DNA of 64,000 nucleotides. Origin: Zoroaster sp. YZ-2022. Lineage: Eukaryota; Echinodermata; Asteroidea; Forcipulatida; Zoroasteridae. Under the pieces are notes generated by a model. It had not been told where the DNA came from. It was given only the letters and a program-made list of their open reading frames with translations, and searched no databases. Shown here piece by piece: positions 1 through 64,000 of this stretch (the first letter of the stretch is position 1; every line of letters begins with the position of its first letter). The stretch is from the NCBI GenBank assembly GCA_029582265.1, contig CM055816.1:33000545-33064544 (forward strand), read 5' to 3'. Made by a program: the position numbers and the translations under genes.

Positions 1-3000
1 TATTGTTGTGATTAAAAGACAAATACGAATGAAATTATTTCTAGCGATTTGCTATAATTTTAAAAGTTTTATGGGTACCGACAAATTTATATCCAAATTA
101 AAGCTTAGGTTCTCTCTCTTTAGGAAATCACATGACTTTTATATTTAGACAATTTCTTCATATACTCCAAACGGCCTCCATGCACACACTGGCCCTAAGT
201 AAAATACCGTCAATAATACGGGGCCAACTCAGGGCAGACAGCCTATATATTGCTGTGATTAAAAGACAAATACGAATGAAATTATTTCTATGACAGTTAT
301 AACTTTAAAAGTTTTATGAGAGCCGACAATTTATATCCAAATTAAAAGCTTAGGTTCTCCTACTTTTAGGAAATCAAGGACTTTTTACATTTAGACACTT
401 TCTTCACCTTAAACGGCCTCCATGCACACAGAGCCCTCCGCAACACTGTCAAAATACGGGCCATAACTTAGGGTAGATAGCCCATATTGTTGTGATTAAA
501 ACACAACATACGAATGAAATTATTTCTAGCGACGGTTATAACTTTAAAAGTTTTGAGAGGGAGACAAATTCATCCAAATTAAAAGCTATGGTTCTCCTCT
601 TTTAGGAAATCACCATGACACACTTTTTAGCAATTTAGACACCATACCTGTTTCCGCACACTTGCCAGCCTTCAGTAAAATATCATTGTCAAAATACGGG
701 CCATAACTCAGGGTAGAGCAGCCTATATTATTGTTGTGATTAAAACACAAATACGAATGAAATTATCTCTAGCGACGGTTATAACTTTTAAAAGTTTTTA
801 TGAGTGCTGACAAATTTATATCCAAATTAAGCAGCTTACTTCCTCTTTAGAAAAATCACATGACTTTTTACATTTCGATAATTTCTTCATACCTTAATGG
901 CCTCCTGCATGCACACTGGGAGCTCCTCCGCAAAAATACCGTCATAATACGGGCCATAAACCCAGGTAAGACATCCCATATTGTTGCATTAAAGACAAAT
1001 ACGAATGAAATTATTTCTAGCGACGGTTATAATCTCTTTAAAACATTGTTATGAGTGCCGACAAATTTATATCCAAATTAAAGCTTAGGTTCTCCTTTAG
1101 AAATCATATGACTTTTACATTTCGATAATTTCTTCTATACTCTAAATGGCACTCCATGACAATACCGAGCCCTCCGCAAAATACTGTCAAAAATACGGGC
1201 CATAACCTCAGGGTAGACAGCTCATATTGTTGTGATTAAACACAAATACGAATAGAAATTATTTCTAGCGACAGTTATAACTTTAAAAAAGTTTTAAGAG
1301 GCCGACAAAGTTATATCCAAATTAAAGCTTAGGATCTCCTCTTTTGGGAAATCACATGAGCTTTTACATTTAGAAAATTTCTTCATACTTTACAATGGCC
1401 TCAGCCATGCACACAGAGCCCTCCGCAAAACACTGTCAAAATACGGGCCATAACTTGAGGGTAGACAGCCTATATTGTTGTGATTAAAACACAAATACAG
1501 ATATGAAATTATTTCTAGCGACGGTTATAACTTTCTTAAAAAGTTTTTAAGGGAGGCTGACAAATTTCAATATCTCAAATTAAGCTTATGGTTCTCCTCT
1601 TTAGGAAATCATATGACTTTTACATTTTAGACAATTTCTTCATACCTTAAGCCTCCATGCACACTTAGCCCTCAGTAAAAAATACCCGTCAAAATACGGG
1701 GCCATAACTCAGGGTAGACAGCCGATATTGTTTATTGATTAAACACAAATACGAATTAATTATTTCTAACGACGGTTATAACTTTAGAAACGTTTTTAAG
1801 GGAGGCCGATTTCAAATTTATATCCAAATTAAAGCTTAGCTTCTCCTCTTTTAAAAATCACATGACTTTACATTTCGATAATTTGTCTTCATATATTAAA
1901 ATGGCCTCTATGCACACCATGAGCCCTCCTGCAAAAATACTGTCAAAATACGGGCCATAACTCAGGGTGTAGACATCCTATATTGTTGTAGATTAAAAGA
2001 CAAATACAGATGAAATGCTTTCAAGCGACAGTTATAACTTAAACAATTGTTAAGGAAGTACGACAAATTTATATCCAAATTAAAGCTTTAGGTTCTCTCA
2101 TGTTTTAGGAAATCTTGTACGATGACTACATTTAGATAATTTCTTCACCTACATAAATGAAGCCTCCATGCACACTGCCAGCCCTCAGTAAATACTCTCA
2201 AATGCATACGTGCTATAACTCAGGTGTAGACAGCCTATATTGTTTGTGATTAAAACACAAATACAGATGAAATTATTTTCTAGCGACAGTTGCTTAACTT
2301 TAAAAGTTTTTTTAAGGGAGGCCGACAACTTTATATCAAATTAAAAGCTTAGTTTCTCCTGAATTTTAAAATCACATGACTTTTACATTTAGATAATTTC
2401 TTCGCCCATAAATGGCCTCCATGCACACTGAACCCTCCGCGCAAAAATACTGTCAAAAATACGTGCCATAACTCAGGGTAGAACAGCCTATATTGTTGGT
2501 GATTAAAACACAAATACGAATAGAAATTATTTCTAGCGACGGTTATAACTTTAAAAGTTTTATGTGGAGGCCGACAAATTTATATCCAAATTAAAGCTTA
2601 GGTTCTCCTCTTTTAGAAATCACATGACTTTGTTACATTTCGACAATTTCTTCATACCTTAAATGGCCTCCATGCGAATACAGAGCCTCACAAAATACTG
2701 TCAAAATACCGGGCCATAACTCAGGGTAGAACCAACCTATATTGTTGTGATTAAAACACAAATACAGAATGAAATTGATTAGCGCGACAGTTTATAACTT
2801 TTAAAAAAGTTTTAAGGAGGCTGACAAATTTATATATCCAAATTAAAGCTTAGGATCTACTTTTAGGAAATCACATGACTTTTACATTTAGAAAATTTCT
2901 TCATACCCAAATGGCCTCCATAAAACACACAGAGCCACTCCATGCAAAATACGATGTGAAAATACCTGGGCCCATAACTCAGGGTAGACAGCCGACATTA

Positions 3001-6000
3001 TTGTTGGGTGATTAAAACACAAATACCGAATGAAATTATTTCTAGCGACGGTTATAACTTTAAAGTTTTTAAGGGAGGCCGACAAATTTATATCCAAATT
3101 AAAAGCTTAGGTTCTCCTCTTTTGAAATCACATGACTTTTACATTTAGCCTACAATTTATTCATACCTTAACCATTATCTCCTTATGCACACAGAGCCCT
3201 CCGCAAAATACTGTCAAAAGCACAGGCCATAACTTAGGGTGAACAGCCTATATTGTGATTAAAACACAAATGTTTACAATGATGAAACTATTTCTAGCGA
3301 CGGTTATAACTTTAAAAGTTTTTGAAAAGGGGAGGCGGGAGCATGACAAATTTACTATCCAAATTAAAGCTATGGTTCTCCTCTTTTGGGAAATCACATG
3401 ACTTTTACATTTGAACAATTTCTTCTTCATACCTTAAACGGCCTCCATGCACACTCAGCCCAGCCCTCAGTAAAATACTGTCAAAATACAGCGCCATAAC
3501 TCAGGGTGAACAGCCTATATTGTTATTTGATTAAAAGACAAATACGAATGAAATTATTTCTAGCGACAGTTATAACTTAAAAAAGCTTTTAAGGGAAATG
3601 AAACAAATTTATATCCAAATTAAACAGCTTAGCTTCTCCTCTTTTAGAAAAATCACATGACTTTACATTTCGATAATTTCTTCATACCTTAAATGGCCTC
3701 CATGAAAACACTGAGCCCTCCGCAAAATACTGTCAAAATACGTGGCCATAACTCCAGGTAGAGCATCCCTATGTTGTTGTGATTAAAAGACAAATACAGG
3801 CCAGAAATTATTTCTAGCGACAGTTATAACTTAAAAATTGTTAAAGGAGGCCGACAAATTTATATCCAAATTAAAGCTTAGGTTCTTTCTCCTCGTTTAG
3901 GAAATCACTTGAGCTTTTACATTTAGATAATTTCTTCATACCTTAAAATGGCCTCCCATGCACACTGGAAGCCCTCCGCAAAATACGGTCAAAATACATG
4001 CCATAACTCAGGGTAGACAGCCCATATTGTTGACATGATTAAAAACACAAATACGAATTAAGAGTATTTCTAGCGACGGTTATAACTTTCGAAAAGATTT
4101 TAAGGATATGACAAATTTATATCCAAATTAAAGCTTAGGTTCTCCTGTTTTAGGAAATCACACATGACTTGACATTTAGATAATTTCTTCATACCTGTAA
4201 ATGGCCCATCCATGCACCGAGCCCCTCCGCATAAATACGGTCAAAATACGTGCCACTTAACTCAGGGTAGACAGCCTATATTGTTGTGATTAAACACAAT
4301 ACATGAATGAAATTATTTTCTAGCGACGGTTATAACTTTTAAAAGTTTTTTAAGGGAGGCCAAACAATTTATATCAAATTAAAGCTTAGGTTTCTCCTCT
4401 TTTTAGGAAATCACGCATGACTTTACATTTCTGATAATTTCTTCATACCTTAAATGGCCTCCAGCATGCACACTCGAGCCTCCTCCGCAAAATACTGTCA
4501 AAATACGGGCCTACATAACTCAGGGTAGACAGCCTATATTGTTGTGATTAAAACACAAATACGAATGAAATTATTTCTAGCGACGGTTATAACTTTACAA
4601 GTTTTTAAGGGAGGCCGACAAATTTATATCCAAATTAAAGCTTGGGATCTTCCTCTTTTGCGGGAAATCACATAGACTTTTACATTTAGAAAATTTCTTC
4701 ATACCTTTAAATGGCCTCCACAGTGCACACAGAGCCCTCCCGCAAAATACACAGCGAAATACAGGCCATAACTCCAGGGTAGACAGCCTATTATTGTTGT
4801 GATTAAAACACAAATACGAATGAAACTATTTCTAGCGACGGTTATAACTTTAAAAGTTTTTAAGGGGAGGCCGATTCAAATTATATCCAAATTAAAAGCT
4901 TAGGTTCTCCTCTTTTAGGAAATCATACGAAGCTTTTACATTTAGACAATTTCTTCATACCTTAAACGGCCTCCATGCACACTTAGCCCTCCTGCAAAAG
5001 CCTACTGTTAAAAATACAGGCCCATAACTCGAAGGTGAGATAACCCTATATTGTTGTGATTAAAACACAACATACAGATAGAAATTATTCTTGACGGTTA
5101 TAACTTTAAAAGTTTTTAAGGGAGGCCGACAAAATTTATATATCCAAAATAAAGCTTGGGGTTCTCCCTCTTTTAGGAAATCACATGACTTTTACATTTC
5201 GACAATTTCTTCATACCTTAAGCTCCATGCACACTAGCCCTCCAGTAAAATACTGTCAAAATACATGGGCTGGCCTGCTTTCGGTGTAGACAGCCTATAT
5301 TGTTGTGATTTAAAACACAAATACATGAATGCAAATTATTTCTAGCGACACGTTATAACTTTTAAAAGTTTTATGAGGCCACGACAAATTTATATCCAAA
5401 TTAAAGCGTTAGCTTCTCCTCTTTTAGAAAAATCATATGACTTTTACATTTCGAAAATACTCTTCATACCACCTTAAATGGCCTCCATGCACTTTTACTG
5501 AGAGCCCTCCGCATAAAATACTGTTCAAAATACGGGCCATAACTCAGGGTAGATAGCCTATATTGTTGTGATGGCTTAACACAAATACAGATGAAACTAT
5601 TTCTAGCGACGTCAGTTATAACTTTAAAAAGTTTTAAGGAGGCCGACAAATTTATATCCAAATTAAAGCTTAGGAGTTCTCCCTCTTTTAGGAAATCACA
5701 TGATTTTTACATTTTAGACAATTTCTTCATACTCTTAAAACGGCCTCCATAATAATTTAGCCCTCAGTAAAATACGGTCCAAAAACATACGGGCCACATA
5801 ACTCAGGGTAGACAGCCTATATTGTTGTGATTAAAAGACAGAATACAGATGAAATTTTATTTCTAGCGACAGTTATAATTCTTTACATAGTTTTTAAGGA
5901 GGCCGACAAATTTATATCCAAATTAAAGCTTAGGTTCTCCTCTTTTAGGAAATCACATGACTTTTACATTTCGATAATTTCTTCATACCTTAAAATGGCC

Positions 6001-6852
6001 TCAATGCACACTGAGCCCTCCACCAGCTACTGTCAAAATACGTGCCATAACTTGGGGTAGACAGCCTATATTGTTGTGATTAAAACACAAATACAGATAA
6101 AATTATTTCAAGCATCGGTTATAACTTTAAAAGTTTTTTAAGGGAGACCGACATAATTTATATCAGAATTAAAAACAGAGTTCTCCTCTTTTGGAAATCA
6201 TGACTTTTACATTTGAACAATTTCTTCGTACCTTAAACGGCACTCCATGCACTGAACCTCAGTAAAATACCACGGTCAAAAATACGGAGCCGCTCAGGGT
6301 AGACAGCCTGTATTGTTGTGAGTTAAAACACAGATACGAGATAGATTTATTTCTAGCGACAGTTATAGCACTTTACAAGATTTTAAGGGGGCCGACAATT
6401 TATATCAAATTAAAGCTTAGGTTCTCCTCTTTTGAAATCACGCCCGACTTTTACAATTCGATAATTTCTTCATACCTTCGTAAGCGCCGCCATGCACACT
6501 GGAGCCCTCCGCAAAATACTGTCAAAATACGTGACGCCATAACTCAGGGTAGACAGCCTATATTGTTGTGATTAAAACACAAATACAGAATGAAATTATT
6601 TTCAAGCGACGGTTATAACTTTAAAGTTTTTAAGGAGGCCGTGGAATTTATATCAAATTAAAGCTTGGGTTCTCCTCTTTAGAAATCACATGACTTTTAC
6701 ATTTAGACCAATTTCTTCCTTACCTTAAACGGCCTCCATGCACTTTAGAGCCCTCCGCAAAATACTGTCAAAATACAGGCCATAACTGGGGTAGACAGCC
6801 CTATATTGTTGTGATTAAAAACACAAATACAGATAAATTATTTCTAGCGACG
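1..6852. repeat. ~243-bp satellite array, about 28 degraded copies
   Basis: Head-to-tail copies of a unit of about 243 bp recur from base 1 to the gap. Landmarks in nearly every copy are TATTGTTGTGATTAAAA, TTATTTCTAGCGACGG, ACAAATTTATATCCAAATTA and GGCCATAACTCAGGGTAGAC. Copies differ mainly by one-base insertions and deletions spread evenly, unlike the cleaner repeats elsewhere in the window. That pattern suggests uncorrected long-read sequence as much as true divergence. The array probably lies in an intron of the Tie-like gene, whose later exons must be beyond base 1. No coding exon was seen in it; the short open frames here are chance. Confidence 0.95.
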
Positions 6853-7352
6853 NNNNNNNNNNNNNNNNNNNNNNNNNNNNNNNNNNNNNNNNNNNNNNNN
6901 NNNNNNNNNNNNNNNNNNNNNNNNNNNNNNNNNNNNNNNNNNNNNNNNNNNNNNNNNNNNNNNNNNNNNNNNNNNNNNNNNNNNNNNNNNNNNNNNNNNN
7001 NNNNNNNNNNNNNNNNNNNNNNNNNNNNNNNNNNNNNNNNNNNNNNNNNNNNNNNNNNNNNNNNNNNNNNNNNNNNNNNNNNNNNNNNNNNNNNNNNNNN
7101 NNNNNNNNNNNNNNNNNNNNNNNNNNNNNNNNNNNNNNNNNNNNNNNNNNNNNNNNNNNNNNNNNNNNNNNNNNNNNNNNNNNNNNNNNNNNNNNNNNNN
7201 NNNNNNNNNNNNNNNNNNNNNNNNNNNNNNNNNNNNNNNNNNNNNNNNNNNNNNNNNNNNNNNNNNNNNNNNNNNNNNNNNNNNNNNNNNNNNNNNNNNN
7301 NNNNNNNNNNNNNNNNNNNNNNNNNNNNNNNNNNNNNNNNNNNNNNNNNNNN
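6853..7352. other. Assembly gap of 500 N
   Basis: Exactly 500 unknown bases follow the 243-bp satellite. The round size suggests a placeholder, so the real satellite may be longer or shorter. Confidence 0.99.
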
Positions 7353-7362
7353 GAAAAGGGGT

Positions 7363-7560
7363 CCGGAGGCAGTTTTTGGGTTGTGTTTGATTAGCCCTAT
7401 ATGCGCTGTAATGGCAGCAATTGAGCTGTATACTTCCCCAGAGAGGTGTGATGGTTTCAGGAATGATTTATGAGCTTGATGAGCAGGGGTAATAATAATG
7501 TGCCTTGAGCACCAGTTTGGTGGATACGTGCGCTATGTAAGTCCACATTATTATTATTAA
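7363..7560 (+). mobile_element. tRNA-derived SINE, 3' part
   Basis: The sequence ends in GTGGATACGTGCGCTATGTA followed by an (ATT)n tail, and its body matches the SINE at 55110-55465 (shared TTTGATTAG, CCAGAG-GGT, GAGCAGGGGTAATAATAATG segments). The tRNA-like head is lost into the gap. It sits next to exon 5 of the Tie-like gene. Confidence 0.7.
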
Positions 7561-7571
7561 ATATGACTTAC

Positions 7572-7724
7572 CAGTCTCACAATCAAGTCCCTGGTACCCA
7601 GCAGCACAACTGCAGCCGTAGGGATCTGGTAAGCAAAACAACTTTCCTTCGCAGTTAGTACCAGGCAGTCCACCAGTATCACAGCGAAGGCTGCCATCTT
7701 GGCCAAAGCGGTTGGGTCCTAACA
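7572..7724 (-). CDS. TIE1/2: Tie-like exon 5: EGF module 2
   Basis: The exon encodes 51 codons in phase 1-1, with acceptor TTATTTAG and donor GTAAGT. The segment LFCLPDPYGCSCAAGYQGLD is nearly diagnostic for the second EGF module of Tie receptors. Six cysteines are present; two found in vertebrate copies near the start are missing. It is the last exon of this gene in the window. Confidence 0.92.
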
Positions 7725-10700
7725 CTAAATAAAAATACAACAATTACGAGGTTGGATGATAATATTCAAAATTATGGTGACAACCTTCATAAAGCTTGGT
7801 CGATAACATGATAATATCGAATATCGTGACACCTTGTTTTGTTCGATTACGATATCGAGAACCTTTTCAAGATATCGGCAAATCAAGAAATATTTTTAAA
7901 ATATAGCACGATTAAAAAAATCATGATTGTGAGTAAACTCTGAAATTCCATGAAAAACAAAATTAGGCCAGTCTTTTCAAGCTTTCAGAAGTGAGAAACA
8001 AAATTAAGCTATAAGTTTTGAGGCTTTGCATGGTGGAATATCGATATCGTTTTGGTTTGCGGTAACACCATGTGTTTATCTCAACTAACGTGAAGCTGAG
8101 ATACAGGTTCTGAAAAGAACCGTATCGCACAACTCGTATCTCAACCTTCGTTAAGTGAGAAAGGTTCAAGGGAGAACCAATTCGGGCAACTTCGTTTTTT
8201 CTACTGTCGCTAAGTGAGAAATATGGTTCAGGCAGAACCACGGGGACTTCACGGGTTAATATGGTTCAGGGAGAACCATAGGGACTTCACGGGTTATTCT
8301 CAACGTTTCGATTAGCCTGCTCTAATCTTCTTCAGGAGAATGAAGAGGTTTGCCGATGCAACTCCTGAAGTAGTATTTGCTGGGATTATGTGTAAACCGG
8401 AGCACAGCCTTACCCAAAGCACTATACAGGCACCTCCGTCCGTCCAGCTCGAAATGCCCAAGATTCTTTGGCCTACCAAAGATTCATAAACCAGACAGAC
8501 CGCTCCGACCGATTGTCTCATCCCAAGGTTCCCCCACGTATAACCTCGCCCAACACTTGACAAGGCTCTTACACCCACTCGTGGGTAAGACGCCCCACCA
8601 TGTACCTAATTCAGCAGGGTTTATCAACATCATAAAGGGAACCATATTGCAGCCTTCCGACACGCTAGTGAGTTTTGACGTCAAGTCATTATTCACCAAT
8701 GTACCGACAGACGAGGCTATCCTCGTAACCAAGTCGATACTTTCAACATGATAGCACGCTCCGAACGAACCAGCCTAACGCCAGATCAAATCAGATCTAC
8801 TTTCATTATGTGAAATCCACATACTTCCAATGGAGACTTACTATCAACAGTCATTGGGCACTCCAATGGGATCCCCGATATCCTCGGTCCTAGCAAACAT
8901 CTTCATGGAAGATTTCAACAGAAAGCACTCGAGACGGCACGATACAAACCCAAACTATGGCTTCGATACGTAGATGATACTTTCATCATTTGGCAGCACG
9001 GTTCCGACAAACTGAGTGACTTCCTCGGTCACCTCAACCAGCAACATTCGAGCATTCAATTCACCATGGAAACTGAGACATCCGACTCGTTACCTTTCCT
9101 TGATGTACTCATTTCCAAACGGGTTGATGGCTCACTTGGGCATTCGGTTTACAGAAAACCCACACACAGACCGCTACCTAAATGCCCGGTCGCTTCACCC
9201 ACCATCCGTGAAATCCTCCGTGAATCGCACCCTACTTGAAGGGCACACACTATCAGTGATAAAGAGCACTTGCCATCCGAGTTGAAACATCTTAACGCCG
9301 TGTTAAGAGACAATGGGTACAGACCTGATAAGCAAGTTCCTCCCGGTAGGAACGCTCCACGATCCTCTGGCGCAACCGAAAAGAAAAAAAACATTGCCGT
9401 GCTACCGTACATCGCCACACTTCACAAGATTCAGCGTATCCTGAGGAAGCTGACATTAAGGTTCTACTACCGGACTCGAAACAAGTTGGAAACGAAGTTA
9501 CACACCCACAAGGACAGACATGATCCCAGCCGTCAAGCTGGGGTCTACCGACCTTGTACTTGTGGGAAAGTGTACATTGGCAAGACCGGCAGAGACCTTA
9601 CGACCAGGCTCAAGGAACACAAGGCCCACGGCCAGAGGGGAATGTGACAAATCTGCGATCATCAAACACTCCACCGATTTGGACCATATCATTGGCTGGC
9701 AGAATGCAAAGATCATAGCCCGGAAAAGCACTGGTACACCCGTCAGTATCAGAGAGGCTATTGAGATTCATAAACATGACACTGTCCCCAGGACATCGGC
9801 TATTTCATCAGCAACATTTGGCATTCAATCCTACCATCCACCAACACCCACACCCCACTGTCAACTGATACGCCTCAGCGAGCAGGCAACTCACACACAG
9901 CAGGCGGAAACACACACAACAAGAACAATGCCACGGTGGCAACCAATCACATCACACAACAGTAGCACCAATCGGAACACTTCCCATTCTACACATAATC
10001 CCAGCAAATACTACTTAAGGAGTTGCATCGGCAAACCTCTTCATTCTCCTGAAGAAGATTAGAGCAGGCTAATCGAAACGTTGAGAATAACCCGTGAAGT
10101 CCCTATGGTTCTCCCTGAACCATATTAACCCGTGAAGTCCCCGTGGTTCTGCCTGAACCATATTTCTCACTTAGCGACAGTAGAGAAAAAGCAGTTGCCG
10201 AATTGGTTCTCCCTTGAACCTTTCTCACTTAACGAAGGTTGAGATACGAGTTGTGCGATACGGTTCTTTTCAGAACCTGTATCTCAGCTTCACGTTAGTT
10301 GAGATAAACACATGGTGTTACCGCAAACCGAAATGATAAAATTAAGCTACTTCAGTGGTTAGCCGACTGTCGGATCACAAAGGAGCCGCCATACAGGATC
10401 CAGACCCAGAACTCTGTTGTTTCTCTTAATCCACTGCCACTCAAAGAAATCTATTCAGATGTTAAGGGTTGGGAATTGAAGACGTACCTGTGGTTGTTGG
10501 CTCCAAAGCAATCATGCATGAATGGAAAAAAAAATTGTAATACTATCGAAAATCACGATACATGTTTGACGATATATCGTGGATGAAAAAATTGATATCG
10601 TCCAAGCTTACATGGGAGGCCTATGAAGGTGTCATTGTCACCAAATTGGGTTTCCTGATGAGGGCCTATAGTATCCTCATTGGGAGAATAGGGTTTCAAT

Positions 10701-13700
10701 CAGGATAAAATTATCTCCCAAATCTCAATAAGGATAGTATAATAAACTGAAACTTTATTAGGGCTAAACACTGTAACAGGGTCAATGACAATTATACTAT
10801 CCTTATTGGGATATACTTTGATCCCAATTAAAAGATGAAACTTTCAAGTATCTGGTTTTTGGTCTCCGCCGGTCGGCATTTTTACTTTACTTTTTTTTTG
10901 CTATGAAACGATGTCACATGTCCAATTGCAGCCAAAATTGCTGGATTGATTGGAATTCTGCCGTGCTGTTTTAAATGACTTTTTCACATAGGGGTATGAA
11001 TGTTTGTCTGATTTGTGAGGCCTCTCTTAGTCTTTAGCCATCATACTTTGTGTATGGGAAATTTGGTCTGGTTCCAACAACCGTATATAATGTTACATTT
11101 ATCACGTATTTCACTGATTGGCCCCCCAAAAAAGATTACCAAAAATAAAAATAAAAAATTGCGTCTCCGATTTTGAAGCTGACCTTTGACCACAAACCGG
11201 AGACTTTGGCCTAACCCTTAACCCCCCTCCAGGCATTTCAAAGGCACCCTGCTGAACACAATGCTACATCAGAAAATGTGCTGAATGTAAACCAGATCTA
11301 GGGCCCTACCACGTAACATTAATGTCAGAACAATGTTTCTTTTGTTCTCTGCTGAGGGCAACAGGATGCAAGAACTTTTTTTATATGTTGCATGTTGTTG
11401 CATTGAGCTGCCATGGTTAGTGTGTATCTAATCATTAGCAGGTGACTAATTGCGGTGACCATGTGAAATTCTCAATTGATCGAGTAACTAACGTTAGGCC
11501 TAGTTCTGAAAAGGACTGGACTTGGAGGTTACCTACAACTCGAAGTTTCGATCAGTAGGCTATGCTCATTCTCCTGAGGACGATCGGAGCATACTGATCG
11601 AAACGTCAAGTTGTAACCTCCAGTTCTTTTCAGAACTAATTACTACTCAATAGAGAATTCCACATGGTGTCACCGCAAGTGGTCTTACATATCCTCTTCA
11701 GCATGCAAAGTTTTACAGAACATTATTTTGGTCATTTTATTTGAGTATCCTCAATTTACCTACATGTAACAAGTATGACTTAGATAAGTTTATGCAACCA
11801 TTAACACGCCATAGTTTTGTAAGTTTTCCGAGAAATGCTAAGCCAATTGGTAAGTGCGTCATTTCACGAGTGCGGCGAATTACGTACATGGACGATACAA
11901 AATTTGCAAGCTGACCATTTTGTCGTCTGCTTCAGTTTTGAACAAACTTCAAAGCAATAAAAACACTTGTGCACAGATACACAAATCTTTCCCATTTAAG
12001 TATCGATAGTGTCTGTCTCTGTTTTTCATAAATTAATTATTACACTCACCTATTTCACAGAACCCACCACTGAATCCAGGCGGACAAATGCAGTCGCCAC
12101 TTTCATCATCACAAATACCGCCATTAAAACAGATTGGACATCCTCTATCACAAGAGGGCGTATCCCAACTATTTTGACTGCATCCTAAAAAGGTGTAGAA
12201 AATAATGAGGTATCAGCTTAATTCAAATAATTTTTTTTTTTTTTTCGTCAACAAATTTGTAATTGAATGCTTTAAATTTGTTGTCTAAGGTGGGGGTGAT
12301 TCTAATCTAAGTTACCAACCCTGCACTAATCCCGCCCTGCCCCCACACCCAAAGGAGTTGTAAACGTTCATCATATTTTCTTCTTTTTCTCCAGGGCCGG
12401 TATTTATCAAGCAACTTAAGTCAAAGTACGGTGCCTAAGTAGGTACTTAAGTAAAATACTATACTTAAGTGGAATTCTCCAAGCTACAATTATCCTACTC
12501 AAATCCACCCCTAAATCTGAGACACCTCTCGGGGTGTCTTAACCCTTTAGATCCCACGGGCTCTAAAAAGAGCCTTTGTTGTGATACGCTTCGATCCCGT
12601 GGGCTCTAAAAGGTGCCGGGAATCGGCGCGGCATGCCCTTGACGCCCACGGCTACTTAATTCACCACCTGAAAATGCTCGAGCGGTTTTTATGTTCGGCG
12701 CCCTCTATTGACAGGATCAGGAATGAAGTGTTTAAAAGTTCATAAAAGAAAAAGCGCGTCACTTTTTGCGGTTTTTCCTGCTAGCGTCCAAGGGCGCAAC
12801 CACGTGTTGAAAGTTGGGGGGGGGGGTCCCAAGCAGCCAATAGCAACGTGATCTGCTGGGGTCTTGGTTCAATATCACGTATTTCAGCGTGTTGATGGAA
12901 GTGTTGCAAATTGTGATGTCATGAATGACATTACTAGGATCATGTATACATAAAATACCAAAATGTTCCAGAAGTTGGGGAGGTCCACATAAAAGTAGGG
13001 GGAGTCGTTACCCCGACCCCCCCAGTGGTTGCGCCCTTGCTAGCGTCCACTCGCTTTCCACGGACATAATGATGGAAACGGACATAATGATGGCATTTTG
13101 GCTGAGATTTTGGCAGACAGTGGCTCAGAATCAGATGACGAAGTAACGGATGACGACAGCACATTAGAACTAGAACTTCCAGCGGAATTCGTTCAAGAGG
13201 TAGGCCTAAATCACAGTAAAAATGAATAACTAACAGTTAACGTTACTCTTCCTGGCCCAATGCAAATTAATGTAATTCACTTATTTTCCTAGGCTATAGC
13301 GTAAATATTTGGATGATTTTTTTATTATGCTAAGGGGGTTACAACTGTTGGAGTTGAGGAATGTAAATTTAGAAAATGGATCCCTTGAATAGGATTGACC
13401 AAATCCCCACCCCCTGGACTGGGTCAAAAAAGTCAGGCACAAAGTGCTCAAGTGAAAATGTACAATTTTTAGTAGTTTGTTGGGGTAATGTTGTATTCAT
13501 TGAAACAGCAAGTTGATGTATAGATATAGCATTAGCATAGAAATTTTAACATCCACCATAGCCGGTCGTGCTATTTAGCGTCAACAAGCTGAAAATGCAC
13601 TCTTACTTAGTCTCAAGCTTCCAAAGAGAATAGCCTCGTATTTGAAAGGCCCTTATATAGTCGTATTATGCAAGAAGTTGGGGAATTCACATTCACAATC

Positions 13701-16700
13701 CCACATTAAAACGAAAATTTATCGGCAACGAGTTTTTGGAGAGTGGATGGAAGCCGCCATCTTTTCTCAGCACAATATTCATTTTGCGCATGACCCCTGT
13801 GGCCTGTGCATGCAGCAGCAAAGTAAGCATTGAGATATTGTATTTACAAATGTAGGACCGAGATTAATCCTCCTTTGCCTTGTTTTTCTGTTGCAGCCTA
13901 CCTACCCAAGGTGACAGCCGGCCGAGATCAAGGAGGACGACAGTGAAAAAGTTAGATTTCCGATCCGGCTGGGAACGATGATACCATTACCAGTGTGGGA
14001 CTGTGCAGTTCACTGGAAATCCTGGCCCCACCGGCGACTTTGCCACACTGTCGGCAGTGGAGATCTTCAAGCTGTATTTTTGTCAACTCGTGTGGGATAT
14101 GCTCGTCGACGAGACTAATCGCGATGCGCAGCAAACAATAGACTCAAATCCTGATCAACAATTCTCCTGGCACCCAACCAACATTCCAGAAATGATGGCA
14201 TTTGTGGCACTTCTCATTGCTATGGGCATAAACAAATCCTCTCAATACAAGATGTACTGGTCGACATCTGAAATTCTTCACATCCCATTCTATCCGTCGA
14301 TCATGTCCCGTAATCGGTTCAGTTCAATTCTTCGGTTCCTCCACATCTCAAATAACCAAATTCCTCGTAGAGCCTTGGCTAAACGGGACGAACTTTCCAA
14401 AGTTCGGCCCTTGATAGAAGTCCTCGTCCCGAAGTTTCTCAACCTGTATAACCCTGCGCAGAATCTGTCTCCAGACGAGAGTATGTTGAAATTCAAGGGA
14501 CGCTTAAGTTTTGTTCAGTACCAAGGGCGCAACCACTGGGGGTCAGGGTCACGACCCCTACTTTTATGTGGACCTCCCCAACTTCTGGAACATTTTGGTA
14601 TTTTATGTATACATGATCCTAGTAATGTCATTCATGACATCACAATGGCTGCTTGGGACCCCCCCAACTTTCAACACGTGGTTGCGCCCTTGTTCAGTAC
14701 ATGACTAAAAACCTATCAAACGGGGTATTAAAGCCTTCTCCCTGAACGAGTCCAAAACAGGATACACGTGCGCTTGGAAACTGTACACAGGAGCTGATGA
14801 CACCCAAACTGTTTATGATGCAGACGTACATGTAGATTCCAAGTCATCAGACTGCCATCCACCAAACCCAACAGTTGCAGGAAAAGTCGTCATTGATCTG
14901 GTCCATGGACTTGAGAATAAGGGACACGTAATATATTGTGATAATTACTATACTAGCCCAGCTCTTTCAGCTAAACTTGCTAAACTAGGATTCGGATGTT
15001 GTGGAACTGTTCGTTACACTACACAGGGAATACCCCAGGCCGCAAAAAAACATAAAATGAAGAAAGGAGATGACCCATTTTTTTTGGTGAAAGGTGGGCA
15101 ATTGTGTATCGTTTGGCAAGACAAAAATCTGTAACACTTTAACTAATGTTGGCAACACTGATTTGTCCAAAAGCAAATTCGGTGTAATAAGAGCACAAGT
15201 GGATTTCGTGATGTTATGAAACCCAATTGTATTGAAGATTACAACAAAACATGGGTGGAACTGATCTTGCCGACCAATGTTTTCAGTACTACAATCATAC
15301 ACACAGAAGCTTGAAATGGTGGAAAAGAGTTTTTTTATCCATATGCTGAATATCTGTATTGTCAATAGCAGAGTAATATTCACCAGCATAGCAGGGAACA
15401 AAAATGTCAGTAACCTTGATTTTCGTATAGGGATTGTACAGGGCTTGCTGTTGGGTTGGGAACGTAACGCAACAAGTCAGTTGAGATACCATATTCCTAT
15501 CGAGTTGACAGGGCAACAGCACTATCCTGGCAAAAACCCCAATGGAAAGAAACGCGACTGCATTGTTGCAATAACCGCAAATTAGGCAGGCGAAAACAAA
15601 CAAAGATGATCTGTAAACAATGTACACAACCTATGTGCATAGTTCCTTGCTTTGAGAAATACCACATCACTTGATTGTAAATCTGTACTATTTGCCTTCA
15701 ACCCCCTCCCCAATTCAATGTTGGGAAAGGTCGGACGAGCCGCAGATTACAGTCCAAACCAACACTGAATTGGGGGAAATCTTATGGATTGTGATGTATG
15801 TACACTGAATACAAGTAAATGGTTCATTTCCAAGTAGAAAACCAAAAAAAAATCCCAACAAATCTCATCCAAATTATTGTTTTTCACATGGAAAAGAAAT
15901 CTTATACATGTACCGTATTTGCATGTATTTATTACAAATTCTCTGAAATATCACGAATTTGTATTACTTTTCTTCAGTGTAAATACTGATCTAATTATTT
16001 CATTGTTTTGCTTTTACACTTAAAAAAATATGCACAATATTTTCCTCCCTTTGTATACTAATTTTTACCATCAGTTTAACATACAAATATATCTGAGCCC
16101 GGTACTGTACATACCATTTGGTATGTACAGTACACATGTAAAAAAAAGTGTCTATTACTGCAGAGTGAGGGCGCACTTCAATGAAATTGTGAAAAACCCA
16201 CTGGTGCTGAAGTGACATTGGGCTCCTAATTACTGTGGTAAAGAAGGGTACTCTCTTACATAACTGGCTGGTAATGAACATAAATTCTAGTCATTTCGTA
16301 AAGGGAGCTACTTGGAGATGGTAATAATCTGAAATTCCTTTTCATACTCTTCAACCAACCTGCACTTTTCAGCCTCTGCAAAGTTTGGTTTCCTTTTTGG
16401 CTTTTCCATGACAGCTCTACACTAGTGGATACCGACCCATGCACAGTTGTTTCCAGTGCAAGAAGGTATAGGCCTACGACCAACGCATTACCCAGGATGA
16501 ATTTATTATTATCAGTCATTAATCTTACACAATGTGTCATCATGGTCATTCAGACGCACGAGCTGACCCATCGCCAAACCGCATAAATCTACATAAAAAC
16601 AATGTGAAATGTGACATAAATCCTTGGAAACGACCTTTCGACATATCTAGGCACGATACCTAAATTGGAGTATCTTACTTAGCTATGTAGGTACTTAAGT

Positions 16701-19700
16701 CATAGTTGTGAATTCCAATATCAGTATGGTACTTAGCTTAGTATGGTACTTACCGCTTAGGCATACCTAACTTAAGTTGCTTGATAAATACCAGCCCAGG
16801 CTTTTCTCCTTGTTATTATTTTATGAAGAAATTGTAAAGCACTGAAATTTTATACTATTAAAAAGACAACCTTTGAACAAAAAGTTGTTTAAACAAATTT
16901 GTTAACAGTATAGTCCTAAATAATTTGTTCAAATGTAATTATCAATTACATGTCCTTGTCATGTCTAAGTCTTTGTCTGTCATAGAGGAAGATTTCAAAT
17001 AATTATGCTTCATTTTTCTCTACATGTTGGTAATACTGCCAAGTTCCAATGTATAAATCCTGTCAAACTGTAATTTACACTTAACAGCTGTGCTTAATTT
17101 TAATAATCTGTGATGTACTATTGTACTCACTAGATTAATTAGTTGTTGCCAACATGGAAATAAATGTGTGACATTGTATTGTCACGACGAACACAATTAT
17201 AAACTCAGGAATTCATAAAATTGATCCTACATACATCCCTATGGACAAGTGGTGGTTTACAATATTATTATGTTCTCGTCCGAATGGCTCTTGCTGGGAC
17301 AATTACAAAATTGTTCTAAAATTAGGAAACTGTGAACGGAAGAGGCATTCGGACTAAATACATACGTCTGTGCTAAATTGTTAATTGCATTTGAATTGTT
17401 TTAGTTAAAATTTGCTTGAAAGAAAACTGCCTCTTTTACCTCTGACAAGCAACCGCATGAGTGCCTGATTTCCTGAACTTTGTTCCCATTTAAAATGACA
17501 CTCATACATGCCTCTATCTGTAATGTTCGCACCATTGACATCGAAATTAAGATCATTGTTCATCTCCTTTAACACGTAGCTGCCATCTTTCCTCCATCGG
17601 GTTTTGGAGCGGGATGTATCCCTAACAGTGACGGTCAGACTAACTGTATCGCCGATGTTTACCGTCTGGCTCACGTGGGTTGGCAGAAAGTCAGCTGTGA
17701 CAGTGAAAATAAAATACAAACCCTCGATGACTGACTGGAATTGTAATTACGACTGTAGGAAAAGTTGCCAATGGACGCAGCTGAAACTCATTCAGATTAA
17801 TTTTGATATTTATTTATTAAGTAAATCTTGTGGTTTTGATATCCAAAATGGGTTCGCGGAAAATCCGAACAATCTGGTCCGATAATTCTGCCCGGAAATA
17901 AGGTTCACGGTTGCGAAACGTAGAACTATCTTTAAATAGTTCTATCGGAAAATATATTTACAATTAAAAAAAAAAAAGATTCTTCTGAACATGTTCTTCC
18001 ACGCATTTTAACAAAAATTTGTTTCTGACTTGTTTTATTACTTTTCTGGCACTTTTAAAATGGGTTCGCCTGCGCTCTGTTGAAAAAAGTTCGGAAAAGA
18101 TGCTGAAATTAACTTTGTGCTTTTCTTCGAAAAAAAAATCAAACGAAAACAATTGTTACTACGTCAAGTGCTTGGTGTTCATACATGATGGCAGGGATTT
18201 AATACTTTTCTATGCAACTGTATGTGCACTTTTGTCCGCCACAGCCGTAAATTATAATATTATATAAAAATATTTTGCTTCTGAATTAATTTTGTAATAA
18301 AAAAAAAGAAAGAAAGAAAGAAATCAACAAAATAAAATATTCAAACAAACAATCACGGCCGGGAGCTTGTTTAAGACAGACGTCAGACCTAACGATGACC
18401 CGGTCACCGCTGCAGTTGTCGTCCCAGTAAATGTTTTTGATTGCAACACGTTGTTGAAAGAAAGCATTAATCAACCTGATTAATGTTCTTGTATTTGTAT
18501 GCACAGCTCATAATAGCCATTGAAGGATCGAGTTGTCATTATAGTCCCCTCTTTTCCTTCTCATGTGTTGACCCCTTGCTATCCACACGGCCAAAAGTAC
18601 ATACAAAAGTAACAGGCTCACAATCTTCAAAAAGGTTTAAATTTCAAAATAAGCGGCACAAACTAGCCCCGGTCTTGCCATTTCTTGGATCCTCCTATGG
18701 TCCAAACAATGAACTGCTGGATTCCAACGTCCCGGCACAATACGACTTTCAGAACAATGGACCATCAGACCGATACATGGATGTCAAAATATCGACTATC
18801 CCCAACGGAATACCCGGACAAATCATCTGGTCCGACCATCCGACCAAGAAAAAGGGTATTGTAAGTGCCTCTTCTTTTGTAAAAATAATCGAAATTTTAA
18901 CCCTTTTTTCTGTACCCTATATGCGAGACCAAGCAGTGGCGGACCGTCAGGGGGGGCTGGGGGAGCAGCCGTCCCCCGGCCCGGTGGGGGGGGGGGGGGC
19001 CCGGACCCCTCCCCAAAGAATTTTTTTTTTTTTTAACATTCTGGTGGAGGGGGGTGGGGTGGGGGGTGGGGGTGGTTGGGGGACCGGGCCCGAGCTGGAA
19101 CTTACACAAATCAACCGGGCCCTTTCTTTATTTTGAGCTCCCCTGAAAACATGAAGTGTAATCATGACGGGTCTCTCGGAAATCACGTGTGGTTAGGGAA
19201 TGATGCCTGGGGGGGGGGGGGGGGACCGACCGTGCGCTCTGCCCCCCGGCCCGGCGGTAACTTGTTCCGCTACTGAGACCAAGCAACCCACGAGTCCGAA
19301 AATCAGATCAAATTTGGCTGTCGATCGAACCCATTAACAGTGGGATTTTTAACTGATTTCGTTAGAACCGAACCGATGGCAGATTTGTCCAAGAACCCCA
19401 TGTTCTGACGTGAATAGGATAGAATTTAAAATAGCTTATTGTCCACCGCTGCACGCAGAGCGACAAGCGGTTTGCGCGCATGCGCCTTTTTCTGCTCTGT
19501 ATAGCGCCCTCTATTGGTGTTGTTTCACCAACTTTAAACAAGGTCGCGTCTTTTGAAATTTGGCAAGTCGACTGGAGGTGTACGATCAAAGTGAGTGCAA
19601 ATGCCAAATGACCTCAATGAACAAAGATCACACATCAATCTACAGTCATGGCTTTACAACATGACACGTTTCTGGGTGAATTAATCGAAACCCGAAGTGT

Positions 19701-22700
19701 AAAAAGCGTCTTCAATGTGCATCAAATATTGAGCATATTCCGTAAAATTTTACAGATCGAGAGAAGCTAATTATTGGTCCATTTTTGACGTTATTGTACG
19801 TCTTTCATGAATTTTTTTCTTGAAAAATCAAGTATAGGAGGGTAGTTAAACTCACGATGAACAGTTTCATGGTGATTATACCTGAGCAAACCCAAGTAAC
19901 GGCCTCTGGGCAGCAATTCAAAAAAGGTGAAATATTGCTATTGATTACATCTTCGCTGTTTAAATAATGGATTTGGAGTGCATAGAAAGGAAAAAAATCC
20001 TTAAATTAATTTAAAATGGAAGAGTGAACAGAATATATGTATTAAATATTGGTTCATATTGGCTTATAAACTCAAATCATTCCCCGTTTTTTTAAATATA
20101 TTCTAACGTTATTAAAAAATTATTTAACCCCCCTTACAATGAAAACGCCCACAATCTAATCCGTTAATGATGTCATCCCAAAAACCGTAACGGGTTCCCC
20201 AGAAATCGTTTGTTTAACAACGCTAAAGCCGCAGGGGAATCCCACCGTTTAAAAGTTAGCTACTGGGTTTGCTCAAATAACAAAGTAATAATTAGTTAAA
20301 ATAAGAGTTCTTTCACCTATCATACTTTTTATGTCTCAAGGAAAATTCATCTTCAGGAAGAAAATCCACTTTGAAATATTACCTTTTTCAGCGTGCGCGC
20401 TCTTGTCAAGGGCCAGAGTTGTGCACAAAAAAACTTCAAGGAAATTCGCGCGTTTGCCCATATTGCTGTAATGTTAGTTCAATATTTGCAGACGACATAT
20501 TCTTTCTAATCCTATTGGTTAAAAATTCTCTTTGAAATAAATTTTCAGTATGTAACAGGCGTTTTATCAATGAACTCCGCGACGGAAAAAAAAGTAAAGG
20601 TCACGTTATGAATATGCATTTTTGTATGACCCTTCAAAATTCTCGCGCATGCGCCCAAACCGCATGTCGACTGCAGAGCATTTTGAACAGCGGTGTGTCG
20701 GGGAAAATATGGACCGTCGGACTAACGGCAGTGGGATACAATTTGTCGGGAAATAATTGTGTAAAACTTCATTGTTCCCCTTGAACTTCAATGGGCTGTC
20801 GGATTATTGTCCCTTGAATTCTCCAAAAAATTAAGTTTTGTCTGACAAATTAAATGGCCGTCAGATTGGAATTTGAAGTATGCCCCAATTAATTAGGCAA
20901 TATACCTGTTTTGCTCATAATAACGGTTTCTATTTCTGTCACATCACCTCCGCTCTTCGTTGCCTTACAAGCAAACGCGCCAATTCTTGAAATCCTACCA
21001 GAGGATGGCAACCGTAAAATAGAAATAATTTCATCTCCGGTAGATTCCGGCCTGTCAACGTAGTTATTCGTGGGTAATGGTAGGTACCATATATCATTGG
21101 ATCCATATGTGTACGTGTTTACCGTACGGACAAAGGAGAGCTCCCCATTGAAGTTGACAAAAAAACCGGCTATGTAGGTGTCATCGGTGGTAATACCAAT
21201 ACGGGGTTTTGTGACGCAAGTGAAATCATCCATAGCTGACACACCTAGAAACAACAAAAAATAATAATAATACAAAAATAATACAAATATTTTCTAACAG
21301 ATTGATTAAAAAATAAATAATTTGCATAAATAAATAAAATCACATGTATTTGTAATCCTCTGTACAGATCAATAGGTAAACAGTCATAAGGCCCTAGGCC
21401 TAATTAGGCATAAAACACAACAAACATGAGACAATATACAAAACAGAACATTACCAGTGGTACATGCCAGGGCATGAAAAAGTTAACTATAAATAACTGT
21501 GGCCCGGGGGCCTTCATACCCAGAACCACTGATATTACAAAAATAAATAAAGGAAACCACACTCTAGTGAAAACGCCCACATTGGAAAGCATCCAATTTG
21601 GAAAAACGTGCCCTACACAATCATGGAAGCAATTAAGACCACTTTTTCAGGGCTTAGCGTATCTAAACTCAGTGATGTCAGGGACCCCAGGTCATGATAT
21701 TGGACCAATTTTACACAAAATCCTTTTTGTATGGACCTTGGACCTTTTTATAACAAAATTGAGGACAAATATTATGACGCATATTATCACCCGTGCATTT
21801 GGTCACTATGGGATTGTAACTTGCAAGTATACACTCACAAAAGATTCTGTCTTATGGCTTCAACAAGAGATTTATTCAACAACTGACAAATAACATGTGT
21901 ACCGAGAAGCGCCATGTTACCAAACATAAACACTGAGAGAGGGCGCTGTCTGGATATAGTGAATAATGCAACGAATGAAAATACGTGCAGCAGGTTATGA
22001 CAGGGGTGTACCATTATAGGGCATATGTTAGAATGGCTGGCACTCTGTGAACTAATGGTCCAAATAATTATGGTCGAAATTAAACGTATACAGTATAAGG
22101 AAGAACCATGAACAAAAATCAGAGCAACGCAGAGCCAATAGACTTATTGGCCTATACCGGTGTGGTTTCCGAATAGAACGACATTTCTGAAGGAAGAGAA
22201 ACATAGACATAACAAAAACAGAGAAACGCGACATGCCGGATATAAAATAAAAAGTAAAATCATACCATTATCAAAACAAGTGTAGGCTATACACAGCTGC
22301 ATGAAACTCGGGGTAGAAGAATGAGAATACACTTTGTACAAAAGCCCCATTTAGGGCCAATACAGTAAACTCCCTCCGTATCCTAACCCCACATTGTAGA
22401 AGGGGCGATTTTTCTTTTTTTTCAACTTTTTTTTGATCTCTCATTAACGACACAATGTAATAAGCTGTAACTTTCACAGGTTGGTTGTTCAATGTAGGTT
22501 CAACATTTCAAAGAGAGTAATGCATACTCCTGTCGAGGCAGTTCTGCCAACCAGCGGCGTAGCCAGGACTTTTTCAGTGGGGGCACAGGGGCATTGCTTT
22601 TCAGTGGGGGGGCCAGGGGTATGGTTTTTTTCCCTTTTCTTTTTCTTTTCTGTTTTTTGGGGCACTATGAGGATTTTTCGTGGGGGGCACCTGGGGGGGG

Positions 22701-24484
22701 GGGGGACTGGAAATTTCTGGGGGACACGTTCCCCCGCAGGCCCCCCCCCCCCGTGGTTGCTGCCAACATAAAATTGGTAATCTCCAAAACACTAAAACTT
22801 TTTTGATGTAAAGTTGACGATACTAGTATCAAACATCCCACGACATTTTTCTGTCTCAAGGGCAATCAGAAATTCACGTTGAAATGAACACTTAAAACAA
22901 AACAAAAACCAAAAAACAAAAATTGAAATGTCATCCTAAGACAGAAATCCACGTTGGAATGAATTTCTCTTTTGAGTAATAAAGGCAAAAAAAAATCTCC
23001 AGATTCCAGTCATAAGTTGGTTTCAAAATCGGTGCGGTGGCGCACTTTTTTTTTTGGCATTTATTTTCCAACCAGTGAAATACGTGATACATGTATACGC
23101 AATTATTGGAACCAGACCAAATTTCCCATACACAAAGTATGATGGCTAAGAGAGGCCTCACAAATCAGGCAAACGTTCATACCCCTATGCGAAAAAGTCG
23201 TATAAAACACAGTACGGCAGAATTCCAATCCATCAATTGTGGCTGCAATTGGACATCGTTTCATAGCCAAAAAAAATCAGTATGTTTCAATCAGTATGCT
23301 CTGATCGTCTGGCAAAGCTCTGATCAACCTCCTGGGAAAGGAGGCTGTATTTCACTTCGGAATTCCGAATTTATGGCAAGGCCTATTAATTACCGGTAAC
23401 ACTTGAAATTACACTTGTTTTGTTCTGTTATGTTTTTTGTCCTAGTGGCAGAAAAGTTAACCATGAATATCATAGTCTCACGGTTAAAATGTGTAGTGTA
23501 CGGTAAAAGGGAAGGTACAACATTGGTAATGACCAGATTATCATATTAACAAGCTATTATTTAAAAACTACCGACGCGTTAAAGGAAAATAGTAAAACAA
23601 ATACTCGGTTTAAGTCATAATGACTTGATTAAGTCATAATTATGACTTAAAAATTGACTAAGCTTAGCATAATAATGACTTATTTAAATCATAATTATGA
23701 TTTATTTAAGTCATATAATTATGACTTAATATCTCATAATTATGACTTAATTAAATCATAATTATGACTTAATTAAGCCATATGACTTAAGCCAATTTTT
23801 TTTTACTATGTCCCTTTAACGCTTCCGTAAAAATTACTTTGTGTAAAGTTGGTACACATATCAATCATTCTGAGAAACTATTTTGTCATCTTATATAGAG
23901 AAGACAGGTATTACTACATGTCGAATTTATATTTTATAGATTTTGTAAAACATTATTTAAAAAAAAACCACGAGAAACACGTCACTGTTTCATTGTCGGT
24001 TTCTCAAAAATGTGAGCGCCTATTGTGATGACACTTTTACATGACAGATATATGATTTACTTCTTGAAAACTAGAGAGCTGAAATAGACCTACAACATTG
24101 ATAATGTTGGCAAAACTGCTTCTCTAAAGAGTGTACAAAGAGTGTACTTGCTCTCTTTGAATCAAGATAATTATGCAATAGGCCAAAAAAGGTATCCAGT
24201 TTCTGGTCATCGGTCAGGGCTTCAAAATCGGTGCGGTGACGTTTAAAAAATTTTTTTTTTTTTTTTTTTTTTGGCTAACAGGGAAATACGTGATACATGT
24301 ATACGCGGGGACCAAATTTCTCATATACAAAGTATGGTGGCTAAGAGAGGCCTCACAAATTGGGCAAACGTTCATATACCTCTATGTGAACTTAATTCGT
24401 TTAAAACACAACACGGCATAATTCAAATCGATCCAGCAATTTTGGCTGCAATTGGACATCGTTTCATATCCCCTCCCCCCCAAA

Positions 24485-24519
<35 letters not shown>

Positions 24520-27500
24520 AAAATAAAAATGCTGACGTGCAGGTCTGAGGCGACGCGGAGCCCCAGAAACTGGGGACTTTTTCGGCCTTAAGCAACCAAC
24601 CTGGTTTCAGCTTATTACGTATACGTTGTGTCATTTTTAGTAAAGAATAACATTATCTCACTTTTTATAAAAGTTGGTCATTCCGTGTCAAATCACCTAA
24701 GGGTCCCCTGGTGACCCCCTCAGATTTGGCTGAAAAAAATTGAAAACATAGCTTCATCCTTCAAACTCAGACAAACAAAATTTCAGAGCCAAATTCCAAG
24801 CGGATTGGGATTTACGGCCCTCCAAAAGGGGCGTTTCACCTCCCTTTTTGACAAATGCAAATGTTGCCTACACTTTTACACCAATTTCATTTGCTCATAA
24901 ATACTTATTTGAAAAAGATATGAATCTCAAAGTTGATTTATTGGGTAAACTCTGCCTGTTCTCTTCATAAAAGGCATCAGAAATACTGTACCTGCATCAC
25001 ATCTTGAGATATTCTCACTCGAAAACCCTGCTTTAATTCTTTTCATTGGCATCTTTGGCTGCCATTCTGGATTTCAACGTGGCAGCAATTTTGGAAATAT
25101 TTCCATTATTATTAAAGTAGGCCTACTTTTACACCTAAATTTTGTATTGCTAAAATTATTACTATGTTAAGCAAGTGATTCTTGCGTCGGGTTATAAACA
25201 ATTTATTTAATTTTGCCCTACACAAGTCATGTGTACTTAATACGCCCATTGCATTTAGATTGCCAAAAACAAACAAAAGTAAGGTCGGCTCCAATTAATT
25301 CTGTTTGTTTTAAACTTGTTTTATTTGCTTTGGGGTTAAGGGTGGTAACTGATAAAACGCATGTGTGACACGCATTTTAGCAGTTTATCATATAAATAAC
25401 ATGATCTCCAGGAAATTTTGGTCAGGATGTTTCAAAGAAGCGATTTAAAATAAATATGGTTTAGGTGGTTGTATAAAAGTAACTGCTATGGGGGAGGATG
25501 ACAGGAAACAAATTGTCCTGATAATTATAAAACACATGACAATTCAGAAAGTTTTTTTGGGGAAATTTGGGGAAACGTTTAATGACATGCCTGGAAAAAC
25601 AACAGCTCCAAAGGCTGCAAGTGAACTTATGTGGTTGACTTACAGCGAGTGTCTGGAACAAACTGGCCTGTACAATGCTTTGCAAATCATGAAATGCAAT
25701 CACTGTGGGAATGCAACTTGTTTAATTTCATTAAACTTCTTGTTTAATTTTAGGCATAAAATCACAAGATACATGTAAATGAAGCCTAAGTGCATATTCA
25801 TTTAAAATAAGATCTATACTTTTTTTCTGATGAAAATTATACTAAAATGTTGTCATGCTTAATACATGCATTTCTAAAGATTTAAGATCATTCTGGCACA
25901 GAACCCTAAATATTTATTATCATGCTGGCTTCAGTTCATGGAGTTTCAGATTAAAAACTAGAGGTTAAGCTTTTGATGAAAACGCTGACATGGGTTTCGG
26001 ATGTATTGATAATATTGGGCACTGATGTCCCAAGTTCTTTGTTTAGTGTTAAGAAAGTTATGATATATTGAAATAAGCTGAAAATGCGTATTAATTGTAG
26101 TTATTGTAACAAAAGTTGCATTGTGTGTTCCGTAGACGTCCAAGTAGTACTAACTCGTCCAAACGTAATTTTAGGCAAGACCCGATCGACAGTAGGTGGG
26201 ACAGTAGGTGGCAGGAGACTGCTGTTTGTTATTGTTCGAAATGTAATGGGCACTGTGTGCTCAGAAGTAAATGAGCAATGGGAACAAATAGCAGCCGCCT
26301 ACTGTTTCAATGTCACCCATTGATATAGACTAAAATTGTAGATACTAAAAATATGATAAATGTTGTTAAGATGTGTGACATGAGTACTGTAATAAAGTGA
26401 TAAGTTGACATTACTGTTTGCAGTATGGACATTGTCCAGCGGTACGACCCATGATATAAATAACACTAAAATACAGCGGAAATTGCAGACATTATAATTG
26501 TCAAGTTGTAGTAAGAGTAAACATTATAATTGTCAGGTTGTAGCAAGAGCAGACATTCTAATTGTCAGTAATAATGGTCAGACTTTTACAAGTCTGACCG
26601 TCACGGACGTCATACTTAAAGCCCGCCCTCTCGCGCTAACACTACTCAACACAAGTTTGCACATTTTTGCATCACACTCATTTTTGCACACACTCATTTT
26701 TGCACATTTCTGATGTGATCTGGGAAAACCCTTCACATGGTGAAATTTGTCATTTTTGTGTTATATACATCAAATTAACGAGGACACTGTGCTGTTTTCA
26801 AAACTGTTTTATTCATGATTCTAGGTTGTCTATAACTTGAGTTATGCTCTCGGGAAGTTACAACCGCCGCTGTCCTTAAAAACAATGGCGGAAACGAAAA
26901 ACAAAGACGGCTTTTTAATTATCTATCATCATATGTTTTTACATCTAAAACGATGGAATTTTTATTTAATATTTTCAAGAATGATCATTTCGATATTAAC
27001 AGTTAAAAAACTCAAATTTTCAACAACAAAAATTGGGGGACTATTTTGCAATTATCTTCAAAACAAGTTTGCCGACATCCGACGGGTTTTCCCAGATCGC
27101 ATCACATTTTTACTCCACCAACGGGGTCTGAAAAGCGCCTCTTATACTACTTACCATCATCAGCTTGTCGCCAAATAAGTTTTACATTACAATTTGACCA
27201 TTTGGTTATTTTTTAGTTACAAATCTTATCTTAACTTTAAAGCCTGTATGCATTTATTTGTAAATCGTATGTAAATGCATCCATATGTAAATGCATCCAT
27301 ATGTAAATGAATCCATATGTAAATGCATCCATATGTAAATGCGTTCATATGTAAATGAATCCATATGTAAATGATTCCATATGTAAATGAATCCATATGT
27401 AAATGCATCCATATGTAAATGCATCCATATGTAAATAAATCCATATGTAAATGAATCCATATGTAAATGCATCCATATGTAAATGCATCTATATGTAAAT

Positions 27501-28106
27501 GCATCCATATGTAAATGCATCCATATGTAAATGCATCCATACTTAATAAATATAAGAATCAAAAAAATATGTAATCAGGTGTGTGATTTGACAAAAGTAA
27601 AAAAAAAATCCTTAAAAATATAAATGTCTATTTCTACAATTTAAATTGTTACGTCTGACAAATTATTTCCCAATTCTTGATTAAAGAAAAAACACATTTA
27701 AAAACCAAGGCACGCGATCGCCGTACACGCGAATTTTGTAATTATTTATATAGGCCTACATTTGATAATGTATAAAAATAAAATCTTAAATTCAACGGTG
27801 ATTATTTAAGCAATAGCAGTAAACAAAATCTCACCAATAACCTGAACTGTAAAACAAAAATGTAAACAATTTATACAAAATATAACAAAAATGTATATGT
27901 GATTTCTGCACTATTCATGTCTGATTCTTACCTAAGGACACAATATATATATAGTCTTTTTTTAATACATGAAATATACCATATAACGAACAAAACCCAA
28001 TGTTATTTAACATTATAATGGATAACTTAATAAAACAATGCGTCCACTTACCGAAACACAGGCTTAGATACACAACAAGGAAACAGTACATATAATCTCC
28101 AGCCAT
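7572..28106 (-). CDS. TIE1/2: Tie-like receptor tyrosine kinase, 5' half (5 exons)
   Basis: This is the amino-terminal half of an angiopoietin-receptor-type tyrosine kinase (TIE1/TIE2 group), a cell-surface receptor. Exons in order are 28052-28106, 20906-21244, 17440-17694, 12050-12184 and 7572-7724. They encode a signal peptide, Ig1, Ig2, EGF1 and EGF2. Every intron is phase 1, as is usual for shuffled Ig and EGF modules, and each has a GT donor and an AG acceptor. The joined frame is open for 312 codons. The third EGF, FN3 domains, membrane segment and kinase are expected below base 1 and are not visible. The domain order plus the EGF2 motif FCLPDPYGCSCA make Tie identity strong. No frameshift was seen in these exons. 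Introns are large and packed with transposons. Confidence 0.88.
8046..10332 (+). mobile_element. Penelope-like retroelement with inverted terminal repeats
   Basis: Arms of about 345 bp at 8046-8395 and 9985-10332 are near-perfect inverted copies. Between them lies a 5'-truncated Penelope open frame, broken by several shifts. It shows the reverse transcriptase motifs PKIHKPDRPLRPIVSS, LVSFDVKSLFTNVP and YVDDTFIIW, then a GIY-YIG endonuclease. Penelope elements are known to carry such terminal repeats (pLTRs), sometimes inverted. The arms contain a hammerhead-ribozyme-like core (CTGAAGA...GAAACG) near 10052. Confidence 0.9.
8312..10062 (+). pseudogene. Penelope reverse transcriptase / GIY-YIG endonuclease, broken
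   Basis: Reverse transcriptase pieces lie at 8377-8751 (fingers and palm motifs, including FDVKSLFTNVP) and about 8900-9240 (catalytic YVDD in LRYVDDTFIIW, then LPFLDVLISKR). The endonuclease lies at 9530-9790: GVYRPCTCGKVYIGKTGR, then R-x(3)-E in TRLKEHK, and a distal VSIREAIEIHKH. At least three frame changes are needed to connect them, so it is inactive. The tail after the endonuclease is a low-complexity His/Thr/Ser-rich stretch. Confidence 0.88.
10849..11185 (-). repeat. Dispersed repeat block, copy 1 of 4
   Basis: The reverse complement carries the core AAATTTCCCATACACAAAGT, followed by GGCCTCACAAAT, CATACCCCTATG and GGCTGCAATTGGACATG. The same order occurs at 23018, 24216 and 33005 on the plus strand. 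Two or three of the four copies lie beside 81-bp satellite monomers. Confidence 0.8.
11447..11690. mobile_element. Foldback element with hammerhead-like core
   Basis: The outer arms are CGGTGACCATGTGAAATTCTC and its inverse at 11640-11690. The inner arms are GTTCTGAAAAGGACTGG and CCAGTTCTTTTCAGAAC. The middle has CTGAGGA-C-GATC...GATC-GAAACG at about 11574-11610. The arms end in the CACCATGTG motif that also ends the Penelope repeats, so this is probably a Penelope-derived paired terminal repeat without a coding core. Confidence 0.65.
11763..11910 (+). repeat. Dispersed repeat shared with 62436-62592
   Basis: Shared blocks include CGCCATAGTTTTGTAA, GGTAAGTGCGTCATTTCA, CGAGTGCGGCG and AATTACGTACATGGACGATA. 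The second copy lies inside the CACTA-like element. The class is unknown. Confidence 0.75.
12050..12184 (-). CDS. TIE1/2: Tie-like exon 4: EGF module 1
   Basis: The exon encodes 45 codons in phase 1-1, with acceptor TTTTTAG and donor GTGAGT. It has eight cysteines, including CPICFNGGICDDESGDC followed by ICPPGFSGGFCE. This is the pattern of the first Tie EGF module, which immediately follows the second Ig domain. Confidence 0.9.
   Translation of the reverse strand, partial: DAVKIVGIRPLVIEDVQSVLMAVFVMMKVATAFVRLDSVVGSVK
12789..13039. mobile_element. hAT MITE (CAAGGGCG family), copy 1
   Basis: The element starts CAAGGGCGCAACCACG and ends in the inverse. It is flanked by perfect 8-bp duplications CTAGCGTC at 12781-12788 and 13040-13047. 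It is 251 bp long. It interrupts the 5' part of the piggyBac element. The 8-bp duplication and CA...TG ends identify the hAT superfamily. Confidence 0.92.
13050..15674 (+). pseudogene. piggyBac transposase, two exons, disrupted
   Basis: Exon 1 ends at 13199 (GAG then GTAGGC) and carries the acidic amino terminus (SGSESDDEVTDDDSTLELE). After an AG acceptor at 13896, exon 2 runs as FTGNPGP..., SVEIFKLYF-type and MGINKSSQYKMYWS, then LSPDESMLKFKGR (first catalytic Asp). Later come VIYCDNYYTSPALSAKL (second Asp region) and a Cys-rich zinc-binding tail (CKQCTQPMCIVPCFEKYH) before TGA at 15672. A MITE at 14522-14692 splits exon 2, and at least three frameshifts are needed downstream. The transposase is a DDE/DDD cut-and-paste enzyme and is dead here. 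Confidence 0.88.
14522..14692. mobile_element. hAT MITE (CAAGGGCG family), copy 2
   Basis: It has the same ends and interior as the copy at 12789 but is 171 bp long. Perfect 8-bp duplications TTCAGTAC lie at 14514-14521 and 14693-14700. It interrupts the piggyBac transposase after the first catalytic Asp region, and removing it restores the flanking codons. Confidence 0.95.
16103..16133. repeat. Short perfect hairpin
   Basis: ACTGTACATACCA and its exact inverse are separated by two or three bases. A related but imperfect ACATACCATTCGGTATGTAC occurs at 44974-44993. Confidence 0.7.
17440..17694 (-). CDS. TIE1/2: Tie-like exon 3: second Ig-like domain
   Basis: The exon encodes 85 codons in phase 1-1, with acceptor GTCACAG and donor GTAAAA. 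It begins ADFLPTHVSQTVNIGDTVSL and ends ALMRLLVRG. The F-strand motif DRGMYECHFKW is a normal Ig signature, but the B strand (VSLTVTV) lacks the partner cysteine, as in the second Ig domain of vertebrate Tie2. The start resembles the ASFLPATL-type start of that domain. Confidence 0.85.
17695..20905 (-). other. TIE1/2: Tie-like intron 2
   Basis: The intron contains a hAT MITE (18934-19275) and otherwise unassigned sequence. A plus-strand open frame near 18483-18890 has no recognisable domain, and its downstream part is the MITE's poly-G. I do not call it a gene. Confidence 0.5.
18934..19275. mobile_element. hAT MITE, G-rich, 342 bp
   Basis: The ends are CAGTGGCGGA and its inverse TCCGCTACTG. 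Perfect 8-bp duplications AGACCAAG lie at 18926-18933 and 19276-19283. The interior has long G runs. Confidence 0.9.
20906..21244 (-). CDS. TIE1/2: Tie-like exon 2: first Ig-like domain
   Basis: The exon encodes 113 codons in phase 1-1, with acceptor TTTCTAG and donor GTATAT. It completes the signal peptide (VSAMDDFTC) and encodes a divergent Ig-like domain. The candidate disulfide cysteines are in FTCVTKPR and GAFACKAT, and the end is IETVIMSKTG. The placement, length and the GAFAC F-strand fit the atypical first Ig domain of Tie receptors. Sequence identity to vertebrates is low, so the call rests on order and neighbours. Confidence 0.8.
22483..22800. repeat. Degenerate 81-bp satellite monomer split by a MITE
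   Basis: AAAGAGAGTAATGCATACTC and GCAGTTCTGCCAAC match the array monomer. The remainder (ATTGGTAATC) resumes after the hAT MITE at 22552-22759. This is a single unit outside the arrays. Confidence 0.6.
22552..22759. mobile_element. hAT MITE (CAGCGGCGTAGCC end), 208 bp
   Basis: The left end is CAGCGGCGTAGCCAGG. CTGCCAAC is duplicated at 22544-22551 and 22760-22767. The right end is poorly conserved and buried in poly-C. The target was a satellite monomer. Confidence 0.75.
23018..23280 (+). repeat. Dispersed repeat block, copy 2
   Basis: It shares the core AAATTTCCCATACACAAAGT and flanking order with the copies at 10849, 24216 and 33005. A GGGAAGGTACAACATTGGTA segment, which is satellite-like, lies downstream at 23509. 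Confidence 0.8.
23598..23800. repeat. Cluster of AT palindromes
   Basis: Repeated AAGTCATAATTATGACTT palindromes, about eight in 200 bp, are separated by short AT spacers. No function can be assigned. Confidence 0.85.
24086..24172 (+). repeat. Single degenerate 81-bp satellite monomer
   Basis: ACAACATTGATAATGTTGGC, AAAACTGCTTCT and CTCTCTTTGAATCAAGATA match the array unit in the plus orientation. It sits 45 bp before a dispersed repeat block. Confidence 0.8.
24216..24585 (+). repeat. Dispersed repeat block, copy 3, with (AAAT)n
   Basis: It has the same block order as the other copies, then an (ATAA)n microsatellite at 24482-24532 and a GTCTGAGGCGACGCGGAG tail that is also seen at 33219. Confidence 0.8.
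27255..27545. repeat. 16-bp minisatellite
   Basis: About 17 tandem copies of CCATATGTAAATGCAT, with variants of the last bases. The open frames through it are a by-product of the stop-free unit. Confidence 0.93.
28052..28106 (-). CDS. TIE1/2: Tie-like exon 1: start codon and signal peptide
   Basis: The exon reads MAGDYMYCFLVVYLSLCF plus one base, then a GTAAGT donor. The hydrophobic core YCFLVVYLSLCFGVSA, completed by exon 2, is a good secretory signal peptide. Only this Met gives a short signal sequence joined in phase 1 to exon 2. The frame stays open upstream without another obvious start context, so the exact start is probable, not proven. Confidence 0.75.
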
Positions 28107-28228
28107 AGTTGGTTTGTTGCCACCGGGCAGATAGGCACTGCCGTAATGTGTGTAGTTGAGTGAATTTAATGACAATGCGGCAACTTCGTAATCGTCCTGT
28201 GTTGGAAATAACAATGTTTTTTTCAAGC

Positions 28229-28229
<1 letters not shown>

Positions 28230-28262
<33 letters not shown>
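28230..28262. repeat. (CA)n microsatellite
   Basis: About 16 CA dinucleotides at the edge of the inverted repeat upstream of the Tie-like start codon. Confidence 0.9.
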
Positions 28263-28264
<2 letters not shown>

Positions 28265-28520
28265 CCACACATCTTCTTGTCATTTGATTGGTGGAACACA
28301 CATCACGTGCTATCCAATAGTTTTGCCCATTGCACCTTCGCTCCAAAAGACTATCCAATACGCGTCTCATTACGATGCTCAGATATCCAATAAAATAACT
28401 AGATCGGCCGCGCATTAACGTGTGCACTATTGGAGTCTTTTGGAGCGAAGGCGCAATGGGCAAAACTATTAGCACGTGATGTGTGTTCCACCAATCAAAT
28501 GACGAGGATCTGTGTGTGTG
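28259..28520. promoter_or_regulatory. Large inverted repeat upstream of the Tie-like ATG
   Basis: Arms of roughly 90 bp (28259-28355 and 28425-28520) are inverted copies. Both contain TTTGATTGGTGGAACACACA, CACGTG and GCTCCAAAAGACT. Each arm therefore carries CCAAT-type and E-box (CACGTG) motifs, 150-410 bp upstream of the predicted start codon. It could be a foldback transposon, a promoter element, or both. The location is seen; a regulatory role is inference. Confidence 0.5.
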
Positions 28521-28959
28521 ATATCAAATTAATTAATGTACAATTATTAATAATATCACTCGGTAACATCTGAACTAACATATCTGAAAAATATCAAATG
28601 ACAAGGACGTGGCTTTACTTATGGTTACAATGTTTTCTAGTAAACAATAGGTATCATATTCCATCATCAGCCATACTAGTCACTGCCATAGAAATGCTGA
28701 GCTGTAATAAATTACTTTACAGCTGGTGAACGTCAAACGTCATTGCAATAAAAACAAAGATTTTCTTTGGTTTCCTCTTTTCTCATAGCTTGATGCCCGG
28801 GGTATTGGGCGGGCGATTTCCTTTGTACTCTATGGTTCAGAAAATAAAATTAAATAAATACAACTGAAATCAAACAAACTTCTGTTTTCATTTCTTTATA
28901 AGAATCATACATGTATTTGATTGTATTTTTAACAAGAAAATGCAATCGGGAAATAGGAT

Positions 28960-29705
28960 TTCAATCGGGATAAACGTATCCCCAATCGGGAATGTGTGGT
29001 TGACAAGGATTGCCCCATTATTATCCTGATTGGGAGAATAAGGTTTTAATCAGGATAAAAGCATAGATCTCCTAATCGGGAAAGTATGATTGACAACGAT
29101 TGCCCCATTGGTATCCTCATTGGGATAATAGGGTTTCAATCAGGATAAAAATCATAGATCTCCCCGTCGGGAATGTTGACAAGGGTGCCCCCATTGTATC
29201 CTCATTGGGGGAATAGGGTTCAATCAGGATAAACGTATCCCCCAATCGGGAAAGTACATGGTTGACAAGGAATGTTCCCCTATTGGTATCCTCATTGGGA
29301 GAATAGGGTTTCAATCAGGATAAACGTATCCCCCAATCGGGAAAGTACATGTTGACAAGGAATGTTCCCCCATTGGTATCCTCATTGGGAGAATAGGGTT
29401 TCAATCAGGATAAACATATCCCCCAATCGGGAAAGTATATGGTTGACAAGGGGTGTCCCCATTGGTAGAATAGGGTTTCAATCAGGATAAACGTATCCCC
29501 CATCGGGAAATTATGTTGACAAGGAGTGTCCCCCATTGGTATCCTCATTGGGAAAATAGGGTTTGAATCTCAATCTGGATAAACGTATCCCCCAATCGGG
29601 AAAGTATATGTTGACAAGGAGCGCCACGTAAATATTCTCATTGGGATAATATATAGGGTTTCAATCTTGATAAAAGCATAGATCCTTATTGGGAGAATCA
29701 GGCGA
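28960..29705. repeat. ~90-bp tandem repeat, about 8 copies
   Basis: The units run GGTTTCAATCAGGATAAACG, TATCCCCCAATCGGGAAAGT, GTTGACAAGG, TATCCTCATTGGGAGAATAG. Some copies are shortened. One diverged unit occurs at 10650-10720 in the Tie intron. Confidence 0.9.
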
Positions 29706-29928
29706 AAGTTATCCAAGTGTCTACTCACCGTTACTCGGGTTGTATGGAGGATTGCTTTTTGAGCACACTATATATTTCATGTTACTTAAATACCCAAAAC
29801 GGCATTGCTCTTGGAAATCTAATCTCACGTTCAAAATTTAAAGCCTCAGCCGGCAAATGAAGGATCAAAGGTAGTAGAATGAGGATTAGTCCAGAATAAA
29901 TTTTCAGTCGGCAAACCTAAAGCTATAA

Positions 29929-30373
29929 GGGTCATTCCATGAACGTGGGACACTTGTGTTTTCCATGTATTTCAGATATTGGGGTCTGCATGTTATTCCT
30001 TACATCGTACGAGCTGATGATTATAACTTTCACCTATTGTTGCATCTCATACAGACCTACTATGACAACAAACAAAAATTTCTTGGGTCTCCCCTATTTT
30101 GATCCATTAACTTTAGTCAGTATATTACACAATGTAACAAGACACGATGTCCCCTTGTAATGTTGTTACATCGTTAACCTCATATCAGGTGAAGCAGGAA
30201 GTAAATACATGACACCAGTTTTAATGTTTATATCTATTATTTTAAAAGATGACAACCTACAAAACTATGATAAATATTAAGGTAACAAAACTTATATTTT
30301 TTTCCTTTATTTAATGAACTTGAAATTTTTACCTCCATGTCACACTTTGGGTGCCACGTTCATGGAATGACCC
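29929..30373. mobile_element. Short element with GGGTCATTCC inverted ends
   Basis: GGGTCATTCCATGAACGTGG at the left is inverted at the right (CCACGTTCATGGAATGACCC). Just outside, TTTTCAGTCGGCAAACC and its inverse extend the symmetry (29900-30398). Either two nested elements or one element with interrupted ends explains this. No coding capacity was seen. Confidence 0.7.
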
Positions 30374-30890
30374 ATATGGGTTTGGCGACTGAAAATGTTT
30401 TGTGTTTCAAAGCACTGAATATTTGCCGAGTTGTTTGAAACAACATGTTTTATTAATGATGTCATTTATTTAAAAGTCGAGTTGGCCAACAAATTAATAA
30501 GCATAATAACTAATTGTTACGTGCGATGTCCATGTAATCTTTCTCATTCGCTGATCTGTCCCCGTAGTTTTAAATGTCCGAGGAGAGAAATGTACTCACG
30601 ATTTCCCTCTTATTATGTTGTGTCCACTTCTTAACATTACTTTTATAAACACACAAAGAACAATGCAAAATGCAAAATAATGTCTGCGTATGTGGTTTCG
30701 GTATAAAATAAATGTATATAATTGTATCACAAAAAATAATTCCTCCTCCAAATCCAATCATATCACAACCTTTACACTGTAACATCTCAATATAGGCCTA
30801 TGTATTACATTGTTCTTATTACTATTATTTTAGTTTTGTTAAGTCTCCATGTTTTAAACTATATGATAATATTATCTGAGTATAGTAGTT

Positions 30891-31278
30891 ACTGTAAGTA
30901 GGCCTGAATTAAACCAGGAAGTCTTCTTTTGATTTGGTTTAGACCTTTAAGCCTAAAAATGACAAATAAATGACTATTATTAAGTATTTTAGCTAATTAA
31001 TCTCCATCGTGTCTGTACTCTTATCACGTATCCAAGAGTCCATATGGCTGAAATGACAAGTTGCTCAATTGTCATCAAGTTCTGATCGAATGACACTAAA
31101 ATTTTCATAATGGGGTCGATCAAAGGCCATGTACGTCTGTAAATAAAATACAAATAAATATTGCAATACAAAATACTAGTAGTAGTTACTGTTACTGTAA
31201 GTAGGCCTGAATTAAACCAGGAAGTCTTCTTTTGATTTGGCTTAGACCTTTAAGCCTAAAAATGACAAATAAATGACT
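30891..31278. repeat. Local duplication around the exon copy
   Basis: The segment ACTGTAAGTAGGCCTGAATT ... AAATGACAAATAAATGACT occurs at 30891-30975 and again at 31191-31278, on either side of the duplicated exon. Confidence 0.85.
31065..31136 (-). pseudogene. Duplicate of the terminal exon of the PTP-kinase gene
   Basis: It is a 72-bp copy of the last exon at 36343-36414, with acceptor ACAG, open frame [18 protein letters not shown] and the same stop. Three amino acids or fewer differ. Its flanks (30980-31180) are also copied, so this is a segmental duplication with the 81-bp satellite array lying between the copies. It could be an alternative last exon or a relic. Confidence 0.75.
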
Positions 31279-32230
31279 GTCAGTATTTTCCATCAGTGGA
31301 TTGGGGTGCTTATAGACCCTATAGATATTATCTGCAATAATATACTCTATTGTCTTTAGCCCCATATGCAGGTCTCTGAATCCGCGTCATATCTTATTGC
31401 TACATGCAATTCCCCCGTCAATTTAGTCAACCTGCCCCCCCCCCAAAAAAAAAACCCCCATAATAATAGATAAATAGAAAATAGATAAATAGATAAATAG
31501 AAATCGAAAAGAAAAAACCCTTATTTAAAAAAAAAAATTGCACACAAGTACAATGCAAATAAAAAATAATTCTACGTATGTATAGTTATCAGTATTCAAA
31601 AATATATATATATATATATATTAAAAAAAGTTCCTCCTTACAATCATGCTACAACCTTTTTAATATTGTAATATTACGATTGTTTCTAATAATAAGTATT
31701 AAACTTAATGACAATATTCTCCGAATACGTACTGTTAGTGTAAATGTAGTGTAAATCTTACAAATTACTATTTATTCTGCTTAATATCGATATTAGTAAC
31801 TATAAATGCCTCATTTTACAACTCATTATATGCACAGGGTACTAGGGTGGGGTTCTAGGTGGGGCCCTGCCGATATTGTCCTCAACCAACAGTGGTAAAC
31901 CGCAAATAACAGGATACAAAATAAATACATCTAAAATCTGTAAAATTACAAAAATAGCAACATTTCAAAGTTCAGTATAAAATTGCAGTATAAAATTGCA
32001 CATAACAAAATTTTACAAAAACAACAAAATAAGAGCAACTAGACATAGAAAACAGACACAAAGAAACAAAGAAACAGTAAAATGCCCAAATTCATCAAGT
32101 GCCAAACAGATGTAGCTCCAAGCACATTACACCTCCTGTGAAGCATGTTGAAGGAAAAAGAAATTACGGGGCGAATCCACACTTTGTCATTTCAATCCAA
32201 CAGGCCTCCAGAGGACATGTGCACGAGGGG
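31279..32230. other. Intergenic, low-complexity AT-rich DNA
   Basis: It contains (TA)n near 31602, short GATAAATA repeats near 31465 and poly-A tracts. No gene or element was recognised. Confidence 0.5.
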
Positions 32231-32889
32231 CATGGGCGTCAACAGCTTATGAAAAGTGGGGGGGGACATGAGCCCCAATTAGTGATCTGTGTCCTGGGGA
32301 GTTATCTAAGGGGAGGGGGTGTCCCCTTGCCCTTAGAGATTGTTTGCATAATTAAGGGTGCTTAGGTGCTAAATGGTGCTATATTTTGTTAAATAATTGT
32401 ATATTTCTTGAAGAAAAAATATTGAAATTTATACTATTTGTTCAAACTAATCATGCTACAAAAACTGACCCCCCGGGATCCCCCATCATCCGCTCCTGAA
32501 TTAAAGGTCCTAGTTCTATTATAATTCCACGAATAATTCAGATTATATCTACTTGTTGCCTGTCCCAACATTTGTGTTAGTATTTCACATGCTCATCTGA
32601 GTCATCTCAATGTTAAACTGATGAATGTTGTCTTTCACCAAAACTGAAGCTCTACATCAAGTTACCAGCATTTTATTTTCAGTCTTTTCAGATCGAAAAA
32701 TGGCTGTTTTCACTAATATCGAGTTTGATTCTATTTGAGTCAGCAATTGATACAAAAAATCGAACATATGCCTGCCATTTTTTAAAATTATTGTTCTGAA
32801 AAGTGGGGGGGACAAACGATATGATATCCCCCCACTTTCAAAAGTGGGGGGGACATGTCCCCCCCGTCCCCCACCTGTTGACGCCCATG
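32231..32889. mobile_element. hAT MITE, 659 bp
   Basis: The ends are CATGGGCGTCAACAG and CTGTTGACGCCCATG. Perfect 8-bp duplications ACGAGGGG lie at 32223-32230 and 32890-32897. Subterminal AAAAGTGGGGGGGAC repeats are present. It has no transposase. Confidence 0.93.
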
Positions 32890-33004
32890 ACGAGGGGCGT
32901 CACTAACAGGATGAGATACTTATATATAGAGTTGCAGTAAATGTACTCAACCTAGATGCAAAAGATATTTGTATCTTAAACTCACACACAGACTAGTGAA
33001 ATGG

Positions 33005-33262
33005 TACACGCGGTTATTGGAACCAGACAAAATTTCCCATACACAAAGTATGGTGGCTAAGAGAGGCTGCACAAATTGGGCCAACGTTCATAGCCCTATG
33101 TGAAAAAGTCGTTTAAAACAGCGTGACAGAATTCCAATCGATCCAGCAATTTTGGCTGCAATTGCACATCGTTACATAGCAAATAAAAAGAAAATTAAAA
33201 TGCCGACGCACGGGTCTGAGGCAGCGTGCGCGGAGACCTGAAACCGTTGACTTTTTGGCCGT
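33005..33262 (+). repeat. Dispersed repeat block, copy 4, beside satellite array 1
   Basis: It has the same core as the other copies and lies about 350 bp from the start of the 81-bp array, supporting a link between this element family and the satellite. Confidence 0.8.
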
Positions 33263-33607
33263 ACAGTCATCAGGACTACAGTCATCACTTGGTACAATTA
33301 TACAATCAGTGGCATGCCTTGATTGGAATTACTATTCATGCTGAAGTGCACCACTGTATAAAGTGATCCATTTATTAAAGGAAAGGTACATTGGAAATTA
33401 CCGAATTATCATCCAAACCCAAACTTGATGTGAAGTTGGTAAAGGTACCAATCATACTGGAACTATTCTGTCTGAAGCACAAGAAACCAAAACTTAAACA
33501 CAAACCAAAATTGAAATTGTGTTTTCTATCAAAATGCTGAATGCTTTAAACGCTTTTCTCAATATTCTCATGACTCTGCATTGAGCTAAAACAGATTGAT
33601 TGTTCGA

Positions 33608-36243
33608 TGTATATCTTGATTCAAGGAGAGTAAGCATACTCATAGAAGCAGTTTTGCCAACATTACCAATGTTGTACCTTCCCTTCAATGTATATCTTAT
33701 TAAATTCAAAGAGAGTAAGCATACTCATAGGAGTAGTTTTGCCAACATTACTAATGCTGTACCTTCCCTTTAATGTATATCTTGATTCAAAGAGAGTAAG
33801 CATACTCATAGAAGCAGTTTTGCCAACATTACCAATGCTGTACCTTCCCTTCAATGTATATCTTGATTCAAAGAGATTAAGCATACTCATAGAAGCAGTT
33901 TTGCCAACATTACCAATGTTGTACCTTCCCTTCAATGTATATCTTGATTCCAAGAGAGTAAGCATACTCATAGAAGCAGCTTTGCCAACATTACTAATGT
34001 TGTACCTTTCCTTCAATGTATATCTTGATTCAAAGAGAGTAAACATACTCATAGAAGCAGTTTTGCCAACATTACTAATGTTGTACCTTTCCTTCAATGT
34101 ATATCTTGATTCAAAGAGAGTAAGCATACTCATAGAAGCAGTTTTGCCAACATTACTAATGTTGTACCTTTCCTTCAATGTATATCTTGATTCAAAGAGA
34201 GTAAGCATACTCATAGAAGCAGTTTTGCCAACATTACTAATGTTGTACCTTTCCTTCAATGTATATTTAACTGATTCAAAGAGAGTAAGCATACTCATAG
34301 AAGCAGTTTGGCCAACATTACTAATGTTGTACCTTTCCTTCAATGTATATCTTGATTCAAAGAGAGTAAGCATACCCATAGAAGCAGTTTGGCCAACATT
34401 ACTAATGTTGTACCTTTCCTTCAATGTATATCTTGATTCAAAGAGAGTAAGCATACTCATAGAAGCAGTTTGGCCAACATTACTAATGTTGTACCTTTCC
34501 TTCAATGTATATCTTGATTCAAAGAGAGTAAGCATACTCATAGAAGCAGTTTGGCCAACATTACTAATGTTGTACCTTTCCTTCAATGTATATCTTGATT
34601 CAAAGAGAGTAAGCATACCCATAGAAGCAGTTTGGCCAACATTACCAATGTTGTACCTTCCCTTCAATATATATCTTGATTCAAAGAGAGTAAGCATACT
34701 CATAGAAGCAGTTTGGCCAACATTACCAATGTTGTACCTTCCCTTCAATATATATCTTGATTCAAAGAGAGTAAGCATACTCATAGAAGCAGTTTGGCCA
34801 ACATTACCAATGTTGTACCTTCCCTTCAATATATATCTTGATTCAAAGAGAGTAAGCATACTCATAGAAAGCAGTTTTGCCAACACTACAAATGCTGTAC
34901 CTTCCCTTCAATGTATATCTTGATTCAAAGAGAGTAAGCATACTCATAGAAGCAGTTTTGCCAACATTACCAATGTTGTACCTTCCCTTCAATGTATATC
35001 TTGATTCAAAGAGAGTAAGCATACTCATAGAAGCAGTTTTGCCAACATTGCCAATGCTGTACCTTCCGTTCAATGTATATCTTGATTCAAAGAGAGTAAG
35101 CATACTCATAAAAGCAGTTTTGCCAACATTACCTATGTTGTACCTTCCCTTCAATGTATATCTTGATTCAAAGAGAGTAAGCATACTCATAGAAGCAGTT
35201 TTGCCAACATTGCCAATGCTGTACCTTCCGTTCAATGTATATCTTGATTCAAAGAGAGTAAGCATACTCATAAAAGCAGTTTGGCCAACATTACCAATGT
35301 TGTACCTTCCCTTCAATGTATATCTTGATTCAAAGAGAGTAAGCATACTCATAAAAGCAGTTTTGCCAACATTACCAATGCTGTACCTTCCCTTCAATGT
35401 ATATCTTGATTCAAAGAGAGTAAGCATACTCATAGAAGCAGTTTGGCCAACATTACCAATGTTGTACCTTCCCTTCAATGTATATCTTGTATCAAAGAGA
35501 GTAAGCATACTCATAGAAGCAGTTTGGCCAACATTACCAATGTTGTACCTTCCCTTCAATGTATATCTTGATTCAAAGAGAGTAAGCATACTCATAGAAG
35601 CAGTTTGGCCAACATTACCAATGTTGTACCTTCCCTTCAATGTATATCTTGTATCAAAGAGAGTAAGCATACTCATAGAAGCAGTTTGGCCAACATTACC
35701 AATGTTGTACCTTCCCTTCAATGTATATCTTGATTCAAAGAGAGTAAGCATACTCATAGAAGCAGTTTGGCCAACATTACCAATGTTGTACCTTCCCTTC
35801 AATGTATATCTTGTATCAAAGAGAGTAAGCATACTCATAGAAGCAGTTTGGCCAACATTACCAATGTTGTACCTTCCCTTCAATGTATATCTTGATTCAA
35901 AGAGAGTAAGCATACTCATAGAAGCAGTTTGGCCAACATTACCAATGTTGTACCTTCCCTTCAATGTATATCTTGTATCAAAGAGAGTAAGCATACTCAT
36001 AGAAGCAGTTTGGCCAACATTACCAATGTTGTACCTTCCCTTCAATGTATATCTTGATTCAAAGAGAGTAAGCATACCCATAGAAGCAGTTTTGCCAACA
36101 TTACAAATGATGTACCGGTACCTTTCCTTCAATGTATATCTTGATTCAAAGAGAGTAAGCATACTCATAGAAGCAGCTTTGCCAACATTACTAATGTTGT
36201 ACCTTTCCTTCAATGTATATTTAACCGATTCAAAGAGCATATG
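33608..36243 (-). repeat. 81-bp satellite array 1, about 32 copies
   Basis: Tandem units of exactly 81 bp carry CTTGATTCAAAGAGAGTAAG, CATACTCATAGAAGCAG, GCCAACATTACCAATG and TACCTTCCCTTCAATGTATA. Because 81 is 27 codons and the unit has no stop in one frame of each strand, frames of over 400 codons run through it in both directions. From about 35400 to 36060 the units alternate TTGATTC/TTGTATC, giving a 162-bp higher-order dimer. Units near the edges are more diverged. Orientation is opposite to array 2. Confidence 0.96.
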
Positions 36244-36256
36244 CGTGTACTTTCCC

Positions 36257-36456
36257 TTTAAGTATTTTAGCTAATTAATCTCCATTGTCTCTCTACTCTT
36301 ATCACGTATCCAAGAGTCCATCTGGCTGAAATGACAAGTTGCTCAATTGTCATCAAGTTCTGGTCGAATGACACTAAAATTGTCATAATGGGGTCGATCA
36401 AAGGCCATGTACGTCTGCAAATAAAATACAAATAAATATTGCAATACAAAATACTG
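36257..36456. repeat. Segment duplicated at 30981-31180
   Basis: Both copies run from TTTAAGTATTTTAGCTAATT through the kinase terminal exon to AATATTGCAATACAAAATAC. This copy includes the terminal exon used in the gene model. Confidence 0.9.
36343..36414 (-). CDS. Exon M: C-terminal tail and stop
   Basis: [20 protein letters not shown] and three more residues precede TGA. The acceptor TGCAG joins in phase 0 to exon L. Tyrosines in TYMAF and HYDNF are candidate docking sites. A near-identical exon lies at 31065-31136. Confidence 0.85.
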   Translation of the reverse strand, partial: TYMAFDRPHYDNFSVIRPELDDN

Positions 36457-39400
36457 GATAACATTACAGACAAAATTACATTACATTGAGCCACACACCA
36501 AGTGTACATCTATTTTATTTTTGACAAGTGCATGCTCAGTCTTGCTGAGAAAACCAAGTTGTTTTGCTCTATCATCCATTCATAATATAGTCCTCACAAT
36601 AGGTAAAACATATAGCTTTACATGGTGAAGAGGATAAGTAAGACTAATTGCGGTGACACCATGTGAAATTCTCCACTGAGTAGTAATTAGTTCTGAGAAG
36701 AACAGGAGGTTACAACTTGACGTTTCGATCAGTATGCTCTGATCGTCTTCATTGCAATTAGTCTTATTTACTCCTCACAATAGTTTGGTAGATTTTAAGA
36801 ATGCATGGGTGACATTTTAGTGAATAGAAATGCTGGTCAGATATATACATTGGCTATATTAGCCAATTGTTGTGCCTAAAAATGTAAGATACTTTACATG
36901 AAATGAGGTTGCTAGTCTTCATACGAGAATTAGTAAATTACGGCAGAATTACGGCAGCCTCAATGAATCATTAGGTAGGCCTAGATATTTACTGTAAAGC
37001 TGTGTCGGGAACAGACATTGTTTTTACAAAGGCTCTTTCTAACAAGAAAGCTAGACTTATAGCACTAGGTCATTTGATGTACATGTATGTAAAATGAAGA
37101 TTAAAACTCACATGTTCTATTTGTCTGTCATTCATATGACTCAGGATTATAACCAAGTCTGAGAAGGATAGTCTGATGGTTGGATCTTGGTACCAGCACT
37201 GGACCATCAAGTCATAACTAGATATGAGAAAAACATTCAAGGTGAGATATTGAACAATAATACTCCTTATATAAGAGAGGAGGTCCAAAGTCATGGTACA
37301 GCCAAGAATTTGAAAAGCCTGCATGGCCGGGCCCAGGCTTAGAGGCCTATATAATCCCCTATCTGAACACAAAAGACCCTTTACTAATGAATAGATCTCA
37401 AATGGCTCTTATTGTTAATACTGACTTGACTGACACCTCGGCAGACTTTTGTCCCCAGCTGCAGTCATTGTAATGAGATCAACTTGGCTGGGCTAGGCCC
37501 TCCGGAAGCTCAGGTTATGTTGATTGGTATGTACTGTATTGTTACAGGATAAGGCCTCATAAAAGAAGATTAGGACGCCAGGTAGCCTGGGCCTGGCCAG
37601 GCTTCTCAAAGGCTTGGCTGTACCAAGACTTTGGCCCTCCTCCCTAAAATATATTTCAATTATTACACTTAAAACGTAACAATCTCATACACAATTGTTG
37701 TCATTGTAATATATTTTACTGTGTGATCGATGTTTGCATTATAAGATAGACCAATTTATTAACAAATAATTCATTGAGAAAGGATTTGAGACTTTGCATG
37801 GTGGAGATAGATACTTGAGTTCTTTCGGGTGACACCATGTAATGATCTTTTCTTGGAAGAAGTGATGGCTCTGAGAAGAGCCGGTTGGTTTGTTCTCTAC
37901 TCTAGCCGTCATCATCGTCCTGATGATGGCTAGAGTAGACTAGTCAAAATGTTGAGAACAAACCAACCGGCTCTTCTCAGAGCCAATTACTTCTTCCAAG
38001 AAAAGATCACTACATGGTGTCACCCGAAAGAACTCAAGTAAATAATTAATTCATGTAAATGTCACCAAGAGTGAATTGTACAGTGTGTCTCAAAAAAATG
38101 CAAACAAAATTTAACGGAATGCCAGACGTAGAATGAGTAACCAACATAGATAATATAGGTATGGTTTGAAAGATACACCTTTCCACTTTAAAATGAGACA
38201 TCAAATGTTCAAATATGATAATTTTTGACAGAGTTATGAGTACTTTTTACAAGAGAGGTCAAATTGACGATGGGACCAAGTTTTTAAATGCAGTGATAAT
38301 CGATTTTGTTTAGATGTGCAAGTGTTGCAATGTGGATGAACTGTTGATGATTACATCCCTTCCCCCTCAACATGCCCTCCCTCTCGCTCGATACACAGGC
38401 GACATCGTCTCTCCATGTCTCCCATCGCTCTCCTAACAACATCTGGAGTCTGCCGCAGGACGTCAATCTCAGCTGTTATTCTGTCACGGAGAGTCTGCAG
38501 GTCCGGAGGGAGTCGTGTACACCTTGGATTTCAAGTATCCCCAGAGGTAGAAATCACACGGGTGAGGTCTGGAGATCTCGGTGGCCATTCATGAACATGA
38601 TTCAATGCTATGACCACGGTCTCCGAGCGCTTCATGAAGGCGGTCTCGGACAGCCAGTAGAGCGATGAGCCGGAGCGCCGTCTTGAGCCCACCACAGGCG
38701 CCTAAACACACCTCGCTCCTGAACCTCGAAATGTTCCTCAAGGATGGGGATGACATCATCATTCAACATCTCAAGGTAACGCCGGCCGTTGAGGTTGCCC
38801 TGAAAAAACACCGGTCCGACGATGAGGCCACTGCCGCAGAGGCCAACCCAGACACTCACTTTCTCACATTGGAAGTTGTGCTCGTAATTGAAGGGAGGTG
38901 GATGTTGTTTGGGGGCGTACTCTCGAACATTGCGTGAGTTGACTTTTCCGTCGAGAGAAAATCCAGCTTCATCGCCAATGACGAGATCATGGACGAATCG
39001 CACATCTGCCTGCAGCTGGTCGACGACCCACTGACAAAAAAATCAACCGTCTTGGCAAATCCGATGGTAGCAGCCGATGTTGCACGCGCATTTGGTAGGG
39101 GTGCATGCCCAGGTCCAGCCGAGTGATGCGATTGAACGTGGCATGTGGTAGGCCCAGTCCATTCCGTCTCGCACTGACATGCGGGTTGGCATCCAGCTGC
39201 GCCTCCACCAATTCGATGTTTTCCGCCGACCTCCCAGTCCAATGCCACCCGGAATGCCCTCGATTGAGATTAAGGCTGGTACCCTCCCTCCGGTACTTTC
39301 GCAGGTTTCTCCAGATAGTGCTGGCTGCAGGTGGATCTCGATCTGGGAATCGCTGCATAAATGCATCGATAACACCATTTACCGTAATTTCCGGAATATA

Positions 39401-42400
39401 AGCCGCGCGGTGTATAAGCCGCACTACCCCAAAATCACCAAAACAAGATTCATGCGTCAACATATAAGCCGCACCGCGTATAAGCCGCACACACAGAGGC
39501 CCGCGGACGCCACTCACTGTCGGTACATCGCCATAAAGGGGGTCATTGTGTTGCGTCGAGTCAAAATGTATTGAAAGAGACACAATAGCATACCTGCCAA
39601 CCTTGACAAGTGAAAATTCGTAATACTAATACTAATAGTAAAGTTTGGCACATTTTACGCATGTCTGATACATGTGCATGTACAGGAATCAACGGCACTG
39701 CTTGGGGGATCGATGTTTCTTCGACTCCACGTGTTCTTTTTCTTGACATCGTTAAGGCATTTTTACCTCCATGGTTAAGGCCACCATGGCTAATGCAGAA
39801 ATCCGTGCTGCATATTTTACAAAATGCGTGAAGTTCCCCAAGTTTGGAGGCAGCAATAACTGGGTAGCTTTCTGAGTATTTATCTCGAAATTTCTGCACC
39901 GCAGTTTTCTTGCGACATTTTTATTTTGCTGTTCCGTTCCCGTATCACTATTTACGGCATTCGGGAATGTCGAACGTAGTCCCGCTGGTTGCCTGCTTTC
40001 TGCTTTCTGCTTCATAAACCCAAAGCTCCAGTGCTTCCATCTACACACTCCGATCAGGACCTCGCAAATGCTTTTTCAGACTTTTTTGTCACAAAAATTG
40101 AGAATATCCGTCGTTCTTTTCCCTCAGTTCCTGTCATTCTATCACAAACACCATCACGCAAGGATCCACAATGTAGACTGTCCATGTTTGAGCCTACTAG
40201 TGTTACGGAGATCAAGAAACTCATCATGAAATCGCCATCAAAATCATGTGAACTTGATCCAGTGCCAACTTCGCTAATAAAACAAAATATTGATGTGTTT
40301 GCTAAGTATATCACAATTATTGTAAACAGATCTCTTTCTTCCGGTTGTTTCCCTAATAGCCAGAAGGTTGCTCATGTTAAACCACTCTAAAGAAACCCAA
40401 TTTGGACAAGGAAGTTTTCAAAATTACCGACCAGTAGCGAATTTAAAGTACCTTGGAAAAACAATCGAGCGAGTTGTTTCATCACGGATCTCTGACCACG
40501 TTCGTGCTAATAACCTGTCGGACACATTTCAGTCAGCCTACAAACCATTTCATGGAGCGAAACTGCTCTTCTTGGCGTCAACAATGACATTTTATCTGCC
40601 ATGGATGAGGGGAAAATCACTGCATTAGTTTTGTTAGACTTAAGCGCCGCTTTTGACACTGTCGATCATAAAATCCTTCTCTCCCGCCTTCAATATCATC
40701 TTGGAATACATGACACAGCCCTGGATTGGTGTAAGTCCTACCTTTTAAATAGGCCTCAGCATGTTTGTATTGGTAACGCTATCTCCGAGCCTGTTACTCT
40801 TGACTATTCTGTACCCCAAGGCTCTGTGCTCGCCCACAGTGGTTTACTGTTTATACCTCTCCAGTTCGTGATATCATTTTGAAGTATAATTTAAATTACC
40901 ATGTTTACGCTGATGACACGCAGCTTTACATTACTTTTAAATCTTCTCAAGAACCTGCTGATTCCTGCATTAAAACACTGGAGAAATGTATTCAAGAGAT
41001 TCGAAGTTGGATGAGACAAAACTTCCTGAAATTGAGCGATGAAAAAACAGAATTTGTTCTATTTGGATCACGTCAGCAATTGTCTAAAGTTTCTCTTCCA
41101 TTTATTACAATTGGTGACTGCAGATAACTCCCTCATTACATGCACGTAATTTGGGTGTTATATTTGACTCGACAATGACTTTAAAACCACATATCTCCAA
41201 CATTGTTCGCATATCATCATTTCATATCAGAAATATAAGCGATTAGGAAATACTTGAATAAAAGTGCTGCTGAACAAATTATACATGCGTTTGTCACATC
41301 ACGGCTTGATAACGGGAATGCTCTCGCTACGGTCTTCCGCAGAATCAAATATCTCGTCTTCAGCACATACAAAACACAGCAGCTCGTGTTGTGACTTTGT
41401 CCAGAAAGTCATGCCATATCACGCCAATCTTGAAAGAACTGCACTGGCTTCCTGTTTCACAGAGAATTGTTTTTAAACTTATGCTAATTGTTCACAAATC
41501 TTTTAATAACATTGCTCCAATTTATATTTCTGAACTACTTAAAGTCTACACTCCATCACGCAATTTGCGCTCCAGCAACATGTCACTCCTCAAGGAAGCA
41601 ACTTCAAAACGGAACTGGGGTGATAGGTGGTTTTGTGTCGCAGCTCCGAGACTCTGGAATCATCTTCCAACTAAACTCAAATCTTGTCATAGTATAACCA
41701 GATTCAAGTCGATGCTTAAAACTCATCTTATGTCACAACTCTTCAAAGATGATGTATATTTGTAATTGCATTGTAGGTACATGTATCTCGGTACATAATT
41801 TGTTTTCCCTATGCTATCATTGTATATTGTTTGTATTAATGTTTTTCTTTGTTTCCGCGCCTTGAGCGCCCAGCAGGGTGGATATGTGCGCGCTAAAAAT
41901 CTTTATTATTATTATTATTATTATGTAATCACTACAACGGCAACCAATGAAACGATGACTCTCGCCTGCCACGCGTAATGAATTTTCCTATTGGCTCCTT
42001 CCATAGACTACGATATAACGAATTTTCCCATTGGCTCTCTTGTACACGCGTGGCATAGACTATGATCTACGTCGTGGATTCTGATGTCGCTGGCGCTAAA
42101 CGTTGCAACGGTTTTTTCAGAAGTTTTGAATAAATCCGTGTGTATCGAGGTCCGCTCACTAAAACTGACAATGACCAGACCATTTTCGCTACGAACAATA
42201 AAGATTTTTAGGTTTCTGTTTCTGTCTGTTTACCAACGATTTTTGCTTAATTGTGCATTGTGTTTTGTTCTTCAAGATTCATACCTCAGCGTATAAGCCG
42301 CACCGCGTATAAGCCGCAGGCAACTTTTACCGTGTCAAAATCAACGTATAAGCCGCGGCTTATATTCCGGAAATTACGGTACTCTTCCAGTACGGATGTA

Positions 42401-45400
42401 CTCCGTGACACAAAAAACGCTCTACTCATTAGTTAGCTGAACACCAACCATGATCAATGTTTGACGAAAAATGAATTGACAGTACACAGTTGCACAAGTT
42501 AATTAAGCACATTACATAATACTCTAAAAAACTGTTTAGCAAGTAAACACTTTTCTTGGTATCAGTTTGTAAACATGTTTACTAGCTGAACGCACATGTC
42601 CAATTCCTAAACATCAATTTTCAATGGCTAAACACTATCCGTCCTCATGCTAAAAATGTTTAGCATGTAAACATGTTTACAAACTGATAGCAAGAAAGTG
42701 TTTAGAATTGTGTTTACTCGCTAAACACATTTTTGTAGGCCAGGCAATTATCCACACAGAGGCAATTAGGCTACCTTTGTCCCAATGCCTAAAATTGAAA
42801 ACTTGGTCCCATCGTCAATTTGACCTCTCTTGGAAAAGTACTCATAACTCTGTCAAAATTATCAGATTTGGACGTTTGATGTCTCATTTTAAAGTGGAAA
42901 GGTGTATCTTTCAAACCATACCTATATTATCTATGCTGGTTACTCATTCTACGTCTGGCATTCCGTTAAATTTTGTTTGCATTTTTTTTGAGACACACTG
43001 TATAGCGCTATAAAACTTGTACATCTTACATTTCTTTGTCACAGTTGGGTGGTTTGGGCATGCGGTATCCCTTCATCAGTTCCACAGCCAATGACTTGGT
43101 CCTGATGGTCGGATAGGGAGTGCCCCCTTAACAACAATAAAACATGTTATACTTCCACAAGAAGGCATTAATAACTTGGATGGACAAGAGGGTTTCATTA
43201 ATTGTCCATGTTGACTCTACAGTGCTCATTTTATACCATTATCACCATTATTATGGTAAATGTTCCACCGGTCTATCCAAATTGGTTCCTCCTGTTAAGG
43301 TGTTTTAGCATGAAACTCGGCTTTCTGCCTCTTCTCACCCATACACCCTACCTATACCTAGATGTAGAACAAAAAGCTACACTAATAGCTTTTTACCACA
43401 TGCTGCATCTCTTTGGGATTCCTTGACTAATCCTTTGATCTATCCTGTTTAATGAGGAATCTCAATTCCCACATTCTGCTCCTCTTGAATCTATTTAATA
43501 GGTGTTTGGGTTACTGCCCAAACACCTCTTGTTTTTGTTTGAGGTTTTACTTTTTATTTGTTTTCTGTTGCAGCCCTGTACCTTGATTGGCTTTTAGCCT
43601 TGTTCAGGGCGAATATGCATAACATCATTTCTTTTATCATATTAAAGCAAAGGTGCACTTATAAGATATTCTTGGGATAATTTATTTGTAGAGAGTAGCA
43701 ATAAGAACTCGGTAAACATTTCATTCTGATAGTGAATAAAATTTTCAAACACAGGACATGGGAAGTGGTCGGTTTTGAAAGTGCATTTGAAAGTGCAGGT
43801 GATATATTCTGCGCTGTTTTTCTAGAGCAAAGGTTATTCTTCCCATTCCATCGCATAACTATAACGTAATTATGCTTAAAATGTTTGTGTATATATGTAC
43901 AAATGTGAATGAACAAGTTCACCAATAATGCTCACTCGTCACTTAAAAGACTTATTTTCTTAACTTAGAAGACAATTTACATAAATAAATAGAAAGTTGG
44001 GCCAGCAAGAAGAAAACATCAGATTATCTTACCAAGAGTAGCGATTTCCCACAAGAGAATACCAAATGACCACCTGAAAGTAATATTTTAGAAGTAATAT
44101 TTTAGACAAAAGGGGGAAACGTGAATGTTTTGTTTAGATGTATCCTCCGTACCTGATCCAAGGTGGGCGAAGTGTCCTCATGTTGTCTGCATGCATACGT
44201 TTTGGTGTCCCCTACCCATTTGTTGCATGCCTCCCTTTTTTTAACGCTGGATCCGCCCCTTATCCAACAAATTTCATGCATTTACACTCAAATTAACAAG
44301 GCACCACATGCGTTGTATTACATAACATGTTTCAAGCGCAAACGTGAATAAAATACATTCAGTATATTTCTGTATGTTCCTTAAATCTATAACTATTTAA
44401 GATATTGCCTGCGTATGTTTTGTACGTAGACAGCTTGTAATGTTGTTTTAAGCTGGTCGACGTTAAGGTTGACGCAGAAGCAAGTTGTTATCATGTTTAG
44501 AATGTTATAGAATATACTGCCCTCAATGTTCAACTTACACATCACTCTGAGTAGTGTACGTCTGATGCATCAAAGACTCAATGGACAGCCAGCGAGTTGG
44601 AACACGTCTCTGATATCAAAAGAACAAATAATGCACACAAAAGGTCATCAAAAGTTTGGTTCTTATACGTTCTTGCTGAATAATTAAAACACAAATTGGG
44701 AATATAATATTTGTCTATAATAAGCCACAATGGTGTTGACCTCAATAACTTTGCAGCCATTTTAGTGATGATCGCTTGCATAACATACAATTTGTTTTCT
44801 GTCTTCTGATAAATTAACATTTTTACTTTCTGATGCATACAGAAATATGCTAGGTTTTTCTGAAAATTTTGGATAAAATGAGACATAAAAACTAATTTAT
44901 AACATATGTTAAGTTTAAGTTGAAATTAATATAAAATCACTTAATTCCTTTAAATCCCTTATGAAAAAAACCATACATACCATTCGGTATGTACACTAGC
45001 ACCATTTATTATCATTCATTACCAATGGTACTATTGGACTGGTTTTTATAAGGGATATTATAAAGCTATGGGCCTAAAATTTAGTTGTTATTTTTAAATA
45101 AAGTGATTACCATTGATGTCTGGGTATACATATCCCCCCCACGGGAAAGTCCAAAATCAGAAACCTTGGCAATCAATCTTTTTCCAAGCAGGATGTTTCT
45201 TGCAGCTAAATCTCGGTGAATCACCTGATCAAATATTAATGACATCCATCAAAAATAAATTCATTACATCTTAAAACAATACCAACTTCAGGTAGTTAAA
45301 TATCAAGAAATATATCGAGGAAAATATTGTACGACCAAGCTGTTTGAAAGCATGATAAACAAAGTTTCATAATAATAATAATAATAATAATAATGTAGAC

Positions 45401-48400
45401 TTATATGGCGCAGGTATCCACCAAACTGGTGCTCAAGGCGCATTACATTATTACCCCTGCTCATCAGGCTCATAAATCATTCCTGAAACCATCTCAACTC
45501 CCTGGAGAGCATACAGCTAGCTGCCATTTCAGCGCATATGGGCTAATCAAACACAATAACCAACTCTGCCCTCACAGGTACCCATTTACCCCTGGGTGGA
45601 GAGAAGCAATTATGGTCAAGTGTCTTGCTCAAGGACACAAGTACCCCGGTCGCGGTTGGGATTCGAACCCACATTCTGACAACTCAGCCATCAGAACACT
45701 TCTATACCATTAGGCTAATAGCTGGTTCCAAATAACTAGTCTACATCAGATATGTTCATATGTTATATCATTTGGAATGAATATTAAATGATCGCTTCGT
45801 GTTGGGGACTTCAGTTAAATTTTTTTTTATTGAAATGAACCATCTCATCAAAGATAAGTCTAAACTTATAAGCATGAAACAAGCTGCTGTATATATTAAG
45901 GGAAAGAACTCTTACAAGAAATTTACAAATAAATCAAACATTTTAGTAACTTAAATCTTTTTAGGTGGTTCATTAGTTTCCTCTGTGCCTATGACATCTA
46001 TTCTATGTGGCAATTTCTGTTAGTCCCCCCAACACCAGAGGTGATACGGTGAACAGCATTATTGGATAGAAAGACATGGAGCATGATTGTAACCGCCCGT
46101 AGTGACCCCTATGTCCTCAGGAGAAAAAAAGCAAAGCCTTGACGTTAACAGTTTTCTGATGAGTAGGCCTTATACTGTATAGATAAAGAAGTATGTATAA
46201 CCTGTTCCAGGCACAGCTTGTGTCTTACAAATTACTGTATTTTTGTTGGAACTATCCATTTTGCCCACATCTGGAGCAAAGCGGTTTGGTTTTGACATAC
46301 CCCTGATTTGGCAAGGTGTTCCATTCCCTTAGCAACGTCAAGAGCAAATGCCACGAGCTGTTCTGATGACAAAGATTCACGAGTCTGACTCTGGGCGAGC
46401 CGTCCATGGTAGCTACGCATGAGTCACCATTGGGAAGATATTCCAAAGCGACGTACAGAACCTCTTTACAAAGAAACATTGAAATACCATACAAATTATA
46501 TACAATATGTAATTGTATTCAACTCATCAGGAAGTTCTGAAAGCTTATATAAATTCATTTTTTACTGCAGTATCATGTTGCTTAGCACAAACAGCCATTG
46601 TAACATATGTAATGATACGTCACGGACAGACAGACTTCAGGTTCATAGTAATTTGTCTTGTCGATATGTCATACTAAGTTCGACTTAAAAATGATAAAAA
46701 TATTTTGTGACTGAAATATAGTCATTGTGCCATAAATGATGTAGGTATATAGCTCTCTCTATAAAACCATTTGGGTAAATTTGATGGTTGATCATTTCAC
46801 CACACATTTCATTCATTGTAATTACTATCTGATGATATGCATTATAATGTCAACTTTGAAAGTAAATTGCCACTGGAAGTGAAATATGAAAAATGAACCT
46901 CAACTATTTTCATACCTTCATGTTGACAAGCACCCAACAGTGAGACAATATTGGGATGGTAACCAATGGAGGTCATTGTACGGAACTCCTCCATAAAATC
47001 CTCCCGGTCACTCGGTGAGGCATGACCTTAAAACACAAGAATAACAAAATAACCTAAAAGCACGTACACTGGCAAAACCTTTATGAATTTTGAGAGACTG
47101 ACCAGGCCGGTACAAAGGTCAAGTTTAGATAGATCACTTTACTTTCTTACACTTGATCACATCCTGATACTACAGAATCTTGATGTTTCACAAACCAACA
47201 TAAAACAATGTTTAAAACACTTTTTGAGATTGTATTTAAACAATTAAGCTTTCAGAGACTTCATGATGTTTCGGGAAAGGTGATATCAACAGCATATAAT
47301 TCCTCATATATGCTGTGTACTCTTCTGCAGCCATTCTTAATTGACCATGATCATATATGATGATAAGCGAGTATGTGAATGGTACCATCTATGACGATAG
47401 TTTACTCATTTTCGAATACCTTTCAGTATCTTGATAGCAGACTTGGTCTTATGCCCGCTTACGTTCACTGTCCCTGACCTCACTTCGCCAAAGTTTCCTG
47501 TGCCAAGTATCTTATCATCAATGACAAGATTGCTCCAGAGAATTTCCCATCGGGCAGCCCAAGATGGAAGGCCGACATCTTCATAAATGATAGTATCAGT
47601 AGGATCTGCAGTAGATGTCTGTGAAAGCAAAACATGATAGTGCTTGTAAATAGCCCTTTATCGCACTGCAGCCATCTTTGTCAGATTCCCTGTATGCAAC
47701 TACGATAATTAATCGAGCTAATCCCCAATCTGTACAAGGGACCAGACTATTTTTCCTTCCAGCCTCGGTTTGGTCACATGTATGGAAGAAAGACAAGATG
47801 GCTGCATCATGATATTGATCTAATAGAAACCCCATGCCTGGTCTAACCCCGGGGCTGTTATAAATAAACATAAGGTTTATTTAGCCCTAAACATATCTCA
47901 CGATATGCAAGAACGTTAATTCTATCACCGTGGACAAATGGATTAAAACTATTCCAAGAAGTGCGTAGAATGAGAGTGACGACTAATTATAAAGATTCAG
48001 ACTTTGTCAAACTCGGCACGAAAGGAAGAAAATTTATACAAAAAAAATAGAGGGTTGTGGATATGAATATTAGATGCTAGATGTGATGTGTGATTTATTA
48101 TAAGAAATATAAATAATTAAATGTTATAAACGAAAATAGTAAGGGTTAAGAGGAGGTGAAAGCCGGCAATAAGAGTTCTTAAACAGCCTTTTTTATTTTA
48201 TTTTTTTATTATTATTTTTTTATTTTTTTATTTTTATAAAAATAGCATGACTCGTCAGGTGCAGTATGCTATAAGGCTATTGGCAGGTTTCGTCTCATGA
48301 GACTGCACGACCTGCCTGTTAAGTACTCTTTTTAAGTATTAGTAGGGGAAATGAATAAAATTATATATAAAAGAAAAAACAAACAAATAATAATAAAAAA

Positions 48401-51400
48401 ATAAATCTCACCTATTTTGTGACGAAAAAATAAAATATGGATGAGGAACTAGGAGGGTCTATCAATTAACGTTGATGCATCTGAAAATTGATAAAATAAT
48501 TTTTGTTGACGGAATGCAGTAAAGTTAAAAGTTTTTTTTTTTTTTTTAAATGTAAATATAAGATGGAGGTAAATAAAATCAATTTTATTTTTTAAACAAT
48601 TTTTTCATAAATATGAGCTTACCGTAAGATGCATAAACAAAGTCAGTAGAAATATGATGACAAACAGGAACAAAGGATAACAGAATAATGTAGAAATATG
48701 ATGCAGTAATGTAACAACATTTATGAAGTAGAAAAATACGTCTACTACGTTTGAAGGTAAATAGTGTAATAATAATACAAGGCTATTTAAAATACAAATA
48801 AAAAAATCGTACATTGCGTTTGTTATTAATAAAGAACACATAAACATTTTAATAGGTTGGTAGAGCGTTAAATGTGTGCGTAAACACTTGGCGTGAAAAA
48901 TATTTACATAATATAAAAGGATGAGACATGATAGGAAGATGAGTAACAGTAGGTAAATAATACATAAAAAAGAGATAAAAAATACTTTTATACTTTTTTT
49001 CTATCTAATTATTTTAAATAATTAAATTATTAATTTTTTAGTGTAAATGATAAGGGGGAATAGGCAGTTTGAAATAGAAAGAAAGAATAAGAAGAAAATT
49101 AAGAATTGGATAGTAACAAGTGAATGAAAGCGAATAGTTTCCAAAATCTCGGTGACAAGAAAGAACGCTGTCAAAATAGTACATTGTTTTTATTATAAAT
49201 AAACATGTTTATTTAGCCCTAAACATATCTCACGATATGCAAGAACGTTAATTCTATCACCGTGGACAAATGGATTAAAACTATTCCAAGAAGTGCGTAG
49301 AATGAGAGTGACGACTAATTATAAAGATTCAGACTTTGTCAAACTCGGCACGAAAGGAAGAAAATTTATTTAAAAAAAATAGAGGGTTGTGGATATGAAT
49401 ATTAGATGCTAGATGTGATGTGTGATTTATTATAAGAAATATAAATAATTAAATGTTATAAACGAAAATAGTAAGGGTTAAGAGGAGGTGAAAGCCGGCA
49501 ATAAGAGTTCTTAAACAGCCTTTTTTATTTTATTTTTTTATTATTATTATTTTTTTATTTTTTTATTTTTATAAAAATAGCATGACTCGTCAGGTGCAGT
49601 ATGCTATAAGGCTATTGGCAGGTTTCGTCTCATGAGACTGCACGACCTGCCTGTTAAGTACTCTTTTTAAGTATTAGTAGGGGAAATGAATAAAATTATA
49701 TATAAAAGAAAAAACAAACAAATAATAATAAAAAAATAAATCTCACCTATTTTGTGACGAAAAAATAAAATATGGATGAGGAACTAGGAGGGTCTATCAA
49801 TTAACGTTGATGCATCTGAAAATTGATAAAATAATTGTTGTTGACGGAATGCAGTCAAGTTAAAAGTTTTTTTTTTTTTTTTAAATGTTTATATAAGATG
49901 GAGGTAAATAAAATCAATTTTATTTTTTAAACAATTTTTTCATAAATATGAGCTTACCGTAAGATGCATAAACAAAGTCAGTAGAAATATGATGACAAAC
50001 AGGAACAAAGGATAACAGAATAATGTAGAAATATGATGCAGTAATGTAACAACATTTATGAAGTAGAAAAATACGTCTACTACGTTTGAAGGTAAATAGT
50101 GTAATAATAATACAAGGCTATTTAAAATACAAATAACAAAATCGTACATTGCGTTTGTTATTAATAAAGAACACATAAACATTTTAATAGGTTGGTAGAG
50201 CGTTAAATGTGTGCGTAAACACGCGCGTGAAAAATATTTACATAATATAAAAGGATGAGACATGATAGGAAGATGAGTAACAGTAGGTAAATAATACATA
50301 AAAAAGAGATAAAAAATACTTTTATACTTTTTTTCTATCTAATTATTTTAAATAATTAAATTATTTATTTTTTAGTGTAAATGATAAGGGGGAATAGGCA
50401 GTTTGAAATAGAAAGAGTCTCCTTTTTGTACAGTACGGTATCTTTAATGAATGTCCTGTGACCTTATTAACCAGCCCATCTAACCCTAGTGCCAAACAAC
50501 TGCTAACTATACCTCTAACAGCCCTGGGGGTTAGACCAGGCATGATAGTCTGGTTCACAGATTCACTGTATGCAAGTACAATAATATTGATCTAATCATC
50601 AATGCATACAAGGTACCAGACTATTTTTCCTTCCAGCCTCGGGTCACATGTATGGAAGAAAGACAAGATGGCTGTACCATGATATAGATCTAATTGAGAC
50701 CCCATGTCTGGTCTAACCCCGGGGCTGTTAGAGGTATAGTTGGCAGTTGTTTGGCACTAGGGTTAGATGGGCTGGTTAAGGTCACAGGACATTCAATAAA
50801 ATACTGTGTACACAAAGGAGACTCTTCAATGTTTTCATTTTAATCATCACTGTAAGCTAGATTAGGCCACTGTTAAATGAGCATTTCAACTATAGATGTG
50901 TGAAAGGCTCACAATCATATATTTTATGGAAAGCAATAGATGTTTGTTTGCAGATTATATTGGAGATATGATGCAAACTTTGAGTGGGCTTATTGTTGGC
51001 TTGTGACTGTTGTAAACATAAATACTCTGTGCTGACTCAGCATTGAAAACTACAGAAAACAACTGTTTTTAAAATGAAAGTTGCTACAGATAAATACCAC
51101 CGCAGAAAACGGAGGTGTTATAACTTCACCAGTGGTGTTCATAGTGGGTAACTCACCCACCATGAACACCATAAAAGAACAAAATAATTTCGTAGCTGGT
51201 GCAATTTTAATTTTTATGTTTTTTCTGGGGGAGGAGTATCAAATATCAATTGAAAAACTTTCTCTTATCTAGTTTTAATTAGGACTATATCGGGTGACTT
51301 TTAAGTAGAAAATAAAATATATTTACCATTTCCATTCCTGACACGACTGCCTGAGTATCCTTGATATCTTCATAGTCAGTAAGAGCAGGGTCCATGGAAG

Positions 51401-54400
51401 TCTGTGAAAGCAAAACATGATACTCTGGTTAAAGATGTGTCGCCCGTGTTTTGAGGTGTTACTTTACCGTTCATTTGTTTAAATGGAAACATTATGACCT
51501 TTATCACGCAGCAGACATCTTTGTCAGATGCCCTGTATGCAAGTACGATAATATATATCTAATCCTCAATGCATACAAGGTACCAGACTATTTTTCCTTC
51601 TAGCCTCAGTTTGGTCACAAGTATTTGCATCATGGAAGAAAGACAAGATGGCTGCATCGTGATCAGATCATAGAGACCCCATGCCTGGTCTAACCCCGGG
51701 GTTGTTAGAGGTGTAGTTGGCAGTTGCTTTGCACTAGGGTTAGATGGGCTGGTTAAGGTCACAGGACATTCATTAAAAATACTGTGTACACAAAGGAGAC
51801 TCTTCAATGTTTTCATTTTAATCATCACTGTAAGCTAGCTAGGCCTGAAATAAGCACTGTTTAATAAGTATTTCTAACTAAATCGTGAAAGGGTCACAAT
51901 CATATATTTTATGGGAAGCAATAGGCGTTTGTCTGTATCTCAGGTATGTGCATCATAAACGATACAAGCTGATCTGATCTCCTTTCCTAATGTTGCAAAC
52001 TTTGAATGGGCTTATTTTTGGTTTGTGAACATTGTATACATAAAGAATACTTACTTTTTGGTGAAATGGCACTGAAAACTATATAAGAGCTGAGCTGGTT
52101 CTAGGAAAGATATAACTGGCTCCATTATAATGCATTTTAGAGTTTCTTCACTTACATGGAATTGGTCTTCGATGCCAGAGGTCCCCGTCTTGCAGTCTTG
52201 TTTTTTCGTGAAGCTTGATTCCAAGAGGGCATCAAAGATGAACTTATACTGGTCCTAATGTCGGAAAGTGGAAAATCTACCCAATTAATATGTTTATAGA
52301 ATTATTGTGAACTCTAATAACATTTTAGTTTATCTAGTATTTTCAGGTTGAAGTCAAAATGTTCTCGTGGCAAGAGACTGCTGAAATTGCTGACACAAAT
52401 ATTGTTTGAAACCAACAAGGTTAAGTAGTTGTTTGTTTGCACAAACATTGTAATTTACCATGAAGCTGGAAGGTTACAACCTCAAACCATTCTTAAGTAG
52501 AACCTGTGTTTTAGAGAACCTTTCCCATAGCCATTAAAGTTATTTTTAAGGACTCTTACATACATTTGTACCTCTTGAAGAAAGTTAATTAGCTCTGGAG
52601 GTTCTTTCAGGCCTGGGAGTGCTTTTGAAAGTCAGCAGATTTGGGGTTTATGCAACTGGAATTATAGTTGATCTAAGCAAATTGCTGATTTGAGTTAACC
52701 AATCAGGATCCTTATGTTTGGTGACCACTGGTGATCAGCCAATCAGTATGTGGCTCGCTGTCACTCACTGACCGTTTTAGAGGGGTTTTTAAGGGGCTGC
52801 AGAGGGTCAAGAATCATTCTGCATCCAGAAACCAATGTACTCTATGGTTCACACGTGCATGTGACTCGTTCGATATTAGTCAAGTCATCAGTAGCCATAT
52901 CTCGTAAGTTAAGATTTTTATCGTTTTAAGTTGTAATTTTGAACTTCGTTGTTAGAATTGCTATTATTTTAGTTGTCTCTTATTGATATAATTTGGTTTT
53001 GTTATAAAGTTTGTAAACAACTGTTTAGTATTCTCTGTAGTGTGAACATTGTATTCAGAGTTGGAACTGGCATTTATTCAAGAGATATACTCTATTTTTA
53101 CAAGTGCATCCATTTTAGTAAACCAGTTTATTCATCTTTACAGTTCAATTGTTTTTGTAAATGATTTGATGCTTCACTTTAATAAAACAGATTTACATTT
53201 ACTTATTAAAGGTTTATCATTTTTGTCTTGTATATATGTAGCTTGACCAGAGACGATCATCTGGGTTAGGATGACCTAGTAGTTATACTGCTGAGAGTAT
53301 TCAGGTTAGCTCTTAACTTATTGTGTACTAGATTCGCGAAAATCTACTGAAAACTGCATATTGTATTTGTATTCTTTCACTGATGAAAAGTTGTCAGCTT
53401 TTGCAACCATATTTAGTGTAATGTGTTGTATTTTGGGTCACAATTATGAATTGTTCGATGCTTTAAGTCAAACGATTATTTTACTAGTGTTTATAACAGT
53501 TTGTTTCCATATAGTATGTTATTCACTGTGTTGTTTGGCCTTGTAACACTGTCCATGTTTTGGTTCTGGTACTTTTAATGATCTGATACTCAAGGACAAA
53601 CTCAAGCTATGCTCAAATTGTGTTATGTAATCTGTCACAATCCGTAAGTGAGACACATCAGTTATAGTGTTTTTGGCATTGATTCGCATTCATTCTAAAC
53701 CCTCCTACAATCAGTGCAATTTTTGAAATAACCCATTCAGGCCACTCCAAGCCATTAGCTGTTGCCAGTGGCCTCCTATGGTTACCCTTCTGTGCACTGT
53801 CACACCACTGAGATTGCAGGGTAAGGTAGTCTCCCATTGATACATTGCAGGCCATACTATAGTTCAAACATTTTCAGTGGCCTTGGGTGGCACAGTTGAT
53901 TTTGTAAGATTACTTGGAAAGGACAGCAGGCTTGTACATGTATGTACTGAAGGTTGCTAATTAAAGAACATAATTTAGTGGTTGGGAGTGGCTTCAATGC
54001 GTAGGAGGGCTATTGAAGGTTAAGTAAAATACAAATAGTGACCTTTTGAACATTATTTGTGTAAGTATTGTATCTAAATACACAGGGGTCCGTTAAATCG
54101 GTCTGTCAATTCGGTCCATCAAATCCGTCAATTCTATCCGTCATATTTCGTTAATAAACAACTGCAAGTGGATTATTTAGAACTTATGTGTGCTATGTCC
54201 ATTCATTTAGATGTCATATAGATCCCTGTGTCACTCGACACTAAAACCCGCTAACACTAACAATGACGTTTGGGAATTCACACATTTGAAAGACGCATAC
54301 TCTGTGCAGGGGCGTAGCGAAGGCATTTTCTTTGGGAGGGTGTGGAAGCCAATCAGATTTTTTTTGGGGGGGTGCAAATATTGTTGGTAAATTTACCGAC

Positions 54401-55963
54401 AACATACCAGCGTCTGCACCATTCCAAATCGCTGTTCCCTCATAGCACGGACAAAGTTGAGGACGTCCACTTGCCCCTCGGCTTGGGCCTGTTCCAACAT
54501 GGAGTCTACTGCAATGAACGTCCCTGTACGGCCGACACCATCACTGGGTTTCAGATCAAAGAGAACAATATTTCAATGCGGGATATATCCACTCTGTGCA
54601 TAATGTGGTTGAGGGCTGCGAGCTTTTAAATCACCCTTGATTATAGGCCAAACAAGGCCAAATGATGGGTTATAGAATAGATGTATCACCAATGTTTTGA
54701 TGGTAATTTCTGACAATTTGTTTTTTCATCAGAACATTGCTATTTTACTTGAGAGGAAAATAAATCATTTAAAATGATACATTTCATTTTGATTTTACAG
54801 TAAATGTTTCCTTATGAGGAAGAAATTTCAATTTAGAGTGCAGTAGGAGGAAAAACCCAGATAATTATTCTTGGGAAACACCCACGTGATTAAGTAGGGA
54901 CGATAAACTCAATCCACATGTCGGCTCATGCAGGTCCAAGTGGAATTGAAACCCGTGTCCACTAGGCACGTAGTGACATCATTCATCAACCAGTTACCAA
55001 TTCTGCTCAGCAGAAACAAATTGCTCACCAGAGAGATTGTCTAAGCAGGAGCCAATTTCATCAAGCTGACAATTTCACTAAGGAAATATTTTGGGTGCCA
55101 TATTGTAGAGTGCCATGGCCGAGCGGTTACGTGCATCGAACTGATGGCCGAGTCATCAGAATGTGGGTTCGAATCCTGGCCGCGACCGTGGTGCCTGTGT
55201 CCCTGAGCAAGACACTTAACTATAATTGCTTCTCTTCACCCAGGAGTATAAATGAGGACCTTTGAGGGCAGAGATGGTAATTGTGTTTGATTAAGCTCGT
55301 TGTGCTACACATTTGGCAGCATGGGCTGCATACTCCCCAGGGAGTTGAGATGGTTCTAGGAATGATATAACTGGCCTGATGACAGGGGTAATAATGTTCA
55401 CGCGCCATGAGCGTGAAAACTTGGCAAATACCGGCGCAATAAGTGTCCATTATTATTATTACATCTGCTAACCAAATATAAACAGACTACCTGCCAAAGT
55501 ATACATAATTTGCATGAAAGTTTGGCTGGTAACCAACAAAACCTGTTTAGCAATTGTTTTGCTAAGCATTTTTATCTGGTAAGCAGCTCTATGAAATCTG
55601 CTCTATATTTTGATGAATACCAGCTAAAGTTGTGCCCAAATTTTCACGAGAAGTCTGCTTTAAGATTCTTTAATAGCAAAAAATATTCACTTAATAGCAA
55701 AATTCTCTGCTCAGCAGCTTCATGTGATCTCTGACATATGAGGGTGTTAATGTTAACATGGTCACCCCTTATGTGTTCCTAATCGACCCATCCAGACTAC
55801 CCTACCTGCAGTGTACGAGGATGGGTCCCTGTTGTGAAGTCTCGGACATCTGAACTCGTCTGACAAACTGAAGTAACGATGAGGACTCTGGTAGCTTTAT
55901 TTTGGGCCAAGTGGTGTAATGATACTGCAGGATCTCATGGTTCTCGCCATCTGGCTCACTGCT
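36343..55963 (-). CDS. PTP-tyrosine kinase fusion gene, 3' 13 exons
   Basis: Thirteen minus-strand exons total 1443 nt: 55806-55963, 54408-54543, 52156-52254, 51327-51401, 47420-47618, 46916-47026, 46301-46463, 45111-45224, 44539-44609, 44033-44073, 43030-43127, 37112-37217 and 36343-36414. They encode the C-terminal half of a PTP domain, a ~55-residue linker, a full TK domain and a 25-residue tail. All junctions are GT/AG and phases match (0, 2, 0, 0, 0, 1, 1, 0, 0, 2, 1, 2, 0). There is no stop, start or poly-A signal between the two enzymes. Two single-base shifts lie in the kinase exons (near 46420 and 43080). The kinase is closest in motif style to Tie/FGFR receptors. The receptor part and first half of the PTP should lie above 56000. 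It may be a functional fusion receptor or a decaying one. Confidence 0.8.
36645..36770. mobile_element. Truncated foldback element of the CACCATGTG family
   Basis: GCGGTGACACCATGTGAAAT, GTTACAACTTGACGTTTCGA and CAGTATGCTCTGATCGTC match one arm and the centre of the element at 11447-11690. The other arm is missing. It lies in the intron between exons L and M. Confidence 0.75.
37112..37217 (-). CDS. Exon L: end of kinase domain
   Basis: The exon encodes 35 codons: [20 protein letters not shown] then [17 protein letters not shown]-x(6)-R-x-SF is the last conserved kinase motif. Acceptor TCTAG, donor GTGAGT. The preceding intron is 5.8 kb long because of the transposon nest. Confidence 0.94.
37814..38038. 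mobile_element. Foldback element with hammerhead-like core
   Basis: Inverted arms of about 100 bp start CTTGAGTTCTTTCGGGTGAC and contain CACCATGT and AGAGCCGGTTGG. The centre reads CCTGATGATGGCTAG...CTAGTC-AAAATG. The pattern is shared with the Penelope terminal repeats and the element at 11447, but the GAAA of the core is AAAA here. Confidence 0.8.
39561..39899 (-). pseudogene. BED-like zinc finger fragment
   Basis: [20 protein letters not shown] and [19 protein letters not shown] resemble the amino-terminal BED zinc finger of hAT-like transposases. The distal His pair is degraded and no catalytic domain follows. Confidence 0.5.
39985..41935 (+). mobile_element. CR1/L2-type LINE fragment, 3' part
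   Basis: Reverse transcriptase motifs include [47 protein letters not shown] and [14 protein letters not shown] (catalytic YADD). At least four frame changes separate them. The 3' end (CGCCTTGAGCGCCCAGCAGG then an (ATT)n tail at 41905-41925) fits this LINE group. It is 5' truncated. Confidence 0.9.
42525..42735. repeat. Palindromic MITE-like repeat
   Basis: TTTAGCAAGTAAACACTTTT, CAGTTTGTAAACATGTTTA and their inverses flank a central TTCAATGGCTAAACA. It lies within the right part of the mariner-like element. Confidence 0.7.
43030..43127 (-). CDS. Exon K: kinase helix G, one extra base
   Basis: The exon encodes [16 protein letters not shown], then in a shifted frame [16 protein letters not shown]. 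The exon is 98 nt where phase demands 97; an extra A in GGAAACTG near 43080 is the simplest cause. Without it a stop codon would be read soon after. The intron next to it begins only 30 bp from a mariner-type insertion. Confidence 0.9.
44033..44073 (-). CDS. Exon J: kinase helix F
   Basis: A 41-nt exon encodes [13 protein letters not shown], the conserved DVW-S-[FY]-G segment once joined to exon I. Donor GTAAGA. Confidence 0.92.
44539..44609 (-). CDS. Exon I: kinase P+1 loop
   Basis: [20 protein letters not shown] is followed by QSD. IES in place of APE matches the Tie and VEGFR-like group. The donor is GTAAGT, phase 2. Confidence 0.93.
45111..45224 (-). CDS. Exon H: kinase catalytic loop and DFG
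   Basis: The exon encodes 38 codons in phase 0-0. It begins [20 protein letters not shown] and continues [18 protein letters not shown]. The catalytic Asp, the Asn and the DFG metal-binding Asp are all present, plus one activation-loop Tyr. The HRDLAARN form is specific to tyrosine kinases. Confidence 0.96.
45372..45735 (-). mobile_element. tRNA-derived SINE, full length
   Basis: On the minus strand an A-box-like TAGCCTAATGGTATAGAAG and a B box GGGTTCGAATCCCAACC precede a body ending in (ATT)n. It matches the copies at 7363 and 55110. It is a SINE, not a functional tRNA gene. Confidence 0.88.
46301..46463 (-). CDS. Exon G: kinase hinge and helix E, one base short
   Basis: The first part reads [14 protein letters not shown] and the second part, in another frame, [20 protein letters not shown] then [19 protein letters not shown]. 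The exon is 163 nt where phase demands 164, so one base is missing near 46419-46425. The motif order is otherwise normal for a Tie-like kinase. Whether this is an assembly error or a true frameshift cannot be told from the window. Confidence 0.88.
46916..47026 (-). CDS. Exon F: kinase helix C and strand 4
   Basis: The exon encodes 37 codons in phase 1-1. [20 protein letters not shown] carries the helix-C glutamate, followed by [11 protein letters not shown], a signature of Tie/FGFR/VEGFR-type kinases. Confidence 0.93.
47420..47618 (-). CDS. Exon E: linker and kinase ATP-binding lobe
   Basis: The exon encodes 66 codons plus one base. After [20 protein letters not shown] comes [18 protein letters not shown], then the glycine loop GTGNFGEV and SAIKILK with the ATP-anchoring lysine. 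The TIIYEDV segment fits an ITIM-like site (IxYxxV). The donor GTATTC is weak. Confidence 0.92.
47862..50415. repeat. Tandem duplication, 1332-bp period
   Basis: CTCACGATATGCAAGAACG starts at 47897 and again at 49229, and the two units are nearly identical to 50415, where the second lacks about 110 bp. They include ATTGGCAGGTTTCGTCTCAT and CTGCACGACCTGCCTGTTAA. Both copies carry the same hydrophobic minus-strand frame ([20 protein letters not shown]), which is AT-rich and probably not a gene. The element class is unknown. Confidence 0.9.
50416..50827. mobile_element. Intact MITE with ~105-bp inverted ends
   Basis: GAGTCTCCTTTTTGTACAGT ... CTAACAGCC is the inverse of GGCTGTTAGAGGTATAGTTG ... 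GGAGACTC. The interior CCAGACTATTTTTCCTTCC also occurs at 47750 and 51585, so three copies or parts lie in neighbouring introns. Confidence 0.85.
51327..51401 (-). CDS. Exon D: linker with TDYEDI motif
   Basis: The exon encodes 25 codons in phase 0-0 (acceptor TTTCACAG, donor GTAAAT), beginning [20 protein letters not shown]. It resembles the start of exon E ([15 protein letters not shown]), and the intron bases before both acceptors are alike, indicating an exon duplication. TxYxxI fits an ITSM-like phosphotyrosine site. Confidence 0.75.
51485..51813. mobile_element. Related MITE, left end missing
   Basis: It shares the interior and the right inverted end with 50416-50827. Downstream flanks (TTCAATGTTTTCATTTTAAT ... 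CACAATCATATATTTTATGG) are also shared, showing that a larger segment was duplicated. Confidence 0.8.
52156..52254 (-). CDS. Exon C: end of PTP domain
   Basis: The exon encodes 33 codons in phase 0-0. It begins [13 protein letters not shown], the last conserved PTP motif (QY-x-F-x-x-x-AL), then a polar linker [19 protein letters not shown]. It ends with a strong GTAAGT donor, not a stop, so the protein continues. Confidence 0.88.
52255..54407 (-). other. Intron between exons B and C
   Basis: No repeat or exon was recognised in most of this 2.1-kb intron. A CAGGGGCGTAGCGAAGG segment at 54307, followed by G-rich sequence, resembles one end of a hAT MITE without its partner. Confidence 0.5.
54408..54543 (-). 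CDS. Exon B: PTP P-loop and helix, Q-loop start
   Basis: Joined to exon A it completes [17 protein letters not shown]; most active PTPs have HCSAGVGRTG. It continues [20 protein letters not shown] with donor GTATGT. Catalytic Cys and Arg and the Q-loop MVQT are intact; the Ala-to-Asp change after Ser is uncommon in active domains. Confidence 0.92.
55110..55465 (+). mobile_element. tRNA-derived SINE, full length
   Basis: A box TGGCCGAGCGGTTACGTG and B box GGTTCGAATCCTGGCC resemble a Leu/Ser-type tRNA. They are followed by CCCTGAGCAAGACACTTAAC and an (ATT)n tail. It lies in the intron between exons A and B. Confidence 0.9.
55806..55963 (-). CDS. Exon A: PTP domain, WPD-loop region to P-loop Cys
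   Basis: The acceptor CCTACAG follows a pyrimidine tract. The exon reads [20 protein letters not shown], then [18 protein letters not shown], then GPILVHC, with donor GTAGGG. This is the classical PTP stretch H-[FY]-x-x-W-P-D-x-x-x-P to the catalytic VHC. The WPD aspartate, the general acid of the reaction, is lysine here. The P-loop is split by the intron after two bases of the Ser codon. Confidence 0.9.
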
Positions 55964-56021
55964 CTGTAGGAACAAACAAAAGTACAAGAAAGATGGAAAC
56001 TCTTGTATCTGGGAAATCATT

Positions 56022-57666
56022 AAAAGGAAGGTACAGCATTGGTGATGTTAGCAAAACTGCTTCTATGAGTATGCTTACTCTCTTTGAATCAAGATATACA
56101 TTGAAGGGAAGGTACAGCATTGGTAATGTTGGCAAAACTGTTTCTATGAGTATGCTTACTCTCTTTGAATCAAGATATACATTGAAGGGAAGGTACAGCA
56201 TTGGTAATGTTGGCAAAACTGCTTCTATGAGTATGCTTACTCTCTTTGAATCAAGATATACATTGAAGGGAAGGTACAACATTGGTGATGTTAGCAAAAC
56301 TGCTTCTATGAGTATGCTTACTCTCTTTGAATCAAGATATACATTGAAGGGAAGGTACAGCATTGGTGATGTTAGCAAAACTGCTTCTATGAGTATGCTT
56401 ACTCTCTTTGAATCAAGATATACATTGAAGGGAAGGTACAGCATTGGTAATGTTGGCAAAACTGTTTCTATGAGTATGCTTACTCTCTTTGAATCAAGAT
56501 ATACATTGAAGGGAAGGTACAGCATTGGTAATGTTGGCAAAACTGCTTCTATGAGTATGCTTACTCTCTTTGAATCAAGATATACATTGAAGGGAAGGTA
56601 CAACATTGGTGATGTTAGCAAAACTGCTTCTATGAGTATGCTTACTCTCTTTGAATCAAGATATACATTGAAGGGAAGGTACAGCATTGGTAATGTTGGC
56701 AAAACTGTTTCTATGAGTATGCTTACTCTCTTTGAATCAAGATATACATTGAAGGGAAGGTACAGCATTGGTGATGTTAGCAAAACTGCTTCTATGAGTA
56801 TGCTTACTCTCTTTGAATCAAGATATACATTGAAGGGAAGGTACAGCATTGGTGATGTTGGCAAAACTGTTTCTATGAGTATGCTTACTCTCTTTGAATC
56901 AAGATATACATTGAAGGGAAGGTACAGCATTGGTAATGTTGGCAAAACTGCTTCTATGAGTATGCTTACTCTCTTTGAATCAAGATATACATTGAAGGGA
57001 AGGTACAACATTGGTGATGTTAGCAAAACTGCTTCTATGAGTATGCTTACTCTCTTTGAATCAAGATATACATTGAAGGGAAGGTACAGCATTGGTAATG
57101 TTGGCAAAACTGTTTCTATGAGTATGCTTACTCTCTTTGAATCAAGATATACATTGAACGGAAGGTACAGCATTGGTAATGTTGGCAAAACTGCTTCTAT
57201 GAGTATGCTTACTCTCTTTGAATCAAGATATACATTGAAGGGAAGGTACAGCATTGTTAATGTTGGCAAAACTGCTTCTATGAGTATGCTTACTCTCTTT
57301 GAATCAAGATATACATTGAAGGTAAGGTACAGCATTGGCAATGTTGGCAAAACTGCTTCTATGAGTATGCTTACTCTCTTTGAATCAAGATATACATTGA
57401 AGGGAAGGTACAGCATTGGCAATGTTGGCAAAACTGCTTCTATGAGTATGCTTACTCTCTTTGAATCAAGATATACATTGAAGGGAAGGTACAGCATTGG
57501 CAATGTTGGCAAAACTGCTTCTATGAGTATGCTTACTCTCTTTGAATCAAGATATACATTGAACGGAAGGTACAGCATTGGCAATGTTGGCAAAACTGCT
57601 TCTATGAGTATGCTTACTCTCTTTGAATCAAGATATACATTGAAGGGAAGGTACAGCATTGGCAAT
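56022..57666 (+). repeat. 81-bp satellite array 2, about 20 copies
   Basis: It has the same 81-bp unit as array 1 but inverted. Variants recur in threes (GGTGATGTTAGC+CTGCTTC, GGTAATGTTGGC+CTGTTTC, GGTAATGTTGGC+CTGCTTC), giving a partial 243-bp higher-order unit. The array begins 58 bp upstream of exon A, so it is intronic in the PTP-kinase gene. Long open frames on both strands (569 and about 560 codons) are a result of the 27-codon period. Confidence 0.96.
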
Positions 57667-57793
57667 CACTATGAACATCTCCTCCGTGAATGCACCGTGA
57701 AAGCTCGGTGAATTGCACTTTTTCCGTGAATTTCACGGCGCTCGTTCCCATTTCACGGTGTGAGAGCACCGTGAATGCACCGTGAAACCACCG

Positions 57794-59450
57794 TTAAACA
57801 AATCTTTTGTTTGGTCCTCGGTGAAAGCTGGGTGGCAGTGAACCTCGAGAAAGCTCAGTTGAGGCCAGCTCATTAACTACATCAAAGGAAGTTATCCTCT
57901 TGCCCATTGTTGGTGCTTTTGTGCATGTGATAATCCCTCTTGGATGGAAGGTAAACACACTAAACATAACGGTACTGTTGGTATTTTCTTCCTCCAGCTC
58001 CATGGTTATAGGTTGCTTGAAAAATTCTGCTACGACTTGGCAGACGCAGGTTACATTTTCGGCATTGCAATTTGCGTCGCTGATCGTTTACAGCGATACA
58101 GGGGCCCCATTGCTTTTGTTTGGCTTTCTTTAGCAGTAGAGGAAAATACAGTAGGCCTTGATGTCCGTTAACAATAAATGTAACTGTGAAATGATTAAAT
58201 TACGCTGCCAAGGCTCATAGAAAACACAATTCTGGCAGCTACAACAATCCTCTTTAACCCGGCAGGACTTTGGCGAAGGTCGGTCTCGTGTTTTGTATGT
58301 TTGCAAATTTATTTATGTTATTGTTTATGAACCCGGTGAGGTTTATAGTTTTGCGATATGACTCGATTAACGAGCGTCGTTTATTCACGTGTCGTACCCG
58401 TGACTTGTGTGACGGCGCCCGCCCGCCCAGCGAAACCGTTGTTGCAATCATTCACGGTGACCTCTAGTGCACGTTCAAAATGCATGCGCCGCCCGATTAC
58501 CAGCCAGCGACCATGTGCCGCAGGCGGGGCCGGGAACCCGTAACAATTACACACTTGCTTACCACCACACGCAGTCCTCATTTATTTCCAGGATCGTGTA
58601 TGTAAACATTACCAACGTCAAGATGTCATTATCTGGGTTCCTTCCTCCATGATTCATGTGTTTCTACTTTTTCCGTGCTATGATGTACTTTATGCTTTAC
58701 AAGGAATCGAATTGTTTTATTCAAAGCAAATGGATTAATAATGATACTTGGCTTGTCACTTGAAATAATTTATTTGGCAATAGGCCTATGTATTTGTAAA
58801 TATAAACAGGAAACTGAACATCAACAAGTTACCCTAAATATAAAGCTTTTTTAGGCCTAGTCATGCACACGTATCAAAACGATGCGCTAAATAGTGTTTA
58901 AAGTTTATATTGATGATTTATATGTCAAGTTTAATACCTTGACGGTTGTGCCTACACTTGTCATTGATAACAGATCGAATTATTACAAAGCGGCTTTAAT
59001 TTGTTCTTCTCTCCATGGAACAATAAACTTTACAACATCTTAGTCTTACAATAATAAAACTAATCCTTACTCAAAACATAGTGCCATCAAAATTAGAGTT
59101 TTAGATTTACATGAGATGAGAAAAAGGGACATCAAACCTCGGACGAAGATAGCGATGCTCATTGATTGTTGATTACATCAATAAAATAATAATCATGAAG
59201 TTAAATTATCAAAACCGTAAGAAGATGATAGTCCATAATAAATTGGTTTCACACAGCAGCTGCTTCATGAGTCATGTCCCCTGGACGTGCTGATACAATT
59301 ACGTGGGTAGTACACTTGGAAGGAGCCAGGCTGAAGTCGCCCTCTTCGTTCAAGAATTGTTTTCTTTAAAAAAATTTCATTCCCAACAATTCATTTATTT
59401 ATTTATTTATTTCAGCTTTCTTTTATTCAGGGTATGTGATTAAACTTCAC
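57794..59450. other. CACTA interior, left part
   Basis: Open frames of about 75 codons near 57900-58170 (GYRLLEKFCYDLADAGYIFG) have no recognised domain. The rest to 59450 is unassigned sequence. Confidence 0.4.
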
Positions 59451-59459
59451 AAAATTGTG

Positions 59460-61945
59460 TTATGATAGCTGAGTTCAAAAATCGAATCATGCCTTGAATT
59501 TTCAATAACATACATGAAGCCGCTAAGAAATAATGAGCAAATTTGTTGACAAATTTGAGACTCTTTAACTCAAGTGCGAGGTGCCCAATATCGATCCGTG
59601 AACCACAGAGATTGCCCGGCCGGGCAGCGTCGCCGTCGGCCTGGGGTCGACCCAGCGTGCAGCGTGTACCAGATTCATATTCATTCCTTGTGTCTCATCG
59701 TTAAAGATTTCTTTCTTAGAAATCCTTGCCAAAAATCCTGGCAACGCTTTTATTAAACGATCACCAAAATTGTCTCATGATATTGGACCATAAGTTCGAA
59801 TCATGTCTTGAATTTTCAATGACCTACATGAAGCCGCTAAGAAATAATGAGCAAATTTGTTAACAAATTTAAGACTTCACTTTGCACAAATAACGACTGA
59901 CTTCCACTGTAGAGATGTTTAAGAAATCCTTGCCAAAAAATCACAACGCTTTTATTAAACGTCACCAAAACTGTCTCATGATATCGGACCATAAGTTCGA
60001 ATCATGTCTTGAATTTTCAATAACATACATGAAGCCGCTAAGAATAATGCGCAAATTTGTTGACAAATTTGAGACTCTTTTGCTCATACGAGGTGCCCAA
60101 TATCGATCAGTGAACCACAGAGATTGCCCGGCGGCCGCATCGTCCTTGCGCGATAAGCCTGGGGTCACCGATGCCAGCGTGTACCAGATTCATTCCTTGT
60201 GTCTCATCGCAAAGATTTCTTTCTTAGAAATCCTTGCCAAAAAATCACAACGCTTTTATTAAGCGTCACCAAAATTGTCTCATGATATCGGACCATAAGT
60301 TCGAATCATGTCTTGAATTTTCAATGACCTACATGAAGCCGCTAAGAAATAATGAGCAAATTTGTTAACAAATTTAAGACTTCACTTTGCACAAGTACGA
60401 CTGACTTCCACTGTAGAGATGTTTAAGAAATCCTTGTACAAAAATCACAACGCTTTTATTAAACGTCACCAAAACTGTCTCATGATATCGGACCATAAGT
60501 TCGAATCATGTCTTGAATTTTCAATAACATACATGAAGCAGCTAAGAATAATGAGCAAATTTGTTGACAAATTTGAGACTCTTGCTCAAGTACCGAGGTG
60601 CCCAATATCGATCAGTGAACCCAGAGATTGCCCGGTCGAACGCGCCGCCACGTCGGCCTGGGGCCGATGCAGCGTGTACCAGATTCAGATTCATTCCTTG
60701 TGTCTCATCGTTAAAGATTTCTTTCTTAGAAATCCTTGCGCCAAAAATCACAACGCTTTTATTAAACGCCACCAAAATTGTCTCATGATATCGGACCATA
60801 AGTTCGAATCATGTCTTGAATTTTCAATGACCTACATGAAGCCGCTAAGAAATAATGAGCAAATTTGTTAACAAATTTAAGACTTCACTTGCACACGTAC
60901 GACTGACTTCCACAGTAGAGATGTTTAAGAACTCCTTCCCTAAAACTCTCACTTCCGATATTAAACGTCACCAAAACTGTCTCATGATATCGGACCATAA
61001 GTTCGAATCATGTCTTGAATTTTCAATAACATACATGAAGCCGCTTAAGAATAATGAGCAAATTTGTTGACAAATTTGAGACTCTTTACTCAAATACGGG
61101 TGCCCAATATCGATCAGTGAACCACAGAGATTGCCCGTGAGCAGCGTCGCCACGTCGGCCTGGGTCGACCAGCGTGCAGCGTGTACCAGATTCATTCATT
61201 GTGTCTCATCGTTAAAGATTTCTTTCTTAGAAATCCTTGCCAAAAAATCCTAACGCTTTTATTAAACGTCACCAAAATTGTCTCTCATGATATCGGACCA
61301 TAAGTTCGAGATCATGTCTTGGAGATTTTCAATGACCCAAGTACATGAAGCCGCTTAAGAAATAATGAGCAAATTTGTTAACAAATTTAAGAACTTCACT
61401 TCTTGCACAAATACGACTGAAAACTTCCACTGTAAGAGTTGTTTAAGAAATCCTTGCCAAAAAATCACAACGCTTTTTTGATTAACGTCACCAAAACTGT
61501 CCTTCATGATAATCGGACCATAAGTTCGAATCATGTCTGTGAATTTTCAATAACATACAGTGAAGCCAAACTAAGAAAACTAATGAGCAAATTGTTGTTT
61601 GACAAATTTGAGACTCTTTGCTAACTCAAAGTACGGGTGCCCAATATCGATCAGTGAACCACAGAGAGATTGACGCGGCGACGCTGGTCGCATCACGTCG
61701 GCCTGGGGTCGAGCCAGCGTGCAGCGATGTTTTACCAGATTCAGATTCATTCCTTGTGTCTCATCGTTAAAGAATTTCTTTCTTAGAAATCGCACTTGCC
61801 AAAAAAATCACAGCGCTTTTATTAAACGGTCACCAAAATTGTCTCATGATATCGGACCATAAGTTCGAATCATGTCTTGAATTTTCTAATGACCCTACCC
61901 GGGGATTACATGAGAGCCGCCGGTAAGAAATAATGAGCAAATTTG
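59460..61945. repeat. ~510-bp tandem repeat inside the CACTA element, about 5 copies
   Basis: GACAAATTTGAGACTCTT recurs near 59550, 60065, 60570, 61070 and 61600. Each period has two diverged halves that share TAAGTTCGAATCATGTCTTG and AAGCCGCTAAGAA. One half has TGCCCAATATCGATCAGTGA, the other TACGACTGACTTCCACTG. Copies after 61260 carry many single-base indels. Confidence 0.9.
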
Positions 61946-62284
61946 TTGACAAAACCACTTTTGTGCCACTGTGGTAACAAAAGCGTCTAATCTGCCTTTT
62001 CACGATCAGGAAACAGAAAAGTAGTAGCAAAAATTTCACCAGGCTGCTTGATCTTCAAACCGAAAAGCAAAAAGGCAGAAAAGCTGAACTTGTTTAAAGA
62101 CAAAGAAAAGCGGAAAAAGGCAACTTGCAACAACGTTCAATCTGCTTTTTTCAATATTTAGAAAGCTGAAAAGCAGATATCCACTTCTTTTCGACACTCC
62201 ACAGCTAGTTGGCACCATTCTTGGATTTAAATTTTCTGCGGCCATCTTGGAAAATAAATAAAACGGCCTGCATCTTCTTTCTTC

Positions 62285-62425
62285 TGTGAAGTGTCGTGGC
62301 CGAAAGTCCGGTCTGAATTTAACAGGACTCAAGTTCTGGGTGTTGCAGCAGAATGTGAGTTCGAATCCTGGCCATTGATAATTGTGTCCTTGAGCAAGAC
62401 ACTTAACCATAACCATTTGTTTCAC
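62285..62425 (+). mobile_element. SINE head fragment
   Basis: GAGTTCGAATCCTGGCC (B box) followed by TGTCCTTGAGCAAGACACTT matches the SINE family. The 3' part is missing. Confidence 0.7.
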
Positions 62426-62435
62426 TATAATTTTT

Positions 62436-62592
62436 ATTTCTGTAACAAGCATGACTTGGAGTAAGTTTATGTATTGCAATCCAATGTACGCCATAGTTTT
62501 GTAAATTTTCCTAGAAATGCTATAATAGCCAGCGGTAAGTGCGTCATTTCAACGAGTGCGGCGGTGCATAATTACGTACATGGACGATATGT
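62436..62592 (+). repeat. Dispersed repeat shared with 11763-11910
   Basis: The second copy of the CATAGTTTTGTAA...TACGTACATGGACGATA repeat, inside the CACTA element. Confidence 0.75.
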
Positions 62593-63279
62593 TGGCCTCA
62601 ATAAAACAGTATTGCAACACTTACAGTTTATGTCACCAAATTAAAACAATAAATAAAAAACACAATGTTAACCGAAAAACATCAAGTTTTATGCATTTGG
62701 ATATGTGGCGGTATTCAGTTCACTTTTTTTTTTTTTTTTTTGTTTGCTAGTCAAGCCAACTGACAGCATGTTGACGACCACCAAAAGCGAAGCCTAGCCC
62801 TGCAACCAACGTAATGTACATTTTATAACATACACGTTTTATTAACGGGTACAATGGCGACACGAATCGACGGATCAATGCGTCAATGCTATAATTATAT
62901 CCGACGCCTTTACACGCCCGTGCATGCTGCGCTCTATGTACAGACTCGTGGGGGTCATGTATTATTTACGCTATTCGTGTTTTGACTAAACTAATCCATT
63001 CATCCAAGATAAGCGCATACAATGGGAGAGGTTATTACTACTAAAAGCCTAAACCATGCCTTTAGCTTTTGTGTCAGTGCAATAGGATTAAATCCACTGT
63101 GCCTAACAATAGGGAGACATACACTCGGTGAATACTCGGTGAAAACTTACCCCGTGAGCAGAACGAAAACCACTGGGCGTAAGCACAGTGAACTTGCCAT
63201 TAATGCATTTTTCACGAAGAAATAGGTCGCAAATTCACCGAGCTTTCACGGTGCATTCACGGAGGAGATGTTCATAGTG

Positions 63280-63969
63280 AATGTTGGCAAAACTGCTTCT
63301 ATGAGTATGCTTACTCTCTTTGAATCAAGATATACATTGAAGGGAAGGTACAACATTAGCAATGTTGGCTAAACTGCTTCTATGAGTATGCTTACTCTCT
63401 TTGAATCAAGATATACTATTAAAGGAAGGTACAGCATTGGTAATGTTGGCAAAACTGCTTCTGTGAGTATGCGCTACTCTCTTTGAATCAAGATATACAT
63501 TGAAGGGAAGGTACAACATTGGTAATGTTAATGGCAGAAACTAACTTCTAATAGTGTATGCTTACCTCTTTGAATCCAAGATATACATTGAAGGAAAGGT
63601 ACAACGATTAGCAATGTTGACATAAACTCTTCTATGAGTATGCTTACTCTCTTTGAATCAAGATATACAGTGTACATTGAAGGGAAGGTACAACACTGGT
63701 AATGTTGGCTATACTGCTTCTATGAGTATGCTTACTCTCTTGAATCAAGATATACATTGAAGGAAGGTACAACACTAGTAATGTTGGCAAAACTGCTTCT
63801 ATGAGTATGCTTACTCTCTGTGAATCAAGATATACATTGAAGGAAGATACAACATTGGTAATGTTGGCTAACTGCTTCTATGGTATGCTTACTATCTCTG
63901 AATGAAGATATACATTGAAGGGAAGGTACAACATTAGTAATGTTGGCATAACTACTTCTAGTATGACTC
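63280..63969 (+). repeat. 81-bp satellite array 2, continuation after CACTA
   Basis: About eight further units follow in the same orientation, starting in register with the unit interrupted at 57666. They show frequent one-base indels, which break the long open frame, and run into the terminal gap. Confidence 0.94.
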
Positions 63970-64000
63970 NNNNNNNNNNNNNNNNNNNNNNNNNNNNNNN
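63970..64000. other. Assembly gap
   Basis: Unknown bases to the end of the window, directly after satellite sequence. Confidence 0.99.

What the first reader, a model, noticed from the sequence alone, without database searches (positions are those of the whole stretch)
36343..55963. A protein tyrosine phosphatase fused in frame to a receptor-type tyrosine kinase
Seen: 13 minus-strand exons with compatible phases carry PTP motifs (HC-x5-R loop, [13 protein letters not shown]), then two linker exons, then a full tyrosine kinase. The exon that ends the PTP domain closes with a GTAAGT donor in phase 0, and the exon that opens the kinase starts with an acceptor, not a start codon. Known: PTPs and tyrosine kinases are normally separate proteins in animals, and I recall combined architectures only from choanoflagellate surveys. 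Inference: one polypeptide holds opposing enzyme types, with the kinase where a second PTP domain would usually sit.
Basis: partly seen in the sequence, partly recalled or inferred. Interest (0 to 1): 0.93.

Follow-up and report, generated by a model that had tools for sequence, protein, structure and literature searches.

The report
Sea-star phosphatase-kinase fusion receptors
A sea-star genome appears to carry a small family of cell-surface receptor genes in which a receptor phosphatase has had its second phosphatase domain replaced by a tyrosine kinase, while the phosphatase domain that remains has lost a key catalytic residue; the copy in this window is a damaged member.

Summary
In this window, however, only the C-terminal half of the PTP domain is present, its WPD loop reads WPK, and kinase exon 7 carries a one-base frameshift, so the catalytic loop is out of frame. 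The arrangement itself recurs. In the same genome 11 PTP E1 copies, this one included, are followed on the same strand by the same kinase exons, nine of them with D1 N-half exons in order upstream. Five of the six fused C10 loci that I fetched are open from E1 to the kinase stop with canonical splice sites; the sixth is broken. One gives a 641-aa model with complete Y_phosphatase and tyrosine-kinase domains. A remnant of the lost second PTP domain lies in the joining intron of all six. All 11 fused copies read WPK or WPE; WPD occurs at five other copies, one of them an exon just upstream of this window's gene. No protein retrieved from other species shows both domains. Best reading: a lineage-specific receptor family coupling a probably inactive phosphatase domain to an intact kinase. 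No transcript was available.

The parts
55806..55963 (-). PTP exon E1: WPD-loop exon, here WPK ([13 protein letters not shown]), ends in VHC
   Evidence: 21 copies in the genome, this one included
54408..54543 (-). PTP exon E2: phosphate loop completed ([10 protein letters not shown]) through MVQTL
52156..52254 (-). PTP exon E3: end of D1 ([14 protein letters not shown]) and start of the former D1-D2 linker; phase-0 donor
   Evidence: a D2 remnant follows this exon in six C10 loci but not in the 330 nt looked at here
51327..51401 (-). Linker exon E4 ([13 protein letters not shown]...); in the C10 loci the like stretch is part of exon E5
47420..47618 (-). Kinase exon E5: juxtamembrane YEDV, glycine loop [11 protein letters not shown] lysine
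46916..47026 (-). Kinase exon E6
46301..46463 (-). Kinase exon E7 with a one-base frameshift relative to paralogues (163 nt against 164)
45111..45224 (-). Kinase exon E8: [11 protein letters not shown]
44539..44609 (-). Kinase exon E9
44033..44073 (-). Kinase exon E10
43030..43126 (-). Kinase exon E11
37112..37217 (-). Kinase exon E12
36343..36414 (-). Last kinase exon E13, ends ...IRPELDDN stop, a C-terminus shared with sea-star RTKs P0001-P0004
56018..57666 (.). 81-bp minisatellite array next to exon E1, upstream of it
63970..64000 (.). Start of a 500-N assembly gap (to 64469) between these exons and WPD-type D1 exons upstream

Best explanation
The exons are a damaged member of a lineage-specific sea-star family of chimeric receptors. 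Shown at the level of gene models: in several loci an FN3-type receptor tyrosine phosphatase has, downstream of D1 and in place of D2, the cytoplasmic exons of a Tie/FGFR-like receptor tyrosine kinase, beginning at the juxtamembrane exon and joined phase 0 to phase 0. Shown by sequence: in all 11 fused E1 copies the general-acid aspartate of the WPD loop is K or E; in the seven fused copies read the phosphate loop has D in place of A; in five loci the kinase is open and keeps its catalytic motifs. Inferred: the join probably happened once and was amplified, mostly on one chromosome; and the receptor has a kinase output. Ligand-driven clustering through the phosphatase-type ectodomain would activate the distal kinase, and the dead or crippled D1 between membrane and kinase would act as a spacer, dimer interface or phosphotyrosine-binding decoy. 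A receptor that removed phosphate would thus have become one that adds it.
For: Same-strand order cytoplasmic exon, four D1 N-half exons, E1, E2, kinase exon at nine C10 loci. Open E1-E13 with AG/GT at five of six fetched fused C10 loci, all motifs kept. Locus g1 (C10:25348300-25363900) gives a 641-aa model with PF00102 1-234/234 and PF07714 4-257/258. No N in the E1-E13 span of the window or of the six loci. The intron from E3 to the kinase in g1 is about 0.85 kb, and exon E5 has no in-frame ATG. D2 remnant past E3 in six of six fused C10 loci. Membrane or last-FN3 exon upstream on the same strand at 9 of the 11 fused E1 loci. WPK/WPE in 11 of 11 fused E1 copies, WPD in 5 of the 10 others (Fisher p 0.012). 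Six fused kinases one clade (99/98) among sea-star RTKs of other species. Kinase dN below dS in all ten pairs, ratio 0.12-0.66. WPE cuts PTPRK turnover about 115-fold (PMC7320164, passages).
Against: No RNA evidence. The window copy has a frameshift, g2 is broken in E5, E8, E9 and E10, g5 shows no D1 N-half or membrane exon in the 11.6 kb before E1, which hold a 500-N gap. For the PTP half dN/dS is weak (pooled 0.61; not significant in the two pairs tested). Exons are mostly 91-100% identical to the window copy, so open frames partly reflect recency. The tree holds no unfused kinases of this genome, and at exon E5 some of these (up to 89%) are as close to the window copy as fused ones (78-89%), so a single origin is not shown. 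The WPD contrast depends on counting: with the WPD exon upstream of the window gene taken as part of a fused gene, p is 0.12. WPE does not always abolish activity: PTPD1 (WPE) was active on DiFMUP (PMC2638020, passages). Skipping of PTP exons would also keep phase.
Confidence: 0.72

Rival explanations
1. Segmental-duplication debris: PTP and kinase exons were brought together by rearrangement in a repeat-rich cluster and amplified, but no functional fused protein is made.
For: Window copy frameshifted; exon copy A2 upstream of the window broken (by eye); g2 broken; g5 without visible D1 N-half; minisatellites at the borders of the window copy; weak constraint on the PTP half.
Against: Five of six fetched fused C10 loci are open over 12 exons and about 1.4 kb of coding sequence with splice sites and kinase motifs kept; kinase dN significantly below dS in three of four pairs tested (all three include g3; pairs chosen).
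Confidence: 0.17
2. Two genes: a receptor phosphatase that ends after D1 and a separate kinase gene downstream.
For: In other sea stars the two families are separate proteins encoded on contigs of equal length, so probably the same scaffolds.
Against: About 0.85 kb between E3 and the kinase in g1, too little for an ectodomain and membrane span; E5 begins with an acceptor and has no in-frame ATG; E3 ends in a phase-0 donor. I did not search for a promoter in that intron.
Confidence: 0.05
3. Both halves are active: the WPE/WPK D1 keeps weak or altered phosphatase activity (for example on phosphoinositides, as reported for PTPRQ with WPE), giving a self-limiting kinase.
For: Catalytic Cys and Arg, KNRY loop and MVQT are kept in g1; WPE in PTPRQ goes with phosphoinositide activity (PMC7320164, passages); PTPD1 (WPE) is active on DiFMUP though not on phosphopeptides (PMC2638020, passages).
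Against: Two catalytic positions changed together; K rather than E in four of the eleven fused copies; WPE alone costs PTPRK about 115-fold and PTP1B about three orders of magnitude (passages).
Confidence: 0.12
4. Assembly artefact joining a phosphatase locus to a kinase locus.
For: 500-N gaps near several copies, including the window.
Against: No N within E1-E13 of the window or of six C10 loci; the join recurs at 11 E1 loci with the same phases and D2 remnant where read.
Confidence: 0.03

Closest known systems
Sea-star FN3 receptor tyrosine phosphatases (for example Patiria P0121/P0124, Asterias P0123, Acanthaster P0126)
   Same: The eleven sea-star hits P0121-P0131 are 59-68% identical to the window's PTP exons; the C1 stretch upstream has their ectodomain and D1 exons.
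   Different: The four that I read have WPD and HCSAG in D1, a D2 domain and no kinase.
Sea-star Tie/FGFR-like receptor tyrosine kinases (Acanthaster P0001/P0241, Patiria P0002/P0243, Asterias P0242)
   Same: Kinase up to 75% identical; like juxtamembrane motif YEDVGLPSW; the six fused kinases tested nest among them, sister to P0242.
   Different: In those read (P0001, P0002, P0242, P0243) the membrane span leads to the kinase without a PTP domain.
PTPRU and PTPRN/PTPRN2 (receptor pseudophosphatases)
   Same: Altered catalytic motifs in the D1 of a receptor phosphatase; PTPRU D1 is WPE, inactive, and binds substrates of active kin (PMC7320164, abstract and passages).
   Different: No kinase is attached. 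PTPRU's second domain is another pseudophosphatase, and PTPRU also has a changed KNRY loop, which g1 keeps.
Monosiga tyrosine kinases with unusual domain partners
   Same: Tyrosine kinases joined to domains not paired with them in animals (PMC3082566, passages).
   Different: The passages name C2, FYVE and PTB partners, not PTP; the genome surveys that I recall were not held.

Membership tests
Receptor-type protein tyrosine phosphatase | Complete classical PTP domain (PF00102) | tested here: met
   Not in the window alone (130-234 of 234), but met in locus g1: 1-234 of 234
Receptor-type protein tyrosine phosphatase | Catalytic WPD aspartate | tested here: not met
   K or E in 11 of 11 fused E1 copies, D in 5 of the other 10
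Receptor-type protein tyrosine phosphatase | Catalytic C-x5-R loop | tested here: met
   [10 protein letters not shown] in the window and in g1-g5 and g7, and in g6 without kinase; the residue after HCS is A in the WPD-type exon copy A
Receptor-type protein tyrosine phosphatase | Second PTP domain D2, as in the sea-star relatives read | tested here: not met
   Kinase in its place; a 22-33-residue D2 remnant in the intron of six C10 loci
Receptor tyrosine kinase | Complete tyrosine kinase domain with GxGxx[15 protein letters not shown] | tested here: met
   g1, g3, g4, g5, g7; the window copy has the motifs but a frameshift between them
Receptor tyrosine kinase | Membrane span and ectodomain in the same gene | tested here: inconclusive
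   Membrane exon upstream on the same strand at six C10 fused loci and the C1 locus, by position only; not spliced end to end
Receptor pseudophosphatase | No catalytic activity | not testable with these tools
   Predicted from loop substitutions only
Bifunctional kinase-phosphatase | Both activities in one chain | not testable with these tools
   Sequence argues against normal phosphatase activity

The most novel reading that the evidence does not exclude
An animal receptor family in which a whole receptor phosphatase, ectodomain included, was converted into a receptor kinase: the D2 slot was taken by an RTK kinase, and D1 was turned into a pseudophosphatase that now regulates or feeds substrates to the kinase, a built-in phosphotyrosine-binding decoy in cis.
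Probability: 0.45. Interest if true: 0.92.

Novelty: new variant of a known kind. Interest (0 to 1): 0.84.

Why it matters
Tyrosine kinases and tyrosine phosphatases oppose each other and, in the proteins that I retrieved, sit in separate chains. A multi-copy receptor family that carries both folds, with a remnant of the replaced domain at the joint and with the phosphatase general acid lost in the fused copies, would show directly how a receptor can swap signalling sign. It makes testable what a pseudophosphatase does when tied to a kinase.

Tried and rejected
Rejected: that the window copy is itself a full, intact fusion (frameshift in exon 7, only the C-terminal half of D1, gap at 63970-64469). 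Not accepted as certain: that the D1 N-half exons on C1 at 33.075-33.080 Mb belong to the fused exons; at the last of these exons they are 95-97% like three copies without kinase and 66-76% like fused ones, and a second E1/E2 pair with a broken second exon and the gap lie between. Rejected as found: the fusion as an annotated protein elsewhere. Lower-ranked hits were not seen. Led nowhere: paper searches for a PTP-kinase receptor showed none in their listings or abstract starts; two choanoflagellate surveys are not held. The species was not identified beyond a sea star by best hits. Positions were typed; of the kinase rows only the 37 top ones were used, and two E1 copies (C10:27069889 and 28313819) were not: no listed kinase row lies near them. 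Unfused kinases of this genome could not be put in the tree, as I held no letters of them.
Full report
What was claimed. A stage-one reader saw, on the minus strand of 36343-55963, a tyrosine phosphatase joined in frame to a tyrosine kinase.

Check of the observation. The 13 exons were rebuilt at the stated coordinates with GT...AG at all 12 introns. Pfam on the joined reading gives Y_phosphatase (E 4.4e-35) and tyrosine kinase (E 2.5e-81). Three corrections follow. The PTP match covers only profile positions 130-234 of 234. The WPD loop reads WPK and the phosphate loop [10 protein letters not shown]. Exon 7 of the kinase changes frame inside: it is 163 nt against 164 in paralogues, and a strict reading stops just after it, before the HRDLAARN loop. 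I cannot tell a real mutation from a base error in the assembly.

Who it is. The best kinase relatives are sea-star receptor kinases (Acanthaster P0001, Patiria P0002, 75% identity) and the best PTP relatives are sea-star FN3 receptor phosphatases (P0121-P0131, 59-68%). In both listings the two families sit on contigs of the same length in four species (1120545 Acanthaster, 46651055 Patiria, 17180802 A. rubens, 21203961 A. amurensis), so probably on the same scaffolds. The window is C1:33000545-33064544 of a 1.0-Gb assembly.

Upstream on C1. Sixty kilobases beyond the window hold, on the same strand, parts of a receptor: N-terminal exon, Ig, EGF and FN3 exons, a cytoplasmic exon and D1 N-half exons, and a membrane exon at about 81407-81231 in window coordinates continued (by hydropathy). 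They also hold another copy of exons E1/E2 at about 65289 and 64752: its E1 reads WPD, but its E2 is, by eye, frameshifted and without the donor. A 500-N gap (63970-64469) separates this from the window's PTP exons. At the last D1 N-half exon this stretch is 95-97% like three copies without a kinase and 66-76% like fused copies, so it may be a neighbouring ordinary receptor phosphatase rather than the 5' end of the fused gene.

The genome-wide test. Searches (PF00102; kinase exons 5-6; cytoplasmic and D1 N-half exons) were combined by position, neighbours up to 14 kb apart (of the kinase rows the top 37 were used). Of 18 clusters printed, 12 have the kinase exon on the same strand: 11 with E1, one with E2 only. 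Nine C10 clusters have the order cytoplasmic exon, four D1 N-half exons, E1, E2, kinase. Six clusters have no kinase; two of these have further PTP matches nearby that look like D2 (C10:28275961 and 28278615; 27257302 and 27254824).

Reading frames. Seven loci were fetched; six carry the kinase exons, the C22 locus does not. Five of the six (g1, g3, g4, g5, g7) are open from E1 to the stop in E13 with canonical splice sites and all kinase motifs (for g3 the acceptor of E10 was first misplaced by my script and then corrected). g2 is broken, first in E5. No N lies within E1-E13 in the window or in the six loci. For g1, 3.7 kb more completed D1: 641 residues, PF00102 1-234 of 234 (E 6.4e-81) and PF07714 4-257 of 258 (E 5e-87). 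g5 shows an FN3 exon but no D1 N-half or membrane exon in the stretch before E1, which holds a 500-N gap, so an open E1-E13 does not by itself make a whole gene. Membrane exons lie upstream of six C10 fused loci and of the C1 locus, and a membrane or last-FN3 exon upstream of 9 of the 11 fused E1 loci.

How the fusion arose. In the six fused C10 loci a stretch after E3 matches D2; in g1 it begins about 50 nt past the donor and reads [24 protein letters not shown], the counterpart of [30 protein letters not shown] in Asterias P0123. The kinase exons start in the juxtamembrane region, like the stretch after the membrane span of Asterias P0242. A tree of 31 kinases puts the six fused ones in one clade (99/98), sister to P0242 (96/97). 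That tree has no unfused kinases of this genome; at exon E5 some of these are as close to the window copy (up to 89%) as fused ones are (78-89%). One origin followed by duplication is the simplest reading, because the joint and the D2 remnant are shared, but it is not shown.

What it probably does. A motif search found 21 E1 copies: WPD in 5, WPK in 7, WPE in 9. The 11 copies with a kinase are WPK (4) or WPE (7); the other 10 are 5 WPD, 3 WPK, 2 WPE. Fisher p is 0.012. Two placements are judgement: the WPD exon upstream of the window's gene and the WPE copy at C10:28100340 lie in clusters that also hold a kinase, but another E1 stands nearer to it. With the first counted as fused p is 0.12, with both 0.047. 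Descent makes the copies dependent in any case. The residue after HCS is D in the eight copies read that lack WPD (window and g1-g7, of which seven are fused) and A in the one WPD copy read. Published work: WPE lowers PTPRK D1 turnover about 115-fold and PTP1B by orders of magnitude; PTPRU D1 (WPE and more changes) is inactive but binds substrates, and restoring its D did not restore activity (PMC7320164, abstract and passages). WPE is found in D2 domains of negligible activity, and an A-to-S change in the phosphate loop recalls IA2; but PTPD1, with WPE, was active on DiFMUP (PMC2638020, passages). That IA-2 itself has D at this loop position is recalled, not read. Kinase dN/dS is 0.12-0.66 over ten pairs, pooled 0.44; PTP 0.27-1.00 over fifteen pairs, pooled 0.61. 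Of the pairs that I then picked, kinase g3-g5 (p 0.001), g1-g3 (0.010) and g3-g7 (0.0004) are significant, g4-g7 (0.23) is not; PTP g3-g5 (0.25) and g5-g7 (0.058) are not. I infer a receptor with kinase output whose proximal PTP domain is a pseudophosphatase. That inference is not shown.

Elsewhere. No listed protein in three searches bears both Pfam domains (120 rows listed each) and none of 350 fetched proteins has both motif pairs. Paper searches (listings and abstract starts) showed no PTP-kinase receptor. Two choanoflagellate surveys that I recall were not held.

Verdict. The architecture is very likely real in this sea star and not reported in what I could search; the window's own copy is a damaged member; and the phrase 'opposing enzymes in one chain' should be softened to 'a kinase joined to a probable pseudophosphatase'.

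Noticed in passing
33603-36220, 56018-57666, 63275-63960: Arrays of one 81-bp minisatellite in two orientations lie on both sides of the PTP-kinase exons; long stretches are open on both strands by repeat periodicity.
   Followed up: partly
30980-31177: Second copy of the last kinase exon and its flanks, 96.5% identical to 36258-36455, same strand.
   Followed up: partly
7573-21245, minus strand: 5' exons of another receptor of the same kind (N-terminal exon 21245-20805, Ig 17710-17432, EGF-like 12185-12051 and 7728-7573, by tblastn to sea-star RPTPs), a tandem neighbour downstream.
   Followed up: partly
47858-49082 and 49193-50416: 1.2-kb direct duplication, 98.6% identical, inside the intron before kinase exon E5.
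   Followed up: no
38635-41762: Mobile-element remains in the intron between kinase exons E11 and E12: a reverse-transcriptase fragment at 40514-40879 (RVT_1, below its cut-off) and a mariner-like stretch around 39.6-38.6 kb (name recalled; no transposase family matched).
   Followed up: partly
13982-14701, plus strand: Transposase ORF (DDE_Tnp_1_7, E 4.4e-34).
   Followed up: no
L026 (C10 locus g4), just past exon E3: In g4 the frame runs open from E3 through the intron start into the D2 remnant, so an unspliced form could add a remnant tail.
   Followed up: no
L009:1132-1289 and from L009:752 downwards (65289-65132 and 64752 in window coordinates continued), minus strand: Duplicate of exons E1/E2 with WPD and HCSAG but a broken second exon.
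   Followed up: partly
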